Virus record (IMG/VR): IMGVR_UViG_3300025151_000048
Coordinates: 1 to 52,814 of that record
Direction: 5' to 3' (one strand)
Origin: a virus
DNA length: 52,814 nt
Shown: positions 1-52,814 of the stretch, piece by piece
How the letters are laid out: the number at the start of each line of letters is the position of its first letter
Numbering within the stretch: position 1 is the stretch's first letter
Notes under the pieces: model-generated
Seen by the model: the letters and a program-made list of their open reading frames with translations, nothing else
Told to the model about the DNA's origin: nothing
Databases searched by the model: none
Program-made: the position numbers and the translations under genes

Positions 1-201
1 ATACAATCCTCCATCTTCGCCAGGTCTTACAAAATAATCTGGTGGATTTTCTTTTGGATTTTGCATATCACCCGCTACATAAATAGTACCATATTTAAAT
101 AGTTCATCGTAAATAGATTTAAAAAATCTACCTTTTTCTTTTTCTTGCCCACTTATATTAAATGTAATAAGTAAACAAAGTGTAAGTAAAATTTGTTTCA
201 T
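1..201 (-). CDS. Exported protein, 3' end outside window
   Basis: An open frame starts at 201 and runs off the left edge after 67 codons. The first 19 residues form a typical signal peptide: MKQ, a hydrophobic core (ILLTLCLLITF), then NISGQE. The Gln just after the probable cleavage site is characteristic of Flavobacteriia. The mature part starts with a charged stretch, EKEKGRFFKSIYDELFKYG, followed by TIYVAGDM. It is the next gene after the giant virion protein and is read in the same direction. A secreted or outer-membrane role in the infected cell is an inference; the visible part does not identify a family. Confidence 0.75.
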   Translation of the reverse strand, partial: MKQILLTLCLLITFNISGQEKEKGRFFKSIYDELFKYGTIYVAGDMQNPKENPPDYFVRPGEDGGLY

Positions 202-215
202 TTTTGTTTTTGTTG

Positions 216-3200
216 TTAATCGAATAAAAATGCAGTGGCAATACTGTCTTTTATTCTTTGGTTTTCTTCCCTTGTTGCTTTTGCTTTTCGGGCTTTTTCT
301 TTATTTTTTCTATCTTGCTCAGCGTCATATTCAAGCCTTTCTTCAAAGGTCATATTTGCTATTCTTTGTTCTTCTTTTCTTTTGTTTTCTTTTCTAGTCT
401 TTTTAGCTTTTTCAATACCTTCTTTTTTTCTTCTTTCCTTTGCTTCAACTTTTATTAAATCGTGTTCTTCGTTTTTAGCTCCAACTCCCCATGTTCTCCA
501 GCCTAATGCTAAAGCTATTCTTTGCCAAGCAGTATTTCTTTGGTCAAGCGCCTCTGCCACCCCATTAACTTCTATTAAGGCCCTATCTAATGGTAAATTA
601 AACAATGCCGATGCTAATTGTCCTACAACATTGTAGCTAGGGCTTATATTTAATCTACCATCCATTGTAACTTCCCACCCTCTTTTTGCTATAATATCTG
701 CATCAATTCTTGATGTTTGAATAGCGCCATATATTTTTCTAGCCTTACTGCCAATTGGAGGAGATATATTTATTGCTTCAATTATAGTATAAGCATGATC
801 AGCTAAAAATCCTTTTTGCTCTTGCTCATAGTATTCTCTAATTGTATTTTTAACAGTAGATAAAACAGCACCTTTTAATCCAGATCCTCTTAATAAAGTA
901 TCTATCATGCTATTAATTATGGTTTCCTGCTTTTTAGCTTGTCTAGCTAATTCTTTTTCTTCAGTTTCTTCTTCATCACCAAATCCTGGTACTAATGCAA
1001 ATAATGCATTTTGTAATGAAGCAAATATAAAGTTTTGTATCATACCATAATAAACTATCTTAGATATATTGGTTTTTGCATCCCCGCGTCCATTTATAAG
1101 GTCCTGACCAGCTTTTTTAATTAATCTTGAATATTGCATTGGAGTATTCTGGAAAGCCAATATAAGACGCCCTAATACGCTCGCTTGTTCTTGAGAAATT
1201 AACGATGGATCTGCAGATTGCTGATTCATATCAGATATTTTGCTAAAATCTGCCCAGGCTTGTGCTTCTGCTTCAGCTTGAGACATTCCTTGCTTTAAAT
1301 AAGTATTAATTCTATTTCTATAAAAAGTTGCACCACCACTAGAAATTGCAAAGTTATCTGCAAGTTGTGTTGGTGTAAAACCAATTTTTAATAAATAAGA
1401 TATAACACCTCTAACACCACCCCTTTTAGCAGCCTCTGCTAATTCAGCTTCCTGCACATCTCCTTTTAATCCACCTCTTCTTTGTTTTAATTTAGCTGAA
1501 TTCCATATAAATGCAAAGTCTGTCCAATATTGTTTTTGATTTGCAAATGCAATAGCAGATTTTAATGGATTATTATCTGACCAATTTATAAAGTTAAATG
1601 ATGATATAGTTTGTAATAACGCGGATCTTCTATTAAAGAACATTATAGTACCAATGGCATCATTAACCCAATTCATCCAACCATTAACTATTCTGTTTTG
1701 TCCAAATGTTCTATTTCTACCCGTTTTCATTCTATAAATAGAATCTTCTAAAGCCTCTCTATGTTTAGTACCATATAAAGCTTCAATCTTATTAAGGGTT
1801 TTTTCATCAAATATTAAATCAACATTTTCATTAAATTCAGATAAATACTCTTTTCTTAATACTTTATCAGCAAAGTCTCTATAATCTTGCATTATATTGC
1901 CAGAATCCCAAAATTCAGTAGGTTCAATATATTTGGTTCTTTTTGTAATAGATTGTACACCATCTGCAAAACCAGATAATTCAGAATCATTTTCTACAGT
2001 TTTATTTAATAAAGCAACATCTCTTTTTGATAATCCATATTTTGTCATATCATAACCAGACCTAGTAAATAATGTTACTCTAACTGCATTTTCATATGTA
2101 AAGTTTGTCCCTGGTATTTTTTTACCAAGCTTTCTTCTAAAAGGCTTACCCATTAAATTAGTTAATCTACTATAATCTTCTTTCATGGTTTGCCTAGCAG
2201 TTTCTAAAGCCGCTACACCTCTAGCATAAGGTGTCATAATATTATCTTCAATAAATTTTTGGTCTTTTTCACCTTGCTTGCCTTTACCAGCAAATGCATA
2301 TGCCGTTAGCCCTCTAAAATCTTCAGCAGAAGGCGGTATGTACCAATTTAAAAATGACCATTTATCTTTTTGCCTACCTTTAATTCTTGCTTGAATTTTT
2401 GAATACTGAGCTTCAGCTTTAATGCCTTTTTGCCTTTCAATCATTTGATTCATTTCTGCATTCAGCCCTTTGCTCCACGCAATCCTTGCTTGCTGTACTT
2501 TACTTTTTACGTCAAAATTATCTAATACATCTTTAACTGCTTTAACATTAGCAATAGCATCGTCAGCAAAATAAAAGTCATTATAACCTTCCGCAACTTT
2601 CCCAACTATCCAATCTGCTTTAGCTTGAGGGTCCCCATTTGCAAGCCCTGTAATATTTTCTAATTTTAAATCAATACCCATTCCTTTTAAAAATGCGTGT
2701 ATAGCAACCGCCGCCTCAGGATCCCTGGCTGTAAGTATAAACACATTTTCATTGCCAAACTTATCAACCGCTTTTTTAAGTTTATTAAACAATGGTCCAG
2801 GCTTGCCATCTACAACTTTATTAAATTCTGTATAATCAAACTCAGCCCCTTTGCTCATTAATTCATTATGTTTTTTAGCAAATTCAGTAGCATTAATTTT
2901 AAACTTAGTGCCATCAGGCATTGTAACACCAACTTTACTTTTACTAATAGCAACGGTGTCATCAAAATCTAAAACACTAATTCCTTTACGTTTTTTAGAA
3001 AAATCCCAAGTTCTACCTTTACTAAAAGCTATATCTGTACTTTCAAGATATTTAATTGTTTCACTAAGCTTTCTTTTATTAATTACTTTACCTGCTTCTT
3101 CATATGTCTTACCAATTTCTATTTTTTCCCCTTTAGGGTTAAGACTTACAATAGCTTTAATTCTTGGATCACCAAAAGTTAAAAAATTATAATATCTTTT

Positions 3201-6200
3201 CCACACTGGTTGTTCTAATGTGTAGTCTGCGGGCATAAATTGTGTTAGTCTTACTTCGTCTAAAACTTTATCCATTGTTTTAGGAATTAAAGACGTTTGA
3301 TATTTACTAAATAATTTATCAGCCAATGCATCTGCATCAGCATTTTTATTATTTACATAATAATCTATTAAGTTAACTATTACATAATTTGTAGGCATTA
3401 TATGCTCCCATCTATAATCAGAAGCTTTTAACCCTTTTTGTATCGAAGCATATTCTAAATTAGCGGCTCTTTTAATAGGTGATTGCATAGTTTGTTGCAT
3501 AGACATAATAGTCATACCCATGTCCATATTATCAAAAGATCTATCATTTTTAATAATCTTCATCATGTTTTTAACAAAGCCCTGCACTCTTTTTGCTTGC
3601 GCTTTTCTTTCATCAAAATCAAAATCATCCGAAAGTTCACCATTTTTATCAATTACAGAATTAGTTGCTTCTGGTAATAATGTATATTCACTAGGATCAA
3701 TTACTTTGCCATCAATTTTTAATTCAATTAATTGGCCTTTGCCGTCTAGCTTATATTCTATTTCACCCTCATATTCATTTACTATTGTATCAAAGAAATC
3801 CTTATTATTTTCAAATACTTGATAACCTTGTTTAGGTAATTTACCTTTAGGGGCATCAGGATATAATTTTTTCATTTCGGCATCAGTTCTTCTAACTATT
3901 TGCCCTTTTTCTATTTTAAAAGTTCTATTACCTATTCTACCTGATGTAGAAAACATTCCTTTACCTATAGAAAATAAATCTATAATAGCTTGTTTTTTGC
4001 CTTTCTCTGTTCTAAACCTTCTAACAAATCTACCAACTAATCCTCTTTGTTTTTTTATTCTATCAATATCGTCAAACCCTTCAGTTATAGGCTTATCTAA
4101 GTCTAATAGTCTTCTTACAGTCTCAGAGGTTTCAGCATTAACAAATTGGTCTTTAAGGAACTTTCCAAGTACTTTTTTATTAATAATAGGTAGTTTTTTA
4201 ACTACGGGTTTAGCTAAATTAAATAGTTTTGCATAATTATATAAATCGTTTGCAATAGCATTTATTTCTTTTTTCGTTAGAGCATCCCCATATACTTTTG
4301 TTAATTTACTTTTAAAGTATTCTTTCATTTCATTTCTAACCTCTTTCTCGCCTTCTTTATCTAACCCCTTAGGTATATCAACTTTCCCAACATCTAAAAC
4401 AGTTGTAAATTGAGTTAGCCTATCATAAAATATTTCTTTTTTAGCATCTGTTAAATTATTGACACCTTTACTCCAAGCTATATTTCTTGTGCCAAATTGC
4501 ATATCTAAATCATTAACAAATGCTTCGCCCTCATATCCCTCTTTTCTTAATACATCTGTTTGTAATTCAAAAGAAGCAGTTGAAGCCAGCCAATCAGCAT
4601 AAGATAGCACCCTAGCTCCATATACATTGGACGCTTCTCCTTCCGCCTTCATGTATTCTTTAAATTTTTTCCTAGCGTCTTCTTTGTCAATCTTTTTCCA
4701 TTTTCTATTTCTGGAATATATATTTTTAATTTTTTTACCTTGGCTTAACCCTTTATCTATAGCGTCATTATGTGCTCTAGCTTCAGCTACACTCATAAAC
4801 GCAGGTGAACCATCTGTATTTGTTGCTCTTTCTGTTAAAAATGGATATTTAGCATTTGCAGTTCCAATATCCATTCTATCCCACATTGCATCAAAAGTTG
4901 AATCTACAAAATTTTCAACATTGATTCTTTTTTGCTTATTTGATATTTTATCTTTCTTAGGATCTGTATTAAATTTATCACCTCTTTGCATTACATTTCT
5001 AAATAATAAAGAAACTTTTTGTTGATACTCTTTCGATAATTCTGTTCTAAACTCTGGAGTACCTATAGGATTTTTAAATTTACCAAGTTTTGTTTTAAAT
5101 GTTTTTAATATATTATTTTCAATTTCAGTTGTAATTTCAGTGGGAAGTGGGACTAACTTACCATCTGAATCTTTAAATTTTAAAGTATTAAGTAAATCTT
5201 TTTTCTTTTTTCTTTTCTTATTATCTTCCCCTCTTTTTTTATCATCATCAGTTGGGTCTGTATCAGTTATATTTTTTACTTGCGGAGCATTAGGATCTAA
5301 CCTTGCTGGTAATTGATTAAATGTTTGTTTAGCTAAAGTAAACACTCTAAAATATCCTCTATTTCTTACAAATTTATCTAAATCCTGTGTTTTTACAATA
5401 CCATCTTTACCAGGTTTTAAGTATTCTTGCTGAATCATAGTATATAATTCTGTAGCAACATCTCTTTCCCATTCGTCTTTAGTAACATTATTTCTATTCA
5501 TAGGATCAACACCGCTCCAAATATAATTAGCTTGTGATTTAATATAAGGCATCATTTCTTGCATCAATTCCGATTCCATCATATCCTCTACAAGATTCCC
5601 ATCAGAGTCTCTACTTAATTTTTCATTTAAAAAACTATTTAGTTTGTCTCTTTTTTCCTCTTCACTAATTCTACTATATCTTGAGCCGCTAGACCTATTT
5701 TCTTTTATAAATTTATTAAGCAAGCCTTCTAAATTAGTACCTTTTGACGCAGCTAAATCATATACACCCGCAGGGGCATCGGTGTCAATGTCTGAAATAA
5801 GAGTAGTAACCGCTGCACTTTGCTTAGCTTCTTTAATATCTTTCAATGTTAAATCACCTGCTTTAATTTTTTTACCAAGACCAACAACAAAATTATACAT
5901 GTCATTTTCACCTCTAAAATCAAAATTGTAATCAGCATCAAAATGCTTCTGTACCATTGTACCAAATAATAGGGATAATCCTTTATTTTTTTTCTCAGTT
6001 ACAAAATCAACATCTGAACGCCCAACATATTCTAAAAATACAGATATAACTTCTTTGGAGTCAAGTGATCCATCGCTATTATATATACGCCCATCTTTTA
6101 AAAATTCTTTATATAATTTTTTATCAACAGACTTTAAAGTAGTTAAAATTTGCTTTGATATATCTGCGAAAGCAACGTCATGGTCAGTACCAGAAAATAT

Positions 6201-9200
6201 ATCCCAAAATGCTTGATGACCAATTTCATGAGTTTTAATTTCAGACCTTTCATTAATAACTTGATTTTCAACTACAGCTATAGTAACTACATTTTTTATA
6301 GCGACTCCATCATTTTTACCAACTTTTAACCCCTTGATTAAATTATCTTTTAAATTTTTAACCGCATCTTCAATAGTCATAGTTTTACCATCCGGCATTT
6401 TATATTTACCATCTTCCATTAAAGTACCTTGCTCTTCTAATGTAGCTTTAGCAACTGCTGTTAAATCTAATTCATCATTAATATAATTTTCTGCATCTGC
6501 CACAGTATCAAATGATTGGAAATTATATCTATTTTTTACTCCTTTTTTAAGCTTAGCGTTATTTTCTTTAATTTTATCTGTCCAATATAAATCTGATGCT
6601 TCTCTTTCTAGTGCCGAACCTTTTGGGTCTTTACCATCAGCTATTAATTTTTGCTTAGCTTTGTCAATATATTGATTATAAAGCTTAGGATCTTTACCTG
6701 CTAATGCAATAAACTCAGTTCTAAATTGTTGCTTTGCTTTATCGCTTAATGCATTTGTTTTTATTGCATCAAGCTGGTTAAATTGATCTCTTAATAAATT
6801 AATTGCTCTGGCTTTATCTTCTTTAGACATTTCAGAATCAGGAATATTAAGAATTTCATTTGCAGTATTTTGCAATTCCATTTGTGCTTCAGTTATAGAA
6901 ACTATATTAGACGCAGCGCCAGCACCCATATGATTATTAATTAAATCAGTTTGCCTTTCCATTTCAGCATTATACTCTTGGTTTACTTGCTCTAATTCTT
7001 TTATATAAATAGCCCTTGTTCTATCTGAAGATCTACCGTCATTAATTTTTCTACTTAATTCTAATTTTTTATTAAATAATTCCCTTGTTTTCTTTAAAGA
7101 ATTTCTATCAGACATTCTAGACTGATACATTCCTTTTAAAAATGGAACTCCTGCAAATAATAATGTCATAGATGCACCAGAGAACCCTGCATGACCTATA
7201 TTATCTAAGAGGCCTATATTTTTACCCGACATTATTTCAACACCGTTTTGTAAACCCATAGTGGTTGTTTCACCTAATGTTTCTAAAAGTATTTCACTTC
7301 TTAGTGAGGGTAATTGAGAATTAATAAATGCGTTTTGGCCGCCTTCTAATAATTTATCTTGCCCATTGGCAACCCATCTTTGCTGAGCTCTTTTTAATAT
7401 AGGAACTGTTGTATAATGAGAAATTACACCTTCAATTCCACCATATCCAAGCGAGGTTAATAACATGTTAAGTTCAGAATAATCTGCCGTACCCTGCACC
7501 ATTTCTGATTGCATATCTGAATATTTACCACCCGCTGAAGAAGCCCCTATTGTGAGAGCCCCATATCCACCACTCATCATAATAGCAGCAAATATTGGTA
7601 ATTGTGTAGATGTTTCTTGAAGCATAAATCTACCAAATCTACTAGGGCTAGTAAAAGCACCATAATCTCCTGTAAATTCTACGTCTCTAGTATACTGTGC
7701 TCTTTCTCTTTGTGATAATTCATTATACCCTGTAAAAAAGCTTTGTACTCCTTCGCCTAATTTACCCTCAAAAGCTAAATGATCAACAGCCATTCCAGCC
7801 CAACCAAAAGGCGTTAAGTATTCTGTAATTTTATATCCAGTTTGCGCAATACCAAATGCAATATCACCAAACCCAAGCCCAATGTTACCCATATATTTTT
7901 CTCCTAATTGGTAATTCAAAGCAAAAGCTTGTCCTGCAATTTCATCATCAATAATTTCAGCGGCGGCATTATTTGCTTTTTCAGAGTATTCTTCTTGTAA
8001 TTTAAAGCGTGTTAACATATCTTGATATGCTAATGCATATATACCCGCAACATTAGAATTAATAATTTTACCATTTTCCAATACAACATCTTGACCTTCG
8101 CCAAAATCAGGTAAAAATAAACCTTTTTCAGTTGCAAATTGTGTAAACTTTTCTATTTGTTCTTCTGTAAATCTAATATTTTCTGCACCAAGAGGGTTTT
8201 GTATTTGTTCTTCAATTATACGTAAAATTTCTTTGTCTTGTTCAATATAACCAATATTAACATCTTGTTTAGTCATATTTTTATCATACTCTTTAAATTC
8301 ACGTAATTGAGAACTTACCTGACCAAGATAAAAGCGCCCTAATTCTTTGCCCCTATCACCCATTTCTGCAATATGTGTATCAACCCATTTAGCCTGATGT
8401 TCATTTATATGGTCAGTATATAAACGTTGTCTTACAATTTGTTGTGCAACTTTTTCAATAGTAATTTCTTCTTCTTCATCTAGTTTACCGCCATAATTAA
8501 CAAAAACACTTCTTAATTGATTTTCATCTAAATTTTCATTTTTAAGTTTTTCCGAAGTGCTATTTATTAAATCTGAATGAGGATATGTAGTAGTAGTCGT
8601 TCCTTCGTGTATAGTTGCTGTAGGTGAATGTTTTGAAGCAAATGTAACTGTTCGTGGGGATGTTGTGGTAACGGGTTTAAATAAATCTTCATTATTTAAA
8701 TATAATTTTTTGCCTTCCTCTCTAACAGGAGCCATTTCGCTTTCTTGTAAAGATTCATAATATGCGCTTGCTTCCAACCCTAAATGTTCCACTTGCCTCC
8801 ATACATCCCAAGAATCTATATTACCAGCTTCAATTTCTTTCTTTAAAAAATTATGTAATTTTTTATTATTTTCTTCTGCAAGTTTATTAGCCCCCTCTTC
8901 ATCTCTATAATCTAGCCAGTATTTACTTTCGCCATGTAACCCATCTAAATCAAATTCTAATACTATTTCTTCGCCAGATTTTTTACTTTTTATTTTAATT
9001 CTATCCCAGCCGACATCAGTTGCTTCTATTTTTAATCCTGGAATTTCACCTAAAATAGATTTAACCTTTGATAACCCATCATCTTCTTCACTGGTATATA
9101 ACTCGAATCCTTTGCCTTTAACTAGTTTAGTCTTACCCTCTTTATCCTGTTTTGTTGTAACACCTCTTGCTTGGTCAGTAAGAATTTCAGCAAGTTCATC

Positions 9201-9698
9201 AGCTGATTTATCAGTAAAGCCTTTAACTTCTTCATCTAGTTTAATTAATTGTCTAGATTTTATATCATAACCGTACTTACCAGTTTTAATTTTTTCAATA
9301 ATAAAAGCGTTATCCTTATCATCATGACTAAAACGTAATACCCCACCAGCTTTTTTAGCTAGTTCTATAAACAGTCCGCCTTCCCCAGTATAATTTTCCC
9401 AATCTGTTTTAGCAATATCACTAGGTAATTCTTCAAGTGTAATAACTCCGTCTCCATTATCTCTTTTTTTAACTATTTTATTAAAATATAGCTCATCTAC
9501 ATTTTGCCTACCATCTTGGTCTAACCCAATTGCTTCGGGAGCTTTTATAGTTAATCTTCTATCTAATATATTTGGTTCAGCAACCTCTGGAATATCTTCT
9601 ATTTCAGTATTTGCTACCTCCTCATTAAGGGGAATATTATCAAGCCACGAAAAATCTTGAACTTCTTCCGTAGTTTGCTTTAATAATGATCCTTTCAT
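216..9698 (-). CDS. Giant virion protein with metalloprotease and HAD-like motifs
   Basis: At 3160 residues this is the largest gene, last but one in the late block. Its N-terminus carries SLLKQ, a variant of the SPIKQ motif shared by several virion proteins here. Residues about 79-90 (R-D-N-G-D-G-V-I-T-L-E-E) resemble an EF-hand loop without the first acidic ligand. An HEIGH zinc-protease motif is at 1157-1161 inside a THEIGHQAFW context. A HAD-like phosphatase motif, LDFDDT, begins near 2242 (first Asp 2244) and is followed by TARDP and FADDA-type motifs. Glycine/alanine-rich hydrophobic stretches occur near 620-800 and in the last third, and the C-terminal ~80 residues are highly charged (Lys/Arg/Glu). 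Giant late proteins like this in podoviruses are usually ejected with the DNA (N4 RNA polymerase and 'large polyvalent protein' types). I see no RNA polymerase motif, so internal/ejected enzyme-bearing protein is an inference. Confidence 0.8.
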   Translation of the reverse strand: MKGSLLKQTTEEVQDFSWLDNIPLNEEVANTEIEDIPEVAEPNILDRRLTIKAPEAIGLDQDGRQNVDELYFNKIVKKRDNGDGVITLEELPSDIAKTDWENYTGEGGLFIELAKKAGGVLRFSHDDKDNAFIIEKIKTGKYGYDIKSRQLIKLDEEVKGFTDKSADELAEILTDQARGVTTKQDKEGKTKLVKGKGFELYTSEEDDGLSKVKSILGEIPGLKIEATDVGWDRIKIKSKKSGEEIVLEFDLDGLHGESKYWLDYRDEEGANKLAEENNKKLHNFLKKEIEAGNIDSWDVWRQVEHLGLEASAYYESLQESEMAPVREEGKKLYLNNEDLFKPVTTTSPRTVTFASKHSPTATIHEGTTTTTYPHSDLINSTSEKLKNENLDENQLRSVFVNYGGKLDEEEEITIEKVAQQIVRQRLYTDHINEHQAKWVDTHIAEMGDRGKELGRFYLGQVSSQLREFKEYDKNMTKQDVNIGYIEQDKEILRIIEEQIQNPLGAENIRFTEEQIEKFTQFATEKGLFLPDFGEGQDVVLENGKIINSNVAGIYALAYQDMLTRFKLQEEYSEKANNAAAEIIDDEIAGQAFALNYQLGEKYMGNIGLGFGDIAFGIAQTGYKITEYLTPFGWAGMAVDHLAFEGKLGEGVQSFFTGYNELSQRERAQYTRDVEFTGDYGAFTSPSRFGRFMLQETSTQLPIFAAIMMSGGYGALTIGASSAGGKYSDMQSEMVQGTADYSELNMLLTSLGYGGIEGVISHYTTVPILKRAQQRWVANGQDKLLEGGQNAFINSQLPSLRSEILLETLGETTTMGLQNGVEIMSGKNIGLLDNIGHAGFSGASMTLLFAGVPFLKGMYQSRMSDRNSLKKTRELFNKKLELSRKINDGRSSDRTRAIYIKELEQVNQEYNAEMERQTDLINNHMGAGAASNIVSITEAQMELQNTANEILNIPDSEMSKEDKARAINLLRDQFNQLDAIKTNALSDKAKQQFRTEFIALAGKDPKLYNQYIDKAKQKLIADGKDPKGSALEREASDLYWTDKIKENNAKLKKGVKNRYNFQSFDTVADAENYINDELDLTAVAKATLEEQGTLMEDGKYKMPDGKTMTIEDAVKNLKDNLIKGLKVGKNDGVAIKNVVTIAVVENQVINERSEIKTHEIGHQAFWDIFSGTDHDVAFADISKQILTTLKSVDKKLYKEFLKDGRIYNSDGSLDSKEVISVFLEYVGRSDVDFVTEKKNKGLSLLFGTMVQKHFDADYNFDFRGENDMYNFVVGLGKKIKAGDLTLKDIKEAKQSAAVTTLISDIDTDAPAGVYDLAASKGTNLEGLLNKFIKENRSSGSRYSRISEEEKRDKLNSFLNEKLSRDSDGNLVEDMMESELMQEMMPYIKSQANYIWSGVDPMNRNNVTKDEWERDVATELYTMIQQEYLKPGKDGIVKTQDLDKFVRNRGYFRVFTLAKQTFNQLPARLDPNAPQVKNITDTDPTDDDKKRGEDNKKRKKKKDLLNTLKFKDSDGKLVPLPTEITTEIENNILKTFKTKLGKFKNPIGTPEFRTELSKEYQQKVSLLFRNVMQRGDKFNTDPKKDKISNKQKRINVENFVDSTFDAMWDRMDIGTANAKYPFLTERATNTDGSPAFMSVAEARAHNDAIDKGLSQGKKIKNIYSRNRKWKKIDKEDARKKFKEYMKAEGEASNVYGARVLSYADWLASTASFELQTDVLRKEGYEGEAFVNDLDMQFGTRNIAWSKGVNNLTDAKKEIFYDRLTQFTTVLDVGKVDIPKGLDKEGEKEVRNEMKEYFKSKLTKVYGDALTKKEINAIANDLYNYAKLFNLAKPVVKKLPIINKKVLGKFLKDQFVNAETSETVRRLLDLDKPITEGFDDIDRIKKQRGLVGRFVRRFRTEKGKKQAIIDLFSIGKGMFSTSGRIGNRTFKIEKGQIVRRTDAEMKKLYPDAPKGKLPKQGYQVFENNKDFFDTIVNEYEGEIEYKLDGKGQLIELKIDGKVIDPSEYTLLPEATNSVIDKNGELSDDFDFDERKAQAKRVQGFVKNMMKIIKNDRSFDNMDMGMTIMSMQQTMQSPIKRAANLEYASIQKGLKASDYRWEHIMPTNYVIVNLIDYYVNNKNADADALADKLFSKYQTSLIPKTMDKVLDEVRLTQFMPADYTLEQPVWKRYYNFLTFGDPRIKAIVSLNPKGEKIEIGKTYEEAGKVINKRKLSETIKYLESTDIAFSKGRTWDFSKKRKGISVLDFDDTVAISKSKVGVTMPDGTKFKINATEFAKKHNELMSKGAEFDYTEFNKVVDGKPGPLFNKLKKAVDKFGNENVFILTARDPEAAVAIHAFLKGMGIDLKLENITGLANGDPQAKADWIVGKVAEGYNDFYFADDAIANVKAVKDVLDNFDVKSKVQQARIAWSKGLNAEMNQMIERQKGIKAEAQYSKIQARIKGRQKDKWSFLNWYIPPSAEDFRGLTAYAFAGKGKQGEKDQKFIEDNIMTPYARGVAALETARQTMKEDYSRLTNLMGKPFRRKLGKKIPGTNFTYENAVRVTLFTRSGYDMTKYGLSKRDVALLNKTVENDSELSGFADGVQSITKRTKYIEPTEFWDSGNIMQDYRDFADKVLRKEYLSEFNENVDLIFDEKTLNKIEALYGTKHREALEDSIYRMKTGRNRTFGQNRIVNGWMNWVNDAIGTIMFFNRRSALLQTISSFNFINWSDNNPLKSAIAFANQKQYWTDFAFIWNSAKLKQRRGGLKGDVQEAELAEAAKRGGVRGVISYLLKIGFTPTQLADNFAISSGGATFYRNRINTYLKQGMSQAEAEAQAWADFSKISDMNQQSADPSLISQEQASVLGRLILAFQNTPMQYSRLIKKAGQDLINGRGDAKTNISKIVYYGMIQNFIFASLQNALFALVPGFGDEEETEEKELARQAKKQETIINSMIDTLLRGSGLKGAVLSTVKNTIREYYEQEQKGFLADHAYTIIEAINISPPIGSKARKIYGAIQTSRIDADIIAKRGWEVTMDGRLNISPSYNVVGQLASALFNLPLDRALIEVNGVAEALDQRNTAWQRIALALGWRTWGVGAKNEEHDLIKVEAKERRKKEGIEKAKKTRKENKRKEEQRIANMTFEERLEYDAEQDRKNKEKARKAKATREENQRIKDSIATAFLFD

Positions 9699-9705
9699 AT
9701 TTTTT

Positions 9706-10824
9706 TTATTCTGGGCAAGCGCCTTGAGCGTATGTTATTGTTCCATCAGAGTGCGTATATTTACATACCATAACACCACCGCCTCTATCTACGGTCTCTT
9801 TTTTTGGAGGTTTTGTATACCCTTTATATTTATCTTCATATTTACCTTTATAATAATCATCATATTCATCACCTAAATCATTTCTGTACATTTCTTCAGA
9901 TTCTTTAGCAACAGTTTTAATACTGCCTAATAAATGATTACTTAGCCATTTTCTTAGAAGTGGTTCATTTTCTAAAACATCAACAAATTCATCAGGTAAT
10001 TCAGGATTATTTATAATAGCCGACCCAGCACCCATTCCATTATCCATTACAATAGACATTAAATCCTCTCTAGACATGCCGTCTAATATATTATCTATTT
10101 TATATCTATAATTTCTTTCTAAATAGCTACCATCTTTAATAACCGACTTTAAGTTATGAGCTGTTTCTGTTAATGTTCTAAGTTCATTAAAACCTTCTGC
10201 GTTTATTAAATTATAATCATATCTAGGGTCACCAGACATTTTATTCATGTCTATTAACTCTTCACCATGTAATAAACTAACACCACCATTTTCATCAATT
10301 TCAATATCATATTCGTTATGTGGACTATATAAATTATTTAAATTTATTCTAGACTCATCTGAATATGCACTAATTAAATTATTGCCAAAGTCTTCGTAAT
10401 ATTTACCTCTTCTTTCTTTAAAACCATCTAAAGTAGTACTTAAATTTTTAATAGCGCTATTTATGCCATTCATTTTTTGTACAGCTCTTATATATTCTTC
10501 GCTCATAGGGTCTGCTTTTGCAGCTATTCTAGACGCTTCAAAATAATCATTTTTTTGAGTAATTAAAAATTCATTAACCTCAGGCCTCATTGATTCTTCA
10601 ACTTTAGAAAGATCAAATGAACCATAATTATTAACATATTTTTGCATTTCTAATTCATCTGCTCTTTGACGCGCTAATTTATCTCTATATTTTAGCAAAG
10701 CCATACGACTATCTCCACCCATTAATCCCTTATACATAGGTGTCATAATATCTACATATGGTTTAGAGGCTGCCCCTGCCCCTCTAATTAATGCCGCTTG
10801 TTGTTTTATTGGTGAATTTTCCAT
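9706..10824 (-). CDS. Probable internal virion protein, SPIKQ motif
   Basis: A 372-residue protein starting MENSPIKQ and continuing with an Ala/Gly stretch (ALIRGAGAASKPYVD) that matches the one after SPIKQ in the 149-residue protein at 40920-41369. The rest is mostly charged and predicted helical, with a Tyr/Lys/Asp-rich C-terminal region and a terminal C-K-Y-T-H-S-D-G...C-P-E loop. It sits 7 bases upstream of the giant gene, and the 217-residue Ala/Gln-rich gene precedes it. The trio resembles the internal/ejected protein modules of podoviruses by position and composition. I do not recognise a family. Confidence 0.7.
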   Translation of the reverse strand: MENSPIKQQAALIRGAGAASKPYVDIMTPMYKGLMGGDSRMALLKYRDKLARQRADELEMQKYVNNYGSFDLSKVEESMRPEVNEFLITQKNDYFEASRIAAKADPMSEEYIRAVQKMNGINSAIKNLSTTLDGFKERRGKYYEDFGNNLISAYSDESRINLNNLYSPHNEYDIEIDENGGVSLLHGEELIDMNKMSGDPRYDYNLINAEGFNELRTLTETAHNLKSVIKDGSYLERNYRYKIDNILDGMSREDLMSIVMDNGMGAGSAIINNPELPDEFVDVLENEPLLRKWLSNHLLGSIKTVAKESEEMYRNDLGDEYDDYYKGKYEDKYKGYTKPPKKETVDRGGGVMVCKYTHSDGTITYAQGACPE

Positions 10825-10834
10825 GTTATTTATA

Positions 10835-11488
10835 TTATACTGCCTGATTTTGTTCTATATGATCAGCACCAGCTCCTAATAAGCTACCAACCCCTCCCAT
10901 TATACTTTGAGTTGCTGCTTGTCTTGCTTGATTTGCAGCTGCTACTCTTTGTTGGGACATTCCTAATAATGTACTTACTTTTTGTCTTTCTAGCCCTCTT
11001 GCTGTTTCTGCACCAGCTAGCTCTGCTTGATCTACTGCTGCCGCTCCTTGTGCCGCTTTTACTTGGTTTGCAGATTCTTGCGCGCCTAAGCCCGCTGCAG
11101 TTTGTTGTGCTGCTACATTACCTTGCCCTGCTAATGCTTGAGCCATTGCGGCAATACCAGAACCTCCTGCAGCACCACCCATATTAGACATAATATTAGA
11201 CATATTTTGCTGTTGCTGCTCTCTTTCAAAATTAGCTGCTTGTTGATTTACAGTTAAATCTTCAAATTGATTTTCCATATTAGCCGCAAGGTTAGATGTA
11301 TCTAAATTTTCAAATCTAGCTTTATTTCTATTCATTTCAGCCATAGCCGCTCTTTGCTCTTGCCTTCTTCCCTTGCCACCAATAATGCCACCCGCAATAC
11401 CGGTTAACCCAGTTATTGCGCCTTTCATTACGCCGGCGGTAAGACCTGCTTGTTTTATTGCTGATGAGTTATATAATCCTTGTGCCAT
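10835..11488 (-). CDS. Ala/Gln-rich probable internal virion protein
   Basis: 217 residues, very rich in Ala, Gln, Gly and Met. An N-terminal glycine-rich hydrophobic segment (about 14-40, GLTAGVMKGAITGLTGIAGG) could insert into membrane. A long Ala/Gln helix and a second GSLLGAG stretch near the C-terminus follow. It carries S-A-I-K-Q at residues 9-13, a form of the motif found in six other proteins of the block. Composition and position between tail genes and the giant protein fit small ejected proteins such as those that line the internal channel of podoviruses. That role is inferred, not shown by a domain. Confidence 0.7.
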   Translation of the reverse strand: MAQGLYNSSAIKQAGLTAGVMKGAITGLTGIAGGIIGGKGRRQEQRAAMAEMNRNKARFENLDTSNLAANMENQFEDLTVNQQAANFEREQQQQNMSNIMSNMGGAAGGSGIAAMAQALAGQGNVAAQQTAAGLGAQESANQVKAAQGAAAVDQAELAGAETARGLERQKVSTLLGMSQQRVAAANQARQAATQSIMGGVGSLLGAGADHIEQNQAV

Positions 11489-11543
11489 TTTTTATTAATT
11501 AATTGTTATTATTATTATTACATTTTTAATCAGTAAACTAACT

Positions 11544-11888
11544 TTATTTACTGCTTTGGAACACTTCTGAACCAACAGAAAATAATTCAACTTCTGTAGT
11601 AGAATCATTTCTAAATTGAACTTCTGCATAATATCCTTTTAAATTTGATGTATTTGCTCTAGATTCTTTTGCAAAGAATATATAGCTACTATTAGTAGGC
11701 GGGTCTACATTAACAGGTATTTGTGCTGTAACTGTTGTGTTGCCATTGGCGGCTACAGTTATACTTGCAATAGCGCCTATTTCGATAATAGTATCACCAC
11801 CATCATTAGTATAATATAATACATCTCCAATTTGCGCTGATACATTCAACGCAAACGGGAATAGTAAAGTTATTAATTGTGTATCCAT
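11544..11888 (-). CDS. Small beta-rich tail-associated protein
   Basis: 114 residues, beginning MDTQLITLLFPFALNVSAQIGDVLYYT and rich in Thr, Val, Ile and Asn, as expected of an all-beta protein. LLFPFALNVSAQ could pass for a weak signal peptide, but a plain cytoplasmic structural protein is as likely. It lies between the 687-residue repeat protein and the Ala/Gln-rich protein, all on the minus strand with short gaps. A role as a minor tail or fibre component is inferred from position only. Confidence 0.65.
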   Translation of the reverse strand: MDTQLITLLFPFALNVSAQIGDVLYYTNDGGDTIIEIGAIASITVAANGNTTVTAQIPVNVDPPTNSSYIFFAKESRANTSNLKGYYAEVQFRNDSTTEVELFSVGSEVFQSSK

Positions 11889-11900
11889 TTTATATTTTTA

Positions 11901-13964
11901 TTATGTACAACCTGTACCTCCTCTTGTTATAGTTGTATTTGCTGAATCTGCCGCTTCTGGATCCCATCTTTGACCACAGAAAGTATTACCACTTGTTTCA
12001 TTTCCAACCGATATATTTTGTAAATTACCGGTACAATCTATATATGTTATAGTTGTTGTTTTGGATGTTTTACCAGTATACACATATGTATATGTATAAC
12101 AATTTGCAGAACAAGCACCAGCGTTTGTAATTGCAACTGTACCATCTCCACTTGTTGTATATGTTGCAGCTGGAGTAGTTAAACCACAGAATGTAAATGA
12201 ATCACCATTAGGTACTTTTATAGTATAAGTTTTACCACTACAAGCTGTGAAATCTAAAGATCCACCTCTAGGTGCACTACCCGCATTATCATTAAGTGTC
12301 CAAGTACAACATGTATTTGTGCTGCCAACTGTTATTAATGATGTTAAATCTAATGTAAATGTTTGTGAAGTATCCCCATACTTTTCAATAATTCCATTAA
12401 CTTTTATAGTAACAGTGGTTTGGTCCGCGGATAAAGTTGCTGTTACTGGTAATTCTAATACACTCCCTTTTCTATTGCTAAATTTTAACTCAGAGCCTCC
12501 TTCAGCAACAGTATATGGTAAATGTAACTGTTGAGGTGTTACAGTTAAATTATTACTAGCTATACTAGAAACTGTACATACAGGTGGTGTGCCAGCAGTA
12601 GTAACACTATAAGCGGCATTAGGGTCAGCCGCTTCCATCCTCATACCTGTGGCAATACCAGTTACCACCGCTACAGGCACCGTAGTGCTTAACTGTACTT
12701 CCTCTGTATTTTCTGTTGTATATTCAGTTAGGTTTGTCCAAGAGACTGTAGGGTTAGAAACTAAAGATATAGCTTGTCCAGCTGCCGCTGTAACTGTCCA
12801 CTTTATTGTATTATAATAATTACTACTACCAACTGAAGGAGAAGAATTTGAAGGATATGTTCTTGTTATTGTAGTGCTTGCTTGTTCAGCATCATTTAAT
12901 GCCGCAGATGTAACAGTTAAATTAGCGCCAGTAGTATTAAATGTTAATATTACTTTGCCATATTGATTTATACAAACAGGATTAATTTGCGGGAATGGTT
13001 CTATTAAATCCCCATCTAAAGTAAAACAATATTGGTCGGCTGTTGCAGATGCTGGTATTTCTATATTAACATCTACATACCCAGAAGCTGGTATAGTTTG
13101 TATAGGCGTTATTGAATAAGAATAAACAATTCCGCTATCTTCTGGTAATGTAAGTATTTCCCCATTGCTAGATTCTAAAGTAAATGTTGCGCCAACATTA
13201 CCATATACACGCATTGTTTTTTGGCATCCATCAGGCCCTACGTCAGAGGTATCTAATGTGTAATTTGTTATTTTAATTTCAGGTACTTGTATTTGAGTAG
13301 GTTGAAATAATTTAATCCTTACTTTATCATTTATTAAATAAGCATCACTACCTTCGCCACATTTATCAGTAAAGGTATAGTTTACACTTATTGTAGTTGA
13401 TGTTACCTGCCCGTCTGAATTAGTAGTATTGGTTTCTGTAACGCTATATTGATTAGAGTCTGATACAAATAATTCTGCAGACGGAATAGTTTGATTTGCA
13501 AAAAAGTATCCACTTTGACACGTATATGTTCTTGAAAATAATGTAACTGTTTGCCCTTCTACGCCACAGACATTAAATATTGTGTTTTCTGGTATAGGAC
13601 TACCAGTTTGAATATTATAATATGTGCTTCCTCCAGAAACTTCTAAATCTATATCGCAGCAAAGCTCACTTATAACTGCCTCGCCAGAAATACAAAGAGC
13701 TAAATCAACATTAGCCGCGGGCATTGTAAATGGATTATCAAAAGTAACTGTGCATAATACATTATTGCCATCTTGAGTAAATATAACAGTATTTATATAA
13801 TTTAAATCTGTATTTGTCCAAGAAAAATCATTGGCATTAATTGAATAACCTTCATCTGGTGTTATTGTTAATACAGCAGTAGGATGAGTATTATATACAT
13901 TTGTACCAGAAACTGCAGTATAAACTACGGATGTTATTGTATAATTATTTAAAGATGTAGGCAT
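11901..13964 (-). CDS. Ig-like/beta-repeat tail or adhesion protein
   Basis: 687 residues dominated by Thr, Ser, Asn and Val in alternating strands, with scattered Cys (for example EAVISELCCDIDLEVSGG and the C-terminal SCNCYTYTYVYTGKT-like part). The start YTITSVVYTAVSGTNVYNTHPTAVLTITPDEGYSI looks like a bacterial Ig/BIg-type repeat. No enzymatic motif is visible. It ends a run of tail genes and begins 1 base after the 1893-residue gene, so it is probably a surface-exposed tail component that contacts the host. The family is not assigned with certainty. Confidence 0.65.
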   Translation of the reverse strand: MPTSLNNYTITSVVYTAVSGTNVYNTHPTAVLTITPDEGYSINANDFSWTNTDLNYINTVIFTQDGNNVLCTVTFDNPFTMPAANVDLALCISGEAVISELCCDIDLEVSGGSTYYNIQTGSPIPENTIFNVCGVEGQTVTLFSRTYTCQSGYFFANQTIPSAELFVSDSNQYSVTETNTTNSDGQVTSTTISVNYTFTDKCGEGSDAYLINDKVRIKLFQPTQIQVPEIKITNYTLDTSDVGPDGCQKTMRVYGNVGATFTLESSNGEILTLPEDSGIVYSYSITPIQTIPASGYVDVNIEIPASATADQYCFTLDGDLIEPFPQINPVCINQYGKVILTFNTTGANLTVTSAALNDAEQASTTITRTYPSNSSPSVGSSNYYNTIKWTVTAAAGQAISLVSNPTVSWTNLTEYTTENTEEVQLSTTVPVAVVTGIATGMRMEAADPNAAYSVTTAGTPPVCTVSSIASNNLTVTPQQLHLPYTVAEGGSELKFSNRKGSVLELPVTATLSADQTTVTIKVNGIIEKYGDTSQTFTLDLTSLITVGSTNTCCTWTLNDNAGSAPRGGSLDFTACSGKTYTIKVPNGDSFTFCGLTTPAATYTTSGDGTVAITNAGACSANCYTYTYVYTGKTSKTTTITYIDCTGNLQNISVGNETSGNTFCGQRWDPEAADSANTTITRGGTGCT

Positions 13965-13965
13965 A

Positions 13966-16900
13966 TTAACAGTTATTTAATTGATTCATAGTCTTTATTT
14001 GAGTTATAATTCCATTTTCATAAACGACAAATTTAAATACACCGTTCATATTAGGCCAATTAGCATTAGTATTCCAATTTTGTATATTAAAAGTCCAACT
14101 ACAAGTATTATATGTAGTGGTACTAGGGTTTTGGCCACTTGATTGTATACAATCATTAGAATCAATATGATTAGAATTCCATGCAAATATACCATCATCG
14201 CTGTTGCCCATTGGAGTATCATCCATGTTATAAAGCTGTGTCCCAACTTGTATTCCATCCCCTGGCGCATATTTAAAACTAGTACCTATTCTATCGGTAT
14301 TTGTATATCCGCCAATTGATGCTAAAAATTCAAGAATTCCACATTTAGCTGTTTGCGCTCTATCTGCTGGGGCAGTTGATGAGTAAGCTGTTAGCAGGTT
14401 TAATACTGGTCCATTATTTTTACAAGCTATGCCGGTTGTTGCTGTAAATGTTATATAAGACGCAGGTTGAGTACATGCCGCCAATGTATTATATTGTGTT
14501 TTTGCAGTTATTTTACTATTTTCAACAGTTATAATATAATATGTATCAGGCACTGTAGCGGAGTTGTCATTTGCATTTAATGCACTATCACTTGGATCGC
14601 CTTGTCCTATATATAAATATTTACCATCCCATGCAGAACCAATTAAATTAAAGGGAGCAAATTCTTCATGCAGATAAGTACCTACTTCAATTCCCGCGCT
14701 AGCTAAGTGGTTGAATTTTTTAGACTCCTTAGTAATATTAGTAGCACCTACGGGATATTCATTATAAAATGTTTCAATAGCACATTTTACATTTTGATCA
14801 CTAGTTTCGGGTCTAATATCTGTAGTTCCGTTAGAGCCTCCCCATAAATACCAAAAATAACTTTTATAATTAGGTGTTTCAGTTGATTCTGTAGAACAAG
14901 AAGTATCTACACTTACTGTAATATTATATGTAGTAGGATTACTAGATGTTACAGTTGCATTACCTATACCCTGAACTGGGAATGCACTACTATCTATATT
15001 ATTGTCACAATTATCTACATACCTATTTGTTAATCCTTTTATTTTTTGGAACCATTTATTTTCTTTCTTTTTAAATTCTTTTATAGAACCTTCTTCAATA
15101 TCTGTATTTATATAATTAGTATACCAACCAGTTTTTGATAAAGTTTCACTATTAATTAGTGATGGCGTTATTTGCTGGTGGATTACTTGGTCCATAGTTA
15201 ATCCGCTTAATCCAGAAGACGTTCCGTATGTATATCTTCTAGAACTTGAGCCACTAAAGTTTAATGTTTTAAATCCTTTTACAGTTTCTGTGGCATCATT
15301 TAATACAACATTTACAGAACTATCATATTGTGTATCATATATATTATTATATGTATCATTAGAATATTCTTCCCAAATTAACCCTTTGTTAAAAGTATAA
15401 TACCTATCATTTATAGATACACCACTTTCCAAAGGATATACAGAACTACCTGATTTTGAATAATAAGATTTTCTACTAGTCCATCCACCGACAGTTTCTT
15501 TAAATGATAATGTTGTAGTATATATATTATCTGTAGTATCATCGGCCACCTCACAATGCGTTCTATCTTTAGGTGTTGAAGATAATTTATCTTGCCACTC
15601 CGCAGTTAAAGAATCTAATGTTAAATTATAATTTTCTTTATCATCATCATAACTACCTATAATTTTAGTACATACAGGCAAATTATCAGAAAAGAAATCA
15701 GCCATTCCTTTTAATGCAATATTAGTAATACCGTCTTGTGATAATCTAATTATTGCACCTCTATTTTTATCTGCAAAATAGCTTCTAAATCCATAAGCAG
15801 AAAATGACTCTGGATTTTTACTAATACCAAATTCACCAGCATAAGGCATTGCTTGCCCCAATACTTTGTTGTTAGATATAAGCTGTGGGTTCCCGCTGGC
15901 TTCAAATAAAGCATCTTTATTGGCTAATATTTGCAAACACTTATCTTCGCATAAGGTAATTAAATTGGTGTTCCTAGAATGCAGTTTTTGAATACTGCCA
16001 TATTCTGGGTTTAAGTCTTTTGTAATAGGTTCCCCTTGTATAAATTGATTAGTTCTATTTATACCAGACATAGAATTATATATACCAGAAAATATTAATC
16101 CACTGCCTCTTCTTTCTTCAGCATAAGGCCCTTCAAATATACTAGATACTTTTACACCTTTACCAACAATAGGGGCATTAAAATCATCTCTAATTCTATC
16201 AGATTCTACAGCATTACCGAATGAATAAACATTAGAATAATCTAATACTTTAGGTGAAGCGCCGTTAATTTCGGATATAGGAAATGCTTTACTTGCTTCA
16301 TAATATATATCAATATCAACAGCTTCTTTTGGCTCTGTTTCAAATATAGCTGGGTTTGTAGATGATAAAATAGAATTATTATCTGAAGATGAAGAATCTT
16401 CTGTTCGCACTTCAATACCCGCAAGCTTTCCTAAAGCAGTAGCAGATCCATCTCCAATCCATTCATCTCCAAAGCTACCCAGCGGCTCTTCTAATTCTAA
16501 GGCTATAGCTATATGCTTATTTTTTGAAGAATCTACCATGCAATTACTATCACAATCACTACATACAAATTTTTTTCTTCCTCTCCATTGTCCACATCTG
16601 TAATGGCGTTTAACCGTATATTCCCCTGAAACAAAATCAGCATTATCTGTACCAGCCTTACCAACTAATCTTATTTTAGCACCCTCAGCTAAATCAGTCA
16701 TAGGTTTACCAGTATATTGTAAACCATGAGTACTAAATTCTTCTTCATCAACAGTCCTACGCCCAACATAAACCATTGAAATATATTTCCCACCTACATA
16801 AGGGCGATTATAAACCTCATGCATTTTTGTCTCGGGGTCGCTATTAGGTGGGCCACCATGATTGCTGGTTGTATTTTTAGATCCATTTCCACCGCCTACA

Positions 16901-19647
16901 AGATCACCCATTAATTTATATTTACCATTACAAGGGCTCCATCCGCAGGCATCACCAGGATATACAGCAACTCTAGTGTCTGAACCTCTATCCCCCCAAT
17001 AAAAACCAAAACCATCAGATTCCTCATCACAATATAAATCCTCGTTTACAAATGTTCTGGTTCCTCCGTCTCTTTGACTTACATATATAGAAGCTGAAGT
17101 GCTATAATTTTTATTTAAAGTTGTAAAAGGTTTAACTATATTAGTTTCAAAATCAGTATCTTTATTTATTTTAACAAAAAACCTGCCTTCAAATTCTGGT
17201 AAATTATTAGGCATCCTTTTAAATAGCCTCATTGTAACTAATGTCCCATTGGGCAATCCATTAAGGCCCATAAATGCAGCAGAGCTTCCCATTTTTTTAT
17301 CTAATGTAACTTTATAATCTCTACTATCAGCATCACCCGTAACCGGGCCTCCGCTTAATACACCTAATAAATCGGTCTTATTAGAAGTATATAATATTTG
17401 TATCTCTACATCCCCATTAAAACCTTGTCTAAATTGTGGGTTTTCATCAACTTTTGGACCTTTAAAATTTAATTCTGAAAAGTCAGAATCAAATCCAGAG
17501 ACAACTTCAATTTCGTAATCAACAGCAATACATTTTTTAGTATTAGCTATAAAATCAGGGGCTGAGTTTTCAATATCTAATATTTTGTATCTACAAGGGC
17601 CAATAGAAGGATTATTATTATCATGCTGTTTTTTTAGTATAAGATACGTTTCCATATCAACTTTATTTCTTTCTGATGAAGGAAAGCTAAGCCATACATT
17701 CCCATCTTCTGCTGGATAATATCTATCTAATGCTAAATTATAATATTCATTAGATGTATCTTTAATAAAGTATTTAGCATGAGTAATCCAACTTGGCATA
17801 TTAGGTATCGTTTCTAATTTAGCCGTTAATTTATTTACTTTATCAGCATTCTGTTTATCAATTTGGATAGTTGCATCAGAATTTGTAAATACAGGTGTTT
17901 GTCTACCATAGGTATCTTGAAATACAATTCCTAATTGATATTTTCTTATTGTTTTAATTGAGCTAAAAGGCCTAAGAGAATTATTGTTTTCAGCAGCATC
18001 AATTTCAGGGTCATTACCTGGGTGGGTATTATTAGATGTATTTAATATTAATTTAGATTTTGGTACATCAAAATTTTGTGTATAATTAGCATATATTAAT
18101 CTATTTGCAGATATTTCTTGCGCTAAAGCTTTTCTTGGAACATTATCCCATGGTCTAAGCAATTGGTTTGCCTCTACAGTTTTGCCAATTAATTCTGTCT
18201 TTAATTGAAAAGATGTTATTGATTTGTCTTTTATAGTATCAACTACATATATATTATTTGATCTAGATTTTTTAAATAAAATATCTACTTCAACAACCTC
18301 TGCACTTCCCCATTCCCAATCTTTTATTATTAATGACCTTATATGGTTTTGCATACCTAAATTATATCCGTCTGAAGATAAATATTCAAAATCATCGCCT
18401 TCAAAAACAACTTGTGTAAATGGTGAAAAACAAGAGTACTCCCCGTTTTCATATTTCCATCTATATGCAAACCTAGGAAATTCAAATTCAAACATTGGAT
18501 CTTTTTCTTCCAATAACGCTTCCCATGTTATTAAAATAGATTCATTATTAATATCAACTTGCCTTAATATATTTGAAGGTATAGATAATATTCTTCCCGT
18601 AATATATTGTCCATTTGGATTTTGGGTAAGTACTATTCTTATTTGATATTCATCTTCATTATTATTATCACCTACAATACTACCTGATAAAACTATTATA
18701 TCTCCTTCTAACCAACCAGTAGGGGCTTGATTAAAAGGACCTATAGTTACAGTTTCCATATTGTCTTGGTATTTTCTATTTTCTTCATCTAATAAAGAAT
18801 CTTCATACCATTCGCCATATGTAGGCAAAGGCCTATATCTTACTGCTAAATATTCAGTAGCTGGATATGTTATATATGTAAAATTTTCATATGTATCTCC
18901 AGTTTCTGGGTAATTACTTGTGAAATTATATATAGTGGATATTGGCGTAACCCCAGTTCCTGGTACTTCTACGCCCTCTGAAGACCTAGTGGATGTTGCA
19001 ACGTCAATTGCCGGTGCGGTTAAAGGAGATTTTTTAATTACTGTTATGTCAGCTTCAACAAAATCTGCGCCCAAAGGAGTTTCATATTCTCCATTAGAAG
19101 TATTATATGTGGGTATTTTAGAATGTATATGAAAAGTACTAGAACCTTTTTTAAATTTTTTTATATTTATTTTTTTTGGCTCTGTTTGATTATCAGTCCA
19201 AAATAATAAATCATCTACTATATTTATACCAGTTATATGATTTTTACTTTTAAAACTAAGTATACCTTTAGTGTCAACTAAAATAGGTACAACTACTTTT
19301 GTTTTGGTATTATATTCTGCTATTGCGCTAACATTATCACTTGCAATAAACCAGTATATACACTCAGTAGGCTCATGCCTTATAGATCCAATACAAACAG
19401 GATTTGATAAACTACTTATATAATCACTATCAGCCCAATCAGATGTAGATACAATATTGCTTATGCCGCTACCTAATCCTTTTTTCTGAGTATTACCTTT
19501 GATGTTTTGCAATGCGCCAACATGACTATCTTCAGATGTAGCCACTGTAACATTTAATGCATCTCTATACTCGCCATTTGGTACCATTCTTTCGTCGATG
19601 TCTTTATTCATTCGACCCGACGTAAAGTTATGAATTAATTCCGGCAT
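13966..19647 (-). CDS. Very large tail stem/hub structural protein
   Basis: 1893 residues starting MPELIHNFTSGRMNKDIDERMVPNGEYRDALNV. This start is one I associate with large tail-stabilisation proteins of marine flavobacterial and other uncultured podoviruses. The N-terminal part has repeated beta-propeller-like signatures (IYWFIASDN, IAEYNTKTK, DDLLFWTDN). The middle holds a Cys cluster (CGQWRGRKKFVCSDCDSNC, about residues 1010-1030) that could bind metal. Another Trp-rich beta region follows, and then a Cys/Asn-rich C-terminus. Its place directly after the 383- and 235-residue connector-type genes suggests the analogue of the lower tail tube. The exact role is inferred. Confidence 0.7.
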   Translation of the reverse strand: MPELIHNFTSGRMNKDIDERMVPNGEYRDALNVTVATSEDSHVGALQNIKGNTQKKGLGSGISNIVSTSDWADSDYISSLSNPVCIGSIRHEPTECIYWFIASDNVSAIAEYNTKTKVVVPILVDTKGILSFKSKNHITGINIVDDLLFWTDNQTEPKKINIKKFKKGSSTFHIHSKIPTYNTSNGEYETPLGADFVEADITVIKKSPLTAPAIDVATSTRSSEGVEVPGTGVTPISTIYNFTSNYPETGDTYENFTYITYPATEYLAVRYRPLPTYGEWYEDSLLDEENRKYQDNMETVTIGPFNQAPTGWLEGDIIVLSGSIVGDNNNEDEYQIRIVLTQNPNGQYITGRILSIPSNILRQVDINNESILITWEALLEEKDPMFEFEFPRFAYRWKYENGEYSCFSPFTQVVFEGDDFEYLSSDGYNLGMQNHIRSLIIKDWEWGSAEVVEVDILFKKSRSNNIYVVDTIKDKSITSFQLKTELIGKTVEANQLLRPWDNVPRKALAQEISANRLIYANYTQNFDVPKSKLILNTSNNTHPGNDPEIDAAENNNSLRPFSSIKTIRKYQLGIVFQDTYGRQTPVFTNSDATIQIDKQNADKVNKLTAKLETIPNMPSWITHAKYFIKDTSNEYYNLALDRYYPAEDGNVWLSFPSSERNKVDMETYLILKKQHDNNNPSIGPCRYKILDIENSAPDFIANTKKCIAVDYEIEVVSGFDSDFSELNFKGPKVDENPQFRQGFNGDVEIQILYTSNKTDLLGVLSGGPVTGDADSRDYKVTLDKKMGSSAAFMGLNGLPNGTLVTMRLFKRMPNNLPEFEGRFFVKINKDTDFETNIVKPFTTLNKNYSTSASIYVSQRDGGTRTFVNEDLYCDEESDGFGFYWGDRGSDTRVAVYPGDACGWSPCNGKYKLMGDLVGGGNGSKNTTSNHGGPPNSDPETKMHEVYNRPYVGGKYISMVYVGRRTVDEEEFSTHGLQYTGKPMTDLAEGAKIRLVGKAGTDNADFVSGEYTVKRHYRCGQWRGRKKFVCSDCDSNCMVDSSKNKHIAIALELEEPLGSFGDEWIGDGSATALGKLAGIEVRTEDSSSSDNNSILSSTNPAIFETEPKEAVDIDIYYEASKAFPISEINGASPKVLDYSNVYSFGNAVESDRIRDDFNAPIVGKGVKVSSIFEGPYAEERRGSGLIFSGIYNSMSGINRTNQFIQGEPITKDLNPEYGSIQKLHSRNTNLITLCEDKCLQILANKDALFEASGNPQLISNNKVLGQAMPYAGEFGISKNPESFSAYGFRSYFADKNRGAIIRLSQDGITNIALKGMADFFSDNLPVCTKIIGSYDDDKENYNLTLDSLTAEWQDKLSSTPKDRTHCEVADDTTDNIYTTTLSFKETVGGWTSRKSYYSKSGSSVYPLESGVSINDRYYTFNKGLIWEEYSNDTYNNIYDTQYDSSVNVVLNDATETVKGFKTLNFSGSSSRRYTYGTSSGLSGLTMDQVIHQQITPSLINSETLSKTGWYTNYINTDIEEGSIKEFKKKENKWFQKIKGLTNRYVDNCDNNIDSSAFPVQGIGNATVTSSNPTTYNITVSVDTSCSTESTETPNYKSYFWYLWGGSNGTTDIRPETSDQNVKCAIETFYNEYPVGATNITKESKKFNHLASAGIEVGTYLHEEFAPFNLIGSAWDGKYLYIGQGDPSDSALNANDNSATVPDTYYIITVENSKITAKTQYNTLAACTQPASYITFTATTGIACKNNGPVLNLLTAYSSTAPADRAQTAKCGILEFLASIGGYTNTDRIGTSFKYAPGDGIQVGTQLYNMDDTPMGNSDDGIFAWNSNHIDSNDCIQSSGQNPSTTTYNTCSWTFNIQNWNTNANWPNMNGVFKFVVYENGIITQIKTMNQLNNC

Positions 19648-19650
19648 ATT

Positions 19651-20802
19651 TTAGTGTTTTATAAATTTAGATTTACCTCTCATTACTTGAGCTAATTCTT
19701 CTGCTTTTAAATTACTTAGTCTTAATTTTGCTTTTCTAGTTTCAGCAAACCTTTCTTTTTTGAATCTAGCAACTAAATACTCAGGTGTATTTGCCCTTGT
19801 TGCTAAAATAGCATGTGCAATATACTTATACATTGCTTCTTCAGCAAATTTATGAACTAGCATTTCGTCATCTGTTCCTAAACTGTCGCTTATATATTTT
19901 AAAGTGATTATTTTGCCAGTCATACTTGAATCAAAATATATCATACCTTTTAAAGGATCAATAAAATATGAACCATTTGATTGCGCATTTTCAGGATTTA
20001 ATCCATATCTTTTACCAGCTAATCCATTATTCCTAGGATAATGAGAATCAGTTCTTGTTTCACTAGTTGTAGCGTTTTCAAACTTTTTCCAGGTCTCTGA
20101 ATTATATGCTGTTAATAAAGTGCCATCATTATCAAAAGAATAATTAAAATCTCCATCTTGTAATAAAGCTTGCGGGTTGCTAGTTTTTCTAGCAGGGTAA
20201 ATAATTCTTTCAATACCATCTGCATCTACCCATGACAATTTAACATAGTTTACATAATCATGTGGCAACTTCATAGTAAGGGAAGGTGGTATTTCTATTT
20301 CTTGTGATTTCTCTGACCTTAAAGTATCATAACTAAATTCAGCTAAACCCCTTTGCGCGTGAAAAGCCACATCTACTCTTCTAGCTTTACTTATTATTTT
20401 TTCTTCACCAACATAAGATATAATAAAATTATTTATTATATTTTCTAAAGTAACATATTGATAATCGCCATATTCTTCAGCAATTAATGTTTCTCTAAAT
20501 AATATAGTTAATCCTGTTAAAGGCGCGCCGCTGGCAGCCTGTACATCTGTATTTACATCTGTATTAGTAAAAACAATATTATAAGAATCATCTGCAGTTG
20601 TATCGCCTGGAGATGTTCCATTATAAGAATAATTACTTTTACTTATTTCAATATCATTTATAAATACTTGTATATCTGCTTGCTGCGTAGGTCTTGTTGT
20701 AAAGTATGCCGTTGTTACATTAAATGTAACTGTTGTTCCATCTCCTGTAAAACTTTGACTTTGGTCATAATACCCTTGTTGTGTTCCTTCAAATAGTGGC
20801 AT
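19651..20802 (-). CDS. Tail tubular/adaptor protein
   Basis: 383 residues. The N-terminus (SQSFTGDGTTVTFNVT, ADIQVFINDIEISKSNYSYN) has the beta pattern found in the N-terminal domain of many phage fibre and tail-tube proteins. A helical middle (IISKARRVDVAFHAQRGLAEFSYDTLRSEKSQEIEIP) and a Lys/Arg/Glu helical C-terminus follow. The gene lies 3 bases from both neighbours, the presumed connector upstream and the 1893-residue tail protein downstream. The order MCP, connector, this gene, large tail gene is that of podovirus tail-tube modules. The assignment rests on order and general fold, not on a specific motif. Confidence 0.65.
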   Translation of the reverse strand: MPLFEGTQQGYYDQSQSFTGDGTTVTFNVTTAYFTTRPTQQADIQVFINDIEISKSNYSYNGTSPGDTTADDSYNIVFTNTDVNTDVQAASGAPLTGLTILFRETLIAEEYGDYQYVTLENIINNFIISYVGEEKIISKARRVDVAFHAQRGLAEFSYDTLRSEKSQEIEIPPSLTMKLPHDYVNYVKLSWVDADGIERIIYPARKTSNPQALLQDGDFNYSFDNDGTLLTAYNSETWKKFENATTSETRTDSHYPRNNGLAGKRYGLNPENAQSNGSYFIDPLKGMIYFDSSMTGKIITLKYISDSLGTDDEMLVHKFAEEAMYKYIAHAILATRANTPEYLVARFKKERFAETRKAKLRLSNLKAEELAQVMRGKSKFIKH

Positions 20803-20805
20803 ATC

Positions 20806-21513
20806 TTATTGTTTTTCTTGTTGTATTGTTTGTATTTCTTCTTGATTTGCAATTTGATACATTTGAACTTCTTTAGTAGATAACCCAGCTAGTTCTAATA
20901 TTTTTTCTACTAACGCAACCTCTTCAGATGCATGAACTTCAAAATTAGTACTTGTTCCTGCATTATATAAAGCTTCGCCATAAACCATATTATATCCCCA
21001 ATTAGGAGCCGCTGGTCTTGCTATTAGGTTACAAGTAACACTAGCAGTAATAGTAATGGGATATACTTGAATTGTGAATTCACCTGTTTTTATATATGCA
21101 GGTCTAATTAAGTTTGGAGTTGTTAATGGAGAAGATTGGATTTTTCTTAAATCGCCTTTGTTTATATGCTCTATTGTAACATATGGTCTATCTGCGCTTT
21201 CTTTATACATTAAATCTCCCATTCTATAATGTGCAGGTAAAGTTCCAGCTCCACCAGCACCCATTGCTACATCTTGATTAAATTGCTCAAATATACTTAT
21301 TTTTTCTTCAAGTATATTTAACATATCTGAATATTCAGTATTATTCCCAGACATTCTTCCAAATTGATTAATATCATAAAAATACTGCTCAAATATATCT
21401 AGTTGTGCTTGTTCAGCAAATAGATTAAATTCTTGAGGAGTGACATATCCACGTTGCTCTTTATTAAGAACACTCAAAACAGTTTGGTAAACAGCATCTA
21501 TATTTACAGCCAT
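20806..21513 (-). CDS. Head-tail connector-type structural protein
   Basis: 235 residues. An N-terminal helical part (VYQTVLSVLNKEQRGYVTPQEFNLFAEQAQLDIFEQYFYD) is followed by a beta-rich middle with hydrophobic strands and a C-terminal helix ending in a Gln-rich tail. This helical-then-beta layout, the length and the position three genes after the capsid gene fit head-tail connector or gatekeeper proteins. Related proteins next to crAss-like capsid genes come to mind, but I cannot prove homology by eye. Start at 21513 lies 3 bases after the stop of the 53-residue gene. Confidence 0.65.
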   Translation of the reverse strand: MAVNIDAVYQTVLSVLNKEQRGYVTPQEFNLFAEQAQLDIFEQYFYDINQFGRMSGNNTEYSDMLNILEEKISIFEQFNQDVAMGAGGAGTLPAHYRMGDLMYKESADRPYVTIEHINKGDLRKIQSSPLTTPNLIRPAYIKTGEFTIQVYPITITASVTCNLIARPAAPNWGYNMVYGEALYNAGTSTNFEVHASEEVALVEKILELAGLSTKEVQMYQIANQEEIQTIQQEKQ

Positions 21514-21515
21514 AA

Positions 21516-21677
21516 TTAATAAGGGAATTTTTTATTTAAATATTCTTTACGCTTACCACAGCCGCAATCTTGGCCTGTAGCTTCGCTAATTTTTTCTACA
21601 ACTTTTTTTATTCCAGTTGCTTCTGTAATGGCCTCAACGGTATCGCCAAAACCACGATGTTTCATTTTAAAAGCCAT
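21516..21677 (-). CDS. Small Cys-Gly-Cys conserved phage protein
   Basis: A 53-codon gene: MAFKMKHRGFGDTVEAITEA, then TGIKKVVEKISEATGQDCGCGKRKEYLNKKFPY. The ending D-C-G-C-G-K-R-K-E-x-L-N-x-x-F-P-Y with the preceding GDTxE..TxATGIKKVV helix is a pattern I recognise from small genes of many marine phages, where it also sits among head/tail genes. Function is unknown; the CGC pair could bind metal or form a disulphide. It is preceded by A-rich sequence, not a Shine-Dalgarno, and abuts the connector gene. Confidence 0.85.
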   Translation of the reverse strand: MAFKMKHRGFGDTVEAITEATGIKKVVEKISEATGQDCGCGKRKEYLNKKFPY

Positions 21678-21698
21678 ATATAATATTTTTAGTAAATA

Positions 21699-21719
21699 CA
21701 GCCGCCATTAAGACGGCTG
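21699..21719 (-). other. Intergenic hairpin
   Basis: CAGCCG at 21699-21704 pairs perfectly with CGGCTG at 21714-21719 around a 9-base loop. It sits between the 257-residue gene and the 53-residue gene. There is no T-run on its leftward side, so it is not a good intrinsic terminator and may be a processing or stability hairpin. The loop side (CGTCTTAAT-GGCG on the minus strand) closely resembles that of the hairpin at 46047-46068. Confidence 0.5.
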
Positions 21720-21732
21720 CTTTACATTGTTT

Positions 21733-22506
21733 TTATTTAACTTTCTTTGCTAAAACCTTATAAACTTCCATTCCTTCATCTGTCTTAAACCATGCGGCTA
21801 AAGCGCTATAAGGATGTTCTTCATAAGGAACAACACATAATTTTTTACCATTTGGATAAGTAAATAATCTTTGATCCGCTGATAATTTTATATGATTTTG
21901 TTCCACAGCTTTTGCTCCAAAATTTCTAAGCTCAACATTTTCATCATTAGCTAATTGTAAAAATACACTTGGTCTTCTTCTAGCCATTAATAATATATCT
22001 CGCTTAATTTCTTTACTACTCATATCTAAGACTTCACTTCCAATTTCAGCTCTTAATATAGCTTCTGCATGTTCAATATCAATTGTTGTTGCCGCGTTCA
22101 TAGCTGCTAATTGGTATTCTAAATCTCCTAATTCGTCAGTAGCAATTTTTACTTCATCATATTCCTTAAATACATCATTTGCCATAGGGTGATAAACAGA
22201 CATTAATAATTGTAAACACTGATCTTCTTTCCCAACAAATAATTTACCATTTCTTAACACAATTCTACCTAAAGTAGATTCCCCCTTTTGTTCATCAACA
22301 AATGGAGTAGGTTGATTAGTGGCATATTTAAGTTCTCTATTGTAACCTTTTTCTGGGTCAAACCAGAGTAGAGGTCTTTTTGCAGTATGCATTGATGCAA
22401 TACTAAATACTAAAGGTTTATTTCTACCAGTTAAGGTATATAACCTATCTTTAATTTCCCAGCCTTTTGGCTTGGTCAATTGTCTTTCTTTTTTTGTTTT
22501 TTCCAT
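21733..22506 (-). CDS. Conserved head-module protein of unknown function
   Basis: 257 residues: a basic N-terminus (MEKTKKERQLTKPKGWEIKDR), then LYTLTGRNKPLVFSIAS, a mixed middle with helical LGDLEYQLAAMNAATTIDIEHAEAILRAEIG, and a C-terminal half with SSKEIKRDILLMARRRPSVFLQLANDENVELRNFGAKAVE. The C-terminal half looks like a compact helical module. It sits immediately after the capsid gene and its hairpin, in the place where many phages of this type have a conserved head gene without known function. I do not recognise a specific family. Confidence 0.7.
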   Translation of the reverse strand: MEKTKKERQLTKPKGWEIKDRLYTLTGRNKPLVFSIASMHTAKRPLLWFDPEKGYNRELKYATNQPTPFVDEQKGESTLGRIVLRNGKLFVGKEDQCLQLLMSVYHPMANDVFKEYDEVKIATDELGDLEYQLAAMNAATTIDIEHAEAILRAEIGSEVLDMSSKEIKRDILLMARRRPSVFLQLANDENVELRNFGAKAVEQNHIKLSADQRLFTYPNGKKLCVVPYEEHPYSALAAWFKTDEGMEVYKVLAKKVK

Positions 22507-22545
22507 GATATAATATAATTAAATAATTTTAAAAATAAGGTTACT

Positions 22546-22577
22546 GGGCGCCCCTTGAGCAAAGCTTTTTGGCGCCC
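22546..22577 (-). terminator. Strong hairpin after the capsid gene
   Basis: GGGCGCC at 22546-22552 and GGCGCCC at 22571-22577 form a perfect 7-bp all-GC stem in a region of about 30% GC. On the leftward side lies AGTAACCTTATTTTTAAAATT, giving a T-run about 10 bases downstream. It is 21 bases beyond the capsid stop. Its likely role is to end or attenuate the capsid transcript so that capsid mRNA exceeds that of downstream tail genes. Confidence 0.7.
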
Positions 22578-22598
22578 CTGTATCCTTAATAAAATGTA

Positions 22599-24071
22599 TT
22601 ATGAGTTCTTCAATAATACAAAGTTGTTAGCCGCTTGTACACATAAACATCTTTCTGATAAGAAATTTACTTGCATAACGTCTAAGTCAGAAGTATAAGC
22701 ACCACCAACAGAACCAGTAATCCAAGACTTCAATCTTCTATCGTCAGCTTCAGAAGCTCTATAACGAATATGTAAGAATGGTCTTGAAATATTTCTACCC
22801 ATATTTTGATCATATACAGTAGAAGTTCCAGCAGGTACCATTATACCTTCAACATCAGAAATTAATCCTCTTGTAGTTGAATCATTTAAGTATTTCCAAT
22901 CAGACTTATAGAAATCATAAGAACCTCTTCTAAATCCAGAGAAACCTAAATTAAGAGCCATATCTGCAGAGTTATCAAATACTCCATAAGAAGTACCATC
23001 AGCTCCGTAAGAATTTTGATTAGCTAACATTTTGTCAATAGCAAGCGCAGTGCTTCTATTTAAGAACATCATGTTCTCTTCAATAGCACCTTGCTTATCA
23101 AGCTCTTGTAAAATATTATCAAACTCATCAATACCACCGCCTGGGTAAGAGTTACCAAAGCTTTGATCGTTATATACTAATCCTCTATTTTCAACTGCAG
23201 AGAATAAACCTTCAGAACCTGCAGGAGCAGCTCCTAAATCAGTAGTTCCTGCAACACCAGAAGCAGCAACAGCTTTTTCAGCCTCAATCATTGCCATTTC
23301 TAATTTGTCTTCAAATCTAATTCTTGTTTCAGACTCAGATTTTAAGTACCATAAGTAACCAGAAGCACCAGCCTCAGTAGCTACTTCAACCCAGCCAATT
23401 TGAGCAGTATCAGATCCAGCGATCTTATACTTAGCTTTCATAATGATTGGTTTGTTAGAAAACTTCATGAATGGAGCATCAACTGATTGTTGCTCTTCGT
23501 TGTCAGTTCCTTTTCCATACTCAGAACCATAAATAAATAGTTTTACTGCACCTGCAGAAAAACCAGCGTCGTTTCCACCTGCTAATACAATACCAGCATA
23601 TGAATATGCAGATACGTCAAATGTTACACCACCACCAGCTTTACTTACTATTCTTGCTTTTACAGTTTTGTTTCCTTGAGCAATAACTACTGTATCACCA
23701 ATAGAATATAAAACTATTTGTTGTGCAGCAGTTAACCCTTCACCATCAGTATCAGTTACTAAAGTAACTCTATCGCTAGTTGCGTTAACGTTTGCAATTG
23801 TAGCATTATTAGATGCTACGTGGATTCTTCCTTGCTCAGACCAAACAACTTCATCAGAAGCCATTGGCATTTCAGCTCCAACCATTCTTAAAAATCCAGA
23901 AATAGTACGGTTACCGTATCTTTCTACTTCTTTTTCATAAACTTCTGGTAGGAATTGTCTAGCAAAGTTAAAATCATTATCGGCGATGTTCAGATAATTA
24001 TCATCAAACGCCAGTTTGTTGGGGCGCGGGGTTACGTGTAGTAACTCAGCACCAGTTCCAGCTAAAGCCAT
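22599..24071 (-). CDS. Major capsid protein
   Basis: 490 residues with the composition of a capsid protein (rich in Ala, Gly, Val, Asn, Ser) and codons more regular than those of its neighbours. The N-terminus is MALAGTGAELLHVTPRPNKL, followed by FARQFLPEVYEKEVERYGNRTISGFLRMVGAEMP and long helical and beta segments (LEMAMIEAEKAVAASGVAG; RPFLHIRYRASEADDRRLKSW). Length, position after portal and scaffold, and the strong hairpin behind it support the call. A crAss-like HK97-fold protein is my inference from gene order. The start is preceded by AATTAAAAATTAAAATT, the typical non-Shine-Dalgarno leader of Bacteroidota. Confidence 0.85.
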   Translation of the reverse strand: MALAGTGAELLHVTPRPNKLAFDDNYLNIADNDFNFARQFLPEVYEKEVERYGNRTISGFLRMVGAEMPMASDEVVWSEQGRIHVASNNATIANVNATSDRVTLVTDTDGEGLTAAQQIVLYSIGDTVVIAQGNKTVKARIVSKAGGGVTFDVSAYSYAGIVLAGGNDAGFSAGAVKLFIYGSEYGKGTDNEEQQSVDAPFMKFSNKPIIMKAKYKIAGSDTAQIGWVEVATEAGASGYLWYLKSESETRIRFEDKLEMAMIEAEKAVAASGVAGTTDLGAAPAGSEGLFSAVENRGLVYNDQSFGNSYPGGGIDEFDNILQELDKQGAIEENMMFLNRSTALAIDKMLANQNSYGADGTSYGVFDNSADMALNLGFSGFRRGSYDFYKSDWKYLNDSTTRGLISDVEGIMVPAGTSTVYDQNMGRNISRPFLHIRYRASEADDRRLKSWITGSVGGAYTSDLDVMQVNFLSERCLCVQAANNFVLLKNS

Positions 24072-24105
24072 AATTTTAATTTTTAATTGTTAATTATTGT
24101 TTAAT

Positions 24106-25281
24106 TTATCGTTTTTTAAATCCCCATTTAACTTCGTTTCCACTTGCATCAACAGATCTATAAACAGTTCCTTTGATTTCGGATTTTTGATGCCCTTGTC
24201 TAGGTGCCATGCTAACATTCTTTGCTTTTGCAATACTGTCTTTCATAGCGTCTGCTTTTCCCTGCTCATAAAAATGGTTCGCAATTGCATCGGGATTCAT
24301 TGCTGTGAATAAAGATTTATGATACCCTGCTGCGTCTTGCATTTCATTGTTTTTGTTTAAGAACCTCTTAACAAAATTAGAAATATCGCTTTGTGTATCT
24401 TTTACTTCATTCGCGTTCTTAACATTATATCTATACCTTTTATCTCCTACCTTATATTCAAAACCTTTGAAGTCCTTGTTGAAAACTTGGTTAGTCCTGT
24501 TATCGAACGTTTCTTTTTGCTTTTCAGCAATTTTTTTATCCTCATTATATCTATTAAAGAAATTTATAGCTTTTTGTTGTTCTGGTAATAATTTAGAACC
24601 AGCTTTAATTTCTTCGTAATATTGAGCTTTCATGCTATTTAAGTGGTTTTTAGCATTTGCTAATTCCTCTTTCCTAGCTAACTTTTTTCTTTTAATTTCT
24701 CTTTCATCATCTTCATCTTCATTATATGCAAAATTATCTTCTATTAAGAAGTTAATTTCACCCTGATCAAGATGAGGTTTAGTTACACTATAATACTCAC
24801 TTAATAATTGTGCCTCATTTAATTTATCAACATCTTGATTAAGTTTTACATAGTCTTCTAAACTACCTCCTGTTTCATCCATAAAGTTTATAACTTTTTG
24901 AATATCTTCAGGAATTTGAGCCCCAGTTTCTTTAGCGTCTTCAACTGCTTCAACAATTTCTTCTGCTAAATCCTCAGCCTCTTCTTTAATTTCTTCTTCA
25001 CTAATTTCTTCTAATACAGGCAGCTCAGCGCTTTCTACCGTAGCTTCTTCAGTGGTTTCTTTTTCTTCAACTACTTCTTCAGCAGCATCTTCAACAACCT
25101 CTTCCTCTTTAGGTTCTTTAGTTTCTTCATCTTTAGGCACTAAATTAGTAAAATCAATTTTATGCACACCGTCTTCTTTTACGGTTACTTCAGGAACTAA
25201 TTCCTTTTCAGCCGAAGGCGTTTTGGTTTCTTTAACCTCTTCTACTACCTCTTCGACTACTTTTTCATTTTTTTTAGCCAT
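24106..25281 (-). CDS. Acidic scaffolding-type protein
   Basis: 391 residues. Residues 1 to ~125 are almost a run of Glu, Val, Lys and Ala (VEEVVEEVKETKT..., EEEVVEDAAEEVVEEKE), and the C-terminal half is helical and basic (KRKKLARKEELANAKNHL, NYNKDFKGFEYKVGDKRYRY). A low-complexity acidic gene between portal and capsid is a hallmark of scaffolding proteins. They shape the prohead and then leave or are cleaved. No protease motif is visible. The end GFKKR is basic, as often seen where scaffolds contact capsid. Confidence 0.75.
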   Translation of the reverse strand: MAKKNEKVVEEVVEEVKETKTPSAEKELVPEVTVKEDGVHKIDFTNLVPKDEETKEPKEEEVVEDAAEEVVEEKETTEEATVESAELPVLEEISEEEIKEEAEDLAEEIVEAVEDAKETGAQIPEDIQKVINFMDETGGSLEDYVKLNQDVDKLNEAQLLSEYYSVTKPHLDQGEINFLIEDNFAYNEDEDDEREIKRKKLARKEELANAKNHLNSMKAQYYEEIKAGSKLLPEQQKAINFFNRYNEDKKIAEKQKETFDNRTNQVFNKDFKGFEYKVGDKRYRYNVKNANEVKDTQSDISNFVKRFLNKNNEMQDAAGYHKSLFTAMNPDAIANHFYEQGKADAMKDSIAKAKNVSMAPRQGHQKSEIKGTVYRSVDASGNEVKWGFKKR

Positions 25282-25312
25282 AATAAAATATTATAAAATT
25301 ATACAATTAATA

Positions 25313-27739
25313 TTACTGAGGTTCAAATGAACCCAAGTCAAATCCTCCACCCATTATATCATTACCAGATGACTCAAAATTTTTAGGCGGAGCGTCATTC
25401 TGTCTTTGAGCTATCAACTCACTTTGTTGAGTAGCTTGTATTTTTGTTCTATCGTCTTTACGATCTTCTTTATATTTTTCTTTTTGTTTTGCGCCTTCAG
25501 TTTCTTGGCCCTTTAGCTGCATATTAAAATCAAACTCTAAAGTCATAAGGTCTTTTTTAAGCAATGCCTCTTCTTTCATTTGCCTAGATTTTATTTCACC
25601 TTTTAATTTTTCTAATTCACTTTCTATTTGAATTAAAGCTTGTTTCTTTTCAACTTCAGCTTGTGCTGCAACTTGTTGAGCCTGCGCATTTGCTTGTGCT
25701 TGTGCTTGAATATTTCTTTCTTGCAGTTCTTGTTCTTTTTCTTGTTTTTTCTTACGTCTTACTTTTAAAAGTTGATTTGCAAGTTTTACATTTTTTATTT
25801 CTCTTAAATCAATAGCATCTTCTAAATCAATTAATCCACCAGCAACTGCTGCTTGTATATTATTTTCAAGCATTTGTTTTTGTTCTTCATCTGGAGCCAT
25901 TTCAATAAATATACCAAAATCATATAAATGTAGTTCAGACATTTCTTTTAATGTACCAACATTATGATTACCTATTTTATGAATAAATGCTTCTGCCGTA
26001 GGTGAATATTCTAATATATCTGATATTCTAAGTGATAAACCTTCTGCTAATTCTTGTGTAATAAATACACCGGCATTTAATATATGCCTTGTAGCTGTAT
26101 TAGAATTTGCTGCTGCTAATTTTTGTACACCTACCAATGCTCTTGAATCTGGTGTACTACCATCTCTAGCTTCATTTAATCCGGTCACATCTCTTATCAT
26201 TTGAAGATAATAATTGTAATTAGCTATAAGACTTTGCATTTTAACACCACCCGCATTATTTTGTATTTCTTGTATAGGTATTTTACCAGGGTTCATATCC
26301 CCATCGCTTGTAAAAGATCTACCAATAATACTACCAGTTTGGAAGAACATGTTTAATGCTTCTTGTGGGTTATAGTTTGTTCCATTACCTAAATCAATTT
26401 CAGCTAACCCATCAGCGTCTAAATAAATACCATCTGGCACCATTCTTGATAATACTTGCTGTAATTTTAAATGAGTTAATTGAATCATATCAGCAAAACC
26501 AGTAATACGTTTAACTAAAGAATCAATTTTACCCTTATACATTCTAGGGGCACAAATAGCGTAATTCATTTTAACCTTAGTGTAATCACTCTTAGGTCTC
26601 ATCATGTTTTTAGCTAGCTCCCATTTTAGTAAATGCTTTGTGCCTAAAATTAAAACTCCTTCATATAATACTTCTAATGATCTAGATATTTTACCAAATT
26701 CACCAGTCATTTCTTCAATTGGCGGGTCAAATGTATCATCTCTTAATATAATTTTTGAAGCACCAGTAGAAGTTTCTTTAACTTTATAAACCTCATTCAT
26801 ATAGGTTTTATAATTAAAATATAAAACTTGAATTTGATTTTTATCTTGATAATAAGCGGTATCATATCTATTATTTGAATAGCCGTTATTATGTAAGCTT
26901 TGACTTGAAATATCTTTTAAATCTTCTTCTGTTAAATGTGGAAATTCCTTTTTTAATTCGTTTATAGGTATCGTTTTTACTTCACCTACATAATAAACAT
27001 CACTGAAATATGGGTCTTCTGTATAAGAATAAACCATATTAGCAGGGTCTACATAGTCTACTTTTACGCCCTCAGCTTCTGTAAAAGTATTTTTAACAGC
27101 GCCAATACCTAATGTAGTTATATCGTATGTAATTCTTCTTTTAGTTAAATCATATCTATTACCTTCTAGTAATACATTAATAGCTTGCTCTTCAGCTAAT
27201 TCAACTTCTTGCTTATAACTAAGCTGCATATGAAGATCTAATTCTTCTTGACTATCAGGTAATTTTTCTGGTGGATTTTCAAATAAGTTTATACCAAAAG
27301 CCTCTTGCGCAAATTTATTAAGCTCCTGAGTTTCCATGTCTCTTAATATAGACTCCATATATTTAGTTCTTTTACTAACGCCATATGGGTCTTGGGAATA
27401 TGCCTTTACATCAAAAGTTCTTTCTGATATACCATTAACTACTATATCAACGAATTTAGGTATAATAGGAACGGGATTCCAATCTAAATTAAGATAAGAT
27501 AAATCACCATTAATAGATAATTCATCTTTATATTTTTGTATTGATTGTTCACCTCTTGCATATAGTCTTAATCTATTGAATTCTGCTTGGTTATTTCTAT
27601 ATCTTAAATTAGATCCATCTCTATCAAACCACTCATTCTCTATAGCTTTAGCAACCTTAAGCCCATACTCTGCGCTTTCTTTTTCTTGGTCACTTACTAC
27701 TTGACTAGGGAAAAATCCTTTTACAACTGACTCAGCCAT
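25313..27739 (-). CDS. Portal protein
   Basis: 808 residues. The first ~600 are mixed alpha/beta with the portal-like start EYGLKVAKAIENEWFDRDGSNLRYRNNQAEFNRLRLYARGEQ, the stem region (RNEARDGSTPDSRALVGVQK and nearby) and YNYYLQMIRDVTGLNEARDG. The last ~170 are a Gln/Lys/Glu coiled coil (KKQEKEQELQERNIQAQAQANAQAQQ) with a flexible end. Length and position between terminase and scaffold agree with crAss-like portals (about 800 residues). It forms the dodecameric DNA channel at the head vertex. Confidence comes from order, size and the TerL neighbour 1 base away. Confidence 0.85.
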   Translation of the reverse strand: MAESVVKGFFPSQVVSDQEKESAEYGLKVAKAIENEWFDRDGSNLRYRNNQAEFNRLRLYARGEQSIQKYKDELSINGDLSYLNLDWNPVPIIPKFVDIVVNGISERTFDVKAYSQDPYGVSKRTKYMESILRDMETQELNKFAQEAFGINLFENPPEKLPDSQEELDLHMQLSYKQEVELAEEQAINVLLEGNRYDLTKRRITYDITTLGIGAVKNTFTEAEGVKVDYVDPANMVYSYTEDPYFSDVYYVGEVKTIPINELKKEFPHLTEEDLKDISSQSLHNNGYSNNRYDTAYYQDKNQIQVLYFNYKTYMNEVYKVKETSTGASKIILRDDTFDPPIEEMTGEFGKISRSLEVLYEGVLILGTKHLLKWELAKNMMRPKSDYTKVKMNYAICAPRMYKGKIDSLVKRITGFADMIQLTHLKLQQVLSRMVPDGIYLDADGLAEIDLGNGTNYNPQEALNMFFQTGSIIGRSFTSDGDMNPGKIPIQEIQNNAGGVKMQSLIANYNYYLQMIRDVTGLNEARDGSTPDSRALVGVQKLAAANSNTATRHILNAGVFITQELAEGLSLRISDILEYSPTAEAFIHKIGNHNVGTLKEMSELHLYDFGIFIEMAPDEEQKQMLENNIQAAVAGGLIDLEDAIDLREIKNVKLANQLLKVRRKKKQEKEQELQERNIQAQAQANAQAQQVAAQAEVEKKQALIQIESELEKLKGEIKSRQMKEEALLKKDLMTLEFDFNMQLKGQETEGAKQKEKYKEDRKDDRTKIQATQQSELIAQRQNDAPPKNFESSGNDIMGGGFDLGSFEPQ

Positions 27740-27740
27740 A

Positions 27741-29957
27741 TTATTTTTCTATTAGTTTTGAGCGCATACCCTCCTGTTTATATTTAGCTATGCTTATATT
27801 TAGTTTTTCTTTTTTAATTGTAGGATTAGGTTTATATAAATGTCTATTACATGCCATAATAGCTAATCCTGAGCTTATTGCGGCATCAAATTTTGTTCTA
27901 TTATTTATATCAAATCTAGCCCAATCCTGCAATGTTCTTTGGAAATATACATCTCCAAAAGAATTGTCTTCTTTTATACCAACATTATTTTGTATATACA
28001 TTTCAATTGCAGCGGCATGAGCTTGTTTTACATCTTCACTTGAATTAGGTATTCCACCTACTTCTTTTTCTGCTGTAGATAATTTATTCCAAACTCTATC
28101 GGGTCTATTCATTGAATATCCTCTATAACCTCTTCTTCTTAAATAATATAATAATCTTGGTTTATTATTTTCACATAATATTGGCATTCCGTAAAATACT
28201 AATGCCATTAGTACATCTTCAAAAAATATTTCCGCTGTTTGAGGCCTAGCTACATATTCTAAAAAGAAATGATTGGGCGGATGATTTTCCATAGAAAATT
28301 TAGTTAATCCATGTAATGCGCCTTTAGACCCTTTGCCATCCGTTGTTCCTGATATATCATAACTATCACAACCAAACGCACCTATATGTTCATTGCCGGG
28401 ATATTTCATACCATTTTTAGTAATATACTTATTTTGTATACTTATATCCGGAACCCAACTTATTTTAAATCTCCCTTTTGGATTTGGATAAAACATAACA
28501 GATGAATCTTTTATACCATTAACCCATTGAAAACTACCAGTGGTAATTTTAGAATCATTATTTAAATCCTCATTAAAATCAATTTGCTCGTATATTTTTG
28601 CTAAATTAAATATACTATTTTGGGTTTCATCTCTGAAAGCATGTTCTTCAGTGCGTGGGAATTGTCTATAAAACTCATTTAAAGCATCCCCATCGTGTTT
28701 TAATCCCTCAACCTCATTTGTCCAGTGTTCAAGAATTCCTATATCTATATAATCCCCATAGGGCCCCTTTGTCTCTGTTTCTGGTGTGTCGAATACAGGT
28801 AGGCCATAAGAATCAATGAATCCCTCGTAGTTCCATTCCATAGGAATGAACAAAGAATATAGTCCTGAGCTAGTCTGTCCATTGCGGTTTCTTTTTGTGA
28901 CATCTGAATCTTTATATAATTTTTTGAAGTTATCACCACCTTTATCTAAAGCATTTGATGTACTCCCCATCATACACTTTCCAATAATTCTACTACCTAA
29001 CCTTAAAGTAGTTTTAGTAACCCTCCAGTTATTTAAAATATTATTAGGTCTTTCCCATTTACCACTTTCATCATGTACTAATAGTTTTAGCTTTTCACCA
29101 TCATAACTATTATCACCAGTATTTTTCCAATCAATTGTAGTATCTAAACCCTGTAAATCTTCTTGATGATCTGTAGACTGTATACTTCTTCTAGTTAATT
29201 TACTAGCTGGCACCCTATATGCTAATTCTGTTTTAGGTCTATCCATACCATCTTGGATAGGTTTAAAAAAGAATGGATAATTAACTGATATTGGCACAAC
29301 CTTGTCAGTAAACATTTTTTTAGCATCTGGACCAGTTTTAGATAATATGCCGTATCTTGCGTCACTAGATATTGTTGCTAAATTTACTACTTCACCTGAC
29401 GCCATAAAAGAAAACCCAGAACGCCTATTTTTTAAATAACACATTCCATAACATCTTTTATCAGCTTTACATGCTTCCCAAAATAAATAAAATAATCTAT
29501 TTGCCTCTCTAAAATCAGGCTTACCTACATCTATTTTACTCCATTGTAAATACATATAATGAGTTCCAGTAATATATGTGGGTATCCCCCTATTATAAAA
29601 CCAAAATCCATCTTCCCTTTTTTGAAATTCATTTTCAATATAATCTATATATTGTTTTTTAAAATCATCAGGGTATTGTTTCCAATCAAATATTGTTTTT
29701 ATTCTTTGTAACTGTTTTGGATATTCAGTTACCTCCCAAGTGTCATTTTGAAATTTATGTACTTTTTTAGGGACCTTTGGCAAAGCTATTCTAAGATTTT
29801 GTATCTCATATATTTCGCCTATCATCCCTGACTTACTTATAACAACAACGTCATGCTCTTTGTTATAGCCGTATTCCCATTTTTTTGCTTTATTAAGCCT
29901 TTTAATAGTATTTATCCTAATAGGCTCTATAACCTTATATAAAGTTTGCTGATACAT
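27741..29957 (-). CDS. terL: Terminase large subunit
   Basis: 738 residues. The packaging ATPase has an atypical Walker A at about 176-184 (K-N-R-R-S-G-F-S-F) and Walker B LLVHDE at 292-297. The nuclease half contains GAFGCDSYDIS with the first metal-binding Asp at 531, and an acidic pair later (LMALVFYGMPILCENN). The protein pumps DNA into the prohead through the portal and cuts concatemers. The gene starts within one base of the stop of the 91-residue gene and is followed 1 base later by the portal gene. Confidence 0.9.
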   Translation of the reverse strand: MYQQTLYKVIEPIRINTIKRLNKAKKWEYGYNKEHDVVVISKSGMIGEIYEIQNLRIALPKVPKKVHKFQNDTWEVTEYPKQLQRIKTIFDWKQYPDDFKKQYIDYIENEFQKREDGFWFYNRGIPTYITGTHYMYLQWSKIDVGKPDFREANRLFYLFWEACKADKRCYGMCYLKNRRSGFSFMASGEVVNLATISSDARYGILSKTGPDAKKMFTDKVVPISVNYPFFFKPIQDGMDRPKTELAYRVPASKLTRRSIQSTDHQEDLQGLDTTIDWKNTGDNSYDGEKLKLLVHDESGKWERPNNILNNWRVTKTTLRLGSRIIGKCMMGSTSNALDKGGDNFKKLYKDSDVTKRNRNGQTSSGLYSLFIPMEWNYEGFIDSYGLPVFDTPETETKGPYGDYIDIGILEHWTNEVEGLKHDGDALNEFYRQFPRTEEHAFRDETQNSIFNLAKIYEQIDFNEDLNNDSKITTGSFQWVNGIKDSSVMFYPNPKGRFKISWVPDISIQNKYITKNGMKYPGNEHIGAFGCDSYDISGTTDGKGSKGALHGLTKFSMENHPPNHFFLEYVARPQTAEIFFEDVLMALVFYGMPILCENNKPRLLYYLRRRGYRGYSMNRPDRVWNKLSTAEKEVGGIPNSSEDVKQAHAAAIEMYIQNNVGIKEDNSFGDVYFQRTLQDWARFDINNRTKFDAAISSGLAIMACNRHLYKPNPTIKKEKLNISIAKYKQEGMRSKLIEK

Positions 29958-30232
29958 TACTTAGATCTTCTTTCTGCAAACCCACTAAAAGATTCAACTT
30001 TTTCTTCTTTTTTAGGTTTGTTATTAAGCATATCTTCTTCTTCTTGTATTCTATTTAATATTTCAAAAGCATCAAATATTGCTAACTTTTTTGTTGCTGC
30101 AGCATTTTTTAATCTATCAGCTGATATATCATCATCTGAATCAACAATAGGTTCTTTAGCAACTTTTATTAATTCATCTACTGCTTTATGCCCAGCTTGG
30201 ATTATATTTTTTTTCGTCTCCTTGATATTCAT
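29957..30232 (-). CDS. Putative small terminase-like protein
   Basis: 91 residues, helical and charged: MNIKETKKNIIQAGHKAVDELIKVAKEPIVDSDDD, then SADRLKNAAATKKLAIFDAFEILNRIQEEEDML and a basic tail ending AERRSK. It overlaps the end of the 198-residue gene by 47 bases and directly abuts terL. In marine phages a short helical protein with the A-x-K-L-A-I-x-D-A-F-E-I-L pattern often precedes terL. Small-terminase function is inferred from that position; no DNA-binding motif is visible. Confidence 0.6.
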   Translation of the reverse strand: MNIKETKKNIIQAGHKAVDELIKVAKEPIVDSDDDISADRLKNAAATKKLAIFDAFEILNRIQEEEDMLNNKPKKEEKVESFSGFAERRSK

Positions 30233-30782
30233 ATTTAATTGTAATAAAGTGTGTTGGTATTCTATATAGTCTTTTACCTTCTATTATAAATTCATATTCA
30301 CAATTAGGTCTAAACCCAATTAAAGAATCTTTATATATACCTTTTTCATTTAAATCTGGGTCTACATATTTTATAATTCCTCTTAATGGTATTTCTTTTT
30401 CAGTAGAAAACATATCAGTATTTTCTAACGGATGTACAAAATTATATCCTTTAACCGGTTTCCATTCACCATCTCTTTTATATGCAAATATTTGGTCAGG
30501 CATAACAAAGTACATATCCTCTTTATAAAAAGATTTAGAATTTTTTTCTCTACCTTTTATATCATGCCATCTTCTAAATACATTATGGTGTACAATTACT
30601 TCATCACCTTGCCTTATCTCAGTACAGCCAACTGTTGGTGTTTCTAATACTATTGCATTTCTGCTAACATTTTGATGTGTATATATCTCTGTATTTAATA
30701 TAAGAGTTGTGCCATCTATATCTTTAGTATTATTGTATCTGGTATTTTTAGGTTTAATTATAAAATTGGTTACGCTACGCAT
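30186..30782 (-). CDS. Beta-barrel protein, possibly GroES-like
   Basis: 198 residues: an N-terminal part with DGTTLILNTEIYTHQNVSRN, then VLETPTVGCTEIRQGDEVIVHHNVFRRWHDIKGREKN, then EDMYFVMPDQIFAYKRDGEW. Similar small proteins in other marine phages are sometimes described as GroES-like because GD-x-V-I-V-H-H-N and the following strand resemble the GroES barrel. Homology to GroES is weak by eye and a true co-chaperonin is present elsewhere (43876-44133). It lies upstream of the terminase genes in a tight overlapping run. Confidence 0.6.
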   Translation of the reverse strand: MRSVTNFIIKPKNTRYNNTKDIDGTTLILNTEIYTHQNVSRNAIVLETPTVGCTEIRQGDEVIVHHNVFRRWHDIKGREKNSKSFYKEDMYFVMPDQIFAYKRDGEWKPVKGYNFVHPLENTDMFSTEKEIPLRGIIKYVDPDLNEKGIYKDSLIGFRPNCEYEFIIEGKRLYRIPTHFITIKYEYQGDEKKYNPSWA

Positions 30783-31000
30783 TAGTAATCTAAATTGTAT
30801 TCTACTGAGATAGCCATGTTTTTATTAAAATCTTTCCAAGGAATAATATTGTCATTCTTTTTTATAAATACACAATACTTATCTTTTTCTTCTAATATAC
30901 AATCTATAACATGCCCTCCATAAACTTCTTGCCCAACAGAATAGTGCATAGAGTCGTTTTTATAATCTTTCCCTATACTAATTTTCCTTACTAGACTCAT
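30782..31000 (-). CDS. Small conserved phage protein
   Basis: 72 residues: MSLVRKISIGKDYKNDSMHYSVGQEVYGG, then HVIDCILEEKDKYCVFIKKNDNIIPWKDF. The VRKI-x-x-G-x-D-Y-K...M-H-Y-x-V-G-Q pattern recurs in short genes near terminases of marine phages and has no known role. It looks like a small beta protein. It overlaps both the preceding gene (23 bases) and the following gene (1 base), so translation is probably coupled. Confidence 0.7.
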   Translation of the reverse strand: MSLVRKISIGKDYKNDSMHYSVGQEVYGGHVIDCILEEKDKYCVFIKKNDNIIPWKDFNKNMAISVEYNLDY

Positions 31001-31229
31001 CTTCTGCTTCTGTTATAACGCCATCGCTAATATTAATATTTACTTTACCGTATTTTTCTTCAAGTTCTTTATGAGCTTCACCAAATTCAGTTCTTTCAAT
31101 TTCTACAATTTGATGCAGTACTTTATGCTTTGCATTTTCAATATTACCAAGCTCTAATTTTAAATTATTTAATTTACCAATAATACTTTGTAAATTTTCT
31201 AGTTCTTTTTTAGTTATTTTTTTTGCCAT
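30978..31229 (-). CDS. Small coiled-coil protein
   Basis: 83 residues: MAKKITKKELENLQSIIGKL and an uninterrupted helix to about residue 60 with heptad-like Leu/Ile spacing, then KVNINISDGVITEAEDESSKEN. Short proteins of this type (helix, then N-I-x-D-G) accompany head genes in many marine phages. Function unknown. The leader before the start is A/T-rich with no Shine-Dalgarno sequence. Confidence 0.7.
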   Translation of the reverse strand: MAKKITKKELENLQSIIGKLNNLKLELGNIENAKHKVLHQIVEIERTEFGEAHKELEEKYGKVNINISDGVITEAEDESSKEN

Positions 31230-31294
31230 TTTATTTAATTTTAATTGATTAATTTCTATATATATTATTACTTATTTACTGTAATTTATAAATA

Positions 31295-31615
31295 TTACCA
31301 AGGAACGCCTACCATTACTGTTGGCGGGTTCTGTGTTTTAACTATATCTGCATCTATTTTAGCTTTTAAATCACTTATTGGAAGATTAGCTTCTAACCAG
31401 CCTTCAACTTTAGATTTAGTTAAATTAGCATAAGCAGTCCAATCACTAAGATCACTTGTTTGTATTTCTACTATACCAGAAAGTGTACTTTTAGTGTTAT
31501 CGGAATCATCAATTCCTATATAATTATAAGGTATCGCTGTTACTACATTTACTCTATTTCCTACTTTTGGGATACATTTTAATTGTCCAATTTCCCAAGT
31601 ATATGTTATTGCCAT
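31295..31615 (-). CDS. DUF7936-like phage protein
   Basis: 106 residues beginning MAITYTWEIGQLKCIPKVGNRVNVV, followed by AIPYNYIGIDDSDN and a helical end with LEANLPISDLKAKIDADI. The start TYTWxIxxLxxxP with V-N-V-V, then Y-x-G-x-D-D, is a pattern of a small protein common near tail fibres of marine phages, which I know as DUF7936. Function unknown, probably virion-associated. It follows the fibre-associated gene by 21 bases. Confidence 0.7.
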   Translation of the reverse strand: MAITYTWEIGQLKCIPKVGNRVNVVTAIPYNYIGIDDSDNTKSTLSGIVEIQTSDLSDWTAYANLTKSKVEGWLEANLPISDLKAKIDADIVKTQNPPTVMVGVPW

Positions 31616-31636
31616 AATTTATTTATTAATTTATAT

Positions 31637-32128
31637 TTAACATTGTGTGCTAGAAGATACTTGCTCATCTTCAACTTCTATATGATAATAATAACCAAAG
31701 TGAGGCCCAATTTTATAATTACCATCACTTAATGGAGTAGTACCCGCTGAATCTGAATAAACACTATCATTAACCCCCGGTAGTGTACTACTGCCATCAT
31801 GATAATAAGTTTGATTAACAAATGCGCTACCTAAACTACAAGGTGATTTTGATTGTACAGTAGAGCTAGTATAACTAGTTAAAGATGCTGTTGCGTCTTT
31901 ATCGTAACTATAAAAACTTTGAAAAGTAACAGGTGTTGTGCTTGGTGGATAAGAAGCACTATTAGTATTTATTGATGGATAAGATTGCCCTGACCCATAT
32001 GAATTTCCACCCGCAACTAAATCCCTAACAGATATAGGGTTTGTAATTGTTCCTGAGCCCCAAGTGCCATATGCGCATTCTTGAGCCATATTTTTCAAAT
32101 TTAAAGCACCACTACCTGGAATTGCCAT
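31637..32128 (-). CDS. Fibre-associated protein
   Basis: 163 residues, Ser/Tyr/Gly/Thr-rich: MAIPGSGALNLKNMAQECAY, SVRDLVAGGNSYGSGQ, then a beta-rich C-terminal half. This start (IPGSGxLNLxxMAxE..Y) with SVRDLVxGG is frequent in short genes next to marine phage fibre genes. It overlaps the end of the 1317-residue fibre gene by 17 bases, so the two are probably co-translated. A minor tail-fibre or fibre-tip part is the likely role. Confidence 0.7.
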   Translation of the reverse strand: MAIPGSGALNLKNMAQECAYGTWGSGTITNPISVRDLVAGGNSYGSGQSYPSINTNSASYPPSTTPVTFQSFYSYDKDATASLTSYTSSTVQSKSPCSLGSAFVNQTYYHDGSSTLPGVNDSVYSDSAGTTPLSDGNYKIGPHFGYYYHIEVEDEQVSSSTQC

Positions 32129-35100
32129 CTTTTACTTGTTTTTTAAGTTCTTCAACTTCAGCTTTTAAATCTTTAATAGCTTCAATTAAATACCCTGTTA
32201 AGTTACCATATGATACACCCAATGTATCATTTGTTTCAGTAACTAATTCTGGAGCTACTTCTTGCATTTCTTGCGCTATAACCCCAGCCCCTGGGTTGTT
32301 AGTATCTATTCTAGTAAAACTAACACCGCGCATGTCGTATACTTTAGAGCCATCTAAAGTTTTAATATCTTTCTTTAATTTTCTGTCAGAGAATGCTACA
32401 ACGTCATTATTAAATGTTGCTTTACCAGCTTCCGACATATCTACTGTTAAGGCCGTAATAGCGGACATTCCATCTTCCCCTTTAAGAATAAAATCACAAT
32501 CAGAATTTACAATGTCTATTGTAAAGTCCCCTCTGGAAACATCTAATTGAGGTGTTGAATCACAATTAAATGTAAATGCTGTAGTGCCAGAGTCCTGCAT
32601 ATATATTTGATCGCCTGCCGCATCCAATGTAATATCACCGCTACAATCTATTTTAAAGCTACCGGTAACATCCATTTCTGGAGTGGAATCTAAATTAAAT
32701 ACAATACGCTCTGAGCCGCCATCTTTAAATCTAATTTGATCACCCGCAGCATCAAATATAATATCCCCTACATTAGTATCAAAATACCAATTAGAGCCAT
32801 CATGTAATATAGACGCGTCTCCATCAGAACTTGCTCCGGTACCAAAATGACACCCTACACTGTCAGGGAAGCCTGCTTTTATATTAAAATAAACAACATC
32901 ACCACCGGTTACCGCATGCATTAACTCCATGTATTGAGTATCACCACCAGCTCCTAACATTAATTCATCATTCGCCATTACTGTAATATCACCAGAGCCG
33001 TCTATTGTAAAGTTACCAGTAACATCTAACTCAGGCGTTGAATCTACATTTAAAGTAACAATTGTTGAACCCGCATGCTTAAAGTTTATTTGTTCACCAT
33101 CAGCATCTAAATTAATATCTCCCGGAGCATCAATAGTAAAGTTACCAGTACCGCTTTCTGAAAGAACAACGTCATTACTACCATCAGAGGTAATAGACAT
33201 ATCACCTACAATTTCTAATCTATCTGCACTTTCATCCCACAGCATATATTTACCAGCGGTAGCTCCATGAAATTTAACGTCATAACCAGTATCATCTACA
33301 CCGACTGTTACATTGCCATTTATTTGGGTGGTAGCGTCTATTGTAGTGGTTCCATTTAGATAACTAGTTCCATTGTTATAAAAATCATAACTTGTATTTG
33401 TAGCACCAATATATAGTCCGTCTGCTTGTAAATCTCCAGTACAAGTTATATCTTGAGAGGAGTCTATTGAAAGAGCACTTGTACCAGCTGTTACTATTCT
33501 AAAAGTATCATCACCTCCTCCAAAACCAAAATATGTATTAGTAGGATCTTCACCTATATGATAAATATCACCAGCTATATTCATTGTTCCAGAAAAAGAC
33601 GTATTTGTTGCTGTTATTCCAGAATTAAATGTTGCATATCCAGCATCTGACATATCTAACGTAAGGGCTGTAATATCTGCGCCACCATCTGTACCTTTAA
33701 ATATAATATCAGCATCATCAGCGGATTGGTCTATGAATAAATCCCCTGTATTATTATAAATATAAGAATTACTTCCGTCATGGTATAAATCTAAATCTTT
33801 GCCTGCACCAAGTGTTATATGCGATTTATCTGCCCAGATAGTATATGTTGCGGTTGTTACACTGCCGTCATGTGTTGCTTCACCACCATCAAGCCAAAAA
33901 TATGTTGTAAAACCACCATTCCCATCATCTGCCCTAAAAGCAATATCTTTATCAGTAGCTGTTGATTTTATTTCAAGATCACCAGTAACATTTAAAATAC
34001 TACTCATATCACTACCTGTACTACTATGATAGATTCTTAAATCTCCACCACTGGCGTCACCAAGTTCTATTTGTTTTTCATCAGGTATAATTATGTCCCC
34101 TAAAAAAGTTGCATTACCAGTATCTAAAGCTATTGTTAAAGGTGTTATACTAGTTGTTGAAATAGTAAAATCAGTACCCGTTGCTGTTAATGATGGATCT
34201 AAGCCACCACCCGCTAAGTTGTTAAATGTTAATACTGGTGTTGATTTTGCTATGGTAACATTACCTGCAAAAGTTGCAGATGAATCATTATTTTCTAAAT
34301 ATAATATATCATCACCATCGCCATCTATAAATTTAAAACCACCTCTACCTGCTGTTCCACCTGTAGCTGCGTTTGTTTTAAAATCTAATCTACCATAACC
34401 AGCAGCAGCATCACCAGTATTTTCTACTCTTTCTAAAGTTGTTACAATGTCAGCTGTAGTTATTTTAAAATTATCATAAGGTGTACCACCAGCTAATCTA
34501 TTTACATTTATAGTTCCGCTTATTGTAACATCACCTGCAAAAGTTGATGTTCCTGTTCCAGCAACTGTTATACCACTATTAAAATGTGCCCAACCAGCAT
34601 CTGACATATCTAATCTAAAAGCTGTTATATTTGTTCCGCTAGTTCCATTCCCATCATTACCAAGAAATTTTATATCTTTATCTTCGGTAATATTTTTTAT
34701 AACAAAATCTTGAGAACTATTTGATAATCTACCAAATTCAGCACTACTAGCTCCTCTTAATACTATGTCATTTCCACCTGAATCTAATCTTATATCATCT
34801 ACAGCAGCAATAGTAAAATCACCACTACTACTTTCTGCAAGTGTAGCGGAATTACTACCATCTTCAGAAATATATAAAGTACCTTCTAAATAATTTTTTG
34901 ATGCCCCAGTAGAGTATATTCCCCAGTGGTTTGTTACAGTTGCGCCTCCTGCAACTGCCGAACTGCCATAAAACTGATAACCACTAGTAACTGTGCCATC
35001 ATTTATATCAAGAATACCATGAACAGCCCTTGCAGTATTCATTGTGGCACTATCTACTTCCATTTCTACTTCAAATCTCCCGCCATCTGCATAGGTAAAC

Positions 35101-36065
35101 ATACCTCCACCACCACCAGTTGTAGTATCTACTTTTCCAAATACTCCATATACATTACTAATTACTTTGTCACTATCAGCACTCTGAGTCGCCTCAAAAT
35201 GTCCTCCATATAAATTACTTATAGTTCCACCCGCATTATCAGCTTGTGCGGAACCATGAACACCTTTAGCATTATTTACTGCTCCAGCTGTATGTCCGGC
35301 GATAGTTTGAAATCTACCTCCTGATACATTACTTACAGTATCATATGCAGTAGTTCTACCATTTTTAGCATAAGAATATACCCCATAAAGTAAATCAGCA
35401 TCTCCAGTATCAACTACATTTGCTTCTAAACCATATAATCTAACTTCATCTGATGTATCTCCACTTGTAGATGAACTGTCTAAATCTGCATATATTGCTC
35501 TATATGTTCTATCAGCTGAAACCGCTGTTGAACCTGATACATTAAAATCTGATTTAAAATTAGTATAATTTACATCATCATCAGTAGATACATCGTGCTT
35601 TAGTTTAAACCTATCGGTAGTAGAAGGTGCCCCACCAAATCCTAGATACTGCTTAGAACCACTTAATAGTAGTTCCATATTTTCATTACTTGTAACGCTT
35701 GAGTTTAATCCAAAATTAAATATACTATCTTTTGCACCAAAATAAACAGTTGTGTCGTTATCTGCTAGGGTAAATTTAGCTGTATCATCTGTACTTGCCA
35801 TTGAGAGTAACACGTTCCCAGTCCCAGAATCAATACTGATACCAGAAGATAAATTTTGAAAAAATGCTTGTGTTTCAGATATGTATAATTTTCTGCTACC
35901 ATTTACAGCAAAACCAACTTGATGGTCACCAGGCCAGTACATACCAGTATTAGTGTCTCCAGTGTTACCTATTGCTGGGGCACTTACACTGCCATCAGGC
36001 AAAGATAATACTCCTGATACAGTTAATGTACCGGTAATAGATTGATTGCAAATTACATTTGACAT
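32112..36065 (-). CDS. Tail fibre with peptidase S74 chaperone domain
   Basis: 1317 residues. Most of it is Gly/Asp/Thr/Asn-rich repeats with phrases such as LDMSDAGYATFNSGIT and AGDQI-x-F-K-D-G-G-S, typical of trimeric fibre shafts. Near the C-terminus three ~55-residue modules repeat the pattern F-N-x-D-S-T-P-x-x-D-V-T-G-x-F-x-I-D. The last ~93 residues contain F-S-D-R-K-L-K-K-D-I (Ser at 1226) and end in a coiled coil. That is the intramolecular chaperone/peptidase S74 domain, which drives trimerisation and then cleaves itself off. Host receptor binding is the expected role. Confidence 0.9.
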   Translation of the reverse strand: MSNVICNQSITGTLTVSGVLSLPDGSVSAPAIGNTGDTNTGMYWPGDHQVGFAVNGSRKLYISETQAFFQNLSSGISIDSGTGNVLLSMASTDDTAKFTLADNDTTVYFGAKDSIFNFGLNSSVTSNENMELLLSGSKQYLGFGGAPSTTDRFKLKHDVSTDDDVNYTNFKSDFNVSGSTAVSADRTYRAIYADLDSSSTSGDTSDEVRLYGLEANVVDTGDADLLYGVYSYAKNGRTTAYDTVSNVSGGRFQTIAGHTAGAVNNAKGVHGSAQADNAGGTISNLYGGHFEATQSADSDKVISNVYGVFGKVDTTTGGGGGMFTYADGGRFEVEMEVDSATMNTARAVHGILDINDGTVTSGYQFYGSSAVAGGATVTNHWGIYSTGASKNYLEGTLYISEDGSNSATLAESSSGDFTIAAVDDIRLDSGGNDIVLRGASSAEFGRLSNSSQDFVIKNITEDKDIKFLGNDGNGTSGTNITAFRLDMSDAGWAHFNSGITVAGTGTSTFAGDVTISGTINVNRLAGGTPYDNFKITTADIVTTLERVENTGDAAAGYGRLDFKTNAATGGTAGRGGFKFIDGDGDDILYLENNDSSATFAGNVTIAKSTPVLTFNNLAGGGLDPSLTATGTDFTISTTSITPLTIALDTGNATFLGDIIIPDEKQIELGDASGGDLRIYHSSTGSDMSSILNVTGDLEIKSTATDKDIAFRADDGNGGFTTYFWLDGGEATHDGSVTTATYTIWADKSHITLGAGKDLDLYHDGSNSYIYNNTGDLFIDQSADDADIIFKGTDGGADITALTLDMSDAGYATFNSGITATNTSFSGTMNIAGDIYHIGEDPTNTYFGFGGGDDTFRIVTAGTSALSIDSSQDITCTGDLQADGLYIGATNTSYDFYNNGTSYLNGTTTIDATTQINGNVTVGVDDTGYDVKFHGATAGKYMLWDESADRLEIVGDMSITSDGSNDVVLSESGTGNFTIDAPGDINLDADGEQINFKHAGSTIVTLNVDSTPELDVTGNFTIDGSGDITVMANDELMLGAGGDTQYMELMHAVTGGDVVYFNIKAGFPDSVGCHFGTGASSDGDASILHDGSNWYFDTNVGDIIFDAAGDQIRFKDGGSERIVFNLDSTPEMDVTGSFKIDCSGDITLDAAGDQIYMQDSGTTAFTFNCDSTPQLDVSRGDFTIDIVNSDCDFILKGEDGMSAITALTVDMSEAGKATFNNDVVAFSDRKLKKDIKTLDGSKVYDMRGVSFTRIDTNNPGAGVIAQEMQEVAPELVTETNDTLGVSYGNLTGYLIEAIKDLKAEVEELKKQVKDGNSR

Positions 36066-36084
36066 TTATTTTATTTTATTTTGT

Positions 36085-38457
36085 TTACCCACACGGTCTC
36101 ATGTTGACAGAATAAGTGTCATCAGTTATATTTCCGTTGAATAAAATTGTTAACGTAGTACCGTCAGTTGCCCTAGTTATACATGGATATACTGTTGAAA
36201 AGTCACTTTGAAGCATTACTTCTACCATTACTTTTCTTGAATCCATTGAACCAAAGTTTGACATTGTAATTACATATGTTGTTGTACCAGCACCACTATC
36301 ATAAGTTCTGGCTATACCAGTTGTATCGTCATCTAAATGCTCATTACCATATCCTTTTGCAGCATTAGAAAGCATTGAAGGTTCAACTGCTCCAGCTTGA
36401 ATAGTTGCAGCTGCCGTAACATTACCACTACCATCAAAACTTGGAGATGTCCAAACAACATCACCAGTCATACCTATTGTTCTACCTGTAGCTAAAGCTG
36501 TTGCTGTTGTAGCATTACCAGCAAAAGTTGTAGCGGTCATAGTACCAGTGCTAGGATTATATGTAAGACCAGTATCTGTTTCTATTCCTTGACTACCGGT
36601 TGCGCCATCAACAAAAGTTGGGTAAACTGTTTCATCTGAACTGTTATTCGCTGACGCTGTAACGTTGGTGGCTACTGTTGCAGTATCCGCTGTACCAGTT
36701 ACATCACCAGTTATATTACCAGTAAATGTTGCTGTAACACCTGTTGTGGTTAGCATTCCAGTACTTGGATTATAAGTTAATCCTGTATCAGATTCCGCGC
36801 CTTGTGTACCAGTAGCTCCATCTACAAATATTGGGTATACAGTTTCATTTGTAGAGTTGTTAGCAGATACCGTAATATTTGTTGCAACAGTGGCTGTATC
36901 AGCAGTACCTGTCACATCACCTGTCACATCACCTGTCACATTACCTTCTAAGTTTGCAACTAATGTACCTTTTGTTTCTATGTCCGCAGTGTTCCCTGGT
37001 TCTGTCGTTGTAAGTCCAAGATACCATTTAGGCGTAGATATACCCGTGCTAGCATCATAATACATTACATTATATTTAGTACCAGAAGCAACTATTTTAC
37101 CATACCATCCAATATCAACCGAGTTAGCTGAATTATCTTTAGCGTATTTAAACATGTTGTCACCGATAGCGACTGTTGTTGAATCAATAATTGTTGATGT
37201 ACCATTTACTGTTAAATCACCAGCTACTGTTAAATTATCTGCTACAGTCGTTTCAGAAGTTGAATGACCTATTGTAATTGCAGTACCACTTATACCAGTA
37301 CCAATAGAAACTGATTCGCTTGAATTCCCGGTATCTATTATTAAATAAGCATCACTACCTTGTTTTATTGTAAGAGCAGTAGCTGAATTATCACTTACTG
37401 CTATATTAATATCTGTACCATCTGCAGATATACTATCTAAAGCAATATCGCCAACATTTGTTATATTACCATCTGATACACTTAAGCTATCAACTGTTGC
37501 AGCGCCTGTATTAAATGTACTACTACCATTATCTATATTACCAAATCCTGAACTTATTGCCCCACCGCCTAAAGTACCAACACTTGTTATATTTGTTTGC
37601 GCCGCCGTTTGTAAAGTTCCTGCTAATTGAGTTGCAGTTAATCTTCCAGTGGATGGATTATAATAAAAATCACCATCCATTTCAAGACCTACATTACCAG
37701 TAGAGCTTGTTGCACCTTCAACAAATGTGATTAAATTATTTTCGTTTGTACTTTCATTATCTGTAACTAAAACATGCGCAGCATTCGTTGCATCTGTTAC
37801 AGTTATACCCGCTATATATGTGCTTAATGCTGTTCCAGCAACCGTATAAGCATCAGCCTCCATAGTTCCATCAATATCAGCATTACCTGAAATATCTAAA
37901 GAAGCACCATCAATTTCTCCAGTTACTGTGATACTATCTACATAAGCATCTTTCCATCTTACTGAACTTGAACCTAAATCAACATCACTATCAGTTTCTG
38001 GTCCAAATATTCCATCCGCTACATATACTTGTTCTGCATTGTCAGCATAGAAATGAATTTGATTTGCTGTTTCAAAATCTATTTTAGTTTGGTCGTCTTC
38101 ACCAAGTTTAAGATCTGTTGCAAGTATACTAGTTATAGTGGTTTGAGCTGCACTTACTTCAATATCATCTGCATTAGCAGTAATACCATTACCACCTATA
38201 ACATTTAATGTTGGTATTGGTCCACTTAAATTTGTACCTGTCATACCAGTACCTGCTACAATTGCAGTTAAGTCACCAGTTGCTGACCCTAATGCAACCC
38301 AACTAGATCCATCATGATATTTTAATTTGTTACTATCGCCGGTATCAACATATAATGCCCCGATAGAAGCAGTTGGCGCCGACCCGCTTGCGAACACTCG
38401 CATATTTTGCAACACATTGTTGTTTATATCGAGATTACATAAATATTTTAAAGCCAT
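36085..38457 (-). CDS. Repeat-rich tail fibre protein
   Basis: 790 residues, Thr/Gly/Asp/Asn-rich, starting MALKYLCNLDINNNVLQNMRVFASG, which resembles fibre N-termini. The middle contains two near-identical ~75-residue repeats (NNSTNETVYPIFVDGATGTQG and NNSSDETVYPTFVDGATGSQG) and an older diverged third copy (NESTNENNLITFVEGATSSTG). A short VTGDVTGDVTG stretch is encoded by 12-base DNA repeats at 36907-36942. The C-terminal ~80 residues are a different beta domain, perhaps the tip. It lies 19 bases from the next fibre gene. Receptor-binding fibre is inferred. Confidence 0.8.
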   Translation of the reverse strand: MALKYLCNLDINNNVLQNMRVFASGSAPTASIGALYVDTGDSNKLKYHDGSSWVALGSATGDLTAIVAGTGMTGTNLSGPIPTLNVIGGNGITANADDIEVSAAQTTITSILATDLKLGEDDQTKIDFETANQIHFYADNAEQVYVADGIFGPETDSDVDLGSSSVRWKDAYVDSITVTGEIDGASLDISGNADIDGTMEADAYTVAGTALSTYIAGITVTDATNAAHVLVTDNESTNENNLITFVEGATSSTGNVGLEMDGDFYYNPSTGRLTATQLAGTLQTAAQTNITSVGTLGGGAISSGFGNIDNGSSTFNTGAATVDSLSVSDGNITNVGDIALDSISADGTDINIAVSDNSATALTIKQGSDAYLIIDTGNSSESVSIGTGISGTAITIGHSTSETTVADNLTVAGDLTVNGTSTIIDSTTVAIGDNMFKYAKDNSANSVDIGWYGKIVASGTKYNVMYYDASTGISTPKWYLGLTTTEPGNTADIETKGTLVANLEGNVTGDVTGDVTGTADTATVATNITVSANNSTNETVYPIFVDGATGTQGAESDTGLTYNPSTGMLTTTGVTATFTGNITGDVTGTADTATVATNVTASANNSSDETVYPTFVDGATGSQGIETDTGLTYNPSTGTMTATTFAGNATTATALATGRTIGMTGDVVWTSPSFDGSGNVTAAATIQAGAVEPSMLSNAAKGYGNEHLDDDTTGIARTYDSGAGTTTYVITMSNFGSMDSRKVMVEVMLQSDFSTVYPCITRATDGTTLTILFNGNITDDTYSVNMRPCG
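36907..36942. repeat. 12-base tandem repeat in the fibre gene
   Basis: Three consecutive copies of a 12-base unit, ACCTGTCACATC (the last ending ATT), encode VTGD repeats in the 790-residue fibre. Such units can expand or contract by slippage without shifting frame, lengthening or shortening the shaft. Confidence 0.8.
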
Positions 38458-38482
38458 AGTTTTTTTGTTTTATTTTAATTTG

Positions 38483-39178
38483 TTAGTTTAAATATGCTTT
38501 ACCAGAGTTTGCACTTGATAAAGTCACTGTTACATTATTTGCGTCTATATATTCTACTTCTCCTTGAACTTGATCACCTGTAGGTAAAACTATTGTTACA
38601 GAAGGATTTTTATTTAAGTTATGGTTAATAGACCATGTAGTCGCTACGCTAGCTTGGTAATGTATATAATTTAAATCTTTCTTTTTACTTGTTATAGTAT
38701 AATATTGATTATTAATTAAACTACCATTGCCGCTTTTATAAGTTATAGCCAGTGTGTAAAAATTACTATCACCAGCTAAATTTGTTAAAGTGTCTAAGCT
38801 ATAAATACCAAAAACATTTGGATTATCTATAGATGTTATTGTTATTTCAGTAGAGATCCAAGTATCTATAAGATTTACTCTAGTATTTACAGTATCACCG
38901 TAATTATATTTACTAGCTATAATTGATGTTAATCCATTAAATGCAACTTCATCAGCAGATGCTGTTGCAAAAGATAGACTACCCTTCTTTCTTCCGCCAG
39001 TCATTTTAGAATCAAAGAAATAAGAAACCATCGGCGCACCTAGATTATTAAAGTAAGTTATAGACTTACCTAAAGCATCTAAAGAATATTGTTTTGTGGC
39101 CCCGCCCTGGTCAGAACCCAATAATAAATCTGATTTTGATGGATCGGAATCTATTGGATACTTATTAATTCTAGCCAT
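38483..39178 (-). CDS. Fibre/tail-associated beta protein
   Basis: 231 residues: MARINKYPIDSDPSKSDLLLGSDQGGATKQYSLDALGKSI at the start, then a Ser/Thr/Asn beta region and a C-terminus ending VTVTLSSANSGKAYLN. The start I-N-x-Y-P-x-D-x-x-x-S-x-x-D-x-L-L-G-S-D is frequent in short tail-fibre or chaperone-like genes of marine phages upstream of the fibre genes. Virion function is likely; the exact role is unknown. It is 1 base from the holin gene. Confidence 0.65.
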   Translation of the reverse strand: MARINKYPIDSDPSKSDLLLGSDQGGATKQYSLDALGKSITYFNNLGAPMVSYFFDSKMTGGRKKGSLSFATASADEVAFNGLTSIIASKYNYGDTVNTRVNLIDTWISTEITITSIDNPNVFGIYSLDTLTNLAGDSNFYTLAITYKSGNGSLINNQYYTITSKKKDLNYIHYQASVATTWSINHNLNKNPSVTIVLPTGDQVQGEVEYIDANNVTVTLSSANSGKAYLN

Positions 39179-39634
39179 TTATTTTTTGAATATACTTGTT
39201 ACCTTTTCTCCACTACGTCCGCCGAAATACGCTAATACAACAGCCATCATTACTTTTTCAAAAGTATCATTCCATGTAACTCCTATATTAAAAGGTATTG
39301 ACTCTACACTATCTAATATACCAGCTAAAGAAAATATTACAATACACCATACTAAAACTAGTGGGCGTACATTTTTTGAAAGCCAAGAATCAGATGCAGC
39401 GTCTGCTTGCCATCTCGAAGTTATAGCTTCTATTTCTTTATTTTGTTGTTCGTATATTAATTGTTGAAGTTTAATTTTATCGTCATTACTAGCGTCTGAT
39501 TTGCCAATAGCAGATATAGCTTCCTCTGGGGAAGTAACCCCTTTTAGAACATTACCCAAAGTTGGGTTAATTACAGAGGCCGCGCCAAATAAAAGTTGCC
39601 CTACGGTTGTATCTTTAAATTTCTTTTTACTCAT
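39179..39634 (-). CDS. Holin of the 3TM (GTA-type) family
   Basis: 151 residues. The C-terminal half has SRWQADAASDSWLSKNVRPL, then the hydrophobic segment VLVWCIVIFSLAGILDSV, a short loop, and a second segment FEKVMMAVVLAYFGGRSGEKV. The pattern R-W-x-x-D-x-x-S-D-x-W-L-S...R-P-L...G-G-R-S-G-E-K is that of the 'holin of 3TMs' family (Pfam PF11351 type). The protein would make lesions in the inner membrane at the end of infection. I see no endolysin gene nearby in this window. Confidence 0.8.
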   Translation of the reverse strand: MSKKKFKDTTVGQLLFGAASVINPTLGNVLKGVTSPEEAISAIGKSDASNDDKIKLQQLIYEQQNKEIEAITSRWQADAASDSWLSKNVRPLVLVWCIVIFSLAGILDSVESIPFNIGVTWNDTFEKVMMAVVLAYFGGRSGEKVTSIFKK

Positions 39635-39839
39635 TTTTTAAGGGTTTTTCTATAACATATTTAGCTCCAGGAAATGTATAATCAAAACCAGGATACATAA
39701 CTTTAGTATAGCCTCTATCATCTATACCTAAAACTTTATGTTCTACACCTTTCATTGTTATTTTATTTCCTTTAATTATATTATAAGGGTTATGTCTGTC
39801 TGGACTATCTTTTAAATATCCTTTTATTGAGAAGCTCAT
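39627..39839 (-). CDS. Small conserved beta protein
   Basis: 70 residues: MSFSIKGYLKDSPDRHNPYNIIKGNKITMKGVEHKVLGIDDRG, then TKVMYPGFDYTFPGAKYVIE. The pattern N-P-x-N-I-I-x-x-N-x-I-T-M-x-G-V is one seen in other marine phages in the same place, next to the holin. It overlaps the holin start by 8 bases and the preceding gene by 1 base. Function unknown, perhaps head- or lysis-related. Confidence 0.7.
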   Translation of the reverse strand: MSFSIKGYLKDSPDRHNPYNIIKGNKITMKGVEHKVLGIDDRGYTKVMYPGFDYTFPGAKYVIEKPLKNE

Positions 39840-40912
39840 TACTTGCCTCTTTTAGCTCTATTCTTAATTCTTTTTTCAAGCCTCTTCTTTTTCTTTTCGC
39901 TTATACCTTTTCTGTTAAGCTTACCTTGAAGTCTTCTAGTTCTATTTGATGTAGTACTTCCGTCGCCAAAACCATGTTTTTCATACAATCTTCTAGTTCT
40001 ATTATCCATATACTTACCAGCCTCAATATCAATATTTCTTGGCATTTGGCCTACATCAGCTGCGGCCATTGCGTCATATAACTCTGGAGAACCTGCAGTA
40101 TAGCCACCTTCGTTAATTAATTTACTTTCAAGTGCTTTATATTCATCAGCATTAAGTGGTCTTCCTGAAGTACCTTGATTATGCTGACCTAAATTAACAC
40201 CCATCATATTTCTTGTATGTGGGGAATCTTCAGCTAAATTAAATACTGAAAGATCTGAATCTGTAGCTCCTGATAAAATTGCTAAATCTTCAGCTCCAGG
40301 CTCCATACCTCTTCTTATAGCTCTTCTAACTCTTCTATTAGCTGCTGCTCTTTTTCTTTCTGATGATCTACCTATAACATTAATCATTCTTTGATTACGT
40401 CTTGCTTGGTGAGGAGTTAATATATTTGTATCTCTACCTTCATATGATCTTGAAAAGCTTTCTTGGTGCATTTGATCATCTCCACCACCCTCAGCACAAT
40501 CACATGTTTGAGTTGCTTCATTCCATACAGGTGTTGAACCATCAGCACAAGCCTCATATTCAGAACAACGATCAAATTGGTCATCTGGCAACCTATCACA
40601 ATTTACTTCTGGACAAGTTGGGCTAGTACCGCTTTCTACACCTTCACAACATTTTGCCCATTTATCTACGTCATCTCTTCTTGAAGCGTTAACTAAAACA
40701 TCATCAGCCCCTTCTAGCTCTTGGTCTAGAGTTACTCCACCTGCACCTATATTTATATTTGATTCTACATTAGGATCATCAATACGTTGTAAAAATGGAG
40801 TTTCACCCCATAGGTCATTACCTTGCCCGTCTCCGGCGAATCTAGGATTGACCGGCATGATTTGTCTGTTGTGCCCTAATTTAAGAGAGCCTCTTTTCAT
40901 TCTAAAAGCCAT
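39839..40912 (-). CDS. Cys-cluster basic protein of the head block
   Basis: 357 residues. The N-terminus (MAFRMKRGSLKLGHNRQ) is basic. Residues 88-139 hold eight Cys, including CC at 88-89 and the loop C-A-D-G-S-T-P-V-W-N-E-x4-C. The C-terminal half is strongly Arg/Lys-rich (RNQRMINVIGRSSERKRAAANRRVRRAIRR; ending KKRLEKRIKNRAKRGK) and is likely to bind nucleic acid. Together with the next three genes it forms a run of unassigned proteins between the chaperonins and the holin. An internal or packaged DNA-binding protein is plausible but not shown. Confidence 0.65.
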   Translation of the reverse strand: MAFRMKRGSLKLGHNRQIMPVNPRFAGDGQGNDLWGETPFLQRIDDPNVESNINIGAGGVTLDQELEGADDVLVNASRRDDVDKWAKCCEGVESGTSPTCPEVNCDRLPDDQFDRCSEYEACADGSTPVWNEATQTCDCAEGGGDDQMHQESFSRSYEGRDTNILTPHQARRNQRMINVIGRSSERKRAAANRRVRRAIRRGMEPGAEDLAILSGATDSDLSVFNLAEDSPHTRNMMGVNLGQHNQGTSGRPLNADEYKALESKLINEGGYTAGSPELYDAMAAADVGQMPRNIDIEAGKYMDNRTRRLYEKHGFGDGSTTSNRTRRLQGKLNRKGISEKKKKRLEKRIKNRAKRGK

Positions 40913-40919
40913 AATTTAT

Positions 40920-41369
40920 TTATTCTGTTGTTTCTATTGGTTTACCACACCTACCTTTTTTCTCATCCCAGGCTCTACCTAGTTCTGAGCAAGCTGATTT
41001 TGCTTTTTCTAATTTAGCAGCTTCTTCCGCGTCTATTTTAGCATGTTCATTATCTCTACATTCTTGGTGCTTCATTCCTTCTAATCCTCCGCAAGGATCT
41101 ATTGGTTCATTTTCGTTTTGACATTTTTTTAATGCAAGACCTTTAAGACCTTGCTCAATACAACTTTTTCCTTCGCTTGCTGCTTCAGCTGCTTCAGTAG
41201 TTGCACCTATACCCATTCCAGCTTCCATTGCGCCCATTATATTTGTAAAGCCTAAACCTGCAGCAGCGCCAGCGCCATGTACCAAATTTGCGTCAGCCTG
41301 TTTTATTGGCGAAACACTATCTACCATGCCTGGGCGAATTACATTGTTATATCTTAATTTAAATGCCAT
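40920..41369 (-). CDS. Small Cys-rich protein with SPIKQ motif
   Basis: 149 residues. SPIKQ is at 20-24, followed by ADANLVHGAGAAAGLG, which closely matches the segment after SPIKQ in the 372-residue protein at 9706-10824. Six Cys (70, 83, 93, 104, 127, 141) give pairs such as C-S-E-L-G-R-A-W-D-E-K-K-G-R-C. An Ala/Glu helix lies near residues 110-125. Function unknown. Position in the late block and the shared motif suggest a virion component. Confidence 0.7.
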   Translation of the reverse strand: MAFKLRYNNVIRPGMVDSVSPIKQADANLVHGAGAAAGLGFTNIMGAMEAGMGIGATTEAAEAASEGKSCIEQGLKGLALKKCQNENEPIDPCGGLEGMKHQECRDNEHAKIDAEEAAKLEKAKSACSELGRAWDEKKGRCGKPIETTE

Positions 41370-41380
41370 AATTTAGTTTG

Positions 41381-41731
41381 TTATGCGTTACCGTACGCGC
41401 GTTGTTTTGCTGATGCTTCCCAAGGAAATCTTCCATCGCCTTCTTTTAGCCATTTACCTTTCCAAAGAATTTTACCATTACCTCTAGGATAACTATTTCC
41501 ATTCCAAATAACTTCATTGTCATTGTAACTTAGTTTACCTGTTTTCATGTCTTCTTGGTGTTTAAGCTCCTCCTTAACAGCATATGCCTGTCTAGCCGGC
41601 GAAGCGTCTTCACTTACAAATATAGTACCATCCATATTAGCTTCAGCTACAACACCTGGCTCTAATTTTTTTTCAATTACAGGATGACTGCTTCTTTGCT
41701 TAAATGGTGAATTAAGTTGTATATAAGTCAT
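41381..41731 (-). CDS. Small late protein with SPFKQ motif
   Basis: 116 residues: MTYIQLNSPFKQ with the motif at 8-12, then RSSHPVIEKKLEPGVVAEANMDGTIFVSEDASPARQAYAVKEELKHQEDMKTGKLSYND. The phrase G-V-V-A-E-A-N-x-D-G-T-I-F-V...A-V-x-E-E-x-K-H is a compact conserved fold that I have seen in short phage genes of this group, but its function is not known to me. It abuts the 154-residue gene by 1 base. Confidence 0.7.
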   Translation of the reverse strand: MTYIQLNSPFKQRSSHPVIEKKLEPGVVAEANMDGTIFVSEDASPARQAYAVKEELKHQEDMKTGKLSYNDNEVIWNGNSYPRGNGKILWKGKWLKEGDGRFPWEASAKQRAYGNA

Positions 41732-41732
41732 T

Positions 41733-42197
41733 TTATCCTTTAGCTACCTTTTTTGCAGCTTTTTTGCCAGCTCTAGCTATTTTACGCTTTGCTTTTCTTT
41801 CTGCTCTTCTTTTTAGTTTTTCAACTTTTGGATTTGGTGATGCACCAGTTTCTGGATCAGGCACACCATACCCACCAGCTTTTTCAATTTTATCTTCAAG
41901 CCACATTTCTACATCTTTACTTGCTTCAAACTCAGCTGTTTCTACAGGGTCTACACCTAGTTGTTTTACTGGGCTTCCTGTTGCATTTCCGCCACCCGAT
42001 CCATCTAGTGGAGATTTTGGTGAATTATTAAATAAGTATGATTCAGGTTTAGTTGCTATAGGCATATTTCCAGCAGGAGTAGTTACAACACCACCTTCTG
42101 CTTTAATATTTTGCTCACCCTCACCTTGGCCAATACCAGACATAGCCGACCTTACTCTCATTGTTATCGGTATATTTGCTGTTCCTTTTGTTCCCAT
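41733..42197 (-). CDS. Small late protein with SPVKQ motif
   Basis: 154 residues: MGTKGTANIPITMRVRSAMSG, a Gly/Ser/Ala low-complexity middle (NNSPKSPLDGSGGGNATGSPVKQ, motif at 75-79), then a Lys/Arg-rich C-terminal tail (KLKRRAERKAKRKIARAGKKAAKK). The basic tail suggests nucleic-acid or capsid-lining interaction. No family recognised. Probably co-expressed with its close neighbours. Confidence 0.65.
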   Translation of the reverse strand: MGTKGTANIPITMRVRSAMSGIGQGEGEQNIKAEGGVVTTPAGNMPIATKPESYLFNNSPKSPLDGSGGGNATGSPVKQLGVDPVETAEFEASKDVEMWLEDKIEKAGGYGVPDPETGASPNPKVEKLKRRAERKAKRKIARAGKKAAKKVAKG

Positions 42198-42215
42198 GTT
42201 ATTTATTGTTAATTT

Positions 42216-43034
42216 TTAATTTATAGTATGCGGTGGGTTAACACCTTTTTTGTTAAAATAGTTTTCTCTTTCTTCTTTACTCATCGAAGCCCATTTTGCT
42301 AATCCTAGCCCACCAGCTGGGAAAAGATAATTGTGCTCTCTATGAGGGCCACTATAATATGCTTTCATTGCATCTTGATCTTTAATACTAGGAATATCCC
42401 CACTACCCTTTAAACTATCTGTAACTCTGCGCATTTCAGAAAGATAGTTTTGTGTAAGTTTATAATCATAAGGGCCAGTGTGAAAAAATTCTTCTTCTGA
42501 CATTTCTTCACCCTCTATTTTTTTTTTAGTTTCACCGTCATCAGCTACTAAATACTCATCACCTCCTATAAACTTATTTTTTTTTTTAACTTGTTTAATA
42601 GGGGCAGTACCACCTGTTTGTAATTCTGGTTTTGGTTTTGTAATATTTTCAACAAAATTTTGCGCCGCATCACCAACTTTTGACATTACTGATTTAACTT
42701 TTGGATGCTTTGATACTGCAACTAAAGCGGGACCTGCTACACCGAATGCTGCTCCTTTTAGGAAAGTTGATGCTGCATTTTTCCAGCCATTAGCTTTTTC
42801 AGTAACTGGTTTAACAGTAGTAGTTTCATCTTGTTTCCAATTTCTCCTTGTATACTCATCTCTTCTTTCTTGAGTATTTAAAGGATAGTCCTTCATTTTT
42901 TTAGCCTTAACCTTAGGTTTAGACCTTATATCTTTAAATGTTTGTAGCAATGGAGACGGTACAGGAAGAGCCGTTGGGCTTTCGTCTAGTTGTTTAGTCG
43001 CAGCTACATTTTTATGTGGTTGTTGATAAGCCAT
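42216..43034 (-). CDS. Late protein with APIKQ motif
   Basis: 272 residues: MAYQQPHKNVAATKQLDESP, basic segments, a hydrophobic/glycine stretch AASTFLKGAAFGVAGPALVAV at 87-107, then GGTAPIKQVKKK (motif at 144-148), acidic VADDGETKKKIEGEEMSEEEFF, and a Tyr/Lys-rich C-terminus with KEERENYFNKKGVN. The hydrophobic segment may be a membrane or channel region. Function unknown; the motif links it to other presumed virion proteins. Confidence 0.65.
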   Translation of the reverse strand: MAYQQPHKNVAATKQLDESPTALPVPSPLLQTFKDIRSKPKVKAKKMKDYPLNTQERRDEYTRRNWKQDETTTVKPVTEKANGWKNAASTFLKGAAFGVAGPALVAVSKHPKVKSVMSKVGDAAQNFVENITKPKPELQTGGTAPIKQVKKKNKFIGGDEYLVADDGETKKKIEGEEMSEEEFFHTGPYDYKLTQNYLSEMRRVTDSLKGSGDIPSIKDQDAMKAYYSGPHREHNYLFPAGGLGLAKWASMSKEERENYFNKKGVNPPHTIN

Positions 43035-43053
43035 GATTAATTAGTTTTATTTG

Positions 43054-43419
43054 TTATCCTTTAGTCCAGTAAGCATACTCAAGCACAGCTGTACCAGCAG
43101 CTGATTTAGCTCTAACCCCTTGAGCTGCTTTTATTGGGAAAAAGCATATTTCGGTAGGGCTTAAATCTGAAAACGCCTGCGTTCCATTTATTGTCTCTAA
43201 AACAACTGTCTGAGTTGAATCAGTGTTTTTAGCATAAAAATACACTATATCAGTTGATGACGTAGGAACTAAGTTTGTTGCAGCTGTTGTTAAAACAGCA
43301 TTTGATATACCAACAGAAGGATTAGTAGTTGTCAAAGTATCAGTTACAGATAAACCTAAAGTTTCGTTTGCTGAAACAGTTGTACTATCTAATGTTAATT
43401 TTGCAGTTATTGTTGCCAT
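43054..43419 (-). CDS. Small beta-rich decoration-type protein
   Basis: 121 residues of Thr/Ser/Val-rich beta sequence: MATITAKLTLDSTTVSANETLGLSVTDTLTTTN, DIVYFYAKNTDSTQTVVLETING, ICFFPIKAAQGVRAKSAAGTAVLEYAYWTKG. Proteins of this shape (short, all-beta, ending YAYWTxG) are frequent capsid decoration or minor fibre parts in marine phages. No specific assignment is possible. It precedes the SPIKQ-motif genes in the same transcript. Confidence 0.6.
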   Translation of the reverse strand: MATITAKLTLDSTTVSANETLGLSVTDTLTTTNPSVGISNAVLTTAATNLVPTSSTDIVYFYAKNTDSTQTVVLETINGTQAFSDLSPTEICFFPIKAAQGVRAKSAAGTAVLEYAYWTKG

Positions 43420-43438
43420 TTGTTTGTTTGTTTATTAT

Positions 43439-43879
43439 TTATCTATCTTTATCTTTAATCATATCATCTATAGCTTTATTATAAACTTTGTCTGTATATG
43501 ATTTATTATTATAAAATGTGTTTCGCTCGCTAGTAGGCAAATCTTCCTCAGCAAGTAATATTTTGTATATCCTAGTGATTAATTGTTTACACCGGAAGGA
43601 TGTTTTGTAAACAGTATATTTAATTGAAGTTCTATTGCGGTGGCGCCATACATCTATCCAACCTTCTCTACGAAGCCTTTCCCATCGGTTTTTATCCCAT
43701 GAATATGTATATACGCCATCTATAAAATCATTACGCGTAAAATGGGTTTTACAATCTAAATAGATAAGTAATTCCAAATCCGCGTCTTTTAGGCCATAAG
43801 TTTTACAGGCCCATTTTCTAACGAGCCTATAATACTTAAGTAATTTTATATCTTTTATATCTTGTGCAGAGAGCTTCAT
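43439..43879 (-). CDS. Winged-helix DNA-binding-like protein
   Basis: 146 residues. KYYRLVRKWACKTYGLKDADLELLIYLDCKTHFTRNDF is followed by YSWDKNRWERLRREGWIDVWRHRN. The first helices, then F-T-R-N-D-F and a W-x-x-L-x-x-x-G-W-I wing, resemble MarR/winged-helix regulators. Its start overlaps the GroES stop by 4 bases (ATGA), so it is translated with the chaperonins. It could regulate late transcription; a structural role cannot be excluded. No metal or ligand motif is visible. Confidence 0.65.
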   Translation of the reverse strand: MKLSAQDIKDIKLLKYYRLVRKWACKTYGLKDADLELLIYLDCKTHFTRNDFIDGVYTYSWDKNRWERLRREGWIDVWRHRNRTSIKYTVYKTSFRCKQLITRIYKILLAEEDLPTSERNTFYNNKSYTDKVYNKAIDDMIKDKDR

Positions 43880-44133
43880 TCTACCAATACTACATCTCCT
43901 AAATTTATAACTGTGTATAATTTATCTTTATAGGAAATACCATGACCAGCATGTTTGTCGTAAAAGATAATATCGTCTTTACTAACTCCCAGTACTTTGT
44001 CACCCACGCTAATAACTTTAGCTTTTTTGTACCTAACCTCAGTATCTTTAGCTTCTGCTATAACGAGGCCGCCAACTTCTCTTGGCTCCTCTTTTATCTT
44101 TTCTATTATTATATAGTAGTTTATTGCCTTCAT
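43876..44133 (-). CDS. groES: GroES-like co-chaperonin
   Basis: 85 residues from the ATG at 44133, which overlaps the groEL stop as ATGA. An upstream in-frame ATG at 44160 adds nine unlikely residues. It contains EKIKEEPREVGGLVIAEAK (mobile-loop region), KVISVGDKVLGVSKDD and IIFYDKHAGHGISYKDKLYTVINLGDVVLVE, the GroES barrel pattern. It would cap the phage GroEL ring. Encoding both partners, in the order groEL-groES and translationally coupled, suggests the phage needs a chaperonin tailored to its own virion proteins. Confidence 0.85.
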   Translation of the reverse strand: MKAINYYIIIEKIKEEPREVGGLVIAEAKDTEVRYKKAKVISVGDKVLGVSKDDIIFYDKHAGHGISYKDKLYTVINLGDVVLVE

Positions 44134-45695
44134 TCTTCTCTTACATTTGAAATTACACAATCTGCAGAGATAATTGTTTTTGCAACAGATACCGCATTTT
44201 TCAATGCTGACTTGGTAACTAATAGCGGATCGATAATACCTGCTTTAATCATATTCTTAGTACAACCACAAGTTACATCAATTCCTGTTCCCTCTTCATA
44301 AGTATGTTTTGCTCTTTCAGCCATATTAGCATTTTCTAATACTTTTATAAATGGGGCTTGAATTGCATTTATTAATATAGTCTCTCCTCCTCCTTTATGG
44401 AATTCTATCCTTTCAGCAGCATTTAATAGTGCAACACCACCGCCTGGGACTATACCTTCTTCAATTGCAGCTTTTGTCGCATATAAAGCATCTTCTACTC
44501 TATCTTTTTTCTCTTTTAACTCAACTTTTGAGTATGCACCTACTTTTATAATACCAACTAAGCCAGAAAGCATAGCCAATCTTTTTTGATGTAGGCCTTT
44601 CCAAAATTTATCTTTGGTTTCCTTGATCTTTTTTTCTACTACTTTGATCCTTTCTTCAAAAAGCTTAGGATCTTTGTCTACAGTAAGCACAGTAGATTTT
44701 TTATCTGTTACAGATTTTTTAGCTCTACCTAAAACATCAGGGCTAATCATGTCCATATCGTCGCCAAGTTCCTCATCGATAATTTTTGCACCCGTTAATA
44801 GTGATAAATCTTCTAAAGTATCTCTTTTTGATGGGCCAAATCCTGGAACATCTATAACATTTACCTTAATATTGCCTTTTACCTTGTTCATTAGCAAAGT
44901 TGCAAAAGGTTGTTGCTCTAATTCTGCAATTATAAGCAGTGATTCTTTAGATTTTACTATAAATTCCAAAATACTTTGTATTTTACGTACATTTTGGATG
45001 GGAGAATTTACAATTAATATATATGGATTGTCTAAAATTGCTTTATGCTTGTCTTTATCAGTAATTAAATGGGGAGATTTTAATTTACAGTCAGAAAGCT
45101 CAACACCATCTACAATTTCGATGTGATCTTGCTCAGTTTCTGAGGTTTCCATTAAAACTACGCCATTTTTACCTACTTTTCCGTAAGCTTCTGCAATTAA
45201 ATCGCCCAATTTTTCGTCATTATTACAAGAAATTCTTGCAACATGCTTAATCATCTTCTCATCTGCGGGTTTTTTAATTTTTTCTAGGTATTCTAGTACC
45301 TTTTCTAAAGAAAAATCTATGCCTTTTTTGATATGTCTAATATCTTCGAAGCCATCATACTCTTCATATTCTTTTAAAATGGAGTGAGCAAGGATAGTAG
45401 CCGTAGTGGTACCATCCCCTGCTTCTTCCACTGTATTACTAGCAGCTTCTTTTATTAAAGTAGCTCCTATATGTTCGACCGGGTCTCTTAAGACTACGCT
45501 TTCCGCAACGGTTACTCCGTCTTTTGTAATTACCGGCCGACCCATGGTGTCTTCATAAACAACACATCTTCCCGATGCTCCTAATGTTGAGCCAACTGCT
45601 TTGGCTAACTTAGTAACACCGTTCATGATTTTTTTCCTAGCCTTTTTATTAAAGCTAAGATCTTTAACTATATTGTTAGGGTTATTATAATTCAT
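44130..45695 (-). CDS. groEL: GroEL-like chaperonin
   Basis: 521 residues, close to bacterial GroEL (about 545). ATP-site motifs are T-K-D-G-V-T-V-A at 57-64, G-D-G-T-T-T-A-T at 93-100 and, near the C-terminus, V-E-D-A-L-Y-A-T-K-A-A-I-E-E-G-I-V-P-G-G-G. The apical domain is diverged (FGPSKRDTLEDLSLLTGA is recognisable). The Gly-Gly-Met tail of cellular GroEL is missing; the protein ends VISNVREE. It is therefore a phage chaperonin, not a transferred recent host copy. It probably folds capsid or fibre proteins with the phage or host GroES. Confidence 0.95.
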   Translation of the reverse strand: MNYNNPNNIVKDLSFNKKARKKIMNGVTKLAKAVGSTLGASGRCVVYEDTMGRPVITKDGVTVAESVVLRDPVEHIGATLIKEAASNTVEEAGDGTTTATILAHSILKEYEEYDGFEDIRHIKKGIDFSLEKVLEYLEKIKKPADEKMIKHVARISCNNDEKLGDLIAEAYGKVGKNGVVLMETSETEQDHIEIVDGVELSDCKLKSPHLITDKDKHKAILDNPYILIVNSPIQNVRKIQSILEFIVKSKESLLIIAELEQQPFATLLMNKVKGNIKVNVIDVPGFGPSKRDTLEDLSLLTGAKIIDEELGDDMDMISPDVLGRAKKSVTDKKSTVLTVDKDPKLFEERIKVVEKKIKETKDKFWKGLHQKRLAMLSGLVGIIKVGAYSKVELKEKKDRVEDALYATKAAIEEGIVPGGGVALLNAAERIEFHKGGGETILINAIQAPFIKVLENANMAERAKHTYEEGTGIDVTCGCTKNMIKAGIIDPLLVTKSALKNAVSVAKTIISADCVISNVREE

Positions 45696-45722
45696 TATAT
45701 TAAATTGTATTTATGTGGTTTA

Positions 45723-46010
45723 TTAAAATGTTTTTACTACTGTAGGCCCTTTTAAATAATCTAATTTCCTTTTGTAGTGTTCTACTGATCCATCAATAGC
45801 GGCTTCTGCGCCTTCTACTGTTTCTCTACGTGTAACATCGTGCCATAAATCTTCTTTTTCTAGATCTTTGTACTCTGTTTGGTAAAATCCATTTGGTAAT
45901 TGGGTTATTCTCCAGTTTTTCTTTTCTGAAATATGTTTCCAACCATTAATGGTTTCATCGGATACTTGTGGTTGACTAGTCCACGTTCTAGTCGAATAAA
46001 ATAGTGTCAT
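45723..46010 (-). CDS. Small late protein, unknown
   Basis: 95 residues: MTLFYSTRTWTSQPQVSDETINGWKHI, WRITQLPNGFYQTEYKDLEKEDLWHDVTRRETVEGAEAAIDGSVEHYKRKLDYLKGPTVVKTF. The first half looks beta, the second helical, and the phrase W-R-I-x-x-L-P-x-G-F-Y is the most distinctive. Not recognised. It stands between the hairpin at 46047 and groEL and is probably the first gene after that terminator. Confidence 0.6.
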   Translation of the reverse strand: MTLFYSTRTWTSQPQVSDETINGWKHISEKKNWRITQLPNGFYQTEYKDLEKEDLWHDVTRRETVEGAEAAIDGSVEHYKRKLDYLKGPTVVKTF

Positions 46011-46046
46011 TGGTTTTGGTTTTAATGATTAATAAAAAATAGATAT

Positions 46047-46068
46047 AAGGCGCCAATTAAGACGCCCT
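46047..46068 (-). terminator. Candidate intrinsic terminator
   Basis: On the leftward strand AGGGCG pairs with CGCCTT (6 bp, one G-U) around a 10-base loop, and TATTTTTTATT lies 7 bases downstream. It would end transcripts after the 101-residue gene. The loop CGTCTTAATTGGCG is nearly the same as in the hairpin at 21699-21719. Confidence 0.6.
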
Positions 46069-46089
46069 AATCTAAAAAGGTTTTGTAAC

Positions 46090-46395
46090 TTACGATACAA
46101 CTACTGCTGAAGGATCTATTGAGTCAGTATCAATATCTACTGCTACTAACTTTAGTTCTGAATCAGCCATTAGCGTATTATAAGCGGTTTGAAAAGCTTC
46201 GATAGCTTTCCAGTCTGCTACTCCAGCAACTGTAATACTTACTAGTCTACCACCACTGTTACTACATGTAACTGTAGTTGCATTATGCAAAGACTGCCCA
46301 AAATTAGTTGTACTATCTACTGATAAATAGTGCGTATAAGATTGACCACTTGCTAAAACTGTAAAGGATAATTGCTTTTTTCCGTAATTTGCCAT
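46090..46395 (-). CDS. Small Ser/Thr-rich structural-type protein
   Basis: 101 residues: MANYGKKQLSFTVLASGQSYTHYLSVDSTTNFGQSL, then VTCSNSGGRLVSITVAGVADWKAIEAFQTAYNTLMADSELKLVAVDID. It is an alternating beta/helix protein without motifs I recognise. A minor virion protein is the simplest guess from composition and from being the second gene of the leftward transcript. The A-rich leader and the short gap to the 76-residue gene suggest a common promoter. Confidence 0.6.
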   Translation of the reverse strand: MANYGKKQLSFTVLASGQSYTHYLSVDSTTNFGQSLHNATTVTCSNSGGRLVSITVAGVADWKAIEAFQTAYNTLMADSELKLVAVDIDTDSIDPSAVVVS

Positions 46396-46455
46396 GATTA
46401 ATTGTTTTATGTATTATGTATTTGTTTTTGGGTATATCGAATAAGGTATTTGGTG

Positions 46456-46686
46456 TCAGTAACCATAAGAGCTACTAGTATTTTCGTTTTTGGTACCACC
46501 TTCGCCACCACCCCTATTTTTCGATGCTGGTATACACTTTCGTGTGCGATGGTCATAGTCATATCCTTTGCGGCAGTTTTGCTTCTGTGCATCTCTTTTC
46601 TTTCTCTTACCCCATTCGCTCATGGCATAGGCTTTGTCGCGTGCGTCCTTAGCTCTACGTGCTGCCGGAGATAATTTCTGTCCCAT
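46456..46686 (-). CDS. Small basic late protein
   Basis: 76 residues: MGQKLSPAARRAKDARDKAYAMSEWGKRKKRDAQKQNCRKG, then YDYDHRTRKCIPASKNRGGGEGGTKNENTSSSYGY. The pattern L-S-P-A-A-R-R-A-K-x-A-R-D-K-A-Y-A-M plus Y-D-Y-D-H-x-T-x-K is one I recognise from small genes of marine flavobacterial phages. Function unknown; the charge suggests nucleic-acid contact. It is the first gene of the leftward block, starting at the divergent region. Confidence 0.75.
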   Translation of the reverse strand: MGQKLSPAARRAKDARDKAYAMSEWGKRKKRDAQKQNCRKGYDYDHRTRKCIPASKNRGGGEGGTKNENTSSSYGY

Positions 46687-47153
46687 ATCTATTAATATTA
46701 CATAAGTTTGTAGAAAGTTAAGAAAGTGACGCTAGCCTTATATTATATATATACTTATCCTATATATTATACGAAGTATAATATTATAAGGGCGTAAGGT
46801 GACACTAGGGTATTACTTATATACATTATATACCTAACGTCACATATATTGGGAGTTTGGGTTACTCTTCTCTATATACCCTATCCCCTTCAACACAAAG
46901 TCATTTCTTTTAACCCACCCCCCTTATCTTTATTTCTTTCCGTCCTCAACCTCAGTCGTTTCCGTGTATAGCATTATTACCTTGTCAACCTAGTTGTCTC
47001 TGTCTTCATCCTCGTCTTACACGGTTTATCCAGACATTCGACACTTTGTCATGACACAACGTCACACGATGTATAGCATTTCTACATTCACTAACTACAT
47101 TTCATTTGCGAATAGTAATTGATAATAATAATGTAACAAATAAATAATAAAGT
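46687..47153. promoter_or_regulatory. Divergent intergenic control region
   Basis: 467 bases without a gene between the leftward and rightward blocks, hence the promoters for both. Three 10-base sites match GTGACRYTAG: GTGACGCTAG (46726-46735), GTGACACTAG (46799-46808) and, inverted, CTAACGTCAC (46834-46843). A fourth partial inverted site, AACGTCAC, lies at 47058-47065 next to a perfect palindrome TGTCATGACA (47047-47056). A 9-bp inverted repeat with a GAA loop is at 46764-46784 and TGTATAGCATT is repeated at 46965 and 47070. The middle (about 46860-46960) is strongly pyrimidine-rich on the plus strand. A regulator-binding and possibly origin region is inferred. Confidence 0.6.
47107..47127 (+). 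promoter_or_regulatory. TGCGAA-N8-GATAATA motif, copy 1
   Basis: TGCGAA then 8 bases then GATAATA, 26 bases before the start at 47154. It is one of five copies with identical spacing on the plus strand and probably marks the promoter of the first early gene. Confidence 0.65.
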
Positions 47154-47405
47154 ATGATATTAGTAAATGTAAGTAAGAGAGGTACATTAAAATTCCAACT
47201 AAAAGATGGTAGACATGTATTGAGTTATAATTCTGGATATGTCAGAATGGATAGTGGTAGAAGTGATAGACTTTACCAACTAAATAAAGTAAGAAGAATT
47301 GAATTTCCAAATAGTACTTTTTATACATATGAAAGAGTTTTAATTCCTTGTCCTAAACAAAGATATAAATACCTATTAAACTTTGAAATGAGAAATTGTA
47401 AATAA
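47154..47405 (+). CDS. Small early protein, unknown
   Basis: 83 residues: MILVNVSKRGTLKFQLKDGRHVLSYNSGYVRMDSGRSDRLYQL, basic and beta-rich (NKVRRIEFPNSTFYTYERVLIPCPKQRYK). No domain is recognised. It is the first gene of the rightward block, 26 bases after the first bipartite motif copy. Early, perhaps host-takeover, role inferred from position. Confidence 0.7.
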   Translation: MILVNVSKRGTLKFQLKDGRHVLSYNSGYVRMDSGRSDRLYQLNKVRRIEFPNSTFYTYERVLIPCPKQRYKYLLNFEMRNCK

Positions 47406-47414
47406 TTTACATTT

Positions 47415-47467
47415 GTAAACATTGAGAGTTAGAGGTATACATATGTAAACAAATTAGTAAGTAAACA
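47415..47467. repeat. GTAAACA direct repeats
   Basis: GTAAACA occurs at 47415-47421, 47445-47451 and 47461-47467 in the gap between two early genes (spacing 30 and 16). The copies have AT-rich flanks (ATTTGTAAACA, ATATGTAAACA, AAGTAAACA). They may be binding sites for a regulator; function is not shown. Confidence 0.5.
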
Positions 47468-47491
47468 AAATTACTACTTTTACAAACCAAA

Positions 47492-47512
47492 TGCGAACTA
47501 AATAAGATAATA
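47492..47512 (+). promoter_or_regulatory. TGCGAA-N8-GATAATA motif, copy 2
   Basis: TGCGAA (47492-47497), 8 bases, then GATAATA (47506-47512), preceded by ACAAACCAAA. The start at 47543 is 30 bases downstream. Confidence 0.65.
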
Positions 47513-47542
47513 ATAATAAATAAGTAAATTAAATCTAAAGTT

Positions 47543-47848
47543 ATGAAAACTAAACAATTAAGTAAGACAATTGCTAAACTGTCTCAAAAAGAATTAGCAG
47601 AAATTTTCCCGCCAATTACAAGAAAAAACTTTGTTGTAAGAAAATCTTGGCTAGGTAGAAACCAGATTATAACATTTGTTAACAATAAAAACGTTAAAAT
47701 CACTTATAATCATGATGAAGTTTTAAAGGTAATGTTGCCAAAACTAAACATAATGCCTTGCTGGATTAAGCGTGGTTATTGGAGTCAATCAACTGACATG
47801 CCAACTAATGTTAGAGATATTGTACTTGACAGAGTAGAATTATCTTAA
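47543..47848 (+). CDS. Small early protein, unknown
   Basis: 101 residues: MKTKQLSKTIAKLSQKELAEIFPPITRKNFVVRKSWLGRNQIITFVNNK, then VKITYNHDEVLKVMLPKLNIMPCWIKRGYWSQSTDMPTNVRDIVLDRVELS. Helical N-terminus and a beta C-terminal half with Trp residues. No recognised family. It is followed within 10 bases by the first tRNA-like RNA, so the two may share a transcript. Confidence 0.7.
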   Translation: MKTKQLSKTIAKLSQKELAEIFPPITRKNFVVRKSWLGRNQIITFVNNKNVKITYNHDEVLKVMLPKLNIMPCWIKRGYWSQSTDMPTNVRDIVLDRVELS

Positions 47849-47854
47849 AACAAC

Positions 47855-47900
47855 TGATATGACGGTCTTTAGGTGAGTTCGATTCTCACCATATCAACTA
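47855..47900 (+). ncRNA. Minimal tRNA-like RNA without D- and anticodon arms
   Basis: A 7-bp perfect acceptor stem (TGATATG 47855-47861 with CATATCA 47890-47896) encloses an 11-base linker and a perfect 5-bp T-arm (GTGAG-TTCGATT-CTCAC, 47873-47889). A discriminator A and CTA follow. There is no room for D- or anticodon arms. TTCGATT is a standard T-loop. It could be a decayed tRNA, but perfect pairing argues for selection. Confidence 0.65.
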
Positions 47901-47919
47901 ACAATTAAAATTAAATAAA

Positions 47920-48054
47920 ATGAAAAGAAAATTTCAACACTATGTGATTACTACATTTTTAGTGTCACTGGCAACACTGGCTTTATCAGGAATTATAATG
48001 ATTTCTTATCACCTAATGTTTAACAACCCAACAATAACTTTTGGAGGATGGTAA
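47920..48054 (+). CDS. Small membrane protein
   Basis: A 44-codon gene: MKRKFQHYVITTFLVSLATL, then ALSGIIMISYHLMFNNPTITFGGW. One hydrophobic segment (about 9-30) follows a basic start, so a single-pass inner-membrane protein is likely. Upstream is TTAAATAAAATG, an A-rich leader. It overlaps the next gene by 7 bases. Function unknown; small early membrane proteins of phages sometimes act in superinfection exclusion. Confidence 0.7.
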   Translation: MKRKFQHYVITTFLVSLATLALSGIIMISYHLMFNNPTITFGGW

Positions 48055-48320
48055 GAAATGAATATAATGGGTGGACAAATTATGCCACGTGGAGAGTAAA
48101 TTTAGAGATATTTGATAATTACCAATGGGACGATGAAGAAATTAAGAATCTAACGGTTGATTATCTTGAAGAAATGATAGAAAACTACGTATTTGACCAT
48201 CATGGTGATATGGGATTAATGGAAAGTTATGCAAGAGCATTTTTAAGTGAAGTAAATTATTACGAAATAAAACAAGAAATATTAGAAGATTATGAAAATG
48301 AAAAAAAATATAATAGATGA
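48048..48320 (+). CDS. Small conserved protein with GWTNYATW motif
   Basis: 90 residues: MVRNEYNGWTNYATWRVNLEIFDNYQWDDEEIKNL, acidic and helical to the end. The N-x-G-W-T-N-Y-x-T-W-x-V-N-L pattern occurs in small proteins of many phages and plasmids (I know it as a DUF7249-type family) without established function. Its start overlaps the membrane protein stop by 7 bases. Confidence concerns the gene, not a role. Confidence 0.8.
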   Translation: MVRNEYNGWTNYATWRVNLEIFDNYQWDDEEIKNLTVDYLEEMIENYVFDHHGDMGLMESYARAFLSEVNYYEIKQEILEDYENEKKYNR

Positions 48321-48612
48321 AATGGTGTTTGACACCAAAAATGACAGATGGATATTCTTAAGTGACCTAGATTCTGGTGAATTTGAATATAATAATAAAT
48401 TGGTGAAAGTATTTACTACTGATAGAGGATATAAATTTTTCCAAACTAATTGGGGAAATACTCAAATATCTTCAATATCTTGGCAAAATTGTAAAGATAT
48501 TATTAAAGATAGAACAGAAAATGCAGAACATTATGCAAAATTAGAACAATTAAGTTCAGATACTCTTGCAGAAATGTATAAAAATAACCATAATAACTGG
48601 ACAGGAGATTAA
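48292..48612 (+). CDS. Small early protein, unknown
   Basis: 106 residues: MKMKKNIIDEMVFDTKNDRWIFLSDLDSGEFEYNNKLVKVFTTDRG, then YKFFQTNWGNTQISSISWQNCKDIIKDRTENAEHYAKL. Beta-rich first half and helical second half. It overlaps the preceding gene by 29 bases; an alternative ATG at 48298 is two codons later. No family recognised. Confidence 0.7.
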   Translation: MKMKKNIIDEMVFDTKNDRWIFLSDLDSGEFEYNNKLVKVFTTDRGYKFFQTNWGNTQISSISWQNCKDIIKDRTENAEHYAKLEQLSSDTLAEMYKNNHNNWTGD

Positions 48613-48615
48613 AAT

Positions 48616-48741
48616 ATGAAAAGAGATTTATATAGATTTGCAAAAGCAAGAAAATACGGTGAAAGAATTATATTGTGGGAAGACGAATGGTATAGAAAAT
48701 ACAATAAAAATTACAATGTAAGTGCGAAACTAAATGGATAA
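48616..48741 (+). CDS. Very small basic protein
   Basis: A 41-codon gene: MKRDLYRFAKARKYGERIIL, then WEDEWYRKYNKNYNVSAKLNG. Highly basic with aromatic residues. It starts 3 bases after the previous stop. Its last codons lie within the motif copy at 48723-48743. Function unknown; could be a short nucleic-acid-binding peptide. Confidence 0.6.
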   Translation: MKRDLYRFAKARKYGERIILWEDEWYRKYNKNYNVSAKLNG

Positions 48742-48743
48742 TA
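48723..48743 (+). promoter_or_regulatory. TGCGAA-N8-GATAATA motif, copy 3
   Basis: TGCGAA, 8 bases (including CTAAAT), then GATAATA, 7 bases before the start at 48751 and overlapping the end of the 41-residue gene. Confidence 0.65.
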
Positions 48744-48750
48744 TAATTGT

Positions 48751-48939
48751 ATGAGATGTAAATGTAAAAATATAATTCCACAAGGTAGATTGCGATTAGG
48801 TTATAAAACTTGTGTAAATTGTTCAACAGTAGAAATGCATAGTTATATACCTATAATAGCAAATAAACAAATACAAGAATTGCAAATAGTTTCGCCATCA
48901 CTATCTGCGTTAGTACATAAATCATGGCGTAGAAAATAG
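48751..48939 (+). CDS. DksA/TraR-type zinc-ribbon protein
   Basis: 62 residues: M-R-C-K-C-K-N-I-I-P-Q-G-R-L-R-L-G-Y-K-T-C-V-N-C-S. C3, C5, C21 and C24 with I-P-x-x-R-L-x-x-G between them resemble the zinc-ribbon end of DksA/TraR proteins, which bind RNA polymerase through the secondary channel. The long coiled coil of DksA is missing, so this would be a minimal zinc-ribbon version. A role in redirecting host transcription is inferred. Confidence 0.6.
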   Translation: MRCKCKNIIPQGRLRLGYKTCVNCSTVEMHSYIPIIANKQIQELQIVSPSLSALVHKSWRRK

Positions 48940-48943
48940 AGAA

Positions 48944-49060
48944 ATGATACAATTAATATTAAGTGACATTAGGTTTTTAATACTACAGTATAAAGACGGT
49001 AAAATAGAAATAAAAGAATTATTAAATAAATTAGAAGAATTAATAAATGAATACAATTAA
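48944..49060 (+). CDS. Very small helical protein
   Basis: A 38-codon gene: MIQLILSDIRFLILQYKDGK followed by a Glu/Lys/Leu helix ending LINEYN. A basic/hydrophobic first half could associate with membrane. It starts 4 bases after the previous stop and overlaps the next start by 14 bases, which supports translation. Function unknown. Confidence 0.55.
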   Translation: MIQLILSDIRFLILQYKDGKIEIKELLNKLEELINEYN

Positions 49061-49247
49061 ATTTACAAGTAAAACAACATTAAAATTAAATGGTGTTGAG
49101 TATGGTGGATATGAATTAGGTGAAATACCACCAAGTTTTGGATACAAAGAAAAATTTGATGGCGTGAATGAACACGGTGAAGACAAATTTAAATATGGTA
49201 TTAACCAATGGTTTAATTATAAAGGATTAACATGGGTAATAAAGTAA
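49047..49247 (+). CDS. Small early protein, unknown
   Basis: 66 residues: MNTIKFTSKTTLKLNGVEYGGYELGEIPPSFGYKEKFDGV, then KFKYGINQWFNYKGLTWVIK. Beta-rich with several Gly/Tyr. Overlaps both neighbours slightly. No family recognised. Confidence 0.65.
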   Translation: MNTIKFTSKTTLKLNGVEYGGYELGEIPPSFGYKEKFDGVNEHGEDKFKYGINQWFNYKGLTWVIK

Positions 49248-49453
49248 TAAAAGTAATACAATATGTCTTAGTAGGTGGAATATGTTTTATATTAGGTATA
49301 TTTTATACATTTTATAAAATTGACCAAAGAGTATGGGACGAAACCATTAATAAAGCATGGGACATAGAAAATAGAGCAATGAATTTTCCAGAGAAATCTT
49401 GTTATAATTGGCAAGATATTGAACTAATAATCTTTGGTGAAATACAAGAATAA
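49232..49453 (+). CDS. Small membrane-anchored protein
   Basis: 73 residues: a basic start (MGNKVIKVI), a clear transmembrane segment (QYVLVGGICFILGIFYTFY, about 10-28), then an acidic soluble tail with IDQRVWDETINKAWDIENRAM. It probably faces the cytoplasm or periplasm as a single-pass protein. Its stop codon's last base is also the first base of the tRNA-like RNA's acceptor stem at 49453. Confidence 0.7.
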   Translation: MGNKVIKVIQYVLVGGICFILGIFYTFYKIDQRVWDETINKAWDIENRAMNFPEKSCYNWQDIELIIFGEIQE

Positions 49454-49721
49454 GCTAGACGAGTAGGTTAATAGGTATGATTAAAGGCGTAATCCTGACG
49501 AAGGTGAGAAAAACGGCTCGATGATTACACATAACTGAATTGCTAGCACTTGACCGGAAGCGCAATAGCGACTCGAGGTTGGATAACTAGGTATGGCGTG
49601 GAGAAGGCATAAAGAGTATAAGTCTAGGTAGCGTGCACGCAAGTGCAAACGGGAGCATCTCAGCTGATTATCCCACTAACTACTGACGAGTAAAGAGGTT
49701 CGATTCCTCTTCTAGTTGCTA
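49453..49721 (+). ncRNA. tRNA-like RNA with large structured insert
   Basis: Acceptor AGCTAGA (49453-49459) pairs with TCTAGTT (49711-49717; one G-U). The T-arm is AGAGG-TTCGATT-CCTCT (49694-49710). Discriminator G and CTA follow. A second stem, AGTAGGTTA (49462-49470) with TAACTACT (49678-49685) and one bulged base, closes a ~207-base insert. The insert shows group I intron-like elements: GACTCGA (from 49570) as a possible R element, AAAGAGTATAAGTCT (49611-49625) as S, a TATG...CATA hairpin, and a TGCAC-GCAA-GTGCA hairpin (49634-49647) like P9. An intron-containing tRNA or a tmRNA-like RNA are alternatives. No D-arm is visible. Confidence 0.55.
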
Positions 49722-49734
49722 AAATTAATAAATT

Positions 49735-49929
49735 ATGAGTGTGACAAAAGAAATAGATAGAATTGCAGGTGAAATAGCCAAAGATTTAGAACCAAAACTA
49801 TTTGAAATGGTATCATGGGGAATAGATAATACTGATTTAGATGTAGTAGAAGGTGATGAGTTTATAGAGCTAGTGACACACATTAGCAATCAAGTATTAA
49901 TTAAATTAAAAAATAATATAAATGAGTGA
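49735..49929 (+). CDS. Small acidic early protein
   Basis: 64 residues: MSVTKEIDRIAGEIAKDLEPKLFEMVSWGIDNTDLDVVEGDEFIELVTHISNQVLIKL and a short tail. Predicted helical, acidic. It follows the tRNA-like RNA by 13 bases and overlaps the next gene by 8 bases. No family recognised. Confidence 0.65.
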   Translation: MSVTKEIDRIAGEIAKDLEPKLFEMVSWGIDNTDLDVVEGDEFIELVTHISNQVLIKLKNNINE

Positions 49930-50173
49930 TAGCGTAAAAAAGTATTATGAAATGAAGGAAGACGGTGAGTTTAACAACGTAGAATGGGCAAGATACATAT
50001 GGGTATTAGATTTCGAACGAGGTAAAGTATACAGATATGATATAAGAAGCAGTTGGAACCATGGTGAATGGAATCCAGATTCTGAAAAATGTGAAGAATT
50101 TTTAATAAAAATGGGTCACTCAATAGGTAATATAGAATGGATGGTATGTGCTGAAAGCGAAGTATCATACTAA
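49922..50173 (+). CDS. Small Trp-rich early protein
   Basis: 83 residues: MSDSVKKYYEMKEDGEFNNVEWARYIWVLDFERGKVYRYDIRSSW, then HGEWNPDSEKCEEFLIKMGHSIGNIEWMVCAESEVSY. Acidic, aromatic-rich. The start overlaps the previous stop by 8 bases. Function unknown. Confidence 0.7.
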   Translation: MSDSVKKYYEMKEDGEFNNVEWARYIWVLDFERGKVYRYDIRSSWNHGEWNPDSEKCEEFLIKMGHSIGNIEWMVCAESEVSY

Positions 50174-50185
50174 TTACAAAGCAAA

Positions 50186-50206
50186 TGCGAATAAAAAACG
50201 ATAATA
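50186..50206 (+). promoter_or_regulatory. TGCGAA-N8-GATAATA motif, copy 4
   Basis: TGCGAA (50186-50191), 8 bases, then GATAATA (50200-50206), preceded by ACAAAGCAAA. The ATG at 50185 lies inside this motif, so the ATG at 50218 is the more credible start of the next gene. Confidence 0.65.
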
Positions 50207-50217
50207 AAATAAAACAA

Positions 50218-50448
50218 ATGCAAACATTATATCAAAGACTAAAACCAAATCTTAAAGTTAAACTTAAATACAATTCAATTAAGTACAAAGAAGGTCCAAG
50301 ACAAGTAATTGCAGAGTTACATAGATTTCATAACTACTCTGAATTAACTGTTGGAACTGTTAAAGACTTGGTATTATATTCAGATATAGATGACAGAAGA
50401 TGGGACTCTATTGACTGGAGATATGGTGATAAATTATTTAACAATTAA
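50218..50448 (+). CDS. Small basic early protein
   Basis: 76 residues from the ATG at 50218: MQTLYQRLKPNLKVKLKYNSIKYKEGPRQ, then VIAELHRFHNYSELTVGTVKDLVLYSDIDDRRWDSIDWRYGDKLFNN. The earlier ATG at 50185 would add MRIKNDNKIKQ, but it lies in the conserved motif, so I prefer 50218, 11 bases downstream of it. Basic first half, acidic second half. Not recognised. Confidence 0.65.
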   Translation: MQTLYQRLKPNLKVKLKYNSIKYKEGPRQVIAELHRFHNYSELTVGTVKDLVLYSDIDDRRWDSIDWRYGDKLFNN

Positions 50449-50459
50449 AATAAAGGATT

Positions 50460-50912
50460 ATGAGTAAAAAATTATTAACAGAAGACCTTATTCTCAAAAA
50501 ATTATTTGATAAAGGCATTAGAGAGCCGGGAACTTTCGAAATTGATGATGTATTAGATGACTTATTAAGTCATTATGGTGCAGAAATAAGAGATGACTGG
50601 GGCGGTTCATTTAATATATGGTTTTATACTGAATCAACTACTGATGGGTATGAAGTATATGTTGCAACAGAAAATGAAACTAGCCCATATATTGGCGAAG
50701 ATGTATATTATTATGAAAATGATTGGCTTGAAAAATTACCTAATGCAATTATTGATGGTTTATCTATCCATTTAGATAATTATCATAGAGATGATTATGC
50801 ATTTGAAGATGCAATAAATGAGGTATATGATATATATTGGAATGATATGAAAGAAGATGTTGAATCTGAGTTAATCGAAGAAGGTTATAGTTGGCCATCT
50901 AAAGATGAATAA
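50460..50912 (+). CDS. Acidic early protein, unknown
   Basis: 150 residues, strongly acidic: MSKKLLTEDLILKKLFDKGIREPGTFEIDDVLDDLLSHYGAEIRDD, ATENETSPYIGEDVYYYENDWLEKLPNAIIDGLSIHLDNYHRDDYAFEDAINEVYDIYWNDMKEDVE. DNA-mimic acidic proteins are common among early phage genes, but nothing beyond charge supports that here. It ends 5 bases before the third tRNA-like RNA. Confidence 0.65.
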   Translation: MSKKLLTEDLILKKLFDKGIREPGTFEIDDVLDDLLSHYGAEIRDDWGGSFNIWFYTESTTDGYEVYVATENETSPYIGEDVYYYENDWLEKLPNAIIDGLSIHLDNYHRDDYAFEDAINEVYDIYWNDMKEDVESELIEEGYSWPSKDE

Positions 50913-50917
50913 ACAAA

Positions 50918-51003
50918 GGGCGTGAAATGGTTAGACATTGGCAATTACTTTTAATCGAAGGAAAAGCAATGTAACGCAGGTTCGATTCCTGCCACGTCCA
51001 CTA
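50918..51003 (+). ncRNA. tRNA-like RNA with extended hairpin
   Basis: Acceptor GGGCGTG (50918-50924) pairs with CACGTCC (50993-50999; one G-U), and the T-arm is GCAGG-TTCGATT-CCTGC (50976-50992). Between them a hairpin has ACATTG/CAATGT (50935-50940, 50967-50972) and CTTTT/AAAAG (50948-50952, 50962-50966) stems and loop AATCGAAGG. No D-arm is visible and no standard anticodon stem-loop is formed. Discriminator A and CTA follow. Confidence 0.55.
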
Positions 51004-51425
51004 AATGGAGTGTAAGTCGTTCCCGAAAACCGGCCCACCGGAAATCGGGGCATCTCCAAAGAGTAGTAATCGATTTAAAACTAATGCGCTACTCAGGGTT
51101 GGTGACTCCCAAGACAAATCACATTAGGGACTAAGTGCCGATATGTGAATCACCTGTAATAAGAAGAGACTGCTGGGGTTTCTTCCCCCTAAAATATAAT
51201 GGGTTAAAACACGAAGGACGGAATAATATAGTGGCTACTAAGCGGATACGCACAAAACCACAAATTTCTCAACTTGGTAAACGTGAGTCAGGTCAATGAG
51301 TTAGATATTAGACCTCAGAAAGCGTGGGTACGTGCACAGTGCCACCCAAAAATACTATAGGTGTGGGCACGCGTGCGGTGCTGTTACTTGACCTGAGAAA
51401 AGACGTACAAGCACACCTAAAATAT
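51004..51425 (+). ncRNA. Structured non-coding RNA region
   Basis: About 420 bases without a reading frame of note, GC-richer than the flanks. Supported stems include a symmetric hairpin CCCGA-AAA-CCGG-CCCA-CCGG-AAA-TCGGG (51022-51049) closed by TGGAG/CTCCA (51006-51010, 51054-51058); GAGTAG/CTACTC (51061-51066, 51089-51094); a perfect 9-bp helix TCAGGTCAA/TTGACCTGA (51288-51296, 51388-51396); and AGGTGTG/CACACCT (51359-51365, 51412-51418), which crosses the previous helix to form a pseudoknot. Two related GTGGG-x-ACG...GTGC segments (51324-51342 and 51363-51381) repeat. It could be a single ornate phage RNA of the kind found beside phage tRNAs (GOLLD, ROOL); family not shown. Confidence 0.5.
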
Positions 51426-51499
51426 GGCGGGATGGAGCAGATGGTCAGCTCGCGAGCCTCATAAGCTCGAGGTCGTAGGTTCGAATCCTACTCCCGCAC
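51426..51499 (+). tRNA. tRNA-Met (CAT anticodon)
   Basis: A full cloverleaf: acceptor GGCGGGA with TCCCGCA, D-arm GAGC-AGATGGTCA-GCTC, anticodon arm CGAGC-CTCATAA-GCTCG (anticodon CAT), T-arm GTAGG-TTCGAAT-CCTAC. The first pair is G1:A72, a mismatch like that of initiator tRNAs, but the three G-C pairs typical of initiator anticodon stems are missing. Discriminator C is followed by CTAA, not CCA, as in the three tRNA-like RNAs. It could also be a CAT-anticodon Ile tRNA if position 34 is modified. Confidence 0.85.
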
Positions 51500-51512
51500 C
51501 TAAATTAAAATT

Positions 51513-51596
51513 ATGACAACAACTGAAGAAGCACTATTAGTATTAGGTATATTCTTAGCAATATGTTTATTACTAGTGTCTTTAATTAAAGATTAA
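51513..51596 (+). CDS. Tiny membrane peptide
   Basis: 27 codons: MTTTEEALLVLGIFLAICLL followed by LVSLIKD. A single transmembrane stretch covers most of it. It starts 13 bases after the tRNA, with an A-rich leader (AATTAAAATT). Function unknown. Confidence 0.5.
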   Translation: MTTTEEALLVLGIFLAICLLLVSLIKD

Positions 51597-51598
51597 AT

Positions 51599-51841
51599 AT
51601 GGGAACACCAACAAGAATGTTCTCTTTTTGGAGAGACACAAATGATTTACACAAACCTATTACTGAAGAATGTGAAATAGTATCAATACCGTTTAGAAGT
51701 AATTTAGGACCAGAGCTAATTACTAAAGTAATGAAATCTGGCGAATATGAAATAATTGGTATACAAGAAGATGGTACTTGGACTATAGAAATTATAGCAA
51801 GAAAAATAGATAAACCAATATACGAATTTAAAGAAGATTAA
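51599..51841 (+). CDS. Small early protein, unknown
   Basis: 80 residues: MGTPTRMFSFWRDTNDLHKPITEECEIVSIPFRSNLGPELITKVMKSGEYEIIGIQEDGTWTIEIIARK and an acidic end. Beta-rich. It has the MGT start shared with the next gene and lies 2 bases after the peptide gene. Not recognised. Confidence 0.65.
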   Translation: MGTPTRMFSFWRDTNDLHKPITEECEIVSIPFRSNLGPELITKVMKSGEYEIIGIQEDGTWTIEIIARKIDKPIYEFKED

Positions 51842-51842
51842 T

Positions 51843-52286
51843 ATGGGAACAAGAAGTTTAACTAGAGTAATACCTAGACAAGAAGGTCTTAGTTTTAATC
51901 AAGGCCATGAAAACGGGGAGTTAGCTTATGTAAATATGTATCGTCACTTTGATGGTTATCCAGAAGGTCACGGCTTAGACTTAGCTGAATTCTTAAAAGA
52001 TATGAAAATAATAAATGGTATAACCGATGAAGCAGAATTAAATACTCATGCTAATGGAGCAGGGTGTCTTGCGGCACAAATGGTAAAATATTTTAAAGAA
52101 GGTCCGGGATATATTAATTTATATCCTACCGATAATGATTACGGGTGGATGGATTATGTTTATACCATTTTTCCTAAAGAAAATGAGCCTTGCTTTATAT
52201 CTATTTATAGTACGGGTAAAAGAGAATGTATATTTGTGGGTACACCTGAACAATTATTAAAAAAATACAAACCAAATACGGATTAA
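51843..52286 (+). CDS. Conserved phage protein with MGTRS start
   Basis: 147 residues: MGTRSLTRVIPRQEGLSFNQGHENGELAYVNMYRHFDGYPEGHG, LDLAEFLKDMK, then EKNEPCFISIYSTGK-like beta sequence. The M-G-T-R-S-L...Y-R-x-F-D-G-Y-P-x-G-H-G...L-A-x-F-L pattern occurs in proteins from many phages and bacteria, with no established function. The start and the HFDGYPEGHG core support a compact folded domain. Confidence 0.8.
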   Translation: MGTRSLTRVIPRQEGLSFNQGHENGELAYVNMYRHFDGYPEGHGLDLAEFLKDMKIINGITDEAELNTHANGAGCLAAQMVKYFKEGPGYINLYPTDNDYGWMDYVYTIFPKENEPCFISIYSTGKRECIFVGTPEQLLKKYKPNTD

Positions 52287-52297
52287 ATACGATAATA
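52277..52297 (+). promoter_or_regulatory. TGCGAA-N8-GATAATA motif, copy 5 (variant)
   Basis: TACGGA, 8 bases, then GATAATA (52291-52297), only 3 bases before the start at 52301. The first box has two changes against the other copies (TACGGA versus TGCGAA), while the spacing and the second box are kept. Confidence 0.6.
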
Positions 52298-52300
52298 TAA

Positions 52301-52534
52301 ATGACTAAAAAAGAAATTGAAAAAATATCACAACGAGTAGCAGAACTTATACTTAATCAACTACATGAAGGATTATTGCTAGATATTCAGCCTGATGAAG
52401 AAGAAGAATTACTAGCTGAATTAGCAAAATGTATGACTTTAATGGATAAATATTTAAAAGCAGAAGATTACGAAAGATGTGATTTATTACAGAAAAAAAT
52501 TAAAGCAATAGAATTAAAATTAAAAAACCTATGA
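52301..52534 (+). CDS. Small coiled-coil, UVR-like protein
   Basis: 77 residues: MTKKEIEKISQRVAELILNQLHEGLLLDIQPDEEEELLAEL, then MDKYLKAEDYERCDLLQKKIKAIELKLKNL. The final ~30 residues resemble the UVR motif of UvrB/UvrC (E-D-Y-E-x-C/A-x-x-L-x-x-K-I-x-x-x-E), used for protein contacts. It overlaps the ligase start by 4 bases (ATGA). A partner role for the ligase/replication module is inferred. Confidence 0.6.
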   Translation: MTKKEIEKISQRVAELILNQLHEGLLLDIQPDEEEELLAELAKCMTLMDKYLKAEDYERCDLLQKKIKAIELKLKNL

Positions 52535-52814
52535 TGAAACCAATGTTAGCACACAAGTTTGATGATAGTCGAGTTGACTGGTCATTACCTGTGTATATAC
52601 AACCAAAACTAGATGGCGTTCGCTGTCTATTTACTAAAGATGGTGCGTATTCTCGTACCGGTAAAGAATTTATGAATGTATCTCACTTGAGAACTACATT
52701 GCTGCCGTTTTTTAGGCAACACCCAGACGTTGTGCTTGACGGTGAATTATATAATCATGAACTTAAACATGATTTTGAAAAGATTATTTCATTAGTTCGT
52801 AAGCAAAAGCCTAC
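52531..52814 (+). CDS. ATP-dependent DNA ligase, 3' end outside
   Basis: Starts ATG-ATG at 52531/52534; 94 full codons are visible. Motif I is Q-P-K-L-D-G-V-R-C with the adenylated Lys at 26, then S-R-T-G-K-E-F (motif IIIa-like), and V-L-D-G-E-L-Y-N-H (motif III). It would seal nicks during phage DNA replication, recombination or repair. It overlaps the preceding gene by 4 bases (ATGA), indicating coupling, and marks the start of a replication/repair module beyond the window. Confidence 0.9.
   Translation, partial: MMKPMLAHKFDDSRVDWSLPVYIQPKLDGVRCLFTKDGAYSRTGKEFMNVSHLRTTLLPFFRQHPDVVLDGELYNHELKHDFEKIISLVRKQKP

What the first reader, a model, noticed from the sequence alone, without database searches (positions are those of the whole stretch)
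47855..51003. Family of tRNA-like RNAs lacking a D-arm and carrying inserts of very different size
Three elements (47855, 49453, 50918) each keep a 7-bp acceptor stem and a perfect 5-bp T-arm with loop TTCGATT, yet no D-arm or usual anticodon arm is recognisable. The material between acceptor and T-stem grows from 11 to 51 to 234 nt. Perfect pairing in each argues against decay. They could be tRNA mimics (decoys for tRNA-cutting defence nucleases, 3' end protectors, or RNA-processing tags) or parts of a tmRNA-like system.
Basis: partly seen in the sequence, partly recalled or inferred. Interest (0 to 1): 0.85.

Follow-up and report, generated by a model that had tools for sequence, protein, structure and literature searches.

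The report
Phage tRNA-like RNAs carrying swappable modules
A lineage of viruses of (probably) flavobacteria carries small RNA genes that keep only the tRNA-like top of tmRNA, a bacterial ribosome-rescue RNA, and mount on it interchangeable, nested RNA building blocks that also occur on other RNA scaffolds nearby; nobody seems to have described this.

Summary
E3 (50918-51000) matches Rfam tmRNA end to end with the mRNA part deleted (E 2.4e-14; G3·U70, A73). It belongs to a family of 84 distinct RNAs in related phage contigs: constant tRNA-like domain (TLD), hypervariable insert closed by a strongly covarying helix. E1 (47855-47897) is an "empty" relative: acceptor stem, GGT linker, T-arm, no insert. 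The "234-nt" element is two RNAs: hairpin scaffold S2 (49454-49547) and a separate TLD, S3 (49585-49718, 102-nt insert). The inserts are modular: about half of the TLD cargos recur outside TLDs (41 of 84 by BLAST; shuffled cargos 0-3), on other scaffolds, with different but complementary flanking stems, sometimes nested. The lineage shares a portal with flavobacterial phages (mostly 54-82% within, 43-54% to named records). tRNA decay and canonical tRNA/tmRNA are excluded. TLD-only tmRNA is known from mycobacteriophage DS6A, and a similar molecule inhibits trans-translation; the modular cargo is, to my knowledge, undescribed. Best reading: stable RNAs with a tmRNA-derived processing/binding head carrying exchangeable binding modules, probably host-takeover decoys. 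Anatomy is well supported; transcription and function are untested.

The parts
50918..51000 (+). E3: tmRNA-derived tRNA-like domain (type A). Acceptor 50918-50924/50993-50999 with G3·U70, A73 at 51000; D-loop-like AAATGGTTAG 50925-50934; P2 ACATTG 50935-50940 / CAATGT 50967-50972; cargo 50941-50966; T-arm 50976-50992
   Evidence: cmscan RF00023 1-374/374, 41.9 bits, E 2.4e-14 (gathering 47), match 50918-51003; family of 84 distinct elements; covariation
47855..47897 (+). E1: 'empty' type-C element, acceptor 47855-47861/47890-47896, linker ACGGTCTTTAG, T-arm 47873-47889, discriminator A 47897; no G3·U70, no insert
   Evidence: 15 counterparts with 9-15-nt linkers, mostly ATGGTTARY; alignment A2; pairing against swapped halves 94% vs 68% (biased because pairing was used to select)
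49454..49547 (+). S2: hairpin scaffold without T-arm, outer stem GCTAG/CTAGC, constant ACGAGTAGGTTAATAGG ... CACATAACTGAATTG, carrying cargo module M1 (GATTAAAGGCG..CGGCTCGATGA, about 49479-49524)
   Evidence: 21 loci; covariation 97.5% vs 87.1% shuffled, with compensatory changes in outer and inner stems; folds alone at -24.1 kcal/mol, z -2.26
49585..49718 (+). S3: second T-armed tRNA-like element, acceptor AACTAGG 49585-49591 / TCTAGTT 49711-49717 (one G·U), 102-nt insert, T-arm 49694-49710, discriminator G 49718
   Evidence: homologues L112, L059, L103; further loci with AACTAG..CTAGTT and TACYGACGGGTA; centroid fold keeps the acceptor, but the energy is not exceptional (z -0.80)
51001..51425 (+). 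Non-coding stretch between E3 and tRNA-Met, part of the ncRNA island; contains module M16 at about 51360-51417 (GTGTGGGCACG..AGCACACC) and a motif GGGTTAAAACACGAAGGACGG seen downstream of TLDs in L006, L039, L041, L084
   Evidence: no Rfam match; whole-stretch MFE not exceptional (z -1.04)
51426..51499 (+). Canonical tRNA-Met(CAT), the only ordinary tRNA in the window; also near the TLD in several relatives
48751..48939 (+). 62-aa zinc-ribbon-like protein gene (CxC..CxxC..WRRK), in relatives directly upstream of ncRNA islands
   Evidence: 46 distinct sequences; first ncRNA-scaffold motif at a median of 88 nt downstream, next ORF at a median of 265 nt; alignment A4; no significant Pfam or PDB match
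47491..47512 (+). Promoter-like motif WTNCGRA-N8-GATAATA upstream of E1 (others in the window at 47106, 50185, 52276, all + strand)
   Evidence: 4 found, 0 in 100 shuffles; in 853 kb of relatives 86 sites at gap 8 and none at gaps 4-7 or 9-13

Best explanation
E1, S3 and E3 are phage RNA genes built on the 'top half' of a tRNA: acceptor stem, T-arm and a D-loop remnant. In E3's class this is the tRNA-like domain of tmRNA, whose mRNA-like domain and pseudoknots have been replaced by a stem (P2) carrying interchangeable RNA modules. Proposed working: (1) the element is transcribed with the early genes around it; (2) RNase P, 3' processing and CCA addition trim it to a stable RNA, and type A may also be alanylated and bound by SmpB/EF-Tu through G3·U70 and the D/T elbow; (3) the cargo stem displays conserved internal-loop or cap modules that bind particular targets, most likely host or defence proteins or ligands, so the RNA works as a decoy or scaffold during takeover; (4) recombination swaps and nests modules between scaffolds (TLD, S2, S3, stand-alone hairpins). 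The anatomy, tmRNA kinship of type A, P2 covariation and module sharing are shown. Steps 1-3 are inferred.
For: tmRNA kinship: E3 matches RF00023 over 1-374/374 at E 2.4e-14 with the middle deleted; 49 of 50 related whole records also match at E <= 0.1. Structure: P2 helix score 5.53 against 3.53±0.13 with 3' halves swapped; all five P2 pairs show double changes, 94.1% of cells paired against 32-55% when slid. G3·U70 and A73 in 84/84: G3 was free in the 3'-pattern scan and U70 free in the 5'-pattern scan; G-U at pair 3 is the AlaRS determinant conserved in tmRNA (PMC3985003). Modularity: 41 of 84 cargos match DNA outside TLD contexts (first pass 43, with shuffled controls 0-3 and reversed 1). 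The same modules sit on different, complementary stems: M6 6.14 vs 3.47±0.70, M1 4.09 vs 2.03±0.43. Modules nest, e.g. L040/L096 and L043. S2 carries M1, M2, M4, M5, M10, M13. Because scaffolds without a T-arm carry the same modules, the module looks like a functional unit and the TLD one of several carriers.
Against: No transcript, binding or phenotype data. No module matched a known RNA family in 12 relatives scanned, and one module (M6) is absent from 100 genomes of the family of a flavobacterial MAG, so no target can be named and mimicry of host sequence is unsupported for M6. E1 and S3 lack G3·U70, so alanylation cannot be general. Energy z-scores of single elements are modest (E3 -2.55, S2 -2.26, S3 -0.80). 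Nearly all type-A members come from one phage lineage, so sharing could reflect recent recombination without function of the cargo.
Confidence: 0.45

Rival explanations
1. tmRNA/SmpB decoy: the TLD itself is the active part. It titrates SmpB (and perhaps AlaRS/EF-Tu) and blocks host trans-translation; the cargo is tolerated filler or a tuning element.
For: [quoted passage not shown] PMC11915505, both citing Mao 2009, which I could not read). Type A keeps A8, the D-loop GG, ACGC and the T-loop. TLD-only tmRNAs occur in at least three other viral contig groups: L038/L095 66.7 bits, L003/L088 56.6 bits, L019 38.8 bits.
Against: Does not explain cargo modules kept base for base and shared with scaffolds lacking a T-arm, nor several TLD types per genome, nor the loss of G3·U70 in E1 and S3 (though charging may not be needed). 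The D-loop is shorter than in the tmRNA consensus (UGGUUAGAC vs UGGAUUCGAC).
Confidence: 0.27
2. tRNA punctuation / mRNA end formation: the elements mark gene borders. RNase P and RNase Z cut at them, giving defined mRNA ends; cargo is neutral or a local regulatory element.
For: They lie between genes on the gene strand; in many cases an ATG follows within 2-25 nt of the discriminator, or an ORF stop precedes within 0-10 nt. In five cases a promoter motif starts 13-14 nt after the element. 'Empty' type C would be the minimal signal.
Against: A cutting signal needs no conserved modules. Many type-A elements follow other ncRNAs rather than an ORF. Short gene spacing is normal in these phages, so closeness to ATG is weak evidence.
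Confidence: 0.15
3. DNA-level feature: mobile hairpins or recombination sites (MITE-, REP- or attC-like) that insert into tRNA-like genes, with no RNA function.
For: Cassettes are mobile, nested and shared between loci.
Against: Modules are two-strand internal loops whose outer stems differ but stay complementary, and whose interiors are replaced independently; simple insertion does not give this. P2, S2 stems and T-loops show RNA-type constraint. No target-site duplications were looked for.
Confidence: 0.08
4. Degenerate or canonical tRNA/tmRNA genes (decay, split tRNA, intron-bearing tRNA, ordinary mini-tmRNA that tags).
For: tRNA-like ends; full or permuted tmRNAs occur in distant relatives (Cellulophaga phage phi38:1, Maribacter phage Panino).
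Against: ARAGORN finds no tRNA or tmRNA; no intron family match; type-A inserts of 36-117 nt are too small for tag frame plus pseudoknots; conservation and covariation exclude decay.
Confidence: 0.05

Closest known systems
TLD-only ('standard, no CDS') tmRNA, e.g. mycobacteriophage DS6A; Mallomonadaceae plastids (PMC4131195, PMC11915505)
   Same: tmRNA acceptor/T-arm/D-loop half with the tag-coding domain gone; phage-encoded (DS6A)
   Different: Here an exchangeable modular cargo replaces the lost domain; 84 distinct sequences against 9 'standard, no CDS' forms in the 2025 tmRNA database; accompanied by TLDs without the alanine identity pair and by T-arm-less scaffolds with the same modules
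Jakobid/oomycete mitochondrial tmRNA (RF02544; Jacob 2004 as cited in PMC11915505)
   Same: mRNA-like region lost, TLD kept
   Different: Mitochondrial and mostly permuted; no cargo modules reported
Phage-encoded full tmRNA (Cellulophaga phi38:1 here, Calle in PMC8776804) and two-piece tmRNA (methylophage Melnitz, PMC9004378)
   Same: tmRNA genes in phages; phi38:1 and Calle are flavobacterial phages with a distantly related portal
   Different: Those have the full mRNA-like domain
mRNA 3' tRNA-like structures and tRNA punctuation (from general knowledge, not tested)
   Same: Acceptor + T-arm used outside decoding
   Different: No evidence here that the element ends a genome or a messenger

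Membership tests
tmRNA (RF00023) | tRNA-like domain: acceptor with G3·U70, A73, T-arm, D-loop without D-stem | tested here: met
   E3 matches 1-374/374, E 2.4e-14, 41.9 bits, below the curated 47-bit cut-off; G3·U70/A73 84/84
tmRNA (RF00023) | mRNA-like domain with resume codon, tag frame and pseudoknots | tested here: not met
   Insert of 51 nt in E3, 36-117 nt in the family; deleted in the alignment; so not filed as tmRNA
TLD-only (CDS-less) tmRNA | tmRNA TLD with little else | tested here: met
   Met for E3 and type A apart from the added cargo; E1 and S3 have no tmRNA match
TLD-only (CDS-less) tmRNA | inhibits endogenous trans-translation | not testable with these tools
   Published for a similar molecule (PMC4131195); not tested for these
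Canonical tRNA | cloverleaf with D-arm and anticodon arm | tested here: not met
   ARAGORN and Rfam RF00005 find only tRNA-Met 51426
Group I/II intron-containing tRNA | intron family match | tested here: not met
   No Rfam intron match at E up to 10 in 46700-52814
SmpB-binding RNA | SmpB contact with D/T elbow | not testable with these tools
   D-loop GG and T-loop conserved, D-loop shortened

The most novel reading that the evidence does not exclude
A phage RNA system with domain-like architecture: several carrier scaffolds (tmRNA-derived TLD, S2, S3, stand-alone hairpins) display a shared, swappable and nestable repertoire of at least a dozen RNA modules, each an aptamer-like binder of a different host or defence target: an RNA counterpart of modular anti-defence islands.
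Probability: 0.3. Interest if true: 0.95.

Novelty: new variant of a known kind. Interest (0 to 1): 0.8.

Why it matters
CDS-less tmRNA was known from one phage and a few organelles. Here it is a recurrent, rapidly diversifying gene class in a widespread phage lineage, which makes the question 'do phages target ribosome rescue with tmRNA mimics?' directly testable. The modular cargo shows structured RNA evolving by swapping and nesting of internal-loop modules, something normally seen for protein domains, and offers a ready collection of conserved RNA motifs with unknown ligands.

Tried and rejected
Direct protein relatives of the 150-aa ORF before E3 in viral contigs: none confirmed. E. coli Drexlerviridae hits to E3 (ESCO41, UALMA_PCEc3) are a tRNA-Ile-like gene with a very long D-region, not TLDs. 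GGGCGTGAAATGGNTAG in bacterial and archaeal genomes: 41 hits, only two true elements (L164, L166), both on short contigs of one MAG labelled Aliivibrio, probably stray phage contigs. M6 in 100 genomes of the family of a flavobacterial MAG: none. Rfam on 12 relatives: only tRNAs. First promoter pattern with loose spacing: no match; the spacing is exactly 8. DS6A was not in the collection under the accession I tried. Zinc-ribbon protein: no significant Pfam or PDB hit. Single-sequence folding alone gave weak z-scores and was not relied on. PADLOC on neighbouring ORFs: one marginal Cas5f hit (E 0.005), not believed. Covariation of acceptor and T-arm in type C is biased because pairing was used to find the elements.
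Full report
WHAT IS THERE. The window is a 52.8-kb phage contig, recorded as a virus record. Its portal is 54% identical to that of an uncultured podovirus, 46% to Maribacter phage Panino and 43% to Flavobacterium 'elemo' phages, and it has a phage GroEL. The late genes run on the minus strand; the right end (47.1-52.8 kb) holds small early-type genes on the plus strand, among them the reported elements. Acceptor + T-arm combinations with TTCGATT occur three times; 60 dinucleotide shuffles average 0.017. Only one ordinary tRNA (Met, 51426) is found by ARAGORN and Rfam.

E3 IS THE tRNA-LIKE DOMAIN OF tmRNA. With permissive thresholds, 50918-51003 matches RF00023 from its first to its last position with nearly the whole mRNA-like domain deleted (41.9 bits, E 2.4e-14; curated cut-off 47). 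It has G3·U70 and A73, the D-loop GG, and the ACGC before the T-arm. In tmRNA the third acceptor pair is completely conserved as G-U and is the alanyl-tRNA synthetase determinant (PMC3985003).

A FAMILY WITH A CONSTANT HEAD AND VARIABLE CARGO. A scan of viral contigs with the E3 3' end returned 93 stretches, most with the 5' half GGGCGTGAAATGGTTAG and no ARAGORN gene. In all I collected 84 distinct type-A elements with inserts up to 125 nt. Selection used acceptor and T-arm but not P2, so P2 is a fair test: its helix score is 5.53 against 3.53±0.13 when 3' halves are swapped. On 42 elements with distinct P2 ends, 94.1% of cells are paired, all five P2 pairs change on both sides, and sliding the partner drops pairing to 32-55%. 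G3·U70 is 84/84. U70 was fixed in the first search pattern and G3 in the second, but each was free in the other. Of 50 carrier records searched whole, 49 match RF00023 at E <= 0.1 and 41 encode the window's portal, mostly at 54-82% identity; the nine without are fragments under 32 kb apart from two (G025, a different phage, and G043). So type A is mainly a trait of one phage lineage. TLD-only tmRNAs also occur in at least three other viral contig groups: L038/L095 (66.7 bits), L003/L088 (56.6 bits) and L019 (38.8 bits).

E1 AND E2. E1 belongs to an insert-free class C: acceptor, 9-15-nt linker with GGT (usually ATGGTTARY), T-arm. Several counterparts share the setting 'about 76-aa ORF, element, short ORF'. 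Their pairing exceeds swapped halves (94% vs 68±4%), but pairing was part of their selection. The 5' part is scaffold S2 (49454-49547), found in 21 loci with constant ACGAGTAGCTTAATTAGG / CACATAAGTGAATAG, a closing stem that covaries (GCTAG/CTAGC, GCCAG/CTGGC, GTCAG/CTGAC, GTTAG/CTAAC) and an inner C-G to G-C exchange. The 3' part is a T-armed element S3 (49585-49718) with a 102-nt insert and homologues such as L112 with 53 nt.

THE CARGO IS MODULAR. At least a dozen motifs were listed by eye. M6 (CAAAGTTCGAAAGTACACTA, identical over 20 nt) caps different stems: GCGAA/TTCGC in a TLD, GTTAA/TTAAC in stand-alone hairpins, GCTAG/CTAGC, GCTGA/TCAGC. M1 (GATTAAAGGCG..CGGCTCGATGA) sits in TLDs (L082, L092), in S2 (window, L025, L079, L190), in stand-alone hairpins (L028, L057) and in a further scaffold (L043, L049, L052). 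Flanking stems are complementary beyond chance when flanks are swapped among contexts of one module: M6 6.14 vs 3.47±0.70, M1 4.09 vs 2.03±0.43; M2, M3 and M4 point the same way weakly, M11 and M16 are uninformative. Modules nest: L040/L096 holds the outer module of L028 with the inner module of L031/L122 inside; L043 holds another module inside M1. Relatives carry whole ncRNA islands with further repeated scaffolds; the window's 51001-51425 looks like part of one.

SURROUNDINGS. A promoter-like motif WTNCGRA-N8-GATAATA occurs four times in the window, all on the plus strand (0 in shuffles); in 853 kb of relatives there are 86 at spacing 8 and none at other spacings tested. E1 lies about 360 nt and E3 about 730 nt downstream of such sites, in the right orientation. 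A 62-aa zinc-ribbon-like protein (window 48751-48939) is present in 46 distinct versions, usually just upstream of the ncRNA island: first scaffold motif at a median of 88 nt, next ORF at a median of 265 nt. It may be an RNA partner or a transcription factor; it matched nothing significant.

HOW IT MAY WORK. Shown: anatomy, tmRNA kinship of type A, RNA-level constraint, module exchange. Inferred: transcription, processing by tRNA enzymes, alanylation of type A, and target binding by modules. Because scaffolds without a T-arm carry the same modules, I take the modules as a functional payload and the TLD as one carrier that gives defined, stable ends and possibly SmpB/EF-Tu binding. The strongest rival is that the TLD itself is an inhibitor of ribosome rescue: mycobacteriophage DS6A has a TLD-only tmRNA, and a similar molecule strongly inhibits tmRNA, perhaps by titrating SmpB (PMC4131195; PMC11915505; both cite Mao 2009, which I could not read). 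The two readings are compatible. Punctuation of mRNAs is possible but does not explain the cargo.

NOVELTY. CDS-less tmRNA is a known kind: 9 standard-form sequences in the 2025 tmRNA database, which lists 79 phage tmRNAs in all (PMC11915505). The cargo-bearing family is a new variant. The shared, nested module repertoire has no counterpart that I found in nine literature searches of an open-access library that lacks most subscription journals, so absence there is weak evidence.

Noticed in passing
window 48751-48939: Conserved 62-aa zinc-ribbon-like protein (CxC..CxxC..WRRK), 46 distinct versions, usually immediately upstream of the ncRNA island; the cysteine spacing recalls DksA/TraR zinc fingers but no profile matched.
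   Followed up: partly
window 47106, 47491, 50185, 52276 (+): Promoter-like motif WTNCGRA-N8-GATAATA with rigid 8-nt spacing, 86 copies in 853 kb of related loci.
   Followed up: partly
window 51001-51425: Further non-coding stretch between E3 and tRNA-Met with module M16 and a motif (GGGTTAAAACACGAAGGACGG) recurring downstream of TLDs in relatives.
   Followed up: partly
L126 about 27560-27700 (Maribacter phage Panino): 3' tmRNA end (GGACGGGAGTTCGAAACTCCCCACCTCC) precedes a 5' tmRNA end (GGGGGTGATTGGATTTGACAGC): looks like a permuted two-piece tmRNA, while the record annotates an ordinary tmRNA overlapping tRNA-Thr.
   Followed up: no
L131 26803-27164 (-) (Cellulophaga phage phi38:1): Full-length tmRNA gene (87.6 bits), not annotated in the record.
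   Followed up: no
L095 1501-1572; L088 9931-10018; L019 5947-6026: TLD-only tmRNAs in viral contigs outside the main lineage, two of them above the Rfam cut-off.
   Followed up: partly
L202, L205, L206, L207, L209: Module M6 on a hairpin GGCGTG..CACGCC that resembles the type-A acceptor but has lost the T-arm.
   Followed up: no
L127 1442-1545, L128 1442-1543: Drexlerviridae tRNA-Ile-like gene with a roughly 45-nt D-region next to tRNA-Arg.
   Followed up: no
L129 1423-1537: Vibrio phage PhiImVa-1 tRNA annotated as a TTA suppressor with about 40 extra nt.
   Followed up: no
contig of L026 (G014), 20783-23114 (-): Portal match broken by dozens of stop codons in several overlapping pieces; sequence quality or decay not examined.
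   Followed up: no

What the first reader, a model, noticed from the sequence alone, without database searches (positions are those of the whole stretch)
51004..51425. Highly structured non-coding RNA with a predicted pseudoknot beside the tRNA
About 420 bases without genes in a genome that otherwise wastes almost nothing. It is GC-richer and contains several perfect stems, including a symmetric hairpin with facing AAA loops, a 9-bp long-range helix (51288/51388) and a 7-bp helix (51359/51412) crossing it. Large ornate RNAs (GOLLD, ROOL) are known next to phage tRNAs; this may be one or a new class.
Basis: partly seen in the sequence, partly recalled or inferred. Interest (0 to 1): 0.75.

Follow-up and report, generated by a model that had tools for sequence, protein, structure and literature searches.

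The report
Phage array of swappable RNA modules
The stretch is not one giant RNA but part of a string of small folded RNAs in a group of marine viruses of Bacteroidota-type bacteria, several of them built as a constant (in one case tRNA/tmRNA-like) frame that carries a different, exchangeable RNA piece in almost every virus; what they do is unknown.

Summary
It is part of a multi-RNA array (50918-51500, with a second cluster at 49453-49718). Elements A-D (51006-51185) have no relatives found. Element E (51200-51348) and element F (51359-51418, a three-way junction) recur in other phages in other orders and contexts. F is strongly supported by covariation (16/16 pairs kept in 12 copies, 13 with two-sided changes). 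The missed centrepiece is a tRNA-like element at 50918-51000 (TLE-I), closest to the tRNA-like domain of tmRNA but below Rfam's cut-off. It occurs in about 70 contigs of one phage clade. Its frame is near-constant; its anticodon-arm position holds 62 distinct inserts, closed by a helix that covaries. Ten of 11 insert modules recur in two or more contexts, and inserts differ completely between near-identical flanks. No match to GOLLD, ROOL or any Rfam family. Best reading: a natural tRNA-scaffold display of exchangeable RNA modules, possibly decoys in phage-host conflict. The architecture is well supported; the function is inferred.

The parts
49453..49548 (+). Frame III element AGCTAGACGAGTAGGTTAATAGG-[insert M2 GATTAAAGGCG..CGGCTCGATGA]-ACATAACTGAATTGCTAGCA
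   Evidence: Constant ends with different inserts in many related loci; 18 inserts, closing pairs 4.78 of 5 against 3.78 shuffled, maximum 4.22; fold z -3.02
49584..49718 (+). TLE-II: second tRNA-like frame AACTAGGTATGG..GACTACTGACGAGTAAAGAGGTTCGATTCCTCTTCTAGTT, with acceptor and T arm and a variable insert
   Evidence: 10 distinct frame sequences
50918..51000 (+). TLE-I: tmRNA/tRNA-like frame (acceptor 50918-50924/50993-50999, T arm 50976-50992, A73 at 51000, G3:U70) with cassette insert 50935-50972
   Evidence: 66 stretches by pattern; 71 distinct sequences; H2 covariation; tmRNA 42 bits, tRNA 26 bits
51006..51058 (+). Element A: TGGAG..CTCCA hairpin with facing AAA internal loop
   Evidence: Energy only (z -2.41); no relative
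51061..51094 (+). Element B: GAGTAG..CTACTC hairpin
   Evidence: Energy only (z -1.76); no relative
51101..51154 (+). Element C: GGTGA..TCACC hairpin
   Evidence: Weak: fold no better than shuffles (z -0.22); only a 12-base string ATCACCTGTAAT shared with other loci
51163..51185 (+). Element D: small hairpin
   Evidence: Weak (z -1.14); no relative
51200..51348 (+). Element E: frame TGGGTTAAAACACGAAGGACGG..CAGAAAGCGTGG..CCACCCA with a variable interior
   Evidence: 10 distinct copies, 62 to 199 nt; 3' hairpin covaries, 3/3 pairs
51359..51418 (+).
   Evidence: 12 distinct copies, 16/16 pairs kept, 13 with two-sided changes, score 0.671 against 0.338, 0/500; same core inside TLE-I of L048, L052, L073, L085
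51426..51500 (+). tRNA-Met (CAT) at the end of the array

Best explanation
The region is an array of small structured RNAs carried by a clade of marine podovirus-like phages of Bacteroidota-type hosts. Shown here: discrete elements, several built as a conserved frame around an exchangeable, often nested, RNA module; TLE-I is a frame that resembles the tRNA-like domain of tmRNA, with the anticodon-arm position (H2 of tmRNA) used as the cassette site. Inferred: the array is transcribed with tRNA-Met and cut into separate RNAs by host tRNA-processing enzymes (RNase P, RNase Z, CCA addition; the DNA encodes no CCA). TLE-I may be recognised by host AlaRS through G3:U70 and A73. The frame makes the RNA stable and displays the module, as engineered tRNA scaffolds do. 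Modules are swapped between phages by recombination in the constant frame sequences. Most likely role (the weakest step, about 0.25 on its own): decoys or inhibitors of host RNA-handling proteins (tRNA- or tmRNA-binding factors, or RNA-targeting defences), whose diversification would explain the turnover of inserts.
For: Elements recur independently and in other orders. Covariation of the insert-closing helix in TLE-I, of F, of E's hairpin and of frame III inserts. Ten of 11 modules occur in two or more contexts. Unrelated inserts between near-identical flanks: L002/L072, L031/L033, L009/L047. TLE-I scores 42 bits with tmRNA against 26 with tRNA and shares motifs with the tmRNA of a Bacteroidetes MAG. 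Restricted to one phage clade. tRNA scaffold precedent in the laboratory: PMC3753655.
Against: No transcript, processing or charging data. TLE-I stays below the cut-off of both the tmRNA and the tRNA model. Invariance of the TLE-I 3' end is partly built in by the search pattern. Elements A-D have no relatives, so their folds rest on energy. Nothing tested here shows a target or a fitness effect; the decoy role is a guess.
Confidence: 0.5

Rival explanations
1. Selfish hairpin elements: small mobile hairpins insert into loops of phage RNA genes where they do no harm, so the variability reflects turnover of the elements and not a function for the phage.
For: Same modules in different contexts and nested in each other; a 52-nt hairpin set precisely into a site that is empty in the window's E.
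Against: Closing helices are kept by compensatory changes while cores stay the same, which suggests selection on the RNA fold. Modules were seen only in RNA arrays, but other sites were not surveyed systematically.
Confidence: 0.25
2. Cis-acting or regulatory RNAs: the elements are leaders, riboswitches or small regulatory RNAs that control neighbouring phage genes, and the tRNA-like ends only stabilise the transcript.
For: All elements lie on the strand of the downstream genes; arrays sit directly before short genes.
Against: Inserts change completely while the downstream genes stay the same; several elements are followed by further RNAs, not genes; no Rfam riboswitch match.
Confidence: 0.1
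3. A working phage tmRNA variant that acts in ribosome rescue.
For: tmRNA-like acceptor, D region and T arm with G3:U70 and A73; phages with true tmRNA are known (PMC9004378).
Against: ARAGORN finds no tmRNA or tag; inserts of this size and diversity leave no conserved tag frame; score below the gathering cut-off.
Confidence: 0.07
4. Decaying tRNA or tmRNA genes: remnants without function.
For: No anticodon arm in TLE-I; high turnover of inserts.
Against: Helices kept by compensatory changes; one or two TLE-I in nearly every genome of the clade tested.
Confidence: 0.05
5. One large ornate RNA of the GOLLD/ROOL kind across 51004-51425.
For: Length, place beside a tRNA, many stems; GOLLD and ROOL often lie near phage tRNAs (PMC12286853).
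Against: No Rfam match; parts recur separately and in other orders; the 9-bp helix is chance-level.
Confidence: 0.03

Closest known systems
tmRNA, tRNA-like domain (Rfam RF00023)
   Same: 7-bp acceptor with G3:U70 and A73, stemless D region TGGTT..GAC, ACGC-RGG-TTCGATT-CCYGC T arm, helix H2 instead of an anticodon arm
   Different: No tag reading frame, no pseudoknots; H2 opens into a 22-109 nt hypervariable module; below the model's cut-off
Engineered tRNA scaffold for RNA expression (PMC3753655)
   Same: Foreign structured RNA put in place of the anticodon stem-loop of a tRNA frame
   Different: Natural, tmRNA-like, and with a different insert in almost every phage; processing not shown
GOLLD and ROOL large RNAs (PMC12286853)
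   Same: Phage non-coding RNA beside tRNA genes; function unknown
   Different: String of short elements of about 50-200 nt; no sequence or model match
Stable RNAs of unknown function in T4-type tRNA clusters (from memory, not tested)
   Same: Extra non-tRNA RNAs within a phage tRNA operon
   Different: No frame-and-module construction known to me; no comparison made here
Mobile double-hairpin elements of organelle genomes (from memory, not tested)
   Same: Hairpin units inserted in loops of RNA genes
   Different: Here modules carry conserved internal cores and their closing helices covary

Membership tests
GOLLD / ROOL | Match to the Rfam covariance model | tested here: not met
   Only tRNA at the gathering score in the window; no GOLLD or ROOL at E<=10 in 50850-51560
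GOLLD / ROOL | Single RNA of several hundred nt with conserved pseudoknots | tested here: not met
   Stretch resolves into separate elements; long-range helix not conserved
tmRNA (for TLE-I) | Score above the RF00023 gathering cut-off | tested here: not met
   42 bits, cut-off 47
tmRNA (for TLE-I) | Tag reading frame and pseudoknots | tested here: not met
   ARAGORN: no tmRNA; inserts share no frame
tmRNA (for TLE-I) | tRNA-like domain with G3:U70, A73, stemless D region and H2 | tested here: met
   G:U at pair 3 in 39 of 40 rows, partly fixed by the search pattern
tmRNA (for TLE-I) | Alanylation and SmpB binding | not testable with these tools
   Phages carry no SmpB of their own; host SmpB would be needed
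tRNA (for TLE-I) | Score above the RF00005 cut-off, anticodon arm and D stem | tested here: not met
   26 bits, cut-off 29; not called by ARAGORN
Diversity-generating retroelement | Reverse transcriptase in the genome | tested here: not met
   PF00078 absent from 12 phage records, some of them fragments

The most novel reading that the evidence does not exclude
A phage clade runs a natural RNA cassette-display system: constant tRNA/tmRNA-like and other frames, matured by host tRNA enzymes, present a rapidly exchanged repertoire of structured RNA modules that act on host RNA-handling or defence proteins.
Probability: 0.3. Interest if true: 0.92.

Novelty: categorically new. Interest (0 to 1): 0.8.

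Why it matters
Hypervariable loci in phages are known for proteins (tail fibres, diversity-generating retroelements). A locus in which folded RNA modules are swapped and nested inside constant RNA frames, with the closing helices kept by covariation, would be an RNA counterpart. It offers a natural library of modules to test for binding to tRNA enzymes, the ribosome rescue machinery or anti-phage nucleases, and bears on the old question of what extra RNAs in phage tRNA clusters do.

Tried and rejected
GOLLD/ROOL and all Rfam families (only tRNAs above cut-off). Protein relatives of two flanking genes in viral contigs: none found. Blastn of the stretch against phage records: no match outside the tRNA. 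A degenerate pattern for the F core in viral contigs found nothing (the pattern was too strict). Phage relatives MW202828 and elemo: no TLE-I, though elemo has tRNA-Met beside a gap. Protein coding: relatives of E and F differ by 52 and 4 nt, not multiples of three. Diversity-generating retroelement: no reverse transcriptase. SmpB in phages: none. Papers on similar arrays: none found in the open-access library. Integron attC sites, group I introns and RNase P RNA were considered by eye; the last two also give no Rfam match.

Full report
What was claimed and what is there. The gap is real and no convincing gene lies in it. The gap 50913-51598 has 43% GC against about 30% in neighbouring genes. 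The whole stretch folds only a little better than shuffles (z -1.83). Helices of 7 bp or more are as frequent as in shuffles (3 against 3.35), and a 9-bp helix occurs in 17% of 60 shuffles. The 51359/51412 helix, however, is real (element F below).

The missed element. Directly upstream, at 50918-51000, lies a tRNA-like element (TLE-I): 7-bp acceptor GGGCGTG/CACGTCC, T arm GCAGG-TTCGATT-CCTGC, a D region without stem (AAATGGTTAG) and an insert at the anticodon-arm position. ARAGORN does not call it. An exact 21-base pattern from its 3' end hit 66 stretches in IMG/VR. In all of them a matching 5' end is found and the frame is nearly the same, but the insert differs: 71 distinct sequences in 79 copies.

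Covariation in TLE-I. The insert starts after AG and ends before AAC. In fixed register its first six positions pair 4.60 times on average, against 2.60 when 3' sides are shuffled among the 62 distinct inserts (maximum of 2000 shuffles 3.08). Pair 3 forms in 59 of 62, by six pair types. Some inserts are relatives of each other, so these counts are not independent events. On the trimmed 40-row alignment the structure gives 94.9% paired cells and a covariation score of 0.298 against 0.083 (0/500). The T arm and acceptor are nearly invariant, in part because the search fixed those bases; variants found otherwise keep the pairs (L081 GGGTGTG/CACATCC, L060 GGGAGTG/CACTTCC, L089 GCGGG/CCCGC).

Relation to tmRNA. 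TLE-I scores 42 bits with the tmRNA model (cut-off 47) and 26 bits with the tRNA model (cut-off 29). TLE-I of other phages of the clade scores 33-38 with tmRNA; other hits in the MAG of L073, apart from its tmRNA and TLE-I, reach at most 27. The tmRNA of that Bacteroidetes MAG begins GGGGTCGACTGGTTTTGAC and ends GGACGCGGGTTCGATTCCCGCCGACTCCACTT. TLE-I shares G3:U70, A73, the TGGTT..GAC motif and the ACGC-RGG-TTCGATT-CCYGC block. It has no tag frame, and the nine phage records tested lack SmpB. So it resembles the tRNA-like domain of tmRNA but is not filed as a tmRNA.

The rest of the array. E (51200-51348) has a frame TGGGTTAAAACACGAAGGACGG..CAGAAAGCGTGG..CCACCCA whose interior runs from nearly nothing (62-63 nt in L074, L075) to 199 nt (L029, L076), including a 52-nt hairpin set precisely into a site that is empty in the window. 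Its 3' hairpin covaries (3/3 pairs). F (51359-51418) is a three-way junction: in 12 distinct copies all 16 pairs are kept, 13 with two-sided changes, score 0.671 against 0.338 (0/500). F stands alone in the window, L023, L029, L031, L033, L035, L041, L056 and L076, but the same core fills the insert site of TLE-I in L048, L052, L073 and L085. Elements A-D (51006-51185) have no relatives; their folds rest on energy alone, and C and D are weak. L076 shows a neighbouring case: about ten elements in a row, ending in E and tRNA-Met, with F before E instead of after it. A second cluster in the window holds frame III (49453-49548) and TLE-II (49584-49718).

Modularity. Of 11 modules defined by sequence, 10 occur in two or more different contexts (the modules were picked by eye from the loci, so this is a description and not a blind test). 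Modules are also nested: L066 has one module inside another, and L028 has a long module where L017 has a GCGAAAGC loop. Phages with near-identical flanks carry unrelated inserts: L002/L072 (upstream 98.9% over 285 nt), L031/L033 (upstream 97% over 680), L009/L047 (downstream 95% over 1200). Conversely, the same insert occurs in L003, L013, L045, L047, L050, L051 and L071. This looks like exchange of whole cassettes. No reverse transcriptase was found in 12 records, so a diversity-generating retroelement is unlikely.

Who carries it. In two searches 81 records were tested for the window's terminase: 31 of 31 (which include the window and two reference phages without TLE-I) and 41 of 50 have it; those without are mostly short contigs. 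In the IMG/VR records identities are about 70% or more. Most genomes have one TLE-I found by the model, a few two; the model misses some with long inserts. Terminase relatives with known hosts infect Flavobacterium, Cellulophaga, Tenacibaculum and Maribacter. Among bacterial genomes the pattern occurs in three contigs of two MAGs, likely phage contigs.

The 9-bp helix would join E (51288-51296) to a loop of F (51388-51396). Ten of 12 F copies lack the complement. L076, whose F loop is of the window's type, keeps six or seven of the pairs although F lies before E there. A loop-loop contact in these two phages is possible but rests on two cases.

Mechanism. Shown: separate covarying elements, frame-plus-module construction, cassette replacement, restriction to one phage clade in the collections searched. 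Inferred: processing by tRNA enzymes (tRNA-like ends, tRNA-Met in the array, no encoded CCA), alanylation (G3:U70, A73), and stability through the frame, by analogy with the engineered tRNA scaffold (PMC3753655). The role is a guess: turnover of inserts fits diversifying selection, for example decoys for host RNA-handling or RNA-targeting defence proteins (phage tRNAs have been proposed to counter tRNA-cutting defences; PMC10264068). The main rival is that the inserts are selfish hairpins; compensatory changes in closing helices argue for selection on RNA structure but do not exclude it.

Novelty. No Rfam family matches, and open-access literature searches found no description. Subscription papers could not be searched, so an earlier description cannot be excluded.

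Noticed in passing
48751-48939 (+), and upstream of arrays in L005, L031, L035, L071, L073: A small cysteine-rich (zinc-ribbon-like) gene, MRCKCKNIIPQGRLRLGYKTCVNCSTVEMHSYIPI.., has relatives directly upstream of the RNA arrays in several phages; no Pfam match.
   Followed up: partly
44130-45695 (-): Phage-encoded GroEL-type chaperonin (phrog_5725, E 1e-130), as in relatives.
   Followed up: no
about 47200: Gene direction and GC skew switch sign here: late genes on the minus strand before, small genes and RNA arrays on the plus strand after.
   Followed up: no
L076:4154-4278 and the related element of L029: Another element with a conserved core (GCATACAGGTCACGTTAGGCG..) and entirely different closing stems, GAGACAGTG/CACTGTCTC against GAGGTGGTG/CACCACCTC.
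   Followed up: no
L029, about 8718-8770 (-): A minimal tRNA-like element of about 50 nt (AGAGCAT..GCGGGTTCGAATCCCGC..ATGCTCT) without D or anticodon arm.
   Followed up: no
L070:20240-20640 (elemo phage MT497078): The distant relative elemo has tRNA-Met followed by a possible structured element (GGCAGAAT..ATTCTGTCT) in a 300-nt gap, without visible sequence similarity.
   Followed up: no
51288-51296 and 51388-51396; L076:4630-4640 and 4797-4810: Possible loop-loop contact between E and F, kept in part in L076 although the order of E and F is reversed.
   Followed up: partly
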